Origin: Romanomermis culicivorax
Taxonomy: Eukaryota; Nematoda; Enoplea; Mermithida; Mermithidae
DNA length: 64,000 bases
Assembly (NCBI GenBank): GCA_963922205.1
Contig: CAWUHX010000149.1
Span: 124,001 to 188,000 of the forward strand
Reading direction: 5' to 3'
Positions 1-64,000 of this stretch are shown one piece after another. The position numbers were made by a program, and so were the translations under genes. Each line of letters opens with the position of its first letter. Position 1 is the stretch's first letter. The notes beneath the pieces were generated by a model. The model ran no database searches. It saw nothing but the letters and a program-made list of their open reading frames with translations, and was not told the DNA's origin.

Positions 1-205
1 AGAAAGAAATATAATTGTACGTTTCCTGAAAAAATCAAACGAGAACCTATATTCAAGTTGATGCGCAGTTCCAGATACAAAAAACATGTAGCAATTCCTA
101 AAAGTTTTACTGTCAAACTAACCACCGAACTTGTCAGTTAACTAACCAAGTGCATAGTAAGAATGGGCTAATTTAATTAGAGTCAGGTGAGTGCCTTAAC
201 GGGCA
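1..205. other. left flank, no gene recognised
   Basis: This is AT-rich flanking sequence outside the Polinton. All frames are closed by frequent stops. A donor-like GTGAGT follows a short open stretch near 186, but the stretch does not resemble any aldehyde dehydrogenase exon. I see nothing else here. Confidence 0.5.
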
Positions 206-670
206 CGTACAGGGGGTACACAAAAGATACCCCTGTACAAAACATATACATCAAAGTTTGCCGCCTTAACTGTGTGGCGCAATACAGGGAGTGTAGAAAG
301 TATAGTCGGTGATGTAATACAATCCGAATTTCGATAAGCATGTGGGGCGATACAGGGAGTGTAGAAAGTATGATCGACGATGTAATACAGTCTGAATTCT
401 GTTATGTGTTTGGGGTGATACAGCGGGTGTAGAAAGTACGCCCGAAGCTTCAACATGTAAAATTCTACTTCCATGTAGAAAGTACGCTCGAAGCTTCAAT
501 TCTAGAATTCTACATTTATGAATAAAGTACGTCTGAAGCTTCAATCCTAGAATTCTACTTCCATGTAGAAAGTACCCCATGGCTTCAACATGTACAATCC
601 TACTTCCATATAGAAACTACGCTCCAAGTTTTAACAGGTAAAATCGACCTCAATGTAGAAAGTATGCCTC
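206..670. repeat. Polinton left inverted terminal repeat
   Basis: This is the reverse complement of the right end at 8765-9010 for most of its length. The inner part holds several tandem copies of a unit of about 48 bp containing GTAGAAAGTACGC and GAAGCTTCAA. The left arm has more copies than the right, so the arms differ in length. Confidence 0.85.
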
Positions 671-701
671 GGCCGACTAGACTCGTACGTTAAAGTTTTT
701 G

Positions 702-911
702 TGGGACACATGTTTTATGTACTCAGGACACGTTTTTGAATGATTCCCTATGCTTAAGCATTGTTTTCGAGACACGTTTTTCAGGGCACGATTTTCTATG
801 TGTTTTGTAAAAAAACATGCCCCGAAATATTTGAAAACATGTCCGGAAAACAATGCTTAAGCGTAGGGAGTCATCACAAAACGTGTCCCGAGTACGTAAA
901 AAATGTCTCCC
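702..911. repeat. palindromic repeat, copy 1 of 3
   Basis: A long imperfect inverted repeat. One arm reads GGACACGTTTTTGAATGATT then CCTATGCTTAAGCATTGTTTT. The other arm carries AAAACAATGCTTAAGCGTAGGG and ACGTGTCCCGAGTA. Related palindromes lie at 1232-1421 and 1931-2089. Confidence 0.75.
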
Positions 912-1231
912 AAAAAAATTTTTTTTGCTAAAATTCTGTAAAAAAAGAGTGAAACCGTTAGATTGTTAGATTCTATGACCCTCAGGTGTTTTTTAAAATT
1001 TTCCCAAGAATGCTGAACAACCTGACCACTACAGTCAGCAACTATAGTATCAATTTTTTCAAAATTTTTTCACATTTTAATAAAATTTAATGGTTTCACA
1101 AAATTTCTGTACAATTTTAGAGAGTAAAATAATTAGATCACTGGCCTAAATCTAGCGGTTTTCATCCAACTCTTAAAATCTAACAGTGTTACTCGTTTTT
1201 ACTAGAAAATTTTGCTCAGGGCGTAATTTTT

Positions 1232-1421
1232 AAATACTCGGGACACGTTTTTGGATGATTGTCTATGCTTAACCATTGTTTTCTGGACATGTTTTTTACT
1301 CTTTTGGGTACGATTTCTTTACAAAATGAATGCAAAATCTTACCCAAAAGAGTAAAAAACGTGTCCCAATAACAATGGTTAAGCATAGGGAATCATCGAA
1401 AAATGTGTCCCAAGTATTTAA
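1232..1421. repeat. palindromic repeat, copy 2 of 3
   Basis: Same family as 702-911. The arms contain ACTCGGGACACG with CTATGCTTAACCATTG, and opposite them CAATGGTTAAGCATAGGG with GTGTCCCAAGTATTT. A short spacer separates the arms. Confidence 0.75.
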
Positions 1422-1930
1422 AAATTGTGCCCCAAGCAAATTTTTTTTGTAAAAAACAAGTAAAGCCATTAGACCGTTAGATTTTATGCTTGGATCCTCA
1501 CAATCTAACAATCTAATAGGTTTACTCGCTAGATCGTTAAATCCTATGCTAGGGTACCTTTTCAAAATCTACTAAATTTACTTGTATACAAAATTGAAGC
1601 GTTAGACTTGTCAAGAACGAGTAAAATAAACCAACTGCTGGACAAAGCATAAAACTATAAAAATGAATTATTGTAGAATAGATAGTCTACAACTGACATA
1701 CTTGATGGTATTAAATTACCAGATGAACTAGACAGTATCATATTATGTAAACCATAAAACTATATGACTCCAGGGCACTTTGAAAAATTTTTAAAGAATG
1801 CAGGATGAACTGGTCAAAGACAGTATCAATTTTTTTAAATTTAAATTTTTAGTGTGACACTTATAATCTAACAACCCATCGGTTTTACTTGATTTTTCAC
1901 CAAAATTTCTGCTCGGGGTGCAACCTTACA

Positions 1931-2089
1931 TACTCGGGACACGTTTTCAATGGCTTCCTGTGCTTAGGCATTGTTTTCAGGGCATGTTTTTACTGTTTTC
2001 GAACACATTTTCCAAATACCTCTATAAATGTGTTCTGAAACAGTAAAAAACGTGCGCCTAAAACAATGCTCAAGCATAGGGAATCATCA
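1931..2089. repeat. palindromic repeat, copy 3 of 3
   Basis: Same family as 702-911 and 1232-1421. The left arm has TACTCGGGACACG and the right arm has ACAATGCTCAAGCATAGGGA. It sits exactly where the penton reading frame loses similarity, so it probably replaced that gene's 3' end. Confidence 0.7.
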
Positions 2090-2094
2090 TTGGC

Positions 2095-2851
2095 ATAGGG
2101 GAAAGCATAGGGAAAACATATGTGTTTTATATTGATTTCTATACTTGTAATTTCTTTAGCAATTATGGGCAAATAATATGGTGTTTCATATGATCGATTA
2201 ACTATATCATTGAAAATGTCATGTACATCTACTATGCATAACAAAGGTGTTAAAGTATTTCCTACCATATGTTTTTTTACCATATTATAATAAACATGAA
2301 ATGTTTGAAAATTTGTTTCTACATGCAGAGGTTTCTCTGCTCTTAACAGTGCAGCTGTCTCATAAATTTTGTCTATAAAAATGGAAGCAGTTCTTTCAAA
2401 TCTTAACATAGTGGCTAATCAATCATTGGAAGTTATTTTTCACAAGGTGGAAGGAGGTTGCCTGTAAAGAGTTATAATATTGTTTTCATAGGCATATGGT
2501 AGCTATCTTTCCCGAATAAGATCTAGCATGAGCTTCAATAGCTCTATTGATTTCATCAACTATTTTTCCTATGTCTTATTGATATTTATCAGGTATTTCA
2601 ATCTTCTGAGCTTTATTTTTAATAGTGTTTTATTTGTTTGATTTGTAAAAAAGTCTAAGAACATTGTCTTCATTTTCAGAGTTTATAGTTTTCCAACTGT
2701 ATGGATAAATTATTCCCCTAAGTCCAACCTCCCACGATCTATCTAATCTGATATGATGAGGTAAACTAGCATAAAAGTTGGAAGGCATATTCTGAGCTTC
2801 AGTATTACTTGGAATAGTAATGTAAAATTGATCATCAAAACTGGCTATCAT
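2095..2851 (-). pseudogene. Polinton penton (minor capsid) protein remnant
   Basis: Two open pieces belong to one gene. The 2630-2851 piece starts with an N-terminus typical of Polinton penton proteins: F-x-I-T-I-P-S-N, then a region with LPHHIRLDRSWEVGL and Y-P-Y-S-W. The 2095-2409 piece carries the family's C-terminal pattern, with VGNTLTPLL, Y-E-T-P-Y-Y-L-P and I-E-I-N-I-K. The interval 2410-2629 is closed by stops in the expected frame. The normal C-terminus, a basic beta-strand ending in LHFR-like sequence, is missing because the palindromic repeat at 1931-2089 abuts the frame. In an intact element this protein would form capsid vertices. The family assignment comes from remembered conserved motifs. 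Confidence 0.72.
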
Positions 2852-3332
2852 TGAATTTTGAAGTGTTTATAGTAGTAGGATTTGGTAAATAAAACCTAAC
2901 TTTGTGTGTAAAGGTTCTATCAACAACTGAGTATCAGAATTGCGTAAAGATAAATTGATAACTGATGTTATTGCTACTATGTATATCAGTACAACTTATG
3001 ATAACAAAACAGCTTTGTTTTTGGGTGAAGATCTTCCAAAAAACTTTCAAACAGTAAACTGTCATGATATTGTCGGGGGAGTAGTTTTGATTTCAGCACT
3101 CATAGAAGGAGACTGTGTTGGTATCATCATAAAATGTGTACAACTAAAAAAACTTCAATTTATTCTCCATATAAACAATAAAAATAGGTGTGGTTTAATT
3201 TTTATCTAATCAAAGTCAGCAAAACATAGTTGAAATATTTTATATGTCAATTTTTTAAGCAACACATGGCTTACACTGAATTTTTTACAAAAGTTTATCA
3301 TTCAACGCATAATTTGTTTTATTAAAAATCTT

Positions 3333-3716
3333 TTATGTTTTACGTAAGGAATAATTTTCAGCTTTGTAATACAAAAAGTATGAACTGTAAACACCACAAA
3401 CCTTACTACTTAAATACTGTAATAGCATTCTATTTATATCTACAACTTTAGCTTTTTCGCTCATGTAATCCACAAATTCTGGAACTATAGGATACAGAGC
3501 ACAAGAATCAAAATAAAAAACATCGTTACTGTCAATATACATTGTGTCCCAATGTGTTCCTGGTACATACAAGCGATCAATATTAATGATTAATGCACAG
3601 GGTTTAGCAGTTATTGTAGGTAATCAATCACTAGCATAAATGCTTAAAAATTTTTTTCTGAGTACTGGATCCTGTTTAGCGTAATAAAGTATTTCTTCAT
3701 TATTCACTGCTTTCAT
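3333..3716 (-). pseudogene. Polinton adenain-like cysteine protease, one in-frame stop
   Basis: The frame runs from ATG at 3716 to the stop at 3333, about 127 codons, with a single internal TGA at 3624-3626. Hallmarks of the C5/C48-like maturation protease are visible: G-T-H-W with the candidate catalytic His, a following Y-I-D and F-D-S acidic patch, P-E-F-V-D-Y, and V-C-G-V-Y-x-x-Y-F-L-Y-Y near the C-terminus with the candidate nucleophilic Cys in VCG. The length fits the family's core. It lies just downstream of integrase in the same orientation. The rest of the frame is well preserved, so the stop looks recent compared with the damage in neighbouring genes. Confidence 0.8.
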
Positions 3717-3762
3717 AATTTTTTTTTAATATCCAGCTATTAAATTTTTCAGGATACTTTTT

Positions 3763-4735
3763 CTACTTGACAAACAAATGCATCCAACCATCCAACAAAC
3801 GTTTTTTCTTTATTACTTTCTCAACTTTGTATTCGTGAGTTTCAGGATTGAAATCATTTTTTTTCAATTCTTTTTCATAGAAGGTGCTGACTATATCCTC
3901 TCCATGCAAATCTTGTATACAGTATACAGGCTCGCTTTTATGTTTAATAATTTTCTTAATGCAGAAAACTTCTTCACTCCACTGAGGTAAATATTTTTTA
4001 TCAAAAACTTGCCCATGTTTACCAATTCTCACATATCTCCGAAATTCAATTTTACTGTCGTTTGAATAATTAACATTCGTGGGTTTTTCATTTATAGATC
4101 TACACATGCTATGATTATATTAAATTACTACTTTAGGCAAAACATCCAGCCATGTGTAAGTATTGCAATCAGTAAAATATTTCCATAGTTTTGTTTTCAA
4201 TGTTCTATTAAAACGCCCAACTATAGACATTTAATATCATCATTTTGTGATGTGTTATATCATTAGATGCTAATACATTTTGAAAAAGCTTATTTAAAAA
4301 TTCTGTCCCTTTATTGCTACAAACTCACCATAGACATCACCTGCAACTTAAAATTTTAGAAAATGCATCACATATGTTTGTAGCATTTTTAGGTTTCAAA
4401 GGTTCTACCCAAGCATACTTGTTTAATACATCTATACATGTTAGCATGAATGTATGACCTTCAGTAAATTTTGCAAGCCTTGACATATCAGCTAAATCAA
4501 TTTCCCATTGCTGATCTATAACTGTAATGTATATATGATTTATTTTGATTTTTTGCGATCCAGTTTATGTAACTTATACAAATCTTGTTTTTGGAGCCAC
4601 TCTTCAACCTACTTTACTGTAATTTTGTAATCATGCTTCTTAGATTCTTTACACAACTTGTATGATCTCCCAAATGCTGTTCCATGCATCAAAAAATTTT
4701 TATACAGTTTTTCTAGTATTTCGCCTATTATTCAG
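3763..4735 (-). pseudogene. Polinton retroviral-type integrase remnant
   Basis: Reading from high to low coordinates, the N-terminal part (FLMHGTAFGRSYKL then V-E-E-W-L-Q-K-Q) is followed by the catalytic core containing W-E-I-D-L-A-D-M, which supplies the first Asp. A G-T-E-F block follows in which the expected preceding Asp-Lys reads Asn-Lys. After frame breaks near 4110-4330, the C-terminal domain (3763-4107) has Q-W-S-E-E-V-F and P-V-Y-C-I-Q-D-L-H-G-E, the chromodomain-like end seen in Polinton integrases. One in-frame stop lies near 4611. The intact enzyme would insert the element into host DNA; this copy cannot. Confidence 0.82.
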
Positions 4736-4829
4736 AATACATAGGTGAATAATTAAAAAACACTCGACTTGTTTTGGGAGTGATCTTTTGATTAAATGAG
4801 CACAATTTTAAATGAGCATGTCTGGAAGT

Positions 4830-5612
4830 TTAGGGCATTAATATTCTAGAAGTATCTTCATTGGCTGTTTCCATTCTTCCAACATCTCCTTCACTACTAT
4901 TTGCTGTACCTAAGTGTTTTATTTTACTTTTATCTAAGCAATTCAAAATAATTTTGTGTGTGATAAATTTTTTATGATTGTCCTCATACTGATTGAAATG
5001 AGGATTTTCACTATTCTTGGTAAGTGCTAGTCTTTCAAACTTTCCAACAGCTATGCCAGGAACACTAGATTTACGAAGAAGTGTAGCCAATTCCACCATT
5101 CCTAGAGGTGGTGCAGCCATTTTCTTTTGATGACTGAAATTATGAATTAAATCAAGAATATGTGAATATTTTACGGGAAAAGAATCAACTTGAATTTGTC
5201 CTTTAGAGTCAATGTCTATAGCAGTATTATTATGAATATGATCTAGCTAAAGTCGTGAATTGGGTTTAAACTCCTCAGGTACTTGCTCAAGTGTTTTTTC
5301 ATCCAACCACTTATTATCATTAATCTTTGTAGTGTTAGTACAACTTTCTCCTCCTTCACTTCTGTTAGCATGTGATGGTTTGAAGATCACTGTAGGCCAT
5401 TTGATGCATTCATTTTCTAGCATAAGGTATTGCAAAAATAATCGTGAATACATTTCATGCTTTTTCTTCAGCACTAAAGTAGGATCCATCAGAATTTGTT
5501 CCAACTCTTTCTGAAAACTCCCAACTTGCTTTTCTATACCCATCTTGTGCGTACTTGGTAATTTATTTACAAGTTCATGTGGAACCAAAGTGTACTTATT
5601 TCCAAATTTCAT
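4830..5612 (-). pseudogene. conserved Polinton protein of unknown function, split by one stop
   Basis: Two long open frames (5247-5612 and 4830-5120) are in the same frame, and the stretch joining them is open except for a single TAG at 5247-5249. The N-terminus (KYTLVPHELVNKL) matches the widespread Polinton protein that begins with a [K/R]-Y-x-L-V-P-x-E motif. The middle has a helical segment around LEQILMDPTLVLKKKHEMY. After the TAG the frame resumes with I-D-S-K-G-Q-I-x-V-D-S and K-M-A-A-P-P-L-G-M, a second conserved block of that family. Together they make about 260 codons. It lies between integrase and the small basic protein, the order common in animal Polintons. The function is not known to me. 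Confidence 0.65.
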
Positions 5613-5619
5613 TACTTTA

Positions 5620-5950
5620 AAACTTTTTCAGTAAAAATGTTTGCAATAGTTGACAATAAAGGAGCTAGAAATAAGGGTAAAAAGTTTCCACTGCTTTGTA
5701 TTGTTTTTCGTGTTTTACAAAGTAAATCTTCATGCTTTCTACCTTGTCCTTTTTGAGCTAATGAACGATGTAACATTTTATGTTGTGAAAGTTTGTTCCT
5801 TGATAATGTACTTGAATATATATTTTCGATTAAAAGATTGTAACAAATTTTTCAAATGCAGCAAATCAATTTGGGGGTGAACAATGTTTTTAAAATGCTT
5901 TATGTTGTTTCGAAGTGCAGTTTTTGAATACGTGCAATTCATGAAAATCA
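5620..5950 (-). pseudogene. small basic Polinton protein remnant
   Basis: A minus-strand frame contains K-M-L-H-R-S-L-A-Q-K-G, followed by a region ending in NFLPLFLAPLLSTIANIF. This matches the C-terminal half of a small Polinton protein that has a basic helix and then a hydrophobic tail of L-P-L-L-L-A-P-L-x-S-type sequence. Upstream, towards 5950, the frame is interrupted (CI stop KICYN). Intact relatives are roughly 120-200 residues. It sits directly upstream of the 4830-5612 gene and downstream of the ATPase. Its role is unknown; a virion core or membrane role is possible but unproven. Confidence 0.5.
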
Positions 5951-6044
5951 GCACAAATATGAGAGGCCATGCATGAACCAACTTTTCATTAAGCATAAAA
6001 AATGTTAAAATGATCAAATGATAAAACAAATCAATAAACTGGGA

Positions 6045-6650
6045 TATACAGTATTATACATTTATCATTTGGAAAAATTTTTCAGGAAATATTTGCATTC
6101 AATCAGTTAATAGATAACCATATGGTTGATTTGTAGCATCTTCATAAGCTTCAGTCAATAATTTTGATTAGGTCTGAAAATTTGGTGGCCAAGAGCTTGT
6201 ATTTGTAACTTATCACTAGGATTCTTTAACAAAACAAGGTACTGAGCCTTAATTCTACTAGTACGCATTATATTGAAAAATGTGTTTTGTACTATGTGTA
6301 TGATAGAAAGATTCCAATGACGTGATCCTTTGGTTAAGAGTCGAGTTAGACAGATATCATTTTTCATATCTTGCATCATGTCATCTAGAATCAACAATTT
6401 AGGAATGTTTTTAGTCCTATGAAGATTGTCAGTGTCGGGAAGCCTTGGATAAATGTTATGTTGAAGCTTTTTTGAACTAATTCGTCATATGCTTATTACC
6501 TTCCAGCATAACATCAGAAAATCCTGACAGGTTGTGGGGTAATTAAATCTTTAGAAAAAAGCACTAATTTCTTTACAAACTCCATTTATCTGGATTTGAT
6601 GGATGCTGCTACTATACAATTAAAGGATGTTTCCATAAAGATAAGCTTTC
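6045..6650 (-). pseudogene. Polinton FtsK/HerA-type packaging ATPase remnant
   Basis: The open piece 6155-6397 begins at the Walker B region L-L-I-L-D-D-M-M and continues with L-L-T-K-G-S-R-H-W-N-L-S, I-I-H-I-V-Q-N-T-F-F and Y-L-V-L-L-K-N-P, all typical of Polinton packaging ATPases. The frame then shifts, and the conserved E-A-Y-E-D-A-T-N-Q-P-Y-G-Y-L block appears in another frame at about 6110-6150. Upstream towards 6650, disrupted pieces of the pre-Walker B region can be read. I could not find an intact Walker A loop. The intact enzyme would pump element DNA into capsids. Confidence 0.75.
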
Positions 6651-7138
6651 AGCCATTTTAATAACAACCAATAAATTTATATGTTTGTCTCATAAAACTA
6701 TATTGCAGTAGAGAAAATCCTGTCTTTATTGTAAATTATGTAGAATGAAGCCTCTCCCCTTTTTGTGTTTTTATATTACAATGTGCAAAACCACACTTTT
6801 TTTGTAAAAAACATCAACTATATCTCAGTACAAATTTACCAATTTTTATAAGCATTTCTTCATTAATATCATTATCATAATGGACATTATTATCTATAAA
6901 ATAACATACAGTATCATTGATTGCATTGTGACTGGAACTTGTAAGAAATAAATAATGATAGAGTCCTGTCAGCAGATTCATAAATTTCTTTGTTCTTTAT
7001 ACATATGTACTAAATTTTTTCAAGTAAACAAAAAATTGCAGGAGAAATATCACGATTGTAAATCAATTGACATCCAGGACATAAATGCTCTCCATTTTAT
7101 AAGCCTATTTTGCAATAACAATCTAAATGAATAACCTT

Positions 7139-7740
7139 CTAAATGCTTTTTAAAACAATTTCGCTGCAATTTATAATATATAATTTTTCAGCTTTAACAA
7201 TATCTGGATGGATAAACCATAATTTGCCATCAATTTTCATATTAATGAGGCCATGGAACAAATTGACGTAATTAGGTTGGGAATAATCATAATTGAATAA
7301 ATCTGTCAAAGTAACTATAAAATGTTTGATTTTAGCTTTTGGCACAGAATCTTTGTCGAATAGTGATTCCCATTTTTGTAACAGTATATGGTACAATGAT
7401 TTGAGCTCCCCTTGAACCAATACTTCTATTTCACATTTTAGCCTATACCACTCTAAAACTTCCTGAAATGGACAAATGCATTTTTAGTTTATCAAATCAT
7501 TTCATTAGTGCTACCTCTCTATGAAGAAAGCGGTCAATCTTTTTAGATGTATCAACGAATGGCCAACATGCAAAATAGCTATCTAGGGTCACTCCATACC
7601 CTAAATCAACATGACGGCATACTAGTCTATGTATGTAAGAATCCTCAAGTAGACTACTGGCGATGTAGCTCAGCTTATGTACTGAGGTAAGATCAACTTA
7701 AAATCGACTTCAATTGAATCATCTTCATCACTATATATAG
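7139..7740 (-). CDS. unrecognised gene with a 52-bp intron inside the Polinton
   Basis: A minus-strand frame (7515 upward to about 7706) ends at GAG followed by GTAGCAC. A second frame resumes after TTTCAG at 7462 and runs to a stop at 7139. Removing 7463-7514 (52 bases) joins them in phase (HRE then EVLEWY) into about 170 codons. The protein has no family I recognise. It contains RHVDLGYGVTLDSYF in the first exon and KHFIVTLTDLFNYDY with WFIHPDIVKAEKLY in the second. Past the stop the same frame continues with C-x-C and C-P-G-C pairs, suggesting a lost zinc-binding tail. The 5' end is not determined; a stop lies just upstream of the first exon and a better frame (DEDDSIEVDF) lies beyond it. 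It may be a Polinton cargo gene or a captured host exon pair. Confidence 0.4.
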
Positions 7741-8764
7741 GCGAGAACACAAAATTGACGTATTTGTTTTGAACAATAGTAACCACTGTTTTTTTCTGCA
7801 CAGTGCAGACTTTTCAGGCTTCGTACAAAATTTTTTTTTGTGATTTCTGCACTGGTGCAAAATTTTTTTTAGTTCTGTGTTTGATCACATCGGATACAGA
7901 AAAGATGCATTTTGGAGGATTTTAGAAGGTCATAATCTCAGAATATTCTGGCACTTCGCGCCAGCTATAACTTTAATAAGCATTATTTTTTATTTCCTAG
8001 CTCAGGTGCAGCTCCTAGCATGTCTACCTTCACTTATCATTTAATCTTTAATAGTTTTCTTCATCTTAAACGTATTATCTCATGTTTTAATTGGAAATCT
8101 TCAATATTTTATCTTGATATTTAATGAAGATTCACATTTTTTTCTTGACACATTTTTTTGAGGAAGATCTATACATCAAGTCTGTAAACTTTTTGAAACA
8201 ATTATTCCTTTCTTAAGATAAAATTAATCAAAAAGCTCCATGGAAGTAGTTTTTAGAAATTTCTACTCTTCTTACTGATACCTTTTTCAGCCAAGTTCAT
8301 GAGATTTTGCAAATAAATTACTGGTTTTAAAATTTTTCAAATATAAAGTCTAGAAATTACGACTTTTAAACACAAAACTCGAATCTAATTCTTGAAATAA
8401 GTGTTTGGAAAATTGATTTTCCAGCGTCGTAGAAAACCCAAGAAAATTTTCGGGTGCTTCGCGCCAGAAAGATCAATATCTTTTTTGGGCTCTCACTTGT
8501 CATCATAGAGGACTTTACCATCGATTTCTCATGTAATTCAAAGTCATTATGCTCTTGAATAGTTTGCTGGAAAATTTGTTCCACAATGCTTGTAGATTAG
8601 ACATCGATTGAACTCAAAAATTTCAAATGCTTCCTCAATTTTAATGAATTAAAGGCTCTAAAAACACCAAAAAATTTAAAAAAGCTCAAAAATACTTGAA
8701 TAAAGCATATAAGAGCATTTTTAAGCGAAAAATGGTTTTAAGAAAATGGGGAAACAAACTTTGA

Positions 8765-9010
8765 CCCCTCCATGTAGAAAGTATGTTTGAAGCTTTGGGC
8801 GTACTTTTTATATGAATGTAGAATTATAGGGTTGAAGCTTCAGGCGTACTTTCTACACTCCCTTTATCGCCCCGCACGCTTAACAAAATTTAGATCGTAT
8901 TACACCATCGAATATACTTTCTACACCCCTGTATCGCTCCACACAGTTGAGGTGGTAAACTTTGAAGTATATGTTTTGTACAGGGGTATCTTTTGTGTAC
9001 CCCCTGTACG
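8765..9010. repeat. Polinton right inverted terminal repeat
   Basis: Reverse complement of 206 onward. Both arms share the outer CGTACAGGGGGTACAC, an internal ATACCCCTGTACAAAACATA and repeated GTGTAGAAAGTA motifs. It marks the outer boundary of the Polinton at about 9010. Confidence 0.85.
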
Positions 9011-9918
9011 GGTCAACTACTAACATCAATCATGATTTCATGAGTTGATTATACAATAAAAGCAGGTTATCGGAATTGACAAATCCACACATTAGTTTGA
9101 CACCAACAAAATAACATTTTTCATCCGTGCTAACTGTACTAATGAAATATTTCTTCATTAGCATGAATGCTAATGGGAATAGCACTAAAAATCCTGTACA
9201 TTAAGTTAAATTACATAAGACAAATTAACATAAAGATTACTAGCTCTTACAATCAGGAGTCTTTCACGTTTTTGAGCCTTTCACAATAGAAAAGATAGGA
9301 TATGCTCAAGCATATACTGCTTTCGCGCTTATGAGCCGTTCATGCTAATGAGCTCATTCGCTGTTGTGGGCCGTTGGCGCTTATGAACCCCAACCTAATT
9401 ATTTACTATATGAATTTTATGGATTGAATAGGTTCACAAATTTTTACTTCCAAATTCATGAAACACAGGCTCTTGTTTATGGTCTTTCACCCAGAAAAAG
9501 GAAAAAAAGCTACGATCCATATTCCACTTTCTTGTAGTTTTGACGAATGTACATTTTCAGTGTCAAAAGTAGTAGCTTCTAGTACAGTTTTGTCTAGTGC
9601 GTTTAATGCTACGCTCATGAATTCTGATATTATTGGAATCAGGTGTTACTTTAATTTGATCGTCGGTGGATCTTCACATTTGTGTCACTTTTGTCACAAC
9701 ATTTTGGATTATACAATAACTTAGAGCTATCTTCCATGCTCCAACTAGATTACAGAATGTGAGAATAAAGTCGAAAAATCCAGTGATTTTTTTCAACCGA
9801 GATCAGGTCCGAGCTTGAGGGCATACGCTTCTATATTTGCAGTACCTATCATTTATTGGCGATGCCATATTTGTGCTTCAAAAATATTGGAATGGTGTTG
9901 CAGTCAATCATTTTTCAG
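9011..9918. other. spacer between Polinton and first visible ALDH exon
   Basis: No convincing exon is present. An open stretch at 9458-9724 (+) has no recognisable domain. Around 9320-9390 there is a short repetitive patch with GCTTATGAGCCGTTCATGC and CGTTGGCGCTTATGAAC. If the gene is intact, this stretch is intron 5' of the WNFP exon. Confidence 0.5.
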
Positions 9919-12900
9919 TGGAATTTCCCGTTGTGCATTATGATATGGAAGTTGGCGCCCGCCTTGGCTGCAGGGTGCACGTTGGTCGTCAAACCGGCAG
10001 AACAAACTCCATTGTCGGCCTTGCATTTTTGCTCCTTGGTCAAGCAGGTGGGATTTTGCAATACGGTGAACTCTATCGTGACATCTCTCATTGATATCAA
10101 TGCAATTTCTTATTGTGTGCATCTGCATGCATTGTGCTGTCAATGTCAGATAGTACGCACATTTGTTCTTCAACTTCTGAAAAGTGTTTTTTTACACGCG
10201 CAGAAACTTCCAGCATATCCCTGTTTCCTAGAAGCACTCCAGGTGCCGGTTTCATCAAAGAGACTTAAGCTCCAGCTGAGCTGCAGCTTAAGCTGTAGCT
10301 TAACTATATGTTATATCATTGCTGTTGAGCTACAGTCGAGAAAGTTAAGGTGTAACTGAGCTGCACCTTAAAGACAATGTTATAATATACAGAGTTAAGC
10401 TACAGCTCAGCGGGAACTTAAGTCTCTTTGATGAAACCGGCCCCTGATGATTCTCACATTCAAGGCTAACATTCCGCCGGGAGTCATTAACGTCGTGCCA
10501 GGCTACGGGCCGACGGCCGGTTCCGCTTTGTCCCATCATGCTTTGGTCGACAAAGTCTCTTTTACGGGTAGCACGGAAATCGGTCGCCTAATCATGAAAG
10601 CCGCCGGCGAATCGAATTTGAAGAAAGTCTCTTTAGAATTGGGCGGCAAAAGTCCTTGCATCATTTTTGCTGATGCTGACGGTAATTAAGAAATTACATT
10701 AGGAAATTTTGCACAGAAGAAACCGTTGCTTTAGATTCAACGTTTGAAATGCTCACGATAGTGTGCTCCGAGAATTTTAATCTTTTGTTCTTGCATATTT
10801 TTAATGCAGAAAGTCGTCTAAAAAGTCAGTCCCATATTGTTCACTCATCTTTTTTCTCAAAGTTGACTTCGCGGTGGAAATGGCCCACTTAGGCCTATTT
10901 TTCAACATGGGCGAATGTTGCACAGCCGCTTCAAGGTGCTTCGTCCAAGAAGAAATCTACGAGGAATTTGTGAAAAAAACCGTGGCTAAAGCGCAAAAAC
11001 GTCAAATTGGCGACCCTTTCAAGAAAGACACAGAATCTGGACCCCAAGTAGACAGACTAGAAAAGAATTCGATGATTCTATCTTGATTACCAAAATTGTT
11101 CACGTTCCTGAAACTTCCTCAGATCATTGCATTTTCTTTCATATTCTAGATTGATGATGAACAATTCCAAAAAATTATGCATATGATCGAACAAGGCAAA
11201 AAACAAGGCGCCAAATTGATGTGCGGTGGCAAACGACTGGGCGACAAGGGTTTTTATGTGGAGTCGACTGTATTCGCCGATGTCACGGATGACATGACTA
11301 TAGCAACCGATGAAATATTCGGACCGGTTCAACAAATTATCAAGTTCAAAAATCTGGAAGAGGTGAGATAAAATTCGAATGTTTAAGTTTTAGCGATTTG
11401 TGATCTACACAAAAGGATGGTATTGGTTGTTTTAAGGCATGTTTTCTGAGCAATCTGTGGTCCATTCATTTTCGAATGAGCTTCGGAAAAAAAATTCAAA
11501 GTATGTAGACATGACGATTGTAGTTGAGTCAAAATTTTTCTCTTCCCAATAGTCCTAACTGCTGCAGTCATCATAGTGAAAGAACGACCCGGTACACGGG
11601 TTGTTCATTTATTTGCGTGAACATCTTTTTCTTTCCAAGGCTGCTTGCAAAAAAATTCACTATATCTTCTGATAGAATTTCTGCAAACTATCCGACGCTC
11701 CGAACGAGTCTGGTAGAAAATCTCATTTTGAAGGTTGAAAAGAAACAGAAATTTCATGCCTAAAAGTCTGAATTGCTGTAACCATGGAAAGATCTCACCG
11801 ATCATCTCACCGGTTTTTGGTAGTCCATGTTGAAATGACAAATTGTGCTTGCCGCGTTAGTTCTATTCAAAAAACGGTACGCTTATCGACAGCAAGAAAG
11901 TTTCCATCCGCGATTGGGTAATGATTTTTTCAGATTCCAATATTATAGCAAATGATTTCTTGGTCTGCGTCAGTGAAATCTACGTGCGTCTGCTACTTTA
12001 AAATCAACAATAGTTTCATCGCTACATTCGGTACTAACCGACTTATAGTAATCCATTTTCTTTATTGGTCGTTTTCAAACAATAAAATTTTGAGGAAAAT
12101 TTACTCAAAAATTTAGTAAGAGAAAACATTCTGAAAATCGATATGTACGAAAGGGTGGCATAACTTTGATTATAATTCAGAATCTGAAGCTCAGCTAAAA
12201 ACTTGTTTAATCAATAGAATAAACGGCGATAAAAACTATCAAAAAAAAAAAAACTTTGGGCTATCAAATACGAATTTTTTACAAAATCAATCTACAATGA
12301 AAAACTGGATAGAATCTTACTGATGAATTATGGTGAGTGGTGACTATGTTGAAAAATAAGACGGCGTGGTTCTCTATATATAGCTCAGTTCAAGAATGTA
12401 TTATCCTGAACTGCGTGAGCAGGTCGGCTAATTTTGCAGCTTGTGAGCAGCTTTTTCAACCATAAAAAGTTCAAAACGGTTTCTGCCCTCTAACCCAAAA
12501 TCTTCAGATCTTAAAAATGAAATCAAAACCTTGGAATCGAAGAACTGAAATTTGATATTTTTTCTTATAACAATAGGGTTATGGAATGGACCGCCTGCAG
12601 GGCTATCAAATCTGTGGCATGTCACTAGGACGCGAGACGCAGACAATTTGGGACGCTACATATTAGGACGCATGGAAATCAAGACGCAAGATTAGGACGC
12701 AGACGTTAAGATGCTGGCATTAGGACGCATACATATTAACACGCAGAACATTAGGACCCATACGACCGTAGAATTAAGGACATCAGAGGATACAACACTT
12801 GCCACAAACATAATTGAATTTTATGCATTTTTTAATAGTCAAGGTCATGCTTCGCTGTTCTGGAGGCTAGTCACATAGGTGTGGGATTAAGGAAACTGAA

Positions 12901-15900
12901 GAATCTTGAATGTCTCCACACGCAAGCTTTTTCTGTTTTCGAAGAATAAAAAAGATAAATCAGGAAGTCTAAGACGTTTAAAAGGCAGTATCAGTCCAAA
13001 CTATGGTATAATGATGAAATCTCTTTTTTAGCAATGATTATAATTTTGGACAGCGTTTTGAAAACATGTAGGCTTAGGCTTAGCATCCCCCTCTTACATG
13101 TATGCTCGATTGATCAAAAATCACACTATGCCGTGAGAAGACCATAAATCCAAAAAGTCAATGCCTACCTTCTTCGGATGTTTTGATGTATGTCCTTGCT
13201 TCCTTCGGATATGTGTCCTTGCGTCTTGGTCTGCTTTCTAATGTCCGCGTCCTAATGTCCTGCGTTCTAAATTCGTGATGTCCTAATGTTTGCGTCTTAA
13301 TGTCTGCTTCCTAATGTGTGCTTATCCTTGTCTTGCGACCTGGTTGGATAGCGCCGTGTAATACCTCATCAAGCCGTGCTCTTTTTTTGCTATCTGTAAT
13401 CTGTTCTTTATAAAGTGCTTCTAGAATGACAAAAATTAGCACTGTTGTGGACATCTTTTTCTCAAAGTTTTACGATGGAATTTTTCGCTCAAAAAAATTG
13501 TCAGAGATTAGTTGAGCATGCTCAGAAATTTTCAGTACCCACCATGTAACATACGGCTTAGCAGAAAATCGTAAAATATTAAATGATACCTGCTTTCCAT
13601 CGTTGCCATTCACGGGCATTTCAAGAAAAACTAACTAAGATCAGTTTATGGATCATATCGAAAGCAAATAACATTCTAGCAAAAAATATAATAAATAGTC
13701 TAGTTTTTACAAAATTTTTGCAAATTAAAAAATGACAAAAAAGTACCACCCTCAAAGTCGTACTCAAAGCTATTACTCTAAGTCTCACACAAAGCTTTCA
13801 CAAGGATTTTTACTTGAAATTTGATAATAATTATCAGAAGAGGCTTAAAACTTTCTGTTTTATCATAGGTGGCGCGATAGCGTCAACCTATAATATACTT
13901 GTCCCCAAAAATTTATGTCCACCTAACCCTAAAGCCAAAACTGTAAGAGCTAGAACCTTCGGATTTTTTCATTATTGCGGGCATAGGGGTGAACTATGGG
14001 GTGCCTGTTTTGTCTCTTTCTGCAAGCGGTGCTCGGTGGGGCCCCAAAAACATGCAAAAACGCACTTTTTAAGGGCCCTCAGTTCCACCATGCCCCGCAA
14101 TGGCTGAGTCATATCCATGCTCCATACTTCGGTCTAAGCATCTTAGGAGTGCAATCTCAAATGCGTTTTTTCATTTTTTAAAAATATGGACTTCAATTAT
14201 ATGGTGGTCCAAAGTCCCGGGAACCGCGAAATTCGATAATTTTGTTTTCAAAAAAATAATTTTTTGCAGCATAATGCACTACGGTGCTAGAATTTTTTGC
14301 AGTTTCAATTGAACCACTAGCCTCATTGGAATTTTCGGGACGTAAGGTTTTTCGATCATGGGGAACTCAGTGGACGCAGTTACTTTACACAAAAAATTAT
14401 CCTGAGTGTAAACAAGCGTATTTCCGCGATTTTTTTGCGGAAGAGGTTTTCAACCACTACGAATTCAATGAACGCGGTAGCTTTACGCAAAAAATAATCT
14501 TGCGTGTAGAACAAAGGTATTTCCATGGTCTTTTGGGGGGAGGGTTTTCGACCATTGTGAATTTCCTGGATGTGGTCACTTTACATAAAAAATTGTCCTA
14601 TATTTGATAAAAGGTATTTCTACGATGTTTTGGGTTGAGGGATTTTTGACCGTGGAGAATTCAACCGATATTATCATGTTACACTCTGTTTACAACATTT
14701 TTTAAGTACTATACGGCTTACACATCTTTTGCTTTTACCGAAAGTGAGAATTCGTAGGTTTAATATTGTTTTTTATTGTTTCATTGATGTGAAGATATCA
14801 AATTTAAAACTTCAATGTGCTTCTATGAAGCTTTTAATGCATGGTTGAGGCCCACTAAAAAGAGGTGGACTAGTTTATTTGAAAATGCCTCAATGAGGCA
14901 GGAAAAAGAATATACTTGCTTTGCTTGGATAGTTGCCTAGCTAGAAAAAGGAGTGGACTAGATTTTTGAGAACTTGGGTTAAAGTTGAAACAATTCACTT
15001 TTGTAATACTGGATTTTCATTCTTTCTCATAAAAAATGTTCTACGTCTGTGAAAAAGTATATTCTGCAGCTGAGTGCATCAATACACTTTCCGACCATAC
15101 ATGTGCATCTCCCAAATTTTGAGGAGGCACAGGGGTGGACCGTGGTTTTTTTCCGTTTTTTGAGACAACAAATTCAAAATAAATTGACCAAAAAGTTTTT
15201 TTTCGCAAAAATTCTCCGATTTCGAAGCTCTTGGGGTGGTTTGTATACCCTATATTACCCTCACACATGTCTGCTTCCATTTGCGTTGAACTTTTTTACT
15301 GAATTTAGTGTCAATAAAACAGGAGTCAACTTTTGGAAGGTGACGCATGAAACCCCACTCAGTTTTTTTAGAAAAAACTACAGCACAAAGTCTTCTTAGA
15401 ACTAAATCGATTGTGCAGGATATATTTAATTCAGTCGTTTGACGTGACATATCGTATAGAATTCACTCCGTAAATTTTACTGATTTCAAGCTATAAACAC
15501 TCTCGATAAAGGTACTCGAAATCAAGTTATCACAAATGTTTGTTTTAACTATTCAACAAAATAGAATCATTCACAGTTTTTGGATTTAAACTGAAATTTT
15601 CAGAAAAAGCACTTTTGCAGGATTGCAGATGGGGAGCAGCCGATCGCATCCGTCCGTCCTGCTTTCAAAAAAGTCGTACTATTGCCGTGGGAGTGCGAGT
15701 AGAGTAGGGGAGAAGCGGGAATTGGATTTGCAGCATACCCCTAATATAGGCATGGCTAAATTAGAAGCCTTTTAATGGCATTTTTGTATGCTTTCCCTGT
15801 TTTCCCATATGCAGATAGGGTCCAATGACTGTAACCAAGGCCCAGTTGCACTCAAGGGATCTAAGCTCGAGCTCAAAATAATATCGAACAAAAAGACGAC

Positions 15901-17363
15901 TCAGTTTGGTTTCAACTTTGGTATAATCTTATGTCATCAGGATTATAACGAGCTCAATGTCGAAATTATCCCCGGCTCGAGCTGTCGGGTTGCACTAACA
16001 TTTTCGTATAATTTTCCTATCTCTAAAGCAAATAAATATAAAAATGTCTGCAATTCTCAAACTCGAACTTCAACCTCAGTGTTAGTTAATGCAAGTAATT
16101 TTAATTAGTTCTGGTAATTAGGCGAGCTCATGTAAAAGCTGGAACTGGATACAACAATTTTTGAAGTAAAATCCTGTATCATGATCAGAACCTGTCGGGT
16201 TACATATACAAGCCTTCTTTAAATAGCTGATGTTATATGAAACTTTCATTCTGTTGACATCACTCGGTAACGGGAATAGAATCCTGAAGAGAATTCAGGA
16301 TCTCGATAGTGTATCGGAATTTCTACAATGCTAGTGAAGTATGGCAAACATTGTGTATTCACTTGAAAATCTTCTACGCAAAGCTTTCGGAATAAAGGTT
16401 TTTACTACAAAAAAATGTTGCTGTCGATTGAGTGGTCTTACAAATTTTCAGCTTCATACGTATGGCTTGGTATGAAAATAAACAAAAAAATGATAAGATT
16501 TGGAAGCATTTCAACAAAGCCATAGTATACGAGTATATTATATATCTGAATTTATTTTAGAATCTTCATTTTAGGTCCTACCGCGTGCCAACAAAACTGT
16601 ATACGGACTCGCGGCATCCGTTTTTACGAAGGATATCGACAAAGCTATCACTGTCGCAAATAGTATCCGGGCCGGTACCGTATGGTAAAAGACTCGAGTT
16701 CTTGCCCCATTTACATATATACTTCAGGTCCGTGAACTTCGTACTTTTTTAGGGTCAATTGTTACCACGCCGTGTGCCTTCAAGCTCCCTTTGGCGGTTT
16801 TAAGGAATCGGGCATAGGTCGAGAATGGTAATTTTCATAGTGTTCGTACCAAAAATCTGCTCTATAGTCGTTTCGTTTTCAAATAAGCCTCAGAGTAAAA
16901 AACGATGATAATGCATGATAAGCGATTGCTACAGTTAATCCAAAAAAGAGGCCGTGTTCGCAGGTTGTTTATTATAGCATGAACTTTTTTTCTTCCCCAG
17001 GCTTCGTTGGAAAGAATGGGTCACATAGATCATTTTCTATGCCAAAAAAGTTAAATGGAATTTAAACTTTTATGTGGTGTGCAATCTTTGGTTTTTTTAA
17101 TTTCGAAAAAGTAATTGAGAACAGAAATTTCAATTAAATTGATAGTGTGTTCGTGAATTAATAGAAAAATGCCTCTGCGTTCATGAAAAATGAACCATTA
17201 TCACATTTGATTTATAATTTGTGATTCATTTCAGTGGTGAGGATGGTATTTTGGCATATTGCGAAACAAAAACCGTAAGGAAATAAAAATTTTTCTTTTT
17301 CACCTACAATAATTCGCCAATATTTTTTAGATATGCGTGAAAATTCCAACAAAGAATTCGTAA
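9919..17363 (+). CDS. ALDH1/2-class aldehyde dehydrogenase, 3' eight exons
   Basis: NAD(P)-dependent oxidation of aldehydes to acids. Exons with GT-AG borders and consistent phase: 9919-10047, 10465-10681, 10863-11047, 11150-11362, 16575-16684, 16753-16827, 17235-17274, 17331-17363 (stop TAA). The protein starts inside the family at W-N-F-P (Asn anchor of the oxyanion hole). It then shows [15 protein letters not shown] (cofactor loop), L-E-L-G-G-K (general base Glu), G-E-C-C-T-A-A (catalytic Cys), E-I-F-G-P-V and P-F-G-G-F-K-E-S-G, and ends VKIPTKNS as ALDH1/2 proteins do. All catalytic residues are present. Exons for roughly the first 160 residues are absent from the window; the Polinton ends about 0.9 kb upstream, so they may lie further left or be lost. 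Intron 4 is 5.2 kb and full of repeats. AATAAA occurs at about 17415. Confidence 0.9.
10244..10442. mobile_element. MITE in ALDH intron, near-perfect palindrome
   Basis: The ends read GCCGGTTTCATCAAAGAGAC and, inverted, GTCTCTTTGATGAAACCGGC. The interior carries repeated AGCTGAGCTGCAGCTTAAG-type motifs, so most of the 199 bases can fold on themselves. There is no coding capacity. It lies in the ALDH intron between the first two visible exons. Confidence 0.8.
12600..13353. mobile_element. non-autonomous element with tandem-repeat inverted ends
   Basis: The left arm (12600-12790) starts GGGCTATCAAATCTG and continues as degenerate copies of ATTAGGACGCA. The right arm (about 13190-13353) has the inverted unit TGCGTCCTAATGT many times and ends GGTTGGATAGCGCC, the inverse of the left end. 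The unique core between the arms shows no coding signal. It lies in the 5.2-kb ALDH intron. Confidence 0.65.
14345..14690. repeat. tandem repeat of about 99 bp
   Basis: Three and a partial fourth diverged copies, each with a GAATTCAATGAACGC-like start, ACTTTACACAAAAAATTATCCT, AGGTATTTCCATGG-like and GGGAGGGTTTTCGACC-like segments. The open frame at 14284-14607 is only this repeat read through. It lies within the long ALDH intron. Confidence 0.65.
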
Positions 17364-18128
17364 ATAAATCGAAAATATGACCAGTATTATATTTAAATCG
17401 TTTAGTGATTAATTTTAATAAAGGGTATTATAACGAACGCATCATGCAGACCCAAGTGCGGGGTGCTCAATAGAACTTCGCTGTGTAACTATTTTTTGTA
17501 TCGAAAGAATTGACTGCCTGAAATCGTCTCCTGTCGGTGTCTACAGGCTAAGCCCCGAATTTTCCCTTCTATGTTAAATGCATTTAGCATTTTTCTTAGT
17601 GTAGTGAACTTGAGGGATGTTCCAGATAAGAAGAATTCATGATTCTGATAATCATACTGTCTCTGAAACATTCATATGGATTATGGATATTTGCGTAACT
17701 GTTTCACATCTGACCGCATTGTGTGGTAATCAAAAACTATCACAAATCTCCATAGACATTGATATTCGGAATGCTGAAAGGCTGCAAATCGATCGTCTGA
17801 AAATGTTGCCAATTCTGCAAGCGAAGATTCGATAGCACTTTTTCTGAGAGTCCCTAACAGTATCCAAATATGATTTTTTAGATATACAGCTTTAAATACG
17901 ACCCATGGTTTGTTCAGAATTCAAGCGAGCAAGTAAACTTACATTTCTTAATCTGTTTTTTCCATACTTGAAATAGCTGCTGTTATTTTAAAGAATCTTG
18001 CGTGACTTTGCAAGCTGAAATTTGGAACGTTAGGGAGGTGTTGTGAGGGATGAAGTAGAGGAGTAGGGAGGCCTCAAGAGTGATGGCGAAAAGGTGCTTC
18101 GGGAGTCGCGAACAATGGGGTACTGAAG
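17364..18128. other. ALDH 3' flank
   Basis: Contains the likely poly(A) signal AATAAA near 17415. The short open frames at 17489-17671 and 17617-17835 overlap on opposite strands and show no domain. No other feature is visible before the LTR element. Confidence 0.5.
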
Positions 18129-18132
18129 GTAG

Positions 18133-19535
18133 TGTCACGTTAAGTGGGGAATGGGGAGGTTTGGGTATCGCACCAGGTAGAAAACGTTGTTTCCCAGTCA
18201 CATCGATGGTGTACCATATCAGATTGACCCTATTACAGTGAGTAATAGGCTATGACTCCTGATGGATACTGGCGATTTCCCCATTCCGTTTGTTGGGGGC
18301 CTAACCCGGCGAGTGGTGGCTATAGGGAGGCCTATAGCTTTTCTCTGGTGCTGTCCTGGGGTCTTGCTGTAGGGTAATGGACAACGCCACCAGGTTAGGT
18401 GTGACAATCCCCGAGTCCTGCTCAGTGAGAGTGGGGACAAGGTCACCCGTAAAATGACCTGATTTGTGGGTCCCGATTATGAACCAGACAGTCCCTTTTT
18501 AGCCCAAACCTGAGAGGTGAGAGCCCTGCCTATATGGGGAGACCTGAGAAACTGACTTAAGAAGGGTTCCCCAAAAATATCCCACAATAACAATAATCCC
18601 CTGAGAAGACTCACCTAGTCCTGTTCTTCAAAGGATTCGACGAAACAGGCAGCAGGTCCCTGGGAACTTTCGGTTTTTGGACAAGGAATGGGGATGGGAT
18701 CCACTCGGTTCTTTGGCAACAGGTGCTGGGGATAGAGAGGCGACTCTCGATTATTATCCCTTAATCTGGGTGGTCAGGAACCTGGCATGGAGGAGCCACG
18801 GGTATGGTAACGTAGAATAGCGGTGAATGCAGTAAGTGATGAAAGTTATGCAAATTTATTTGAAACAAAAGGCGGCGGATGCAGAGGAGTATATAAAAAT
18901 ATGTAAATTTGAGGAGGGGCGGATGCAGAGTTAAGACAACGGAACGGAAACTTGGGTGAACCCAGAAGTGAGTGAAAAGTTAAAGAAACATGTCCTTTTA
19001 AGGACATGTTTGGCTACAGCTGCAGCTTGGGCGGAGTTTCTCAGTGTCCAAGCTAACTTCTGCAGCTAGACGCATTGCAGAAGATGCCTATGCACACATA
19101 GACATTTTTCGCTCACATGCGTTTAGCATTGGGGCCGACTGCAGTGCCCATGCTAAGCATATGAGCGTCTTTAGCTAAAACTTCTTAGCTAGTCGTTTTT
19201 GCATAACAAAAACGACGCTAATTTTTGTGGTAAGAGGTGCATGGAATGCACCAAAAATAGCCATGTGCTCGTGGAGCACATTTGGCAGAAGTTTATAGCT
19301 AAAGGGCTACTGTAGCCTGCATGCGTAAAGAAATGAAATACAATGAAAACGAAACATAAAAATGCATGAAAAATATATAAACAAACACAAAATGCATGTG
19401 CAGAAACAAAACAAATGAAAAGATGAATGAGTAGTAAACGAAAAGATGAATGAGTAGTAAACAAAACATGGAAAAAATAAAATGTTGACATGATTTGGAT
19501 CACGTGACATTGGGGAAATTGAGCGGCACGTGACA
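18133..19535 (-). repeat. LTR element 1, 3' LTR (complete)
   Basis: A 1403-bp LTR starting TGTCACGTT on the plus strand and ending CACGTGACA. From about 18285 onward it matches 32005-33215. It contains a 23-bp direct duplication (GAAAAGATGAATGAGTAGTA) at about 19416-19462 that is single in the other LTR. Open frames here (for example 19189-19536) are repeat-derived and not genes. Confidence 0.85.
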
Positions 19536-20157
19536 CGGCGGTCCTTCGAAAAAGGGCGTCCTCGTCCTTGCTGTGGTTAGTGGTGAGGGTTGCGCAGCGT
19601 GTCCTTGATTGTTGGTCCTTTCGGGGTACGATGGCGAGTAGTCGAATAGGTCCATTGGGTTGTTGGCGGATTAAGCCTTCTTTGATTGTGGTTTGTTCGA
19701 CAGTATGGTGACCGGAAATCGTTGATGCGTGAAGTTGCAGACATTGAATATTCTGTATGAAAATCTAGATCAGAGAAAAAGAAAAATTTTCAGGGCGAGA
19801 TGTAGGCTATCGCAGGGATGCGCCCGGTGAGGTGTAGGCTATCACAGGGATGGGCCCATGATGTGATGCTCTGGTTGCTGCTCATTCTCTTCTATCCACT
19901 AAGATTCAGCATGGATAAGAATGGATACTCAGTGAGGGGCACGGTGGTCCTTCGAAAGAGGGCGTCCTCGTCAGTAAGCGGGGACATTGAAGAGAAGAGC
20001 ATCTTGAATTAGTGGTGGGGGCCTCTGCATCAAGATGTGTTTCAATCAAATTAGGTGTAAAGTCCCGACTTGTTGAAGGGAACAACAAGGGTGCCGAATC
20101 CGCTGCCTGCGAAGTGGGAGGTGTATCCTCTGCTTCGCTCGGTTGGTCAGGGGACAC
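19536..20157 (-). other. region between pol end and 3' LTR
   Basis: There is no env here, which matters for the unusual gene order. A minus-strand frame (19906-20157) follows directly after the stop ending the GPY/F module. It encodes a low-complexity Pro/Ser/Thr-rich tail, perhaps the C-terminal tail of integrase reached by a mutated stop. The segment GTCCTTCGAAA-AGGGCGTCCTCGTC occurs twice (about 19541 and 19948), and AGGCTATCRCAGGGATG occurs twice near 19805-19850. Confidence 0.5.
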
Positions 20158-21518
20158 TTAAGGTCGAAGCTGGTTGATGTGTACAGTGTCCTCCTGATCC
20201 ATCTTGAGACGAAGTGTGACATTGGGATATGCCAGGCTTTTTACAAGATAGGGCCCATCGTAAATAGGCAGCAATTTAGGGGTGAGCCCACGATTGCTGG
20301 AAGTGCGCAGTTTGAGCACTTGATCCGCTATGTTGTACGAGACATCTCATGCCCTCCTGTCATAGGACCGTGCATAGGCCTCCTGTGCTTTCTCAATCCA
20401 ACTCTGGATTAAGGTCAGGGATTCGTGAAATGCCGTTTGACCTCCATATCATATGAGGAAACATTAATGATATGGGCTGGAGGGTTGAATGAGAGCACGG
20501 CGTCAACTGGGAGCATGGGTGTGCAACCATACATGAGTTCAAAGGGGGAATACCCTGTTGACTCATTCATGCTGATGTTGATGGCAAACACAGAGTACGG
20601 TAGGTGTTCATCCCAATCCGTATGTCTGTGATCAACATACATACGTAGCCATGTGGCTAGCATCTGATTAGCTCTTTCCACTTTACCGTTGGTCATGGGA
20701 TGATAGGCGGTAGAGTGGATTTTCTTCATTGAACAGATCGCAGTGATCTCAGTCATCAGTTTTGATGTGAAATCAGTGCCACAATCAGACTGAAGAATCT
20801 GCGGTGCCCCCTGCCTGCAGACAATCTGGGTTACAAACAGATGGGCTATGGTGTGCACAGTAATATCCGGAGTAGCAAAAGCCCATTTCGTAAAGTAGTC
20901 GATGAAGACTACAATGAAACGGTTGCCAGCTTCGCTAGTGGTCATTGGTCCCATACAGTCAACACCTACCCGATGAAACCGTCCTGTGATGGTGATAGGT
21001 TTCAGGGTCACAGTGGTTTTCTGTCGAGCGGGCTTATTCCACTGGCAAAGATCACACCGCTGATGGAAGGACTTGACGTCCCAACTAAGGGAAAGCCAGT
21101 GGTATCTGCGAGCAATGAGCCGCGCAGTATGTTTAGCACCAAAGTGTCCAGCTAAGATGTCATCATGATGAGTCCGGATAATGGTAGTAACCATGGATCT
21201 ACGCATGACAATCTTGTTGGACTCGCCTGTCCATTTCTGAAGGACGTTATCCAATAGATGGTAGCCTCGCACATCATTCTGGTTGCCCAGGGGCTTAAGA
21301 GAGTGAATGATGGCAGCTAGTTCCCGATCCTCCAGCTGAGCAGCGAGAAGGTCGGGGTGCTGCACACCAACTGATATCTTGGCATAATTCTCGGATCCTA
21401 CAGGGCGCTCTGCGCCAGCAGTGATCAGTGCTGAAGTACTTGATCCGGCCAGGTGCTGCACACCATCGGTGATAATTCTTGATCTCGCCAGGTGCTGCAC
21501 ACCATCGGTGATCATCAT
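20158..21518 (-). pseudogene. LTR element 1 integrase
   Basis: An open frame of 367 codons (20415-21518) contains an H-H-C-C zinc domain (T-H-H-D-D-I-L-A-G-H-F-G to C-D-L-C-Q-W). The DDE core follows: first Asp in G-V-D-C-M-G-P, second in Q-S-D-C-G-T-D-F, Glu in N-G-K-V-E-R-A-N-Q. It then runs into a conserved gypsy C-terminal region. A one-base loss near 20420 shifts the frame compared with element 2. The GPY/F module (Y-D-G-P-Y-L-V) and H-I-N-Q-L-R-P can be read at 20158-20280 in the shifted frame. The N-terminus carries a direct repeat, I-T-D-G-V-Q-H-L-A. It is the last pol domain and would integrate element cDNA. Confidence 0.85.
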
Positions 21519-21559
21519 GATATGTCCCTCAGGTCTGTAAAGGGGAGTATCATGGATAC

Positions 21560-22930
21560 TCTAATCGGTGAGGGAGGTAGGATCCAGCAGGCGCGATAAT
21601 GCATCAGCATCACCATTAGACTGACCTTTTTGTGGCCTAATTGTCAGTTTGAATTCGGCGAGCCCGAGTCCCCATCAAGGGATCCGAGCAGAGGGGTTAG
21701 GCTTCTCCAACACAGCTTTGACCGCTGTATGGTCAGTCTGAACGACCACCTCGTGCTGGAAGAGGTATGGCCAAAAGAGCTTGATGAAATGGACAACAGG
21801 GAGAGTTTCCAGTTCTGTAATGGAATAGTTTTTCTCAACCGCTGTTAACCCTCTGCTGGCCTACGCGACAGGATGGTCATATCTGAATTCTTCTAACTGG
21901 CTTAGAACCGCTCTTATCCCTGAAATACTTGCATCCATCTGGAGGATAAAGGATTTCGAGAAGTCTGGTTGGCGCAGGATAGGAGGGTTGGTCAGCAGTC
22001 GGCGGAGTTCGTCGAACACCTCCTGCTGAGGTTTGGACCACTGGAAAGTGATTTCCTTCCGTAAGAGCTTAGTTAGTGGCTTGCTGAGCAGGGCACAACC
22101 AGGGATGAAACGCCTGTAGTAAGACACGAGGCCGAGGAAGGACTTGATGTCTTTGGCATTCTGTGGAATGGGTAGATTTTGGATGGCCGCCAGCTTGACT
22201 TTGTCCGGTTCTAGGCTGCCCTGTGAGATGCGATAGCCTAGGTACTCTACCTCGGAGTGCAAGAATTTGCACTTGCTCAGTCTGAGCTTCATTCCACCCT
22301 GGCGAAGACGGGCGAACACATCTGCCAGGCGCTCAAGCATTTGGGTGTGGGAGTGTCCGAACACCAAAATGTCATCAAGATAGGTCAGAACCCTGTGCCA
22401 TTGGATTCCTGTAAGGAGAAGGTCCATGAGGCGTTGGAACGTCCCTGGTGCGTTGCACAGACTGAAAGGCAAGTAATTGAACTTGTAAAGTCCAATGGGC
22501 ATGTTGAATGCCGTCTTTTCTTTATCTGCCTCCGCAATTGGGATTGATCAATAGCCGTTAGCCTGATCAAGGGTTGTGAAGTACTTCATACCCTTGAGTG
22601 TGTCGAGAATGTCAACTATCCATGGGAGAGGGTAGACATCCTTTTTCGTGACCTCGTTAAGACCACGAAAATCAACACACATATGGTGAGAACCGTTTTT
22701 CTTGTGTACCAGGACAGTATTAGTAGCCTACGGTGATGTGCTCAGCCGGATAATACCTTTCTCCTGGAGGGCCTTGACCTCCTGCATGATGAGATCCTCT
22801 TCCTTAGGTGAGGACCAGTAAGGGAAATGGCGGACTGGGTGGGCATCGCCGGTGCTGATTTCATGCTGGACGAGATTAGTGGAACCTGTGTCCTTTTCAT
22901 CAAGAGCATAAAGGTCAGTGTATGCAACCA
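21560..22930 (-). pseudogene. LTR element 1 reverse transcriptase and RNase H
   Basis: RT blocks are visible in order: E-K-G-I-I-R-L-S-x-S-P, V-D-F-R-G-L-N, L-D-Q-A-N-G-Y, F-N-Y-L-P-F-S-L-C-N-A-P-G-T-F-Q, and the catalytic L-T-Y-L-D-D (about 22371-22385). The connection region F-L-G-L-V-S-Y-Y-R-R-F-I-P follows, then RNase H beginning D-A-S-I-S-G-I and continuing through Y-S-I-T-E-L-E-T-L and T-D-H-T-A-V to D-A-L-S-R-L. In-frame stops at about 22728 and before 22502 and a break near 21860 disable it. The frame is the same as that of the upstream protease domains and of integrase. Confidence 0.88.
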
Positions 22931-23299
22931 GTAGGTGGAGTAAGGCCGCCCAGTCCTGAGGGGAGATGTCCGGTGAGATTACAGCATTGGCCTCGACCCA
23001 TTGACGATCGAGGACGGTGTCTGAATTGACCGGTGATCCCTGTGAGGGCTCACTATGCATCTGCACATGACTGATGGTCATGTGGGGGTAGAGAACCACG
23101 GAATGAGTATTCGGGTTAACTACCTGAAGTGATATGCGACCATTGGTCACGCTACTCACGCTCCCAGCAAAATATATGTTTCCTTGAGATCCCGCGAGGT
23201 GCTTAGGGAAGAAGGCCACCTCAGGTACTTTCATATAAATTGGCGGTACTGGTATGGTGAATTGTGTCAGCGAGTGAGGCTCAAGAACCACGAAGTCCT

Positions 23300-23715
23300 C
23301 CAAGGGCAAGGCGCCACAAACAGAAAATGGGCTGTGGATGAGACGGTCACAGGGGATTTTTCTCTCTTTGAACTGGAGAAAGGATTTCTCCCAGTTCAAG
23401 CTGACACAATTGAACCATCGGAGGAAGTTTGTTCCGAGGATCAGTTCACCTAAACAGTTCTCCTGTTTCTGGACCTGGATCCGTTCAGAGACATCAGCCA
23501 CCGTGACCGTGATGTAGGCTGCTCCTAGCAGCAGGATCAGGGACCCGTTGGCTGCGATAGGATGAGCCCTAGTTTGTGTGAGCATCAAGTTGGGCAGTTT
23601 GGCCGCTAACTTGTGGTCCAGGAGTGAGAAAAAAGCTCCTGTGTTGACCAGTGCCTTTGCTTCTACCCAGTTGTTGAGGAGAACTTTGATATGGGGTGTC
23701 CGGATGCCATTTGGT
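23300..23715 (-). pseudogene. LTR element 1 second aspartic protease domain
   Basis: A retropepsin-like fold is indicated by A-L-V-N-T-G-A-F-F-S-L-L near the N-terminus, where the catalytic D-T-G has become N-T-G; element 2 has I-D-T-G at this place. A middle strand region P-I-A-A-N-G-S-L-I-L-L-L-G-A and the C-terminal I-L-G-T-N-F-L-R-W-F follow. It is in frame with RT downstream and with the first protease upstream. The preceding linker (23715-24077) is acidic and Pro/Ser-rich. In standard Ty3/gypsy elements this position holds the only protease. Confidence 0.75.
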
Positions 23716-24317
23716 TAGAAAGCAGATACCACATGACCTGAGTCAGCTATGGTGGCACCAATAGTGTGTTTAGTCTTACTGGACCGCTTTGGAAATGGCA
23801 ATCCAGTACGACGTAGTAGACCTACCAGAGAATATCCGATGGAGGGGTCCGGGTCATTTAGAAGGGTCGACTCATCCTGTACTGTGAGTACATGGTCTGA
23901 GGGGTCCTGTGGGCTCTGAGTAGCTCCTAGTGATTCAATCTCAGTGTCTGATAGTGGTGGCACGTTCAGCACGGGGGATGCCGGGGCATCTGAATCACTT
24001 GGCTCATGGAATCGGCCTTTCTCTAGGGTAACTGGAGAGTTTCCAGGCGAGGGTCCAGGGCAACCCCACCCTTGCAAGGTCGATTAATGACGACTTGCAC
24101 ACCTGGATGAAGTCCAGTATCACCTGGTTGACCCACGTGATGAGGCAACTGAGGAGGCCCGTGAGTGTGGCCGAGAGATGGACAAAGCCCTGGACCGTGA
24201 TCGTGATCCCAATCTGTGTGAGTTTAGTGATAGTGAACGTGTGTTCTCCCACCAGGGGTCGATCTGGTCAATCTCTGGCGTGGTCAGGAGGAGGGGCAAT
24301 TCTACCACGTCCAGCAG

Positions 24318-24690
24318 ACAAACATTACGTTGGTAGTCAAACATAATATTCTTGAACTGTTCTAGGAAGTCCAGTCCAAGTATTAGGTCAACAGGTGCCC
24401 AGAAGGGAGACGTAGTCTTGCACACATGGAGATGTATATCGATCCGTGTGTTCAGCTGGTGGTTTCCTGGCAACATTATTTCATATGGTTCGGACAGGAT
24501 GGTATGAACGACTTTACCATTGATGCTCATCAATGGGTTGAAGTCCTGATGTTGCTGGAACGCCATGACCGCCTTCGGACTCTCTTTAACCAAAGCCTTG
24601 TGAAGACGTTGGCTAATGATAGTGCAGGGGCAACCCGTATCAAGGAAAGCCGGAGTTTCCTTGGTATCCAACAGCACTACCAAACACCGT
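24318..24690 (-). pseudogene. LTR element 1 first aspartic protease domain
   Basis: Lies in the 24120-24932 open frame. About 70 residues after a transmembrane segment come C-L-V-V-L-L-D-T-K and P-A-F-L-D-T-G-C-P-C-T-I-I-S (catalytic DTG at about 24633-24641), then L-M-S-I-N-G-K-V-V and V-D-L-I-L-G-L-D-F-L-E-Q-F, the second conserved retropepsin block. It is followed by a Ser/Arg-rich stretch (SRSRSRALSISRPHSR) and a stop absent from element 2. This domain is separate from the retropepsin at 23300-23715, so the element encodes two. It sits on the cytoplasmic side of the membrane anchor if the env part is translated with it. Confidence 0.75.
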
Positions 24691-26562
24691 GTGATTCGAT
24701 CGAGCTGGGACGGCATGTCATTTTGCACGTAATGAAAACCAATCCAGCGTTGGACTTTGTGATAAAGACCCAACGGGGAGAAATGGCTAACACGGACCTG
24801 CTTGTTCCCCAGAGGGTAGCTGAGATATTGAGATACACCAAGGTATGCTAGGTATCCGACACCAACCAGCACCGTCAGGGTTATTAGGGTGTTAAAGATC
24901 AACTGAACCGGCCCGCTCAGGACAGCATGCAAGCCCTAAACGAGGTTGTGTTGTTGACCAGTAATCACATGGTTTGCTGCCAAACGGACACCTTCCAGGG
25001 AGGCGTTGATGTCGGTTCTTACCCCTGCAAAAGCCTGGTAGAGGGCGTCCGGTTGCAGGGATAGACCAGCGGTAAAGTTTACCAGCCGGTTTAGTGCCAC
25101 TTCAATTTGCTGTCTTGTAAACATACTGTTTAAAGAAGGCAAAGTCTGATGGGGTCATCACCAACTGGTCATGGAAGAGCCCTGGTGCATCAAAGTGAGT
25201 GACGTTGAAGCGCTGCTTCCAGAAGAGTTCCAGTGGGATGTGGCTCACATGGACCGTGCCAGAATCAGTAAACCAGCCTGAGTGATTTCACAAAATCCCT
25301 GTAAAGTGGTGGTGACATGCAATTGGGCTAGATTTAATGAGATCTGGACCACCGGGGGTGGCCAAATAGATGGTGCCACCAACCTGTACAGGTATGTACT
25401 TGTAGCAGACGTTTCCTACCCAGTACGAGTGTTAGACGTAGGTGGCATTGACCTTTTGACACGGCCATATTATCAGTGCATTGCCTGTGAATTCCGCCGT
25501 CAGGTCATTCCTTTGGAGGAATGCCCGGGCACCCAGTGTAGGGTCGAAGCCGAGCAACTGCCAAGTCAGATCAAGGTAGCTTTGAGCGTGAGAGCAGAGC
25601 TCAAGCCACGTGAACCGGAAACCGTTAATTTCTGACTCCTTGAGCTGCTGAGCCAGATAGTTCAGTTTGGCGTTGACAGGATCGGGACGTGTGTCTTTTG
25701 CCAACCTGAACATGTTTTGGGTCAAATTGTATCTCCCATGGATGCGTAGGAGGAGACCCTGATCCGTCCAAACTGTGGTGGAACATAGTTCTGGGCACAG
25801 TTGGAAGACGCAGGAGTTTCCCCGGATCTTGAGGGCAACCTGTAGATCATCGATGATGACGTGGTTCCCTGACATGGAGGCAGTGTAATTTCCCTTGGGG
25901 TGATAATGACACCGCGCCGTGAAGTTTTGGGCAGGCCAGACAATGACCCCGTCGAGGGTTGTGCACTGACCTGCAGTGGGACTGCATCCACCTACATTCC
26001 CTAAGGTGCTTAGAGCTGTAGTGCCATCCCACGAAGCGATTTGTCCCTCCTCAATGAAGAGGTTAGTCACTATCTTGCAGAAGTCACTGCAGCACCATTC
26101 GTACATCACTTCCAATGTTTGGTTTGTGCTATAAAAGCCATGGCCGATACCAACAAGTTTTTGTGAGCCAAACATTTTAGTGTGATGTGCTAGCCTGCAG
26201 GCCCCAGGCGCTAAGTGCTGAGTGGTAATGACGTCTGCAGTGATGCCCCTAGAACCGAAGAAACCAGTGTTGGTGCAGACTCCGCAGCTGTGCAATGTGC
26301 ATTTCCACGCTGTGGTCGTAATCAGGTCTGAACTTGGGACATACACCATAACATTCATGCATTGTGGACTCCATGAAGATTGCGGTGGTTTACACTCTAC
26401 ACACTGGGTTAACTCAAGTGGATGTCCGCTTTTTGAGAGACCACAAAATTGATGCTGAGCTGCTGGTGCTGCCAAACTCACCCCTAGAAACAGTGATGTT
26501 ACTATGGTCAATTTTATTAGTGAAGACAACTGTACAAACCTGGTTTGTAAGTGTTCACACAT
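24691..26562 (-). pseudogene. LTR element 1 Env-like membrane glycoprotein
   Basis: The frame opens at ATG 26562. A hydrophobic signal-like stretch (LIKLTIVTSLFLGVSLAAPA) is followed by a cysteine-rich ectodomain with many N-glycosylation sequons (N-Q-T, N-F-T, N-Y-T, N-L-T, N-A-T, N-V-T). Near the C-terminus lie F-F-K-Q-Y-V-Y, L-V-N-F-T and a hydrophobic anchor at about 24840-24908 (L-I-F-N-T-L-I-T-L-T-V-L-V-G-V-G-Y). This copy has a TAA at 25432, a TGA at about 25285, a one-base shift near 25110 and a TGA at 24936; element 2 is open at the last two. I do not recognise the glycoprotein lineage with certainty; invertebrate LTR elements have captured envelope genes from several virus groups. 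It lies between gag and pol, and its corrected frame equals that of pol. Confidence 0.65.
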
Positions 26563-26590
26563 TTTCAGGAATCTGGCTGGATGGGCATTT

Positions 26591-27853
26591 TCAGATTTCC
26601 TCTTTGTCGCTGTCGGAGGAGATCAGTTCCTGACTGGGGAAGTTGATGACCAACCCTCCACATGGGTGGATTTCCCAGAGGATGCCGATCTTTGGCGACT
26701 GTGGGGGGACTGCCGTGGGGAACGGTGATTCCTCAATAATGCTAACATCCTCATTAACCGAACGTATCGTCTCATCAACGGCCATGGGTTCGATGACGGG
26801 CGACTCAGTCGTGACCGCCGGAGAGTTGTCTTGGGCTGGCGCTGGCGATGTGTCTTGGGCTGGCGCCGGGGATGCGTTTTGGGCTGCTGCCCGCGATATT
26901 TGGTCAGTTGCTTGGTCCTTTGCTGGAGGTGAAGAAGCAATTGTGACCGTTTCTGTTGGCGGGGTAGCGGCAACAGGGGGCGCTGCTGTCGGTGGTGTGG
27001 TGGCCACAGCAGGCAGGAGGATCGGACTGGCCTGTTCGACTGCACGGCAGACGGCATCAACTGCCGGTGAGGATGGTTCCCCATCGGGCAACCTCGGGTC
27101 GTAAGAGTCGCATTGATATAGGTGCCATGAGCACCATGTCGGCGGCTGTGAGCGCTTCGACTTGTGATGGCTCCTTGAGCAGTGTCCATGGTAAATGCGG
27201 GTATTTCTTGGCCAGGTCAACAGACCAGATGGCCAACATCACATCTTGAACAGGGGATGGTGCTGTGAACAAGAAATCGATAGAGTCATGGACTGAGATA
27301 GATTTCTAGTTCCTGTTCTAGGATCACCGGAAAAAGAAGGTAGTATACCTGTCAAGTTCATCGGCTCGACCTGGTCGATGACTTCCATAGCCGAATCCGT
27401 AGAGATCCCCAGCGGTGGTCCTTGAGTGAAAGTGCGGGCCAATGGCGCCGGAGACGTCGCATTGGTGGCTGGAGCTAGCTTGACAGTCCTAGTTTTTGGA
27501 ATGCAATATGACGCAAGGATGTTAGCGTGGTTAACAAACTGCGGTGTCATCAAGAGGTCCATGGTGACCGGCATTGCATACCTTGGTGGTGGCAGGGGTA
27601 TGTCTGACACACATATTGGTACTGGTACCTGGGCTGCTTGGACTGCTGAAAACCCAATACTGATTACCCAGACAGGATAACACTGTTGTGAAGGATCTGC
27701 CAGGTGTTCAGCAAGTACTTCATCATCCAGATCAAGAGGATTTGGGTGAGGAGGACCGTCCGTAGACCCAACGGCATTGTTGCGGTGTATGGGCTGCCGA
27801 TATTGGTTCCCCATCCCGTTAGGAGGGTGATAAGCATTCCTCTGGTGATACAC
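26591..27853 (-). pseudogene. LTR element 1 gag-env connector
   Basis: Two open pieces (27239-27853 and 26591-27220) share the gag frame, with a short intervening piece (27057-27272) in another frame, so frameshifts are likely. The first contains a hydrophobic run (VWVISIGFSAVQAAQ) followed by Pro-rich sequence and Cys residues, which could be the N-terminus of the glycoprotein precursor. The second is Ala/Pro/Thr-rich with a triplicated S-P-A-P-A-Q-D-like repeat and an acidic end (SSDSDKEEI). I recognise no domain. It could be the C-terminus of Gag, an Env surface subunit, or both. Element 2 has lost this region, so it cannot help to decide. Confidence 0.45.
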
Positions 27854-27979
27854 ATTTGACCCCTGGGAAGATTAACCAGTATATTGGTAGTCATTCTCAC
27901 CCGTGTTTGCTGTAATGCACTGGGGACAGGCAGTTGATCAGTGCACTCGCACTTGATGACAATGAGGGCATGGCCAATC

Positions 27980-29062
27980 ACATCAGTCCGTGGGGTGAGC
28001 ACGCGTACGACAAAAATAACAGCGACCACCATTAGCAGTGTTGTTACCGGGGGCGGCACTGGCGGGACGCTGGGCCCGACAATCAGCATCACTATGCATA
28101 CACAGTCTGTGGAAGGAGCATGTTTGAAGGTGTGCTCCTGACAAGCTTCGCCCGATAGACTGATTTGGTGTCGACGGCTGTGGAGGCGGCGTCTGCTGGA
28201 TTGGGGCTGGTGCACGTTGCTGGGCCATGAGCTTTGCTACATGGGCCGTTAGCCTGGCCATTTCCTGTTTTAAGCGGTGGACCTGATCTGCCGAGGATGA
28301 CAATGTTTGAGCATTGCTCTGACGACCGTTGGCGCTTCTGTTAGGCATATCGGGATTATATCCAGCAGGTTTAGGTTCTGAAGAGAAAACGGCATTAGAT
28401 GGTGCGGTGTACTGAATCTCATCCCGGAAGATTTGGGATTCTGCGTAACAGGCTGCCTTGAGAGTCTCTTCAAGAGTCGTAAACTCCCTAGACTTGATAC
28501 TATCGTGGAGGACCGGTTTCAATCCCCGCAGAAAGATAGGTTTGATGATAGAATCTCTGACATCGGTCGCGAGATCTGGATATGCTACCCTGGACAATCT
28601 CTTGAGGTGCTCAAGGTAGACTATCGCGGACTCAGACGGCTTCTGGAGGTGATCTTGGATCAGCTGTTGATGCAGATCAGAGTCATGCCCTACCGGAAAG
28701 TCTTTCCGTAGAAAAGCCATAAACCCTTCGTAGCGGGTAGGTTGTGGAGTGCCACTGCTAAAGTCCCGGTAGGAGGCAAGAGCAGGACCCATAAGGCATG
28801 ACTCCAGAAAGGCGATTTTACATGCATGATCGGTTTCACTTACACCCTGAAGTGTAAAGAAATGAGTAAGATGGGACATAAAGTCAGTGATGGACTCACC
28901 AAAAGCACCTGAAAAGGTTGGAGGGGCCATAAAGCTGGACACGGGAGGGTGCCTCCGACCATTTATGGCCTCTAACTTTTGGTTGAGGGGTCCAAGAGCA
29001 TTCTCAAATGCTGCCTGGACCTTGTTCTCGATCTGTGAAGGGAGATCAATTTCCGACTTCAT
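27980..29062 (-). pseudogene. LTR element 1 Gag
   Basis: About 360 codons from ATG 29062. The central region fits the retrotransposon Gag (capsid) domain: F-S-G-A-F-G-E-S-I-T-D-F, F-L-x-S-C-L-M-G-P-A-L-A, F-L-R-K-D-F and L-K-R-L-S-R-V-A-Y-P. A coiled-coil-like segment (VHRLKQEMARLTAHVAKLM) precedes a Gln/Pro-rich linker. The C-terminus has a C-x4-C...C pattern and a zinc knuckle C-Y-F-C-R-T-R-A-H-P-T-D-stop-C; the TGA at 27983-27985 falls inside the last spacer of the CCHC motif, so it is a mutation and not the natural end. Further Cys pairs (C-P-H-C, C-P-Q-C) follow. Confidence 0.8.
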
Positions 29063-29162
29063 ATCCGAGGATTCGTCCTCCCGTAAGGTGGTTAGAACAG
29101 ACGTTCTTGCCCGTGAAGCAATTATGTCAAATTGAATAGAGAGTGGCTCACTGGTCTATACA

Positions 29163-32004
29163 GGCTGGGTACTTAGATGGCAGGAATGACGAGGTGTCTC
29201 TATTGTGTAAAGTGAGAGTAAGTACTACTTTTTCAAATTGGCGGCGAAAGAGCACGTGAATACAAAAGACGCTTGTGCGAGGGCGTTTGTGACGTGAACT
29301 TGGTTCAGCTTAAGACTAGCGACCACAAAATAGAGCTAGAATGGGAATAAGGTTGTAGGACGCAAGACGTAACAGAGTACATCAGGGTGACGCAGAAGGG
29401 AATTTATCTGGTGGCCCATGATGGGTATAGGCATGGCCTGATATATGGGGAATCAATCCCGACTGAGAGGATGTACAGTTGGGGCCTGGACCCGGCAATT
29501 GGAACAGCCGAAGAGAGAGAAAGATAAGAGAGAGAGAGAGAGGAAGCCGTTTTCCTGCCAAAAAATGAGGAGACCGATAAACCCGCTCAGAAGGGATGTT
29601 TTCTGAAGGTTCAACCATTGGTACTAGTTTACAAACCTTGGGGCGAGGCGGACTCGTGGCTGACAAGATCCTACTCACCAGGAGTAGCGCATAAAGTGGC
29701 ATAAGGTAAAAAAGGATGTGGGCAACTGAAAGTGAACTTAGAAGGGAGCAATAAATAGGGACAAAACTAATTTACAAACCCAGTTACGCAAAGGGGTCGC
29801 GCAGTTACGCAACGGGCCTCACTCGCCAGGAGCGATTGGGATCTCTGTACAGTGTGATGGACTATACAGAGGTTCCGTGTTGGACGACATTCGCAAGTAA
29901 CTTACAGCCGTGTCCGAAACGGGAGCCCGCATTCTGAACAGAACGGACACTCTCCAGGAGTATTATATACAGCTGGTGGCCGGGTTGCGGATCACTGAGA
30001 TGTAATGAGGCTCGCAGGTCACACAGTGGAAGAGAGAGAGAGCACGGGTACCAAGGGTGCTATTCTGACACACTCAGTCAGCTAAGATGAATTTACCCTG
30101 GATGTTTTGAGGGCGCACCCAAAAACATCTAAGGGATCACGGGTACAAGGTGTCCCTGGGTGAATTATTGAGTGTAAATAACTGAGGCGAACCCAGTTAT
30201 GCAATGAGGCCTACTCAACACCTTCCCTGAGGCGGACTCAATGGTGCCTATTATATTACATGACTAACAGGGGTGGACCACGGAGGCGGACTCTGGGTCA
30301 GTGGTGACTCTAGCGCGGGCATCATTAAGCCAGTTAACAAAGGCGTTCAAGTGAATGAAATATGACAGGGGGTCCTATACACTCTAGGCCCAACCGGAGG
30401 CTGTGCCGCGGTCCCTCAGGAACCACTACAGCGGGGACACTAAAGAAGATCTATGTATGACAACTTGGTGAGAGGAAAGAAATGAGTGAATTTAGATAAG
30501 AAATTTACAAGAAGGCTGCTGAACCCTAGCAGATGTCAGGCACGAGCAGTACTGACTGCCAATGCCCACCATTTACACGAGTCAAGCAACCAACCCAGCT
30601 GGGGCCGAGTGTAACTCGTTCAAACCTGCAGTTAAAGCTTAAAGGCAGCCATGTGCTGATCAACAGTGCTGCTACACGGGTGGACAACCTGATCAGTATC
30701 ATGGGCTAGATAGCATCTCAGGTGGTGTATGTGTGTTGACTGATGTTTCCCAGGCATCAGTCCCATCCATACACCAACCCTTTGGCAAGAGCAGCAGGTG
30801 ATAGGGCCATGCGCCAACAACCACCTACGACTCAAGTGGGTTACTCGAAGGACCGACAGTAACCTGGTGCTGATGTCAAAAGGTAGGGGTATGAACCAAC
30901 ACATGACCTCGGTGCTGACTGCAGGTGCCTGGGATAAGGGTACCCAAGTATCATGTCCCAGTTGCAGACACCAGGGGTGAGTGCCTAAGGCCAGCAGACC
31001 CCTGCAGTAACATGTAATGTCGCCGTTGCAGACGTCAGAAATAGGATTGTGTAACCTCAATTCCTGCTATGGGAACATGATACACTGTCATTGGCAACAT
31101 CAGCAATAGGGCCCTGAAGCCAGCTATCTGTATACAGTAACACATGGTGTTGCCCTTGCTGACATCAAAGGTGGAACCAAGGGTCCGATACCCTAAGTCA
31201 ATGACATGAGATGCGGTTGTTGCAGACGTCAGATGTGGGATCCGTAAGACCTGCACATCTCTGAATAATGACACCTTGCATCACTATTGCTGACGTCACA
31301 GATGGGGTGCAGGCAACCAGCCAATCCTGCTGCAACAACTTGAGCTTCAGCTGTTGCAGTTGTCAGGAGTCAGTACTGCAGAAGTATCAACCCAACACAA
31401 CAACACGTAATGTTGCCGTTGCTGATCTCAGGAGTAGAACCCAGAGGGCTACCCACCCCTTAAAGCAACAGCAGGTGAAGGGGCTGTTGCAGACGTCAGT
31501 GGTTGCATCCCTGAGGCTGAACCACGGAACAACAACAGGTAACGTTGTTGTTGCTGATGTCATGGAGCATGACCCGTAAAGTCCATGATCCGGATGCAAC
31601 AACCAAAAAATAAAAGAGGAGAGACCTAACAGTAAGCAAAGATGAAAAAGAGAGAGAGATTTACGTAAGGGTGTCATACTGTAGCGGTGGCGTAAGAAAA
31701 CATAATTTTTTTTTACCACTCAGATGACGGAAAGAGGAAAGAAATGGAGGAAAAATAACAAAAAGCAGAAAATACGAGATTTGTACATACGCATGTTAAA
31801 GGTGTAAACAGTATTGAGAAAATTTTTGGGGGTGGAGAAGTGAGCAACTCCAACAGTTTCTGGTGAAATAAGAAAATACTGTACACAATTAACAGATGGC
31901 AGCCACCTATGACGTCCAGAATCATGTGTGGAGGGTGTACTGTATCATGGGGTCATGGACCACTATCAGTCAGGAGAGGCCATCAACCCCTAGAGCTGTG
32001 ATAC
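29163..32004 (-). other. LTR element 1 long 5' leader
   Basis: Nearly 2.8 kb lies between the 5' LTR remnant and gag without a credible long coding frame. It contains a GA-rich microsatellite near 29520-29545 and another near 30030, and a tandem array at 30850-31590 described separately. The segment 31896-32004 matches element 2 at about 46083-46190, which shows that sequence between there and the LTR interior is deleted in element 1. Open frames such as 30632-31060 are the tandem repeat read through. Confidence 0.6.
30850..31590 (-). repeat. tandem array of hairpin plus CRE-like units in the leader
   Basis: At least nine, probably twelve, diverged units at a spacing of about 60-74 bases. 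Each has a short inverted segment of the AACAACATG-to-GTTGTTG type, followed by TTGCTGACGTCAG or TTGCAGACGTCAG. The clearest units start near 30998, 31138, 31201, 31264, 31401, 31461 and 31528. TGACGTCA is the classical CREB/ATF palindrome. A matching array is in element 2 at 45040-45850. Confidence 0.7.
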
Positions 32005-33215
32005 CAAATTCCCTTTGTTGGGGGCCTAACCCAGCGAGTGGTGGCTATAGGGAGGCCTATAGCTTTTCTCTGGTGCTGTCCTGGGATCTTGCTGTAGGGT
32101 AATGGACAACGCCACCAGGTTAGGTGTGACAATCCCCGAGTCGTGCTCAGTGAGAGTGGGGACAAGGTCACCCGTAAAATGACCTGATTTGTGGGACCTG
32201 ATTATGAACCAGACAGTCCCTTTTTAGCCCAAACCTGAGAGGTGAGAGCCCTGCCTATCTGGGGAGACCTGGGAAACCGACTTAAGAAGGGTTCCCCAAA
32301 AATATCCCACAATAACAATAATCCCCTGAGAAGACTCACCTAGTCCTGTTCTTCAAAGGATTCGACGAAACGGGTGGCAGGTCCCTGAGAACTTTCGGTT
32401 TTGGGACAAGGAACGGGGATGCGATCCACTCAGTTCTTTGGCAATGGGTGCTGGCGATAGGGAGGCGACTCTCGATTATTATCCCTTAATCTGGGTGGTC
32501 AGGAACCTGGCACAGAGGAGCGACGGGTATGGTAATGTAGAACAGCGGTAAACGCAGTAAGGGATGAAAGTTATGCAAATTTATTTGAAACAAAAGGCGG
32601 CGGACGCAGACGAGTATATAAAAATATGTAAATTTGAGGAGCGGTGGACACGGAGTTAAGACTACTGAACGGAAACTTGGGTGAACCCAAAAGTGAGTGA
32701 AAAGTTAAAGAAACATGTCCTTTTAAGGACATGTTAGGCTACAGCTGCAGCTTGGGGGGAGTTTCTCGGCGTCCAAGCTAACTTCTGCAGCTAGACACGA
32801 TGCAGAAGATGCCTATGCGCACATAGACATTTTTGGCTCACATGCGTTTAGCATTGGGGCCGACTGCAGTGCCTATGCTAAGCATATGAGCAATTTTAGC
32901 TAAAACTTCTTAGCTAGTCGTTTTTGCGTAACAAAAACGACGCTGGAATGCACCAAAAATAGCCATGTGCTCGTGGAGCACGTTTGGCAGAAGTTTATAG
33001 CTAAAGGGCCTACTGTAGCCTGCGTGCGTAAAGAAATAAAATACAATGAAAACGAAACATAAAAATGCATGAAAAATATAAAAACGAACACAAAATGCAT
33101 GTGCAGAAACAAAACAAACGAAAAGATGAATGAGTAGTAAACAAAACATGGAAAAAATAAAATGTTGACATGATTTGGATCACGTGACCTTGGGGAAATT
33201 GAGCGCCATGTGACA
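32005..33215 (-). repeat. LTR element 1, 5' LTR (truncated)
   Basis: Matches 18285-19535 with scattered differences. It lacks the first roughly 150 bases of the LTR on the plus-strand side; the break falls near 32005, where leader sequence joins directly to ATTCCCTTTGTTGGGGGCC. The outer end GCCATGTGACA at 33215 is intact and is followed by the GTAG duplication. Confidence 0.8.
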
Positions 33216-33219
33216 GTAG

Positions 33220-34094
33220 GAAATTCTATTTATTACCTCCACATTGTACGTCACAGAGCCTATCACATAGAATGACTGCTCGTGGATGATGAGAGAGACG
33301 TCAGCAATCCTAGTCCTGGAAAGGGCCTTGTGGAGAGCTGTAACCTTAGTCCTAATATGAAGTTCCTGGAGGGAGAAACCCCATTGAAGACTGAAGGGGT
33401 AGATCGACAGTGGAGTAGGAGAGATAGAGTCGGGCCCAATCCCAATCTTATAGCTTATGGAGAAGACCTACCAAAATATTCAAATTAATTCTTTATTATA
33501 AAATAGGTCACATTGACGTAAAAGGCCGCTGCATAGCCGATCCTATCCCTGAGTTCCGAAATACGAGTTTGATGGAACAAACTCGGTATTTATGCTAGCG
33601 GGTAGGAGTGTCAGTCGCTCCTGAGTAGGGTAGAAGGTGGTGACTACAGTAATCGTCGACGCTTCTTGCAGGAGAAGAAGGTCGAGATGAAGGCCAAAAA
33701 TAGTTGGCGCTGGCCTTTCTTAGTCAAGAAGAGGCCGGTGTGCATACATTCCTGTAGAGACGCGGGAAGGAGGCCTTTGGAGGGACGCCGACTCTGTTTG
33801 CTAGAGTCGTTTGTCAAGTACATAAATAGCTAAAAAAAGACGCGAGCATGAAAGTGAACAAATACAATAATGAACGAGCATATTGTACGAGATTAAAGGT
33901 ATACTGTAATATCAGATGAGCAGCTGTCCGTGACAAATTCATGATTAATTTAAATTTTGTACTTGTCCATCTCTGACTTCTATGAGAGATCAGTAAAACA
34001 TTTCAGTTTAAACTTTACGATCAATAATCATTCTTTACAGTATTCTGATGTTTATTCAATTGCTTCTCCAAGGCTTGAGTCCGTTTAGTCAGAA
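33220..34094. other. intergenic
   Basis: No exon or repeat family was recognised. Short frames at 33263-33445 and 33282-33488 overlap on opposite strands and look accidental. The segment just downstream of the LTR has a slightly higher G+C content than the host DNA further right. Confidence 0.4.
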
Positions 34095-35108
34095 ATGACG
34101 GAATATGCAGGCAAGAAAAGAACGGCCAATAAACGTCGAATGGAGAAGGTTTTATCGGCCATGGACGCCACCTGCCGGAAAGTAACCGATTTAGACAATA
34201 AATTATCAACTTTTCAAGTAGGTACCATAGTTCGTTTTTATGGCACTGACTTTGAGTAAAGTAAATTTTCATAAATTTTCATTATAGGAATTGATCAAAA
34301 CTGATAAAACAAATCTAAGTAACACTATTGAAGAAATGATAAGACTGAAGGAAGTAAGTTTTGTATTAATCCCAAATATGTTTGTCATTTCATGAATAAG
34401 TCATAGTTCTGAAATGGAAGTCACAATGAACCTCGGAAAATTTTGAGATTTGAAAATAGAAGCCCCTGAAATCGAAATCAGAATTCTGAGCAATCTAAAA
34501 CGTAAACTATTTCAATGAAGTAAAGTCACTAAGAGTTTCACTTCTTCGTTTCAGAACGATTCCTAAATTTTTTGAATTTACATATAATTTTATTTTGAAA
34601 ATTGTAAAATCGAAATCATTTTTGAAATAAGAAAGGCGATAAAATTTACGAGTGAAAAAATAAGAAAATGAAACTTCGCCAAAAAGTTGAAGTTTGATTA
34701 TAGACTCCGTTAACAAAAAATTCAAGCATAGAAATTATTTTTACACAGGATACCAATTCCAATATCAGTCAACATGCCTCACCGTGCGCGAAGCTCACTT
34801 CCCAACTGTCCAAAAAACGTGAACATGCTGAAATGTTGATGAAAGAGAAGAGTGAATCGATCAGAAAACAGTTCCAAAGTCAATTGAGAAATTTAGAATC
34901 GATAGTAATCGTTTTTTCCCTCCTTTTTTTGTTCTTTGTTTTTCTCTATTTTCAGATAAGTCTAGACAAAACTGACCAAATGAATAAAACGTTGCGCATG
35001 TACGTCGATATGATGTCGTTTTCGGCGTGGTTAGAAAGAGCTTTGATCCTTTGCGTCGAATTGCTCCTTTCATACTTGACCTGGGTGTCTGTAAAAATGA
35101 ATGAGTAA
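34095..35108 (+). CDS. small four-exon coiled-coil protein with C-terminal hydrophobic segment
   Basis: Exons with GT-AG borders, all phase 0: 34095-34217, 34288-34353, 34749-34904, 34956-35108 (TAA). They give 165 residues. The start ATG has no competing upstream ATG in frame nearby. The N-terminus is basic (GKKRTANKRRMEK). Residues about 15-130 are Lys/Glu/Gln-rich and helical with heptad-like spacing (DLDNKLSTFQELI, MLMKEKSESIRKQFQ). The C-terminus has a hydrophobic stretch (LILCVELLLSYLTWVSV), consistent with a tail anchor. I do not recognise the family. Exon 4 could instead splice at GTAAGC (35103) to a short exon at 35212-35245, and an open stretch at 35544-35727 might be a later exon, but phases beyond that do not agree. 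It is a likely host gene. Confidence 0.6.
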
Positions 35109-36336
35109 GCAGTTTGCACAGTTTGCAGGTTTCCGAACAGTAAAAGATACGGCTTATTCCTATTCTTGGTTCAAAATTCGAGAATTCTCCCAAATTTTTT
35201 TAAAATTTCAGAAGCTTGGAACGCTCGGTTCTATTGATCATGGAGGTAGAAACATTTTTGCTTCCTTTTTTGTCGAATTTTCGCACACTTGACTACTGTA
35301 ACGTGGATAAAGATTATATAAATTTTTGTAAACTGATTCTTTCTTGAAGGGATAATCTAATGTGGAGTAATCTACAACAATTTTACGGTGTAAGTAAAGC
35401 ATAGGATTTCTAAATCAGAACTTTCTGAACAGACTACTGAACGAATTCATACGCAAGTTGTTTTCTTTTCTAGCATTCAATGTCACCAAAACTTGTGTTT
35501 TTTAAATATCGCATGTTTAATTCACGTTATATTTTGTATTCAGTGGCTCTAGAATGGACTATTTATGCATGATTGCCATTACAATGACTGTTTACCATTT
35601 TTTCGGCTGGACAATTTGTAGTTGGTCGTACTGCTGCTTTTATGAAGAAGCTAGTATTTTCGAATTTGTTCATCGAATAACGCATCAAAGTGACGACAAC
35701 TATACTGTTATATCTCGGACGTTATAATCTGCTATCAGATTATGGTCATTAGCGATTTTCAACGATCAGAAATCAGAAATATTATAAATGATTAGAGGAT
35801 ATATTTCACTAATTATTTTTTAGCGGATTGGACTCCAATAAAAAGTATGCAGCTGAAGAAACGAAGTGATAGATAGTGAATGTTATACATGGAAATCCGG
35901 CGCGCATGTGTCAGTTTCAACATATGTTTGCATCTACAAAGTGTTCCATCTGGCTGTTCTGCGCTGAAAGTTTCATGTTTTAATGTTATCTTTGGATTAA
36001 CCTGGCGATAAAAGTGCACAGGTTCATTATAGAATATATTTGTTTCATGACTGCAAAACGTTTTTGACTTCCGTTAAACATACGCAAGCGATTTGCTCTT
36101 CAAGTATTATAGTAATTTCATTATATAATACATAGCAAGGAGATATTGGAATTTTCGATCGAAATATACCCAACTGATATCTGCAATATAATGCAAATTT
36201 TTTTGTAAAATATACTTTGCTGGATAGAACTCGTCAAGATTTTTCTTGTGCGATGCAAAAATAATGGATTCGTTCGATTCTGATTGTTGCAATCACTTGC
36301 GACAGATTTTCAAGAAAAAAGTACAGATGGGCTTTA
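35109..36336. other. intergenic, possible further exons
   Basis: Contains the two possible downstream exons mentioned for the preceding gene (35212-35245 and 35544-35727; the latter reads MDYLCMIAITMTVYHFFGW and is open for 58 codons from its ATG). Nothing else is recognised up to the Harbinger end. Confidence 0.35.
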
Positions 36337-36838
36337 AGCCCGGTTCATACTTCTGCGGGCACAGCTCCGAGCAAGCTGCTATTTGCTCGGCGAGCAGAAT
36401 CCCGAGAACAAAAAATTAAAACAAGTATAGGCACGTCCCAGACTAGGCTAATTCATCAAAAACTGAATTATGCGCACATGACCAATGCGAAATTTGTGGC
36501 TCTCTGATCGGTCGGTAGTGGGGATGTATAGGGCCACAGAATATCGGGTCGGGTCAGGCAGTGAAAATATCAAGTTGGGTCACGGGTCGTGTCAGAGACG
36601 TTTGGCAAACCAAGTAAAGGGTAGAAAAATATGTTCAGTTCATAGGGTGTAGCATTATAGCTCAAATTCTCCATGTTACATACTTGTTTATTATTCAGTG
36701 CAAATAAACATTGAAAATGAGAAATGACTCAACTAATTAATTTTAAATAGTAATCGTGTTTTCAGAAACGAGACAAAGAAATGAGAAATAAACAAAATCT
36801 TTCTCTTATTCAAGGCAGAAAACGAAAATCAATCCCAT

Positions 36839-38264
36839 TGTCACATTAAACAAATTTGGAGCCATGCCACATTAACTGAAAACTGGACAATCACATTGAT
36901 GGGAAGAAAACCCATGCCATATTGGTAAAAATACGGGCATGTCACTGTAAGGGACATGCTGTGACCCTCTTGGGTGGCTCGCTAATATATTTGTTTCGGG
37001 AACCTAACCCAGCTAGTACTGGCTATAGGAGGGCCTATAGGGTACTACAGTGCTGTCCTTGGGTTCTGCTGTAGGGTAAGGGACAACACCGCTGGGTCAG
37101 GGGTGGCAATCCCTACTCCCATTCAGTGAGAATGAAGGACAAAGCCATTTGTGGAATGGCCTACTGTAGGGGACTTGATTGTAAACCTAAATCCCTTTTT
37201 TGGCCCCCAAAACCAAGAGGTACAAGGGCTACTCTAACTGAGGAGATTCTCAAGGGGAAACCGACTTGGAAAAGGGTTCCCACAAATACACCCTCAACAA
37301 CAATAATCTCCTGAGAAGACTTACCTAGTCATTTTTCTCAACTATGACTCAGAGCAGGGCGACAGGTTCACGGGTTCACTGATCCTGGGACGATGTAAAT
37401 GGGATGATGGTGGTCCATATCGGGTTCAGCATGGGGTCTACTGTAAAACGGGTCGGCAGGTGATGCAGGCAATCCACAAATGGAGGGACGGGCAGGTACT
37501 AGGCAAGAGGGGCGATGTATAACTCCTATGCAGGAATGTGGGTGGCGAACGCAGTGATGAACAGGAAGTCCTATGCAAATTTATTCGAAAATATAGGCTG
37601 TGGACGCAATGTATGTAAACTAATATAAAATAGCTTATAGGCACAAGATGCAGAGCTAAACGCGAAGAAAAGTGATGTAGTCCCGAAAATGAGTACAAAA
37701 CTAACTAAACAGGCCCTTTTAAAGGGCCTTGTAGACCTACAGTATGCCCTGGGCGGAGCTAACAATGCCCAAGCTAACTTCTGCAGCAGAAATTGCTGCA
37801 GAAGATGCCTATAGTCACATAGACATTTTCCAGTTCAAATACCTTAAGCATTGGGGTGAGTTTCACTTTCCATTCTAAACATATGAAGGTCTTTTAGATA
37901 GAATCTTCAAACTAGTCGTTTCACATTGCCAAATGTGGCTAGTTTCTACTGATGAGAGGTGCACATAATCCTCCAATTATGGCCATGAGCTCGTAGAGCT
38001 TATCTTGGCAGAAATTCTAACTAATGGGTCACATACCATAGTCTATGTGTGCGACGGAAAAATAATAAAACGTAATGGAATTGAAAAACACAAAATGAAA
38101 CAGAAACAAAACACCAAAAATGCACACAAAAAAGCATGTAAAATATAATGAATGAAATGCAAAAATAAGAGTAAGTAACTGTTAAACAAAAAGTGGCGAA
38201 AAACATAAAGTATCAGCATGATGTGAATCATGTGACATTGGGCAAAATTGATCAGCATGTGATA
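36839..38264 (-). repeat. LTR element 2, 3' LTR
   Basis: 1426 bp, beginning TGTCACATTAAAC. It ends CATGTGATA, a one-base change from the CATGTGACA of the other LTR. It matches 46883-48299 over its length and shares short blocks such as GGGCCTATAG and CCTAACCCAGC with the LTRs of element 1. Confidence 0.85.
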
Positions 38265-39018
38265 TGGCAGTCCTTCGAAAAAGGGCGTCCTCATCCTTGT
38301 GGTGGTAGAGATTTATGTGGCATGTCTATGGAGGTTGATTGTCCAATGGGTGTGACGGCGGGTGGTCAATGGTCCCATGGGGTTTTTGGCATGTTTTGGC
38401 TCCTGGAGTTATGTTGGTGATGTGTGGGGTTGCTGACATCAATTGATCCTTGTGGTTGGTGATGTGTGGAGTTGCTGACATCAATTGATTGGTGTGGTAG
38501 TGTGTGGAGTTGCCATTGTCCACTGATCTGTGAAATCTATAATGAGATTAAAATAAAAATTTTAGGGGCAAGATGCAGGCTATCACAGGGATTGGCCTGT
38601 GGTATGAGGCAATACCCTAGTTTACATGCTTTGATCACTGCTCATTCTCTTCTTTACACTAGTGATCCAGCATGGAACAAGAGTGGGTATTCCCTGAGGG
38701 GCACGGCAGTCCTTCAAAAAAGGACATCCTCATCCGTGAGTGGGGACAAAAGAAGAGAAGAGCTACTTCATTATGGGTTGGAGACCTCTGCATCAAGGTG
38801 TGGGTCAATGAGATCTTGTGTAAAATCTCAACTTGTTGATGGAATCAACAAGGGTGCCATCTCAAATACCTGAAATGTGGAAGCCATCTCCTCTGCTTCA
38901 CTTGGTGGATCAGGTGACGCCTAGCATCTAAGCTGATTGACACAGTATCTTCTTGATTTATCTCAAGACAAATGGTGACATTAGGCCATGCAGCATTCAT
39001 TACAAAATAGGGCCCATC

Positions 39019-40154
39019 CTAAATGGGCAGCGGTTTAGGCCTAAGACCACATCTGCCAGCAGTGCGCAGTCTGAGCACTTGATCCCCAACTTCGTATGAA
39101 ACATCTCCTGCCATGTGATCATAAGACCGAGCATAAGCCGCTTGTGATTTCTCAATCCGACTCTGGATTGAGGTCAAGGCATTCATAAAATGCTGTTTGA
39201 CCTCCATATCATATGTGGAAATATCAATGATATGGACCAGAGGGTTGAATGAGAATGCGGCATAACAGATAGCATGGGAGTACGACCATACATGAGTTCA
39301 AAGGGAAAATATCCTGTGGACTCATTCATGCTAATGTTGACAGCAAACACAGAATACGGCAGGTGTTCATTCCAATCAGTATAACCTTGATGGACATACA
39401 TAGGTAGCCCAGTAGCTAACGTTTGATTAGCTCTTTCCACTTCGCCATTTGTCATCTGGTGATAAGTGGTGGAGTGTATTTTCTTAGTTGAACAGATGGC
39501 AGTGATTTTGGGCATCAGTTTTGATGTGAAATCAGTGCCACGGTCAGACTGAAGAATCTGCGGTGCCCCATGCCGGCAGACAATTTGTGTAACAAAAAGG
39601 GGGGCTATAGTTTGTACAGTGATATCTGGAGTAGCAAAAGCTTCAAGCCATTTGGTAAAGTAGTCAATTAAGACTACAATAAAATGATTGTCAGCATCAC
39701 TAGTGGTCATTGGTCCCATACCGTTGACACCTACTCAGTGAAAAGGCCCCTTAATAGTTATAGGTTTCAGAGCTGCTCAGGTCTTTTGTCTGGAGGGTTT
39801 ATTCCATTGGCAAAGATCACACTGCTGACAGAAGGACTTGACGTCCACACTGAGGGAAGGCCAGTGGCACCTGGGGGCTTTACATTTATCACCAAAGTGT
39901 CCAGCTAAAATGTCATTATGATGGGCCTCCATAATTGTAGTAACCATGGATCTGGGAATGACAATTTTGTAGGACTCGCCTGTCCACTTTTGAAGGATGT
40001 TATCCAACAAGTGGGTGCCATCAACATCATCCTGATCACCCAAGGGTTTTAGCAATCTAAGTATGGAGGCTAGATCCGGATTCTCAAATTGAGCTGTGAG
40101 AAGGTCATGGTGCTGCCCATCCATCGATATCTCCACATAAGACTCTGATCTCAC
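39019..40154 (-). pseudogene. LTR element 2 integrase
   Basis: Pieces at 39777-40154, 39183-39719 and 39019-39207 align with element 1 integrase. Visible are the zinc domain (A-H-H-N-D-I-L-A-G-H-F-G, C-D-L-C-Q-W), the second core Asp in Q-S-D-R-G-T-D-F, the Glu in N-G-E-V-E-R-A-N-Q, and V-S-Y-E-V-G-D-Q-V-L of the C-terminal domain. Breaks lie near 39725-39775 and 39190-39250. Confidence 0.82.
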
Positions 40155-40289
40155 CAGGCCCTACACACCATCAGTGATCAATTCAGATGATCTCACCAGG
40201 TGCTGAGCACCATCCATGACTGTCATCACTTGTCCCTCAGGCTTGTAAAGGGGAGTATCCTCGATACTCTCACCAGTGAGAGAATTAGG

Positions 40290-41549
40290 ATCTAGTAGGC
40301 GTGATAATGCATCAGCATTACAGTTAGACAGACCTTTTCATGGCGGAATTGTCAGTTTGAATTCAGCGAGCCCAGGTTTCCATCAAGCTATCCTGGCAGA
40401 AGGATTAGGTTTCTCCATCACTGCCTTGACAGCAGTATGATCAGTCTGTACGACCATCTCATGTTGAAGGAGGTAAGGTCGAAAGTGCTTAACAAAATGG
40501 ACAAGAGCGAGAGTCTCCAACTCCCTAATAGAGTAGTTTTCCTCAGCTGCTGCTATGCCTCAGCTGGCCTAGGGGACAGAATGGTCTTGTCCATCATCAT
40601 CTAACTGGCTTAGAACTGCTCCTATTCCCAAAATACTTGCATCAGTTTGAAGGATGAAAGATTTCATAAAGTCCGGATGGTGCAGAATAGGGGAATTCAT
40701 CAGCAATCTTTGGAGTTCATCCAATGCCGCTTGCTGAGGTTTTGACCACAGGAAGGTAACTTCCTTCTGTAAGAGCTTGGTCAGCAGCTCGCTGAGCTGG
40801 GCCCAACCAGAGATGAGAGGCCTGTAATAAGACACCAGGCCAAGAAAGGACTCGATGTCTTTGGCATTTTGTGGAATGGTTAGATTCTGGACAGTCGCCA
40901 GTTTGATTTTATTCAACTCTAGGCCGCTCTGTGAGGTGGGGTAACCTGGATATTCCACCTGTGAAAACTTGCCCTCGCTCAGTCTGAACTTCATTCCACC
41001 CTGACGGAGATGCGTAAACAAATCCGTCAGGTGCTCAAACATCTGGGTGTGAGAGTTTTCGAACACCAAGATGTCATCAAGATAGGTCAATGCTGTAGGC
41101 CACTGTATTCCTGAGAGGAGTAGGTCCATGAGAGGTTGGAACGTCCCAGGGGTGTTGCAGAGACCAAAAGGCAGATAGTTGAACTTCTAAAGTCCAAAAG
41201 GCCAATTAAACACCATCTTTTCCTTGTCTGCCCCATTTGCCTGATCAAGGGCACTGAAGTATTTCATACCCTTTAGTGTGTCGAGGATATCATCTATCGG
41301 TGAGAGAGGGTAGACATCGTTTTTTGTGACCTCGTTAAGTCCATAAAAGTCAATACACATCGGGTGCCACCCATTTTTCTTGCACACCAGGATGGTATTC
41401 TTAGCCCATGGTGACCTGCTAGGCTGAATAACACCTTTTTCCTGGAGCACACTGACTTCCTGCATGATGAGGTCCTTTTCTTTAGGTTGGGTGCAGTAAG
41501 AAAATCGGCGGACTGGATGGGTGTCTCCCATGCTGATCTCATGGTGCAC
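40290..41549 (-). pseudogene. LTR element 2 reverse transcriptase and RNase H
   Basis: The RT N-terminal blocks are at 41187-41549 (E-K-G-V-I-Q-P-S-R-S-P-W, I-D-F-Y-G-L-N, L-D-Q-A-N-G). The catalytic L-T-Y-L-D-D and the connection region are at 40569-41129, then RNase H starting D-A-S-I-L-G-I-G-A-V-L and continuing to about 40290. A short loss around 41215 removes part of the fingers and palm, and a stop separates the two frames. It corresponds domain by domain to 21560-22930. Confidence 0.85.
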
Positions 41550-41908
41550 AAGGTCAGTGGAACTTGTGTCCTTCTCATCAATAGCATAGAGGTCAGTGTA
41601 TGTGACCAGTAGGTCAATGAAAGCTGTCCTGTCCTGGGAAGTGATATCAGGGAATATGACAGCATTTGCTTCAACCTACTTCTGATCAAGGATGGTATCT
41701 GATTTGACCCCCGATCCACGTGAGAGAGCAGTGTGCATCTGCACATCACTGATGGTCTTGTCGGGGTAGAGAACCACTCAATGTGTATTTGGGTTGACTA
41801 CCTGTAAGGGTATGCGGCCATTAGTGACCCTACTCACAGTCCCAGCAAAATATACGCTGCTATGAGATCCTGAGAGGGGCTTAGTGAAGAAAACCACCTC
41901 TGGTACAT

Positions 41909-42574
41909 TTATATATAGTGATGGTGCAGGTGCATAAACTGTGTCAGGGAGCAGGGCTCAAGGACAATCAACTCCAGCAAGGGAAGAGCACCACGTGCAG
42001 AAGGAGGGTTGTGAATGAGGCCATCACATGTGACATTGCGGTCCTTGAACTGGAGATAGGATTTCTTCCAGTTCAAGCTAACACAATTGAACCATCCGAG
42101 GAAGTTTGTCCCCAGAACTAGTTCAGCTGAACAATTCTCCTGTATTTGGACCTGAATCCATTCAGAGACATCAGCCACTGTGACCGTGGCATAGGCAGCA
42201 CCTAGCAGTATGATTGGAGACCCATTAGCTGCTATAGGGCAAGCCCTAGTCTCTATGAGCATCAAGTGGGGTAGTTGGACCATCAACTTGTGATCCAGGA
42301 GCGAGAAAACTGCTCCTGTATCGATCAGAGCCTTGGCTTCCATCCTGTTGTTCAGGAGAACTCTGATATGAGGGGTCCTCATTTCAGAGGGGTAGAAGGC
42401 TGACAGTATGTGACCTGGATCAGGTGCAGTATCACCAGAGCTTGACTCCAGAGTAGTTCGCTTTGGGATTGGCAATCTGGTGCGACGGAGTAGACCTACC
42501 AGAGCATAACCAACAGATGTTTCCTGGTTGTGTTGAGGCCTGGGATGAATCTGTACAGTAAGTACATGATCCAA
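41909..42574 (-). pseudogene. LTR element 2 second aspartic protease domain
   Basis: Contains A-L-I-D-T-G-A-V-F-S-L-L with the catalytic D-T-G intact, then P-I-A-A-N-G-S-P-I-I-L-L-G-A and L-V-L-G-T-N-F-L-G-W-F. The upstream part of the frame (V-G-Y-A-L-V-G-L-L-R-R-T) corresponds to the linker of element 1. This copy shows that the N-T-G of element 1 is a mutation. Confidence 0.78.
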
Positions 42575-42605
42575 TCGCCCCTGAGCTCTGAGTAGCTCCT
42601 AGTGA

Positions 42606-42929
42606 TTAAATTTCTGTATCTAAAAGTGGTGGCACTTCCATCACATGTAATGCAGGGGCATCTGAATCACTAGGCTCACCGAACCAGCACTTCTGTAGTG
42701 TAACTGGAGAGTTTCCAGGCAGGGGTTGAGGGTCACCTGACCCTTGCCTGGCCATTAAATGACGACTGGCCCATGTGGAAGGGGTCTGGGTACCTCTGGT
42801 CGATCCACATGATGAGGCGACGGAGGATGCCCATGAGGGTGGCTGAGAAATGGACAAAGTCCTTGATCTTGATCGAGACCCGGACCCGGACCTGTAGGAG
42901 GCACTTGATGGTGAATGTGTGTTCTCCCA
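42606..42929 (-). pseudogene. LTR element 2 Ser/Arg linker between the two proteases
   Basis: An open frame (42606-42857) and the sequence just upstream are rich in Ser, Arg and Pro (GSRSRSRTLSISQPPS). In this copy the frame runs across G-S-T-R-G-T-Q-T, the place where element 1 has a stop. This indicates that protease 1 and protease 2 were once in one continuous frame. Confidence 0.6.
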
Positions 42930-43378
42930 TCAGGCATAGATCTGATCAATCTCAGCCCCTGTCAGCAGAAGTGGCAGTTCTACTGCATTCAACTGACAGA
43001 CATTTTGTTGGTAGTCAAATGTCATATTCTTAAACTGTTCAAGAAAGTCCAGTCCAAGAATTAGATCTACTGGTGCCCAGAAAAGAGATGTAGTCTTACA
43101 CGCATGGAGATGTATATCAATCCTTGTGTTCAGCGGGCCAACTCCAGGCAACATGATCTCATACAGTCCTGATAGGAGAGTATGGACAGCTTTTCCATTG
43201 ATACTCATCAATGGATTAAAGTTGTGATGTTGCTGGAAGGCCATAGCCGCCTTCGGACTTTCCTTAATCAAAGCCTTGCGAAGACATTGACTAATGATAG
43301 TCCATAGACATCTAGTGTCAAGGAAAGTGAGAGTTTCTTAGGCATCAACCAGTACAACAAAACACAGAGTGATTGGAT
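42930..43378 (-). pseudogene. LTR element 2 first aspartic protease domain
   Basis: Matches the element 1 domain at 24318-24690: L-M-S-I-N-G-K-A-V-H, C-K-T-T-S-L-F-W-A-P-V-D-L-I-L-G-L-D-F-L-E-Q-F. Upstream at about 43310 the catalytic motif reads L-D-T-R where element 1 has L-D-T-G, so this copy is inactive. A stop separates this piece from 42930-43271. Confidence 0.72.
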
Positions 43379-44345
43379 CTAACTGTGATGGTACATCATT
43401 CTGCACATAGTGAAAACCAACCCAGCATTAAACTTTGGGAAAAAGACCCAATGGAGAAAAATTGCTAGCAAACCAAATCTGTCTCTTCCGCAAGCAGTAG
43501 CTGAGATAGTAGGATATCCCAACATAGACGAGATATCCAATACCAGCCAGCACTGCCAGGGTATCAGGGTGTTAAAGATCAATTGAACCGGGCCACTCAG
43601 TACAGACTGTAAGCCCCGAATGAGGTTGTTTTGGTGGCCAGTAATCACATGGTTTGCTGCCAGACCGAGAGGCCTTGATGTCAGTCCTTCCCCTGCAAAT
43701 GCCTGATAGAGAGAATCTGGTTGCAGAGGTAGACCCCTGGAAAAATTTACCAACGGGTTTAGAACTGTTTCAATCTGTTCAGTCTTGTAAACATACTGTT
43801 TAAAGAAGGCAAAACTTGAAGGGGTCATTACCAACTGATCATGAAAGAGTGCAGGAGCGTCAAAGTGAGTGAAGTTAAAGGGCTGTTTCCAGAAGAGTTC
43901 AAGCAGTATATGGCTCACATGGACTGTGCCAGACTCAGTAAACCAGCCCGAGCCATTTTGGAAAATCCCCGCGGAGTGATGGTCACACGGCACCATTAGG
44001 CTAACTTTAATGAGATCTGGGCCACCAGGGGTGGCAAAATAAATGGTTCAGCCAACCTGTACGGGAAGATACTTGTAACAGATGTCTCCCACTCAGTAAG
44101 AGTGATAGACCCACGTGGTGTTGACCTTTTGACATGGCCATATTGTCATTGCCTCACTTGTGAATTCTGTGGTCAGGTTATTCCTTTGTAGAAATGCCCA
44201 GGCACCCAAAGTAGGGTCAAAACGAAGCAACTGCCAAGTCAGATCAAGGTAGCATTGAGCCTGAGAACAAAGCTCAAGCCACATGAATCGAAATTTGTAA
44301 ATTTCTGACTCTTTGATCTGCTGAGCCAGATAGTTCAGTTTGGCA
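43379..44345 (-). pseudogene. LTR element 2 Env-like protein, C-terminal part
   Basis: The frame 43379-43996 corresponds to the membrane-proximal ectodomain and anchor of element 1: G-W-F-T-E-S-G-T-V-H-V-S-H-I, F-F-K-Q-Y-V-Y-K-T-E, L-V-N-F, then L-I-F-N-T-L-I. Here the frame is open across two positions where element 1 is broken (near 25110 and 24936). The 44093-44284 frame covers W-L-E-L-C-S-Q-A-Q and W-P-C-Q-K-V-N-T-T. The N-terminal ectodomain is missing through a deletion joining env to gag near 44345. Confidence 0.65.
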
Positions 44346-44592
44346 TAGACCTGATGTTATCAGCGGTCTTTTGTTCTGAAGAGAAAACAGCATTAGATGG
44401 GTCAGTATACTGAATCTCATCCCAAAAAATCTGTGATTCTGCATAACAGGTTGCCTTAAGAGTCTCTTCAAGAGTTGTAAACTCACTGAACTTAATACTA
44501 TCTCGGAGGAGTGGTCTCAGCCCCCTCAGAAAGATTGGTTTTATAATCAAATCTCTGACCTCAGTTATGATATCCGAATAAGCCACCCTGGA
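44346..44592 (-). pseudogene. LTR element 2 Gag fragment
   Basis: Matches the capsid C-terminal part of element 1 Gag: R-D-L-I-I-K-P-I-F-L-R-G-L-R-P, F-T-T-L-E-E-T-L-K-A-T-C-Y-A-E-S-Q-I-F. It is cut at both ends: at about 44345 it joins env sequence, and at about 44592 it joins leader sequence. Confidence 0.75.
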
Positions 44593-45039
44593 GGAATTTA
44601 AATATGAAATTTACAAGAAGGTTGCAAAGCCTTGCAGACGTCAGACACAGGCAGCACTAACTGCAAATGCCTAACATTTGCATAAGTTAAGCAATCAACC
44701 CAGCTGAGGCTGAGTGTAACCCATTCACACCTTTAGTTAAAGCTTCGAAGGCAGTCACGTGCTGACCAACAGTGCCGTTATCCCCGCGGACAACCTGATC
44801 AGTAAGACCGACTGAAGGCATCTCAGATTGAGTTAGCATGTTGGCTAGTGCTTCCCAGGCATCAGTGACATGCAAACGTCAACCCTTGGACAACAGCTGT
44901 AGGTGAGAGGGCCATACTCCAACAATCACCTAAACTCAAGTGGCACCTTTGGAAACCAATAGAAACCCCGTGCTGATGTCAAATGTATGATATACACCAC
45001 CACACACTTTCAGTGCTGACATCAGGTAACTGGGATGTA

Positions 45040-45850
45040 GTGCCATAGTCTCATATTGCAGTATGAACATCAGATACAGGGGCCTGCGGCCACCAAACCT
45101 CTATAGTAAGATGGAGTATTGCTGTTGCAGATGTCTGAATAGGATTGTCAAACCTTAATTCCAATACTGGAACATGAAATAATATCATTGCCGATGTCGG
45201 AGGATAGGGCTCTGAGACCAACACCCCCACTATGGTAACATGGAGTGTCACCATTGCTGATGTCAAAAGGACAAGCTGAGTATCAACCACCCTACAGCAA
45301 TGACATGAGATGCAGTTGTTGCAGACGTCAGATGCGGGGTTTGTAAGGCCCACACATCTCCCAAAAACAACATGTGGTGTTGCCATTGCTGACGTCAAAG
45401 ACGGGGTTCAGTGAACCGACCAGTCTGGATGCAACAACATGAGCCTCTGCTGTTACGGACGTCAGAGGGATGGTGCTGTAAAATCACCAACCCACAATAA
45501 CAACATGTTATGTTGCCATTGCTGATGTAAGGGGTAGAGCCAGTGAGGCCACCCACTCCTTAAGCCAGCAGCAAGGGATGTAGCTGTTGCAGATGCTAGG
45601 GGAAGGATGCATAGAACCAGCAACCCCTGAACAGCTACATGTGATGTGGCTGTTGCTGACGTCAGAGGCATGACCCGGAGGGTCATGTACCTCAATGCAA
45701 CAGCAGCATGTGAGTCAGTTGGGGACATCAGAGGTAGGGTCTCCAAGACACACTACCTTATAACAACAACACCTGATGTTATTGTTGCTGACGTCAGTAG
45801 TTATGACTTGTGAAATCATCACCACTTTGCAACAACTCATAGAGACAGGA
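45040..45850 (-). repeat. tandem hairpin plus CRE-like array in leader of element 2
   Basis: At least eleven units spaced at about 58-69 bases, of the form ACAACATGTGGTGTTGCC then ATTGCTGACGTCA, followed by a purine-rich GGGG-type spacer. Clear units begin near 45236, 45296, 45365, 45432, 45498, 45564, 45633, 45697 and 45760. The TGACGTCA core is intact in several and decayed in others. It is homologous in position and sequence to 30850-31590. Confidence 0.7.
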
Positions 45851-46864
45851 GAAACAGACTGTACAGTAGGTGGACAAAACAATAAGGATGACCTACTGAA
45901 GGGTTGCCAAGCTATGAATTATGTGTGACCAGAAAAAAAATTTTTTTTTTTTGAATAAGGAATGTTTGATTTAGTAGAAAGGAAAGGAGAAAATGTATTT
46001 TATTTATTTAGAAAGTAAAGAAAGTAGGTTATGAGTTTTTATTTGATTTAATTTTGAGATAAGAAAATTTATTGGGTGACCACACTTGATGTCCAGAATC
46101 AAGTGTGGAAGGAGTACTGTATGTTATGATAGTGAACTATGAAACCTCAGGGATTGTTAACCTCATGGGCTGTGATACTCGAGTACCCATGCCTAGGTAT
46201 ACTGTAGTCAAAGTACAAGCAAATCGCAGGTATACTGTAGCCAGTGCAGCTCTATGGTGGTACAGTGACCCATCAGACCACAAGTAAGGAGAGAAACAGG
46301 CCCAAAGAAAGAGAATTATGAAAAATTAAAAAGGAGAAAAAACTCAGAGTAGATTTTAGCAGAATACTCTATTAATACTCGACTCGGGGAAATTTTACTC
46401 TTGGGGATCGACTCTGGGGGAAAACCTAACACCAGGGACATTTATTGAAGCCTACAGGGGTACACACACATAAGGGTGATAAAATATGCACTGAAATAAT
46501 TAATTTTGATCACTCATGAGGGCTACTCCCAGCTTACAGTAATAAAACTTGACTCAAGGGTCCTCTGGCTTGAGTTGGCGATAAAATCTAACATAAGGGC
46601 CATTTTCTGATCTAAAGTGCAGTAAACCTGCCTTAAGGGAGGTTTCCCACTTACATGAGGTCTAGAAGCCATCCTAAATATTAGTTTTCTGACTTTGGGA
46701 GGTGATTCACCTGACCTGAGAGAGGTTTCTCCACTGAAGAGGTGATTTCCTGATTCCTGAGAGGTTTCTCCACTCAAATGGGAATTTACCTAATTTGAGA
46801 GAGGTTTCTCCACTTAAATGGTAAAGGTTCCTTCCTAAGGGCTGTGTAAGCCAGACTTAAGGTC

Positions 46865-46882
46865 GATTTTCCAGCCTGGCCA
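46865..46882 (-). promoter_or_regulatory. probable tRNA primer binding site of element 2
   Basis: Immediately inside the 5' LTR, the minus strand reads TGGCCAGGCTGGAAAATC. It begins with TGG, as expected for pairing with a tRNA 3' CCA, and touches the LTR end without spacer. I cannot name the tRNA. Element 1 has lost the corresponding segment. Confidence 0.6.
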
Positions 46883-48299
46883 TGTCAAATTAAATGAATT
46901 TGGAGCCATGTCACATTAAGTGAAAACTGGACAATCACGTTGATGGGGAGAAAACCCACGCCATATTGATAAAAATATTTTCATGTCACTGTGAGTGACA
47001 TGCTGTGACCCCATTGGATGGCTCGCTAATAAATTCTTTTCGGGAACCTAACCCAGCTAGTACTGGCTATAGGAGGGCCTATAGGGCACCATGGTGCTGT
47101 CCCTGGGTTCTGCTGTAGAGTAATGGACAACACCGCCAGGTCAGGGGTGGCAATCCCTAGTCCCATTCAGTGAGAATGAAGGACAAGGCCATTTGTGGAA
47201 TGGCCTACTGTAAGGAACCCGATTGTAAACCTAAATCCCCTTTTTGGCCCCTAAACCAAGAGGTACAAGGGCTACTCTAACTGAGGGGATTCTCAAGGGG
47301 AAACCAACTTAGGAAAGGGTTCCCACAAATACACACTCAACAACAATAATCCCCTGAGAAGACTTACCTAGTCCTTTTTCTCAACTACAACTCAGCACAG
47401 GGCAACAGGTTCATGAGTTTACTGATCCTGAAACGATGGGAAGGGGATGACAGCAGTCCGGACTGGATTCGGTGCAGGGTGTACTGTAAAACGGGTCAGT
47501 GAGTGATGCAGGCAATCCACAAATGGAGCGACAGACAGGTACTAGGCAAGAGGGGCAACATATAAATCCAATACAGGAATGCGGGCGACCAATGCAGAAG
47601 TTGTATGCAAATTTATTTGAAAATATAGGCGGCAGCAGACACAATGTATGTAAACTAATATAAAAATAGTTGACGGACACAAGAGGCAGAGCTAAACGCA
47701 AAGGAAAGTGATGTAGGCTCAAAAATGAGTACAAAACTAACAAAACAGGCCCTTCAAAAGGCCTTGTAGACCTACAGTATGCCCTGGGTGGAGCTAACAA
47801 TGCCCAAGCTAACTTCTGCAGCAGAAATTGCTGCAGAAGATGCCTATGGTCACATAGACATTTTCCAGTTCAAATACATTAAGCATTGGGACGAGTTTCA
47901 CTTTCCATTCTGAACATATGAACGTCTTTTAGATAGAATCTTCAAACTAGTCGTTTCACATTGCCAAATGTGGCTAGTTTCTACTGATGAGAGGTGCACA
48001 TAATCCTCCAATTATGGCCATGAGCTCGTAGAGCTTATCTTGGCAGAAATTCTAACTAATGGGTCACATACCGTAGTCTATGTGCGCGAGGGAAAAATAA
48101 TAAAACGTAATGGAAATGAAAAACACAAAATGAAACAGAAACGAAACACCAAAAATGCACACAAAAATGCATGTAAAATATAATGAACGAAATGGAAAAA
48201 TAAGAGTAAGTAACTGTTAAACAAAAAGTGGCGAAAAACATAAAGTATCTTCAGGATGTGAATCACATGACATTGGGCAAAATTGATCGGCATGTGACA
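46883..48299 (-). repeat. LTR element 2, 5' LTR
   Basis: 1417 bp, starting TGTCAAATTAAATG and ending CATGTGACA, followed by the CCAT target duplication. It matches 36839-38264 along its length. Open frames such as 47411-47800 and 48056-48241 recur in the other LTR and are not genes. Confidence 0.85.
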
Positions 48300-49008
48300 C
48301 CATCTATGATTTTTGGAAATGGATCTAAAAATCTGAAATGATAGTCAAAGATGGTATGCCCTTCTTGTCTGGAAAAATTTTTTGTTTAGAATTTCATTTT
48401 TTGCTTAATCTTAAAAACTGCCCCTTGAAAAATTTCTCTCAGGTACAACACTTATTTTTGCCTCTGTTTTATTAAACCTTGTAAAATGAAGAATGAACAA
48501 CATGGGTACCACATTGTTCATACGAACGCTTCACTATAGAACTTTTTGAACACAATAGAAATTATAGAACACTCAATTTGAAACAGTATTTTATCTCAAA
48601 AAGTTTTGGACACCATATCATTGCTTTTAACGTGATATTGTTGAATAATTCTTCGTGAATTATGCAAATTGAACACTTTTTCAGAAGGTGAAGGCTAATA
48701 ATTATTCATAAGTCATTGTGTGTGAAGACTAAAATCTATTTATCAGCCATTGTGTCATGCATTGGAGGAAAATATCACATTGTCATTACATAAATTCAAC
48801 GTTTTTCTTTTCACAAATAACCAAAAGTGACCTAAGAGTTACACTTGCCCAGTAAATAATCACTTGCAGGGCTGATTAATGCAAGAACTGCCGTAGAAAA
48901 AGATCTTTTATCGATCGCAGCTCGCCAAAAAAACCATTGGCCGATATTTAAAAAAGACAATTATCAACCGATGCCAATACATCGATCATTCCCTAGGTTG
49001 CCTCAACA

Positions 49009-49213
49009 AAATTATCAGATGATAAAAAATTTAACATTACTGAACTTGTTCGTGAAAAAGAATTCCTGTGGAACGTTGAATCCACTGATTAGAACGTTAG
49101 AAAAAAACATAGGGTCTTCAAAAAAATTCAGGAAGAAGCATGTATTCAAGGTATTGATTTTATGGTTCATGCATGGAAAGAAATGAGTATGCATTTTAGG
49201 AGAAAAATTTGCT
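49009..49213 (+). pseudogene. MADF-domain protein remnant of the Harbinger element
   Basis: The plus-strand frame reads L-S-D-D-K-K-F-N-I-T-E-L-V-R-E-K-E-F-L-W-N-V, the start of a MADF (Myb/SANT-like) domain. Then a TAG breaks it before a helical K-K-I-Q-E-E-A continuation. Harbinger transposons encode such a DNA-binding partner beside the transposase. The same sequence (L-V-R-E-K-E-F-L-W-N-V) occurs on the minus strand of the copy at 52210-52345. Confidence 0.6.
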
Positions 49214-49319
49214 AGCGAAGTATGAACCAACTCCTAACATGCTTGCCGAGCATGCTCGGGGTAAATTTGCTTGCCGAGCAGAAGTGTGAACCGGGCTTTA
49301 ATGTTGTCACGCTTTTAGA

Positions 49320-50300
49320 GGGCGAGTACCCAATACAGCGAAACTCAAAAGATCGAATCTCAATACAGCGAATAGTAAAAAGTTTTACGCATTTCGTACA
49401 CATTATTTTTATAATAAATATGCAAATTAAGTAATTAAATTAGGTAAAATCGTTTTTGCTAGTTGCGATAGTCTATTTTTAGTTGTATTTGGTCATCTAG
49501 GTTTTACATGCTTTTGTGCTGCAGTTGCGGTAGGTATGCACGAACGGATTATTCAAAAATCACAAAAAATATCAGTCAGAAAAACAGTTTTCCTAAACGT
49601 TTGAAAGAAAACAAAAAATTATCATAAGGATTTCCGATTAAAATTGTTTTCTATGGAGCTCAATTGCAAAAAAATGAATTAATGAAATAAATGAAATAAA
49701 ATCAAATGAGTAAAATAATTATGCTGTAAAGGCAGAACAAAAAACAAATAATAAAAAAACGAAAAGTCAAATAATGTAATAAAAAGTAGTTTAAAAATAA
49801 AAATAAAATACACGAACTGAAACAATTAAACAAAAAGAACAAAAAGTGGTTCAAAATAAGGAGAATATAAAAGGGAGTAAGTCAACAAGGGGAAAAAGAA
49901 AGGAAAAGCATACATGTAGATATGTTAATAATAAACAAGGCAGAATATGTCGCGAAAACACATGCTATAGAGCTATAATGTCAGAAATCTGGTGATTCGT
50001 GCCAAAATGTGTGACAACCATCATCCACCAGATCGAAATGGAGGACCAACTAGGTCCATTAGGCCAAAATGTCTACCCCCCCCCCCCCAATCTCCATTTT
50101 CTGATTCTAAAGATAACTTTTTAGAAAATTCGCCATTTTGAGAATCTGTTCTGAGACTTCGCTGTTTTGAGAATCGCTGTATTGAGACTTCGCTGTATTG
50201 AGAATCGCTGTTTTGAGACATTACTGTTTTGAGAATCGCTGTATTGAGTCTCCCTATTTTGAGTTTCGCTGTTGTGTGTTTCGCTGAATAGGGGTAAAAC
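49320..50300. mobile_element. possible MITE with repeat-rich inverted ends
   Basis: The left end has TACCCAATACAGCGAAACTC and a further CTCAATACAGCG. The right end (50140-50300) has many inverted copies, such as TTCGCTGTATTGAGAATCGC, alternating with CTGTTTTGAGA, ending near GAATAGGGGTAAAAC. The arms are inversely related but differ in copy number. The core is AT-rich without genes. A run of C lies at about 50078-50088. Confidence 0.5.
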
Positions 50301-50787
50301 CTTTTAGAGCACCCGGCAATTAGGCCCAATGCTTTTTTGATACGTTGTCTGCAATAGCGGTTTGTTTGATTTCGTGAAAACACAGCCTACAGTAGCTGTT
50401 TGTGCCTCAATGTTAAACTTGCGTGGATTGCACATGTGTAGTGCCAACAGTGCGGCACTCATTGATGTAATATGACTATTTACAGCGCGATAGCAGCAGT
50501 ATTTTTTTGTTTGCTGAAATCCCAGTTATGACGCTTTTTAACGACATTGGTCGTGTGATCTTGCTCTTTCTTGGAGTAAGTGTTATGTGAAAATGTGTTT
50601 GGATAAAGATTGATGAATCTGTCTATTCTTTTGATAATTTGTGATATGATCTCGAGAGTTGTCAAATATGCAAATTTTTTACCTTTCTTCCAAGTTGTTT
50701 TCTGGGTATTTTTGATAACATATTTATTGAACTCAGTTTTTTGATACTCCCGATTTGGACAATCGCGCCAAATTGATCAAAATTTGT

Positions 50788-53700
50788 ATGTCGACCACGG
50801 TACTAGGCGAATCCATCCAAAAAGAAGAGGTTGCCGGTGCTCAAGCTTTCAGGTTTGTGGACGGTGATAGTTGCTTTATGACGAAGTTATTTTCCAGTTG
50901 CATTTTCCAGACAAATCTATTGCGAAGGCCCCATTCTGAAAGCAATCCAAGAAGCTGGATTGTTTAAAGATTCAAAACATTTTGTCGACATGGCTATGAA
51001 ACTGGACCCGGGTAGTGAAGAAATTTCCAGGAACTGTGAATTTTATGATGAATTGAATCTAATCATTTCAAATTGTTGTATTTTTATTCAATTTCATGCT
51101 TCTTTCAGTAACAACTTTGAGACGTTTTTATGAGGCCAGCAATTCCGTGCATTTGAACAAGGATTGGCTGAAAAAATTTGTAGAAGAGAATTTCTTGCCG
51201 CCAGGAGACGTAAGATTTTTATAGTGTCAATTTCAGTTTTATTTTTCTCAGTGATGTTGTTTTCTCGAGGAACTCGAAAATTGTTTCCCTGACGACTTTA
51301 AAAAAACGCTACGCAAATTCGAGAAAATAGCAGATCCTCATTATCGTACCTGGGCGCAACACTTGCACTCGATGTGGCCAGATTTGTGCAGACAGGTAAT
51401 GTTGATTATTGAAATGTAAGAATGATTTCCCCTGACTATTTTTCTTCTTTGACCTTTGAGTTGTTGCTACCTTCAAAATCGTTTACGCTAAAGCCCGGTT
51501 CATACTTCTGTTTGGCGAGCAAATTTACCCTGAGCATGCTCGCCGAGCATCTCCAAGCACAGCTCCGAGCATGTTCGGCGAGCATGCTCGAGGATGCTCG
51601 GCCATCATCTTGCTCAGAGAGCATGCTCGGAGGTGGTTCATACTTCGCGAGCCAATTTTTCGCGGGGACAAATTTTATTTCTGCTTATCGATCGGTCTGT
51701 TAGTTTTGCGTTTTTGAATGTATTTTTCCAAAACCTTGAAAATTCGTGTTCTTACCCATGTGTTGCACGTCAATAATTGCTTGATCAAAAGAAATCGAAG
51801 ACGATGGTCAGTGCGTTCTATGAACAGAGCGAGGTCGCAGTTTGGTAAACATGCCACACTTTTTTCGGACTTGAAAAATAATGATGCAGAGCAATTTTTT
51901 CAAATTTACCGCATGTCGTGTGACGATGTGCAAAAGGTGCCATCGCAGGGGGAGGGATGTTGTGACGAGGGCGTCACACTTCTCTAGGAGGAGAATGTGA
52001 CGATGCGCAAAAGGTGCCATTGTGCATTTTTCTCTGAACCGATAGACTTGATGTTGCTCATCCAAGTCACGGGCCCAGACCTGGATTTTTGTGACGGGCA
52101 CTGCTGCAGTCGCAACAGGCGATGCAGGGCTGTGCAGTCGGTGGTAGAGAAGCTAACCACCCAGTGTGCGAGAATCGTTACAGTCGGGACCACGATTTGA
52201 TGATTTACTTTGACGATTACATTCCAAAATTCGTTTTTTCCTGACGTCCTTGTAATCGAATGATTGAACGTTCCACAGAAATTCTTTTTCACGAACTAGT
52301 TCAATAAGTTTGAATTTTTCATCTTCTGATAATTTTTTCCAATAGACATGACAAAAAAATTTTCACAACAAAAAAATCTACATGCAGAACGCACGCAGCT
52401 TATTTTAAACTATATACAATGCAAAGCGAGTGGCAGTTTTACATAATTTTGCCTTGCCTATAGGCAGTTCTTCATTGTTTATACTTATAACATATGTTGC
52501 TCGACGAGCATGCTCGGAGGAGTAGAACATTTTTCTACTACCCCAAGCATGCTCGACGAGCAAATTTTTTGTGCTCGGAGTTCTGCTCGCCCAGCAAATA
52601 TTTACGCGCCGAGCATGCTCGGCGAGCAGCTTGCTCGACGCTTTGCTCGCCAAACATCTCCGCGCACAGCGTCGAGCATGCTCGCCAAGCATGCTCGCCG
52701 AGCAACGAGCAGAAGTATGAATCGGGCTTAAGCTTTTACTATAGAATATTTGTCAAAGAAAATTTAGAGGGTTGCAGTCTGTTTCCTATAAAATGTTTGT
52801 AAATTGAAAAATGAGCATTATTTATTTTAAAAAATTTTAAAGGCTAGGTGAGTATGCTCTCAGATTTCCAGTTCCGTGTGGTATATGGTTCAGCGAAATC
52901 ACAAGAATATAAGATAGTACTTGCGTTCAACGTTTACTATTAACAAGCATAGAAATACAGACTATAGTTGAGTGAATTCAAAAATCTTCATTTAAAAATG
53001 ACTGTAATCTAACAGAAAACAACAAGAAGCTTGTACTGGTTTTTCAATTTCATAACCTGTAAGCGTCTCAAGAAAGACCGACTATAATATTTGAAATTTG
53101 TGATTGCTTTCGCAGATTAAATACGAAGTTTTTCTGAACCCGGATCGCTATTCCTTATTATATGTCGCCCATCCTTTCATCGTGCCTGGAGGACGTTTCC
53201 GTGAATTTTATTACTGGTATTGTCTGCTGAGCTTAGCTTTGATCTTCAGTCACAATGACTTCTACGAATATTTTAATTTTAAGGGACAGTTACTGGATCA
53301 TGAAAGGCTTGCTGTACTCCGAAATGTACTCTACGGCTAAGGGGATTATGAGAAATTTCGCTGATTTAATACAAAGGTAAGACAAGGGAGATGCAGATAC
53401 GCATGTATGATTTTTTAGTCGGAATTAGTGCCTGAAAACTGTATAGAAATCATTTGATTATTTAGCCTGTTACGGAAAGTACTGCCAGGAATCTTGATTG
53501 AAAAGTGCCGTAAATATTCGATCTCGTGATCATTCTATTTTGAGATTGGTGGAACATTACTTTTCATTGCATGATTTGATTCAGCTTGTTCTATATCTAT
53601 AGACAATAATGATAGAAACTCATTCTCTGTTCCTAGAGAGCGTAAATAGTTCCGATTTCAGTTCGTGGCATATAATTTAGTGGTTCTACTAGATTTGGTT

Positions 53701-56700
53701 TCGTGCCCAACGGCGGCCGTGTATACTACCTGCTGCGGTCGCAGCCACCTCTCTTGACCTTGATGGTCTACGACTTCTATTTGGAAACGGGCGACATTGA
53801 CTTCGTTTGCGAAATGTTACCAGCTTTGATCGATGAATACACGTTTTGGAAATCGCAACGCAGTACCATGTTCCAAGATAGTACACTATTATATCAGTAC
53901 AAAGTTGATATGAAAATGCCGAGGTAGGAGAGCAGGATAGTCGTGAATGTCCTTGTTGAGCACAAAGGTCTCCAGCTCATAAGAGGCTTATGGTGTTAGG
54001 ATTGGTGATGAGACATACAATCAATTCTTTTAAATCCAGGCATCGTAAAACGATGCTTATACAAATGGACAACCTGCACCGGCAATCACTATCTTTTTTG
54101 ATAAGCTGCACGCTCGATTATTTCCTGTTCTTACCTGGAAAATTCAATGTGGACTGGCTATATCAATGGTGGAAAACACCAATTAGAAAGACGTCTCAGA
54201 ACATCTTGAAATATCGATTGATTGGCAGCGTCGGCCACTGTGTGAATTCCACATTTTTCCACCTCCATACCAAATCTAGTATGAAATTCGTTTCGAAAAT
54301 GCACCCTTTTTGCGTTTCTGGGGCCGGTTGCAACATCTGAGCATGGGGTTCAAACCGACGTCGGTTTTGACTTCAAGTGGTCGGAATAAAAATTTTGAGC
54401 TCGGACTGTCAGTTTAGATAATCATAAGCTCGGATTCACCTGAACCTGAGATTCAAGTCCCAGCTCGTTCGTAACGAAAAAAACACATTCATTTCGCATC
54501 ATATAAGAGACCGAATTTGACTGGATTTATAGCTTTGCTCTTTCACACTGGGAGTCATATAAAACATACAGAAGGCCTATTGTACTTAAACCTATATCCC
54601 CGGGGTTTAATTTATACATCGGAAACAGGTCGGGTTTAAAAAATGATCATTTTTTTATTGCAACCCTTACGAACACATATAGCTCGAGCTGCAGGTTTAT
54701 GTCGAGCTCGAGATATTTTTTCTCGATTGTTCATTCTCCCTTTGTTGAAAATGCTAAAACTCGGGTTTAAATGCTCGAGTTGAATCGCGATGTTGCGACC
54801 GGCTCTTCGTGATTAAGACGTTATCCTTTCATGTTTAAAGCAAAGGTTTTTGAGTATATTCGACTCCAGTCGTATGGTATAGTGTGTGATCGGTATTTTT
54901 AAAGTTGAGAGGATCTTTTTTTATAGACCCGAATCATATCGAGAAGACGTCGAGGTCGCCCGAAATTTGACTTCCGAAGGTGAGATTATGCTGAGCTAAA
55001 TGACCCTTAGAAGAAATGAGGCTTGAAGCACATATATAATACATATCTTCAGCTCCAAAAATTGAATTCCTGACAGGTGTGGTGTAAGAAATAAAAAATA
55101 AGAAGAATATCTTCAAAGATCAATTTGTTGCCTGGCGAACCACGTGAAGAGAAAATTTTTTTCTTAATTTCACGTTCTATTTAACAAGTTCGGAAAATTT
55201 TCTATGAGTTCAAAGAAAATATTGAAGTCAAGGTGAAGTGAAAACGCCAGGAAATTTGAAAAATTGCTATTTCTTGTGGCTTTCAACGGAATTTTGGATG
55301 AGTTGAAAACAGTTTATTTCAATATTAAATTAGCCCAGTTTGTATAAATCAGTTGGAAAGCGTATACATAATCTCAATTGGCTAACTAATCCATTTATGA
55401 CTAAGCTGCAGATACTGGCATATGATTAGCAGTTTCTGTTCGTGTATGAACTTATTTTGTTGACAATGTCTCGTTTTCAGAAGACCGGTACAAAATGTGG
55501 TCGAATATCGCATCGGCGGCCGAAACGGGCTGGGACTTCAGTAGCCGTTGGTTCTCCCACGAAGGCGTTTTAGCCAACCGCTTGGCCTCCATACGCACCC
55601 AGCACATTTCGCCAGTGGACTTGAATGCCTTCATGTGCCTTAACGCTTTGTTGTTGACGAAGTTGCTCGAAATCGAAGGTTCACTTATTATTAAAAATTC
55701 AGTAATTCAAGTATATATTCAAAAATTTCACTTGAGGTTTTTAGAATGGATATTTCACTTAAAGCAGGATGTCTTGACTTGGTGGATCCTGAATGAATGA
55801 TTGTCAACAGCTGAAATATGAAGAACCTGATCCGGGAATCCGTGGAAAAAAGATCGACAAGAACCAGGACATTGATAATAGAGTTTCAACAGTCCTGCCG
55901 TCTGAAATTTTTCATCTGAGTTTCAACAACAAAAGTCCTCGAGTTTTGTCCTGGTAAAAAAATCTTCCTACAATAATTTCATTGTCTATATTGGTCATTT
56001 CCGTTTGAAATTCCACTAATTTAAGGGTACTGTGGCTGTCATGCATTAAAATTAACAGAGGTACATAACTTTTAGTATAGACAGGCAAATTCAAAAGAAG
56101 TTTGTGTCGAAGAAAATAGGCTTATTTTCATACAACAAACTACATAACATTTTAAACAGTAATTCTGATCCTGATTTAGTTTATTGGTGACTTGACAACT
56201 AAATCTTTACTCATGAACAGGATAATTATCTTTAGGCTATCATTCACGTGATCAACAGATGAAATTTTTATCACATTATGAAGATTTGAAAGCCATGGTC
56301 GAACTTTTACATTGGAACGAAAGCGCTGGAGTTTGGTTCGATTACGACTTGGAGAGGCGGACGCACATCGACACATATTACGTCTCGAATGCCTTGCCAC
56401 TTTTCACACGATGCTACGATAATGATACTAAGCCCAGAAGAGTGTATGAATACATGCGAGTAAGAGGTCGTAGAATTTTTGAGCAAAACTGTAAATTTTC
56501 TGAATGTCTCTATTTTTACTTTCTGTCATTTTGCTAAAAATATCTTCTTGAAAAATCTGTCGATAAAAGTTTAAATAATTATTGGCTTTTACTGTAAGAT
56601 GCGAATGATAGTGAAATATGTTTGCCAATTTTTGGTCAGTCTAACCAACTACTATACTGATTGTGTTTTTTGGGATATATAACGCGCGTCAAAATTTATT

Positions 56701-58376
56701 GACAGACCTGCTGAAAAAAATTTATATTCCTTCGATAGTGGGATTTTAGATGCTTGAACGAACCATGATACGATGTACTTAGGAAAAATGATTTTTTTAT
56801 GAGAAATTAAGTGCAAATTGACGTAAAACATATTTCCTGGCAGGTTTATTTCACCGTGAGCTACCTATGTTAACTTTTTTTAGAAAATTTCACCTACGAA
56901 GTGAAATTAATAATTTTGAAATGAATTATCATTGGCTCAGAGATTTTACTTTCAAAACTATAGTCCGTTTTTTATTAAATGCTTTTACAGTGAAAATTGA
57001 CAACAATTAGCACCGTCGATAAAATTGTTTGCACACATTTTTGACTATAAAATTTTTTACTCAAAAAATAGTTGAAGGTTAGTTGAGTACGCTCACAGGT
57101 TTTCAGTCCTGTGTAACATACAGTTTAGCTGAAAATCTAAAAAATCCGAAATTCTACTTGCTTTCCACTCTTATAATTTGGAAGCATTTCAAGAAAAACA
57201 GGTTATAGTCATCATCTGTCAGATCCGCTATATCCACAGTTCTACAATAAATTTCATGTTATAACAACTGTGTGATTCTACTCCATAAGAACACATTCTG
57301 CCATCACCTCTGTGACATTTGACAGTACAGGGCAGCCTGCTGCACCTCAGCCAGACAAGCTGGAATGTTCGGGTTTTCTTCTTCAGATATCCTATTTACT
57401 CTAGTTTTCCACCGTAAAATACCAGCTTCTATAGCTGGAGTATACCGCACGCTATACTCATACATTGTAAAGCACTGATTTTTGATGTAAACTTTGACTT
57501 TATGTCTTCAAAATTAAGTTATTTGCTAGGTTAGCTATTATTACGATAAGCGCATGCGGCATGTGGTTTAGCTGGACACTTACTTTCCACCTTTAATATT
57601 TTTGTTGATTTTGGGCAAAAGTACTGTTTTTGGGTAAGTTCGAAATTTTTTAAAGTTTTCAATAATTCTGTTAGGTGTAGCAGAGTGAACATAGACAACA
57701 ATCCCATTGAGCGTTTTCCTCTCAGAACTGGAATCACCGACAGTTTTCCATGGAACTCGTTGATATTTCGGAAATCTGTCAAAAAATAATCCATAGAAAA
57801 ATTACAAAAATGAGTAATTTTGCCTTGATCTATTAACCAATCGGTGAATTTCGAACAAGCGTTGAATTTTGACATATGATGTTGCACATGATGTTTGACA
57901 TATGATGACATATGAGTAATTTCGCTATTGAATGCAAAAGATCGTAACCCCTTCGCCGCTCTGGTTACTGTCCAGGCAGCACTTTTATGCGAGCCTTTTT
58001 TTGGACCACAGTATATAAACTTCGTGCACATATGGTTAACTTTCTAGTTTTCAGTACAGTGAAGTTCGAAAAACCCTATGGTGCATGCTTTTTCCAGCGC
58101 GTTGGAGCTTTTGACACATCTAAAGGCATTCCCACTTCGTTCATCGAATCCGCTCAACAATGGGATTCGTCGAACGTTTGGCCGCCCATGGTTCATATGT
58201 TGATTATCGGTTTTCGAACCAGTAATGATCAGTCGTTGGTCGAATTCGCTCGCCTATTGGCCGAACAATGGCTCCGCTCGAGTTACAACGCTTTCGAAGT
58301 GTCGAAAAATATGTTTGAAAAGTATAACTCCGCTTCGGGCGGTTTGGGGGGCGGCGGCGGTGAATACGATGTTCAG
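50788..58376 (+). CDS. trehalase (GH37), 3' end not in window
   Basis: Hydrolyses trehalose to two glucoses. Exons with GT-AG borders and continuous phase: 50788(or 50737)-50852, 50911-51011, 51109-51209, 51270-51395, 53116-53216, 53284-53376, 53693-53923, 54927-54979, 55481-55678, 56236-56459, 58098-58376. Family marks in order: I-Y-C-E-G-P-I-L, K-H-F-V-D-M, signature 1 P-G-G-R-F-R-E-F-Y-Y-W-D-S-Y-W split across exons 5 and 6, G-F-V-P-N-G-G-R, R-S-Q-P-P, R-P-E-S-Y-R-E-D, A-E-T-G-W-D-F-S-S-R-W with the catalytic acid Asp, P-V-D-L-N-A-F, Q-Q-W-D-S-S-N-V-W-P-P, E-K-Y-N and G-G-G-G-E-Y. Signature 2 deviates (S-S-N-V for x-P-N-A). The start is uncertain: ATG 50788 gives no signal peptide. The terminal G-F-G-W exon was not found before 64000. 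Confidence 0.9.
51492..52728. mobile_element. PIF/Harbinger deletion derivative in trehalase intron
   Basis: The ends are AGCCCGGTTCATACTTCTG and the inverse CAGAAGTATGAATCGGGCT, with TAA duplications at 51489-51491 and 52729-52731. On the plus strand at about 51780-51960 lies the N-terminus of a Harbinger transposase (R-R-R-W-S-V-R-S-M-N-R-A-R-S-Q-F-G, L-F-S-D-L, F-F-Q-I-Y-R-M-S). The catalytic part is missing. On the minus strand at 52210-52345 is the start of a MADF protein. Both subterminal zones are dense with GAGCATGCTCG-type palindromes. Confidence 0.85.
54323..54803. mobile_element. MITE in trehalase intron
   Basis: The ends are GCCGGTTGCAACATC and the inverse GATGTTGCGACCGGC. Short inner inverted patches of GAGCTCGAG type are present. 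No coding frame. It lies in the intron between trehalase exons 7 and 8 (53924-54926). Confidence 0.65.
57531..58031 (-). CDS. uncharacterised 166-codon ORF antisense in trehalase intron
   Basis: Opens with ATG at 58031 and runs to a stop at 57531, entirely within the trehalase intron 56460-58097 on the opposite strand. It is one of the longest ATG-started frames outside the retroelements. The composition is mixed, with helical-looking stretches (SMGLLSMFTLLHLTELLKTLKNF) and several Cys. I see no diagnostic domain; a fragment of a DNA transposon protein is possible, and chance cannot be excluded in this AT-rich sequence. Confidence 0.25.
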   Translation of the reverse strand: MCTKFIYCGPKKGSHKSAAWTVTRAAKGLRSFAFNSEITHMSSYVKHHVQHHMSKFNACSKFTDWLIDQGKITHFCNFSMDYFLTDFRNINEFHGKLSVIPVLRGKRSMGLLSMFTLLHLTELLKTLKNFELTQKQYFCPKSTKILKVESKCPAKPHAACAYRNNS

Positions 58377-59455
58377 GTGCGGGTTACAGAGTAAACTTAC
58401 AACTTTGGTAAGATTAATTAAAAACTCTCGGGAGAATAGCAAATATCAGCAAAAATAGTATAAAATAGCAAAAAAGAAATGATCAAAAAAATTTATTCTA
58501 AGATACATGCAAAAAACGTATAGTAAAAAAACTGTGAAATCCTTTAAAATCATTAATAATAGAATTGCCTTATGATGAAACGTCATGCACGGCTTTTGAC
58601 GAAGATTGGCCTAGAAACGGTCTAACGGTAACAAAGGGCACTAACTTCTAACTTTTTGAACCCCGAGAAACAAAATTTTAGTTCGGCGTCTCAAAGTTTT
58701 ACCAGTTTTCCAGTTTTTCGGCTCCACGGACTGACTATAGTTTTCACGTGACAGTTCTCGTCTGCAATGGGGGGGGGGGGGTTGGAAGCTTTGACCTCAC
58801 CAAAATAGTGACTTTTCAAGTCGAGCAGAACTACTTTGCTTCCAAAATGCAACAAATTTGGTATCAATTCAATCAATAGGTCTCATTAAGATCTATTCAT
58901 AAACGCGATTTGGCGTGGCTATGAGTGGTTGAAGTTTGGTTGAGCTTCCTACTTCCGATGTATGCAGATAACTCCCTAACAAATGTCAATTTCAAGTCAA
59001 TGCTTAGTTGAAACTGATATGCTACAAAATAAATACAGAGATTGATTTTTAGATTACAGATTATAATTTTCATGATCTGATGCAGGAACTTCAAAATTTT
59101 GAATAAGGTTCAAAATCATTATTTTTCCCAAGAAAATCAAATTACTGCACAATCGATAAGATGAATGATGGCTTCTGGGAATGAAGAGCTCTCAATTTTC
59201 AACTAAAGCGGCATGTTATGAATCACTTTCATGATCATTGTTAATAAATCTCAATCATTGATTGAATTGTTCGTTACTGTGCAAAGGAATGCAACCGCCC
59301 TTTCATGCGACAGTATCCAAGTTTGTTAGACCAAATGAAATGCATTGAAAGTGAAATGAAGTAATGCGCAGTAGCCCCCTGAAGTGTTGGAAATTTTGTC
59401 AGTGGTTGGTTACATGTCAGTGCGAGGCACTGTGCCAAAACTAGGTTTATTACCA

Positions 59456-59610
59456 AATGAGCGACTCCCAAGTGAACGATCCCCAAATGAACGATTCCCA
59501 AGTGAACAATTCTCAAGTGATCGATTCACATGTGAGCGATTCCCAAGTAAGTGAATTCCCAAGTGAGTGAATTCAAAAGTGAGCGATTGCCATGTGAATG
59601 ATTCCCCATG
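59456..59610. repeat. 15-bp minisatellite
   Basis: About ten diverged copies of a unit like AAGTGAACGATTCCC. Read on the minus strand it gives a repetitive H-L-G-I-V frame, which is not evidence for a gene. Confidence 0.75.
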
Positions 59611-60477
59611 AGGGTGCATTTTTAAGACACAATTTCTGAGAGATTCTACCTTCTCTATGATAAGTTGAAAATTAATCATATCTCAAAATGATATATTTTG
59701 GGTAGTTTCGTGCGCTGAGTTTCACAGTACCATTGGTTTTGCTTAAAAATGAGAATTCAAGCGGCTACAGTATGTCAAAGTTTGAAAATTGATGATTTTT
59801 TGGCATTTTTTAGTGGTCTTGCTAGCCAAGCGATATTTCCGGGCTCGAGTAATCTTATTCGATAAATGAATATTCATTTAACACAGGAGAGAATAGGCTA
59901 TCGTTTGGTGTAATATTTAATGTAAATTAATGCACATTACACGTTAGTAGTTATACCGGCCTGTATAAGGTGTATGGTTAAGCATATACACACGTATGAG
60001 AAAGGGGCGGAACCACCATACACGCACAGCATAGAAATTCTGCTGGGGGTCAGCCAGAACAGGGGGTAGAACGAAAAAATTTTTCGTTCATGATAATGAA
60101 AAGAAAGGTATTCTAACGTCTGAACAATATATTCTTACAACTACATTAGTCAGATATGTAGAATAATTATCTTAGAATGCACTTTTGAAAGTTATAATGT
60201 TACTCCTTTGAGATCATGTATGCCTTGTTTAGAAAAATTGTTAAACTACAGCATCATTTCCATTTTTATGATAACTTTCTCTTCTCTCTTGCTCATTTTT
60301 CTTCATCAATTTCTCAATTATTGCTGGGAGCGTCAAATCTGCTGGGGGTCGGCAAGAATCTGCTGGGGATCAATAAAAATCTGCTGGGGGTCAAAACCCT
60401 CTGCAACCCCCCCCCCCCCACGTGCATGTATGGGAACCACCCAATACCATGTGACCTGTGGAAGCGAATTTATGGTC

Positions 60478-60640
60478 ACCAGGGTCTCTACCCCCACCAG
60501 GGTCTTTACTGCCACCAGTGTCTCTACTGCCACCACAGTCTCTAGAACCACCAGGGTGTTTATCACCACCAGGGTCTTTACTGCCACCATGGTCTTTACC
60601 GCCACCAGGGTCTTTACCACCACCAGGGTCTTCAAGCCTC
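60478..60640. repeat. 15-bp minisatellite
   Basis: About eleven copies of a CACCAGGGTCTTTAC-like unit. All six frames stay open through it because the unit length is a multiple of three and no copy contains a stop, which explains several overlapping open frames. Confidence 0.8.
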
Positions 60641-61499
60641 AAAAATGTAGAAGTTCCAGGTAGGTACATCTCAGTGCCAGAACAAAGACAAACTTACACA
60701 AAAGTGCGGGGAGGCAACCAATGATAACGAAGTAGCACAATGCCAGATTCGTGGATATGAGAGAAACCTTGCTATGGCTTGAAAGACCCACTGGTTGTAC
60801 AATACAAGAAGGACCCTCTGGTCATATGATACAACTGTCTCATAAGGCTTAAGAATATTTGACTGAACTCCTCTCCAGAGCATGTTTTCAAAAATGGTAG
60901 GGCCATCACTACTCCTTGTACTTGCTAACAGTAGGGCCACACTACTATCTCAAGGCACTTTTTGCATCTTGCATAGGATGTTTATAGTGTACTGTAACTT
61001 GTTCTTGACAGGGCCACATTGGCCCTGCTTTGGAAGCCCATTATTACTTCTTGATGAATCTGGCTAGTTTCCACTCAAAGTTACAAAAGACCGAAGTGTG
61101 GAAGGTGCTACAAGAGAAATATTGTGAAATAGTGAATTACATAAAACAATAGGGGAATCCCAGTCAAAATGTCCGAAACTGCAAATGTTGAAGCATTTAC
61201 AAAAAATATGAACATGAACAGAAAAAATATGAACATGAAAAATCTATGGAAAATATGGAAATGTAATTTATATTTTGCATTTGAAAGAATAAGCCTATTT
61301 TACAGAATATTTTACAGCAATTTTCGAAATGTTGTTTGTGATTGGTTATAATCAGCACTCATTGTTGGTTATTATTGACCTTACAATCGCATGAAAATGT
61401 GAAACACCTTTAATAGAATAATACAATATAACATACAATAATACATTGGGTAAAGGACGTTTCGGTAGTGTACCTACTACCTTTTTTAGGCTATGACAA

Positions 61500-61600
61500 G
61501 TAGAATTATTTTCATTAAATCCTTGCTTGCACTGGGGTTTGATCCCTGAACTTTGAGATTGTGAGTCGTGTCAGGGTTGCCACAGGTGCACGTGTTCAGC
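61500..61600 (-). repeat. possible tRNA-derived SINE fragment
   Basis: On the minus strand ACGACTCACAATCTCAAAG is followed by TTCAGGGATCAAACCCC. This resembles an anticodon arm and a T-arm with a B-box-like GGATCAAACCC. No convincing A box or full cloverleaf could be built, so I do not call a functional tRNA. Confidence 0.25.
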
Positions 61601-61868
61601 TTCCGGCATCAGTGCGCAGGCAGAAGGACGCGGCGAAAAGTGGCAAAAAAGAAGAGAAAATTTGCATAGAGAGATGCGGCCACTGTTTTGCGTTTTTTGT
61701 GTTTATTTATCAGTGTTAAATTATTATTATGTTTTTGTGGATCGAGAACTGTAACCATTGGACCATCAGGGCCAATATTTGTCTGGTTAGATCATCCATT
61801 TAAATTGGTGGGCCATTGCATTCCTTAAGGAACTTCCTCGAGAAGGTTCTATTCCATGTGTGGAGTGT

Positions 61869-63877
61869 AGTAAGGAGGGTGGGGTTGTGTTTCGTAACTT
61901 GGGGGTCCGCCACACACAAAACATAGGCAAATTTTTCTTACCTGGCAGGGTGCCAAAAGCTCTCGAGGGTCCACCTTTGGCTACCCCCGTTTACTGTTGA
62001 AATGTCCAGTGGCTCCACGAAACATGCCCAGACTCCCTTATACATCAACTATTTATAAACAAGGGACACATTATTTTGCAGTAAAAAAACACATGCCAGT
62101 GATTTTTTCAAAACTTGCACTGAATTTTTCAATTTTTGTAATGATTTTTTCAAAACTTGCACCATCTCATTTTTTAGCTACCCTATGGTTTTTCAAAATT
62201 TCAGTCTTTTTAATGTGTATTTTAAAAAATGCATGCCTTTTAAAAAAGTCGGTCTTTTATAAAAAAAACTATTTCTTTCCAAAAAGGCATGTCTTTTTCT
62301 AGGATAGTTGGAAAACACATGTCTTTTAAAAAACATATGTCTTTTTTCAAATGTAGAGGCAGGTCAAAGGTTATCATAATTTCAATTCACGTCCCGATTT
62401 TTTCGAATTTCCTATACTTTAGCACATAAAAGTTGCACCAATTTTTTCAATTCTGGTTCCCATTTTTTCAAAATTTGCACAAATTTTTCAAATTTCCAAT
62501 AATTTAACATATAAAAGTTGCACCAATTTTTTCAATTTTTTTGCAAGTTTCGAAAAAAATCATATAAGAAATTTGAAAAAATCATGACATGAATTGAAAC
62601 AATTGGTTTAAGTTTTGAAAAAATTGGTGCAACTTTTATGTGTTAAAGTATAGGAAATTTGAAAAAATCAAGACATGAATTGAAAAAATTGCTGCAAGTG
62701 TCGAAAAAATCGGTGCAAGTTCTGAAAAAATTGGCGCAAGTTCTGATAAAATTGGAACAAGAATTGAAAAAATCGGTGCAACTTTTATGTGTTAAAGTAT
62801 AGGAAATTTGAAAAAATCGGGACATGAATTGAAAAAATTGGTGCAAGTTTTGAAAAAATCGGTGCAAGTTTTGAAAAAATTGGTGCAAGTTTTGACAAAA
62901 TTGGAACAAGAATTGAAAAAATCGGTGCAACTTTTATGTGTTAAAGTATAGGAAATTTGAAAAAATCGGGACATGAATTGAAAAAATCGGTGCAAGTTTT
63001 GAAAAAATTGATGTAAGTTTTGAAAAAATCAGTACAAAAGTTGAAAAAACTACAACATATTTTACATGCTTGAGCATAGGCGAAATATCAAAAGTGAAAC
63101 AAAAATTGAAAAAACTGGGACAAGAATTGAAAAAATCTATACATAAATCGAAAAAATCGGTGCAACTTTTTGTGTTAAATTATAGGAAATTTGAAAAAAT
63201 CGGGACATGAATTGAAATTATGATAACCTTTGACCTGCCAGTACATTTGAAAAAAGGCATGTGTTTTTTTAAAAGATATGCGTTTTCCACCTATCCTAGA
63301 AAAAGACATGCCTTTTTGGAAAGAAATGTGTTTTTTTAAAGACAGGCATTTTTAAAAGACATGCATTTTTTCAAATATGCATAAAAAGGACTGAAATTTT
63401 GAAAAACCATAGGGTAGCCAAAAAATGAGACAGTGCAAGTTTTGAAAAAATCAGCACAAAAATTGAAGAAATCGGGACATGAGTTGAAAAAATGGGGACA
63501 AAAATTGAAAAAAATCGTCGCAACTTTCATATGTTAAAGTACAGGAAATTTGGAAAAATAGGTGCTATTTTTAAAAAAATCAGGACCAAAAATTAAAAAA
63601 GTCAGGACAAAAATTGAAAAATTCAGTGCCGGTTTTGAAAAAATCACTGGCATGTGTCTTTTTACTGCATAACAATGTTTCCCTTGTTTATAAATAGTTG
63701 ATGCATAAGGGAGTCTGGGCATGTTTGGTGGAGCCACTGGGCATTTCAACAGTAAACGGGGTAGCCAAAGGTGGACTCCCGAGAGCTTTTGGCACCCTGC
63801 CAGGTAAAAAAAAATTTACCTTTGTCTTGTGTATGGCAGACCTCCAAGTTACAAAACACAACCCCCCTCCTTACTGC
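61869..63877. mobile_element. foldback element with long inverted arms
   Basis: The arms (about 61869-62430 and 63175-63877) are reverse complements with small differences. The outer ends are AGTAAGGAGGGTGGGGTTGT and its inverse. The inner parts include CTGGCAGGGTGCCAAAAGCT and repeated GCATGTCTTTTT-type motifs. The core (about 62430-63180) is a tandem repeat. Open frames in the two arms (61997-62302 and 63534-63749) encode almost the same peptide, which reflects the inversion. No target duplication or transposase was seen. Confidence 0.75.
62628..63180. repeat. tandem repeat with 149-bp period inside the foldback element
   Basis: The segment TGTTAAAGTATAGGAAATTT occurs at 62641, 62790 and 62939, exactly 149 bases apart, and again in diverged form near 63175. 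Between them are shorter units of about 20 bases of the kind GTGCAAGTTTTGAAAAAATC. It is thus a repeat of repeats. Confidence 0.8.
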
Positions 63878-64000
63878 TTGTGGCCTATTTCAATGCTTTT
63901 TGTTCCTACATTGCTGGAGCCTGCTACTTCCATTTCCATTGTCTCCCTAATTTTTCTCGTGAAGGTGTTCTTTCATGGGCTAGCATACTGGTGTTATCAA
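63878..64000. other. right flank
   Basis: The sequence beyond the foldback arm. No feature is visible in these 123 bases. Confidence 0.4.

What the first reader, a model, noticed from the sequence alone, without database searches (positions are those of the whole stretch)
20158..29062. Env-like glycoprotein encoded upstream of pol, apparently fused in frame to it
Seen: in LTR element 1 the minus-strand order is gag, connector, cysteine-rich glycosylated ectodomain, transmembrane segment, protease 1, protease 2, RT, RNase H, integrase, LTR. From about 25110 to 20415 all pieces share one frame. Where element 1 is broken (near 25110, 24936 and 24120), element 2 is open, so the ancestor probably had one continuous Env-Pol frame. 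No env lies between integrase and the 3' LTR. Known: Ty3/gypsy errantiviruses and vertebrate retroviruses place env after pol and express it from a spliced RNA. Inference: this family may make a membrane-anchored Env-protease-RT-integrase polyprotein, with pol on the cytoplasmic side. I know of no described element with this design.
Basis: partly seen in the sequence, partly recalled or inferred. Interest (0 to 1): 0.88.

Follow-up and report, generated by a model that had tools for sequence, protein, structure and literature searches.

The report
Retroelement with envelope before polymerase
In a mosquito-killing roundworm, a family of virus-like jumping genes encodes capsid, membrane-fusion envelope and replication enzymes in one uninterrupted reading frame, with the envelope in the middle instead of at the end, which suggests an unusual way of building a retrovirus-like particle.

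Summary
The window lies in a 359-Mb genome matching Romanomermis culicivorax. Elements 1 and 2 are decayed copies of an LTR retroelement ordered Gag, gB/chuvirus-like Env, transmembrane segment, protease(s), RT, RNase H, integrase. Other copies in this genome carry this as ONE natural open frame: 67 of 142 scored copies of the window's TM/protease-1 piece lie in a frame of at least 3,040 codons; in 7 of 18 fetched 10-kb loci, 13 of them picked for long frames, all detected domains share one frame. Two copies checked to the ends have identical LTRs and 4-bp duplications, and the 3' LTR starts 13 bases after the last sense base, leaving no room for a downstream env. In five copies a signal-peptide-like segment and a TM flank Env. 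Gag is in the frame too. The window's family adds a second retropepsin-like domain and a selected, overlapping +2-frame ORF. Likely mechanism: one Gag-Env-Pol polyprotein threaded through the ER membrane, Pol cytosolic. No RNA or protein data were available. Novelty: new variant of a known kind.

The parts
18283..19577 (-). element 1, 3' LTR (approximate ends)
   Evidence: 18283-19535 vs 32008-33215, 91.4% identical; similarity to element 2 LTR runs to 19577
32008..33215 (-). element 1, 5' LTR (approximate ends)
30488..31576 (-). element 1, 5' leader region shared with element 2
   Evidence: 72% identical to 44594-45677
27983..29155 (-). Gag, first ATG at 29062
   Evidence: Ty3_capsid 1e-6, just below cut-off; 91% identical to codons 24-413 of the 3,092-codon frame of L025
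27239..27871 (-). Gag C-terminal part / connector, same frame as gag in element 1
26591..27238 (-). connector; holds most of the remnant of the overlapping +2-frame ORF (ends with its own stop at 26591)
   Evidence: tblastn to L025, L026, L031-L033 in the +2 frame, 66-71%, and to L030, 37%; dN/dS 0.14-0.33 in +2 frame
25432..26622 (-). Env-like ectodomain, main part, with signal-peptide-like segment about 26473-26529
   Evidence: PF24664 E 7.4e-5 here, below cut-off; 1.7e-14 and 3.7e-19 in L025 and L012, above cut-off
25102..25287 (-). Env ectodomain, C-terminal part
   Evidence: tblastn to 16 of 16 loci L009-L024 and to L025, L026
24936..25154 (-). Env membrane-proximal stalk
   Evidence: tblastn to 15 of 16 loci L009-L024 (none reported in L020) and L025, L026
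24843..24902 (-). Env transmembrane segment
   Evidence: hydropathy of homologous codons 1459-1477 of L025
24276..24704 (-). protease 1, retropepsin-like, seen only in the window's family
   Evidence: dN/dS 0.13; hhalign to protease 2, probability 86%, E 5.6e-6; DDI1 protease E 0.004; Pfam only 0.1 and below cut-off
23715..24259 (-). Ser/Arg-rich linker between the proteases, weakly constrained
   Evidence: dN/dS 0.41
22728..23714 (-). protease 2 and N-terminal RT
   Evidence: gag-asp_proteas 6.8e-5, below cut-off; 2.4e-7, above cut-off, in L025
21861..22547 (-). RT and RNase H
   Evidence: RVT_1 2.5e-19, RT_RNaseH_2 2.9e-13
20415..21560 (-). RNase H-integrase region
   Evidence: Integrase_H2C2 1.6e-14; rve 4e-5, below cut-off
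20158..20346 (-). C-terminal end of the frame; stop shared with element 2
36839..38306 (-). element 2, 3' LTR
   Evidence: 89.5% identical to 46883-48297
46883..48297 (-). element 2, 5' LTR
43379..44047 (-). element 2, Env C-terminal ectodomain in one frame across the place where element 1 changes frame
42930..43337 (-). element 2, protease 1
   Evidence: 79% identical to L025 protease 1
41909..42598 (-). element 2, linker and protease 2
40569..41675 (-). element 2, RT/RNase H (two open pieces)
39183..40160 (-). element 2, integrase (two open pieces)

Best explanation
Elements 1 and 2 are dead copies of a Ty3/gypsy-type (Metaviridae-like) endogenous retrovirus lineage that carries a gB/chuvirus-like envelope gene between gag and pol. 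Shown: in three families of this genome Gag, Env, protease, RT, RNase H and integrase occupy one natural open frame of about 2,480 to 3,100 codons, under purifying selection over most of its length, in young LTR-bounded copies. Inferred: the frame is translated as one polyprotein. Gag is made first in the cytosol, an internal signal peptide then sends Env across the ER membrane, the single transmembrane segment stops transfer, and Pol is made as the cytosolic tail of Env. The protease(s) just inside the membrane then cut Gag, Env and Pol apart during assembly, so Env and Pol would reach the particle by being tethered to it, without a separate spliced env RNA. In the window's family a second protease and an overlapping +2-frame protein are present. 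How Gag is made in excess over Env-Pol is not known.
For: Single natural frames: L009-L013 (5 of 16 loci, 11 of them picked for long frames), L025 and L026 (2 of 2, both picked for long frames); 67 of 142 scored copies in a frame of at least 3,040 codons, 38 exactly 3,092 and 22 exactly 3,100. Youth and boundaries: LTR pairs identical over 887 bases in L009 and L011, TG..CA ends, 4-bp duplications. The 3' LTR begins 13 bases after the last sense base in L009-L011. Selection: Env to IN dN/dS 0.13-0.41 in one frame between elements 1 and 2; Gag through Env 0.00-0.42 in the main frame in the L012/L013/L019 family, from copies only 3-4% diverged, so the values are rough. Topology: signal-peptide-like and TM segments flank Env in five of five copies examined. 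Env identity: PF24664 over cut-off at 68 of 68 scored places, herpesvirus gB in the PDB E 1.6e-5. Env and RT/RNase H trees give the same grouping of six families. In the window's family the main frame stays free of stops across the overlapped spacer more often than synonymous shuffles give: P 0.003 to 0.046 in five copies that are not independent; L025 and L030 are diverged by dS of about 1.4-1.8. No start codon lies between codon 850 and the signal segment in L025, nor between 858 and it in L026.
Against: No RNA, ribosome or protein data. One frame would give equal Gag, Env and Pol, which is unusual for particles. In the window's family the Gag-Env spacer (codons about 664-893) is selected in the +2 frame, not the main frame, and Env codons 886-1000 show only weak constraint between L025 and element 1 (0.63) though strong constraint from 915 between L025 and L030 (0.08). 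The L009 and L015 families could not be tested for selection at the Gag-Env junction: the pairs used are 98-99% identical. In L009-L011, L020, L022 and L024 the protease triplet is DCG instead of DTG or DSG (6 of 18 loci), so protease activity in those families is uncertain. One R. culicivorax gene model (P0003) skips Env by a predicted GT-AG intron. In the L023 family none of three copies is open across Gag-Env (one stop, two different indels), though each lesion is private. The Env model by AlphaFold was useless (mean pLDDT 33).
Confidence: 0.72

Rival explanations
1. Env lies in an in-frame, optionally removed intron: spliced RNA makes Gag-Pol, unspliced RNA makes Gag-Env-Pol or Env. This would solve the stoichiometry problem.
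For: Gene model P0003 joins connector to protease 1 by a GT-AG intron around Env. Homologous GT and AG, phase 0 on both sides, are present in intact L025 and L026. The nematode element Cer1 is spliced to make an accessory protein (PMC10309623, passages read).
Against: P0003 comes from a broken copy with a 1.06-kb gap and the basis of the model is unknown. The GT at that place is lost in element 1. No GT lies within 75 bases before the signal segment in L009 and L013, and L012 has one GT at a different distance. The sites are weak by eye.
Confidence: 0.15
2. Gag and Env-Pol are separate products: Env-Pol is translated from a spliced subgenomic RNA or by reinitiation, and the open frame through the spacer is a by-product of a stop-poor overlapping ORF.
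For: Main-frame amino acids of the spacer are not constrained in the window's family (dN/dS 0.7-1.4 for L025 vs L030). Retroviral env is expressed from a separate spliced RNA (stated in PMC10309623).
Against: In the L012/L013/L019 family the junction looks constrained in the main frame, on few substitutions. Main-frame stops are rarer than in synonymous shuffles. No start codon lies just before the signal segment in L025/L026.
Confidence: 0.1
3. Env is a captured passenger that no longer works, kept only because stops would truncate Pol.
For: A frame-preserving insert upstream of Pol must stay open whatever its function. One Env window (codons 886-1000, L025 vs element 1) has dN/dS 0.63.
Against: Other Env comparisons give dN/dS 0.08-0.22; eight cysteines are invariant over ten sequences, eight of them from six families of this genome; signal and TM segments are kept.
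Confidence: 0.02
4. Assembly or insertion artefact: a virus glycoprotein gene inserted into one retroelement copy.
For: None found.
Against: At least 67 copies with the long frame, six families, clean LTRs and target duplications in two copies checked.
Confidence: 0.01

Closest known systems
Ty3/gypsy elements and errantiviruses (Metaviridae)
   Same: RT closest to Ty3 RT, Ty3-type capsid, PR-RT-RH-IN order, TG..CA LTRs, 4-bp duplication
   Different: Errantivirus env lies after pol (recalled); here Env lies between Gag and PR in the same frame. I recall preprint work on gB-like env in other metazoan errantiviruses; the library holds no such paper that I found
Atlas virus and related nematode Belpaoviridae (PMC9094657, passages read)
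   Same: Nematode LTR element with one Gag, Pol and Env frame and an Env captured from another virus group; the same passages mention a weakly gB-like Env in the Tas element of Ascaris
   Different: Atlas order is Gag-Pol-Env with a phlebovirus-like class II Env and a belpaovirus RT; here Env is second, gB/chuvirus-like, and RT is Ty3-like
Anakin, Pao element with chuvirus glycoprotein in mosquitoes (PMC7642597, passages read)
   Same: Chuvirus-type glycoprotein captured by an LTR retroelement
   Different: Anakin is a Pao element; its internal order was not seen in the passages read. A follow-up found no clear capture by Gypsy elements (PMC10084718, passages read)
Cer1 of C. elegans (PMC10309623, passages read)
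   Same: Nematode LTR element of the gypsy type (type recalled) with no stop between gag and pol, plus an accessory protein that uses another reading frame in part
   Different: No Env; CERV is made by five-exon splicing, whereas the +2 ORF here is one overlapping ORF with a conserved ATG and a different position
Flavivirus and alphavirus structural polyproteins (recalled)
   Same: Cytosolic capsid followed by internal signal peptide, glycoprotein and TM in one polyprotein
   Different: Different genomes and folds; analogy of topology only

Membership tests
Metaviridae / Ty3-gypsy | RT and RNase H of Ty3 type | tested here: met
   PDB search: 4ol8 E 2.8e-48 and Ty3-G Gag-Pol 7q5b E 1.9e-47, next best 1.3e-26 (that 4ol8 is Ty3 is recalled); RT_RNaseH_2 6e-37. 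No RT tree with named references was made
Metaviridae / Ty3-gypsy | Integrase nearer to Ty3 than to retroviruses | tested here: inconclusive
   L012 piece: foamy virus integrase 1.6e-27, Ty3 2.5e-27
Metaviridae / Ty3-gypsy | Ty3-type Gag capsid | tested here: met
   Ty3_capsid 8.5e-8, over cut-off in L025; in L012 it is below cut-off but Retrotrans_gag is over cut-off, with three zf-CCHC
Metaviridae / Ty3-gypsy | Order PR-RT-RH-IN between LTRs with 4-6 bp duplications | tested here: met
   duplications checked in two copies, 4 bp each
Errantivirus-type enveloped gypsy | env downstream of pol as a third ORF | tested here: not met
   Env upstream of PR in 18 of 18 fetched loci; 3' LTR 13 bases after the last sense base in L009-L011
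Belpaoviridae (Atlas, Anakin) | Bel/Pao-type pol | tested here: not met
   Pfam and PDB hits are Ty3/retroviral types; no direct comparison with a Bel/Pao protein was made
Class III fusion proteins (gB / Monjiviricetes) | sequence profile of the fusion glycoprotein | tested here: met
   PF24664 3.7e-19 and 1.7e-14; gB 5c6t 1.6e-5 and four weaker herpesvirus-type chains
Class III fusion proteins (gB / Monjiviricetes) | class III three-dimensional fold | tested here: inconclusive
   AlphaFold model too poor, pLDDT 33
Class III fusion proteins (gB / Monjiviricetes) | membrane fusion activity | not tested
   no experiment
Single Gag-Env-Pol polyprotein | one uninterrupted selected frame in natural copies | tested here: met
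   spacer exception in the window's family
Single Gag-Env-Pol polyprotein | translated as one chain | not testable with these tools
   needs RNA and peptides
Retropepsin (protease 1) | DTG motif and retropepsin-like profile | tested here: met
   DTG in L025, L026 and element 1, not in element 2; hhalign 86% to protease 2; DDI1 E 0.004; Pfam only 0.05, below cut-off

The most novel reading that the evidence does not exclude
An enveloped retroelement lineage in which Pol is synthesised as the cytosolic tail of its own fusion glycoprotein inside one Gag-Env-Pol polyprotein. Envelope and enzymes would be delivered to particles by membrane tethering, with no separate env RNA and, in the families without the overlapping ORF, no gag-pol frameshift. 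In one family a second membrane-proximal protease and an overlapping accessory gene (possibly a nuclear-export or assembly factor) were added.
Probability: 0.5. Interest if true: 0.92.

Novelty: new variant of a known kind. Interest (0 to 1): 0.85.

Why it matters
Textbook retroviruses and errantiviruses keep env behind pol so that splicing can set its amount separately (recalled). A young, multi-family lineage that does the opposite shows that an enveloped retroelement gene order can be rearranged and still spread. It gives a testable case for how Gag:Env:Pol ratios and membrane topology can be handled in one polyprotein. It is also a clear case of a gB/chuvirus-type glycoprotein inside a Ty3/gypsy element: PMC10084718 found no clear such capture (passages). 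I do not claim it is the first, because I recall preprints on gB-like env in other errantiviruses that this library does not hold.

Tried and rejected
Env-excision splicing as a lineage-wide mechanism: the donor GT is absent or moved in other families, so it is kept only as a rival. A -1 slippery heptamer into the +2 ORF: none conserved in six copies scanned. A frameshift reading of the +2 ORF is not favoured, because selection in that frame begins at its conserved ATG. A conserved Gag-Env stop in the L023 family: the stop is not shared by L042 or L043; each of the three copies has its own lesion. Protein searches: Env and an Env alignment gave only P0001 and P0002, the TM/protease piece only P0003. 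IMG/VR scan: no relative. AlphaFold of the Env piece with three sequences: pLDDT 33, so no fold search was run. Search for Env-less or other-order relatives with the most divergent RT: the machine was busy each time, so it is untested. Rows dropped: trees used 13 of 18 ten-kb loci; one search aligned three of five junction loci (L041 and L044 belong to other families). The 16 loci were not random: 11 were chosen for long open frames, 5 for shorter ones; L025 and L026 were chosen for long frames too.
Full report
1. What was checked. The minus strand of 18283-33215 holds LTR element 1 and 36839-48297 holds element 2. The stated order is there: gag, connector, cysteine-rich Env-like piece, TM, two proteases, RT, RNase H, integrase. 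Several Pfam matches of these decayed pieces fall below the curated cut-offs. Pieces from 25154 to 20415 share one frame. The two elements are 76-78% identical over about 5.9 kb. Over 1,804 aligned codons no stop is shared between Env and protease 1; the shared stops are at 21863, 21677 and 20160. Between the copies dN/dS is 0.18 in the Env C-part, 0.22 in the stalk, 0.17 from TM to protease 1, 0.13 in protease 1, 0.41 in the linker, 0.22 in protease 2, 0.17-0.28 in RT to IN and 0.32 at the very C-terminus, always in the frame expected for one coding sequence, with the other frames at 0.75-2.41.

2. Host. One protein hit of the TM/protease piece, P0003, is named Romanomermis culicivorax (lineage). 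It maps to the window's own genome (359 Mb, 595 contigs) at 98.6% over residues 1-145 and 93.9% over 144-209. The genome is therefore R. culicivorax or a very near relative.

3. Natural copies. A search of that genome with PF24664 scored 68 places (of 2,320 candidates), 68 of 68 over the family cut-off, 8 of 68 in frames of at least 2,400 codons. I fetched 16 loci, 11 chosen for long frames and 5 for shorter ones. In 16 of 16 the Env pieces lie before the protease/RT piece, and after gag in the 14 of 16 where gag was detected. In 5 of 16 (L009-L013) one open frame of 2,480-2,578 codons holds all detected pieces: gag, Env, protease, RT/RH and IN; L013 also holds the tail of a neighbouring copy. 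The TM/protease-1 piece of element 1 scored 142 copies (of 1,639 candidates); 67 of 142 lie in a frame of at least 3,040 codons, 38 of exactly 3,092 and 22 of exactly 3,100. The RT piece gave 63 of 150 such frames; these sets overlap. In L025 and L026, picked from these, Gag, Env, proteases, RT and IN sit in that frame: Gag codons 24-413, Env 884-1445, TM and protease 1 1448-1683, protease 2 and RT 1856-2183, RT/RH 2245-2472, IN 2574-2955 in L025, shifted by up to 8 codons in L026; part of the connector piece matches another frame.

4. Age and boundaries. LTR pairs are identical over 887 bases in L009 and L011, with TG..CA ends and 4-bp duplications. Visible LTR parts are identical in L010, L012, L013 and L024 too, and 98.4-99.6% identical in L014-L019 and L022. 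L025 has 1,038 of 1,038 compared LTR bases identical, L026 98.8% of 1,009. In L009-L011 the 3' LTR begins 13 bases after the last sense base, so env cannot lie downstream there. Element 1 and 2 LTR pairs are 91% and 89% identical: old, dead copies.

5. What Env is. Natural Env pieces match PF24664 (3.7e-19 in L012, 1.7e-14 in L025), with weak Glycoprotein_B and BDV_G hits below cut-off. A ten-sequence profile finds herpesvirus gB in the PDB (5c6t, E 1.6e-5; three more chains named gB and one named ORF8 at 1.3e-4 to 1.4e-3). Env and RT/RNase H trees give the same grouping of six families. The protease-2/RT-N piece gives the same six groups but joins L015 with L025 and places the L012 group differently, with a long-branch warning. 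This fits one old capture, inherited since.

6. Topology. In five natural frames from three families the strong hydrophobic segments are one just before Env and one at its end (L025 915-933 and 1459-1477; L009 705-723 and 1256-1274; L012 654-676 and 1203-1221; L013 660-682 and 1209-1227; L026 923-941 and 1467-1485, plus one weak segment at 519-537). This predicts Gag in the cytosol, Env outside, Pol in the cytosol. It is inference from hydropathy.

7. The window's family has extras. Protease 1 lies between TM and protease 2; tblastn did not find the TM/protease-1 piece in any of L009-L024. It resembles protease 2 (hhalign 86%) and DDI1 (E 0.004). Between Gag and Env, codons about 664-893 are selected in the +2 frame (dN/dS 0.09-0.24 for L025 vs L030) and not in the main frame (0.7-1.4); selection returns to the main frame at codon 915, the signal segment, with 0.08. 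Between L025 and element 1 the window 886-1000 gives only 0.63. The +2 ORF starts at a conserved ATG in five copies and has no Pfam match. The main frame is nevertheless free of stops there: synonymous shuffles of the +2 ORF keep it so in 0.3-4.6% of cases in five copies, which are related and not independent. In the L012/L013/L019 family the Gag-Env junction is constrained in the main frame (0.28-0.42), though on few substitutions; the L009 and L015 pairs are too similar to tell. So the polyprotein reading does not rest on the window's family alone.

8. Protease triplet. Protease 2 has DTG in 9 of 18 loci, DSG in 3 and DCG in 6 (L009-L011, L020, L022, L024). DCG is shared by two families and by young copies, so it is a lineage feature; whether such a protease works is unknown.

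9. Splicing. P0003 is a gene model that skips Env with a GT-AG intron in a broken copy. The same dinucleotides exist in L025/L026 in phase 0 but not at that place in L009, L012 or L013. I keep it as a rival.

10. The L023 family: gag and Env-Pol share a frame but for one stop; two other copies lack that stop and have private indels instead. None of the three is open across the junction. L041 (L015 family) and L044 (L012 family) are open over the 433 codons fetched round the junction.

11. Known work. Atlas virus encodes one Gag-Pol-Env polyprotein in a belpaovirus (PMC9094657, passages). Anakin is a Pao element with a chuvirus glycoprotein (PMC7642597, passages). A survey found no clear Gypsy capture of such glycoproteins, two cases inside complete transposon boundaries (one unclassified element in Bemisia tabaci, one Anakin), and two nematode cases flanked by simple repeats (PMC10084718, passages). 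Cer1 has no stop between gag and pol and an accessory protein partly in another frame (PMC10309623, passages). Bdelloid rotifer env-like ORFs lie downstream of pol (PMC5408684, passages). Searches listed no paper that I recognised as describing env between gag and pol fused in frame; I saw listings for most, not the papers, and only open-licence PMC text is held.

12. Verdict. Architecture: about 0.97 sure. Polyprotein mechanism: about 0.72. Open: RNA and protein evidence, how Gag excess is made, what the +2 ORF and protease 1 do, whether Env-less relatives exist.

Noticed in passing
window 26591-27238; L025 2151-2837: Overlapping +2-frame ORF of about 190-253 codons between Gag and Env, conserved ATG, acidic tail, dN/dS 0.09-0.24, no Pfam match.
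   Followed up: partly
window 24276-24704: Second retropepsin-like domain next to the Env TM, not found in the other families fetched.
   Followed up: partly
L009-L011, L020, L022, L024: Protease active-site triplet reads DCG instead of DTG or DSG in 6 of 18 loci.
   Followed up: partly
window 21863 and 21677: Elements 1 and 2, only 76-78% identical, share two stops in the RNase H region; shared descent from a defective lineage or recurrent mutation.
   Followed up: no
window 20157-19800: Beyond the end of the frame one reading frame still gives dN/dS 0.46 between elements 1 and 2; stops are present and it may be chance.
   Followed up: no
G000:C17 about 1927500, 1939680, 1951859; G000:C180 404, 8769, 17134: Three copies each at constant spacing (12.18 kb and 8.37 kb), as if whole elements were tandemly duplicated.
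   Followed up: no
window 9856-10359: Open stretch that looks by eye like an aldehyde dehydrogenase exon, probably a host gene (name recalled, no search).
   Followed up: no
window 62531-63191: Tandem array with about 21-base units inside a larger period.
   Followed up: no
window 206-370 and 8847-9010: Inverted pair of repeats, 89% identical, 8.5 kb apart.
   Followed up: no
P0002: Env relative of unnamed origin carries a furin-like RKRR site; none in the window's three Env pieces nor in Env of the five natural frames scanned (one match in pol of L025).
   Followed up: partly
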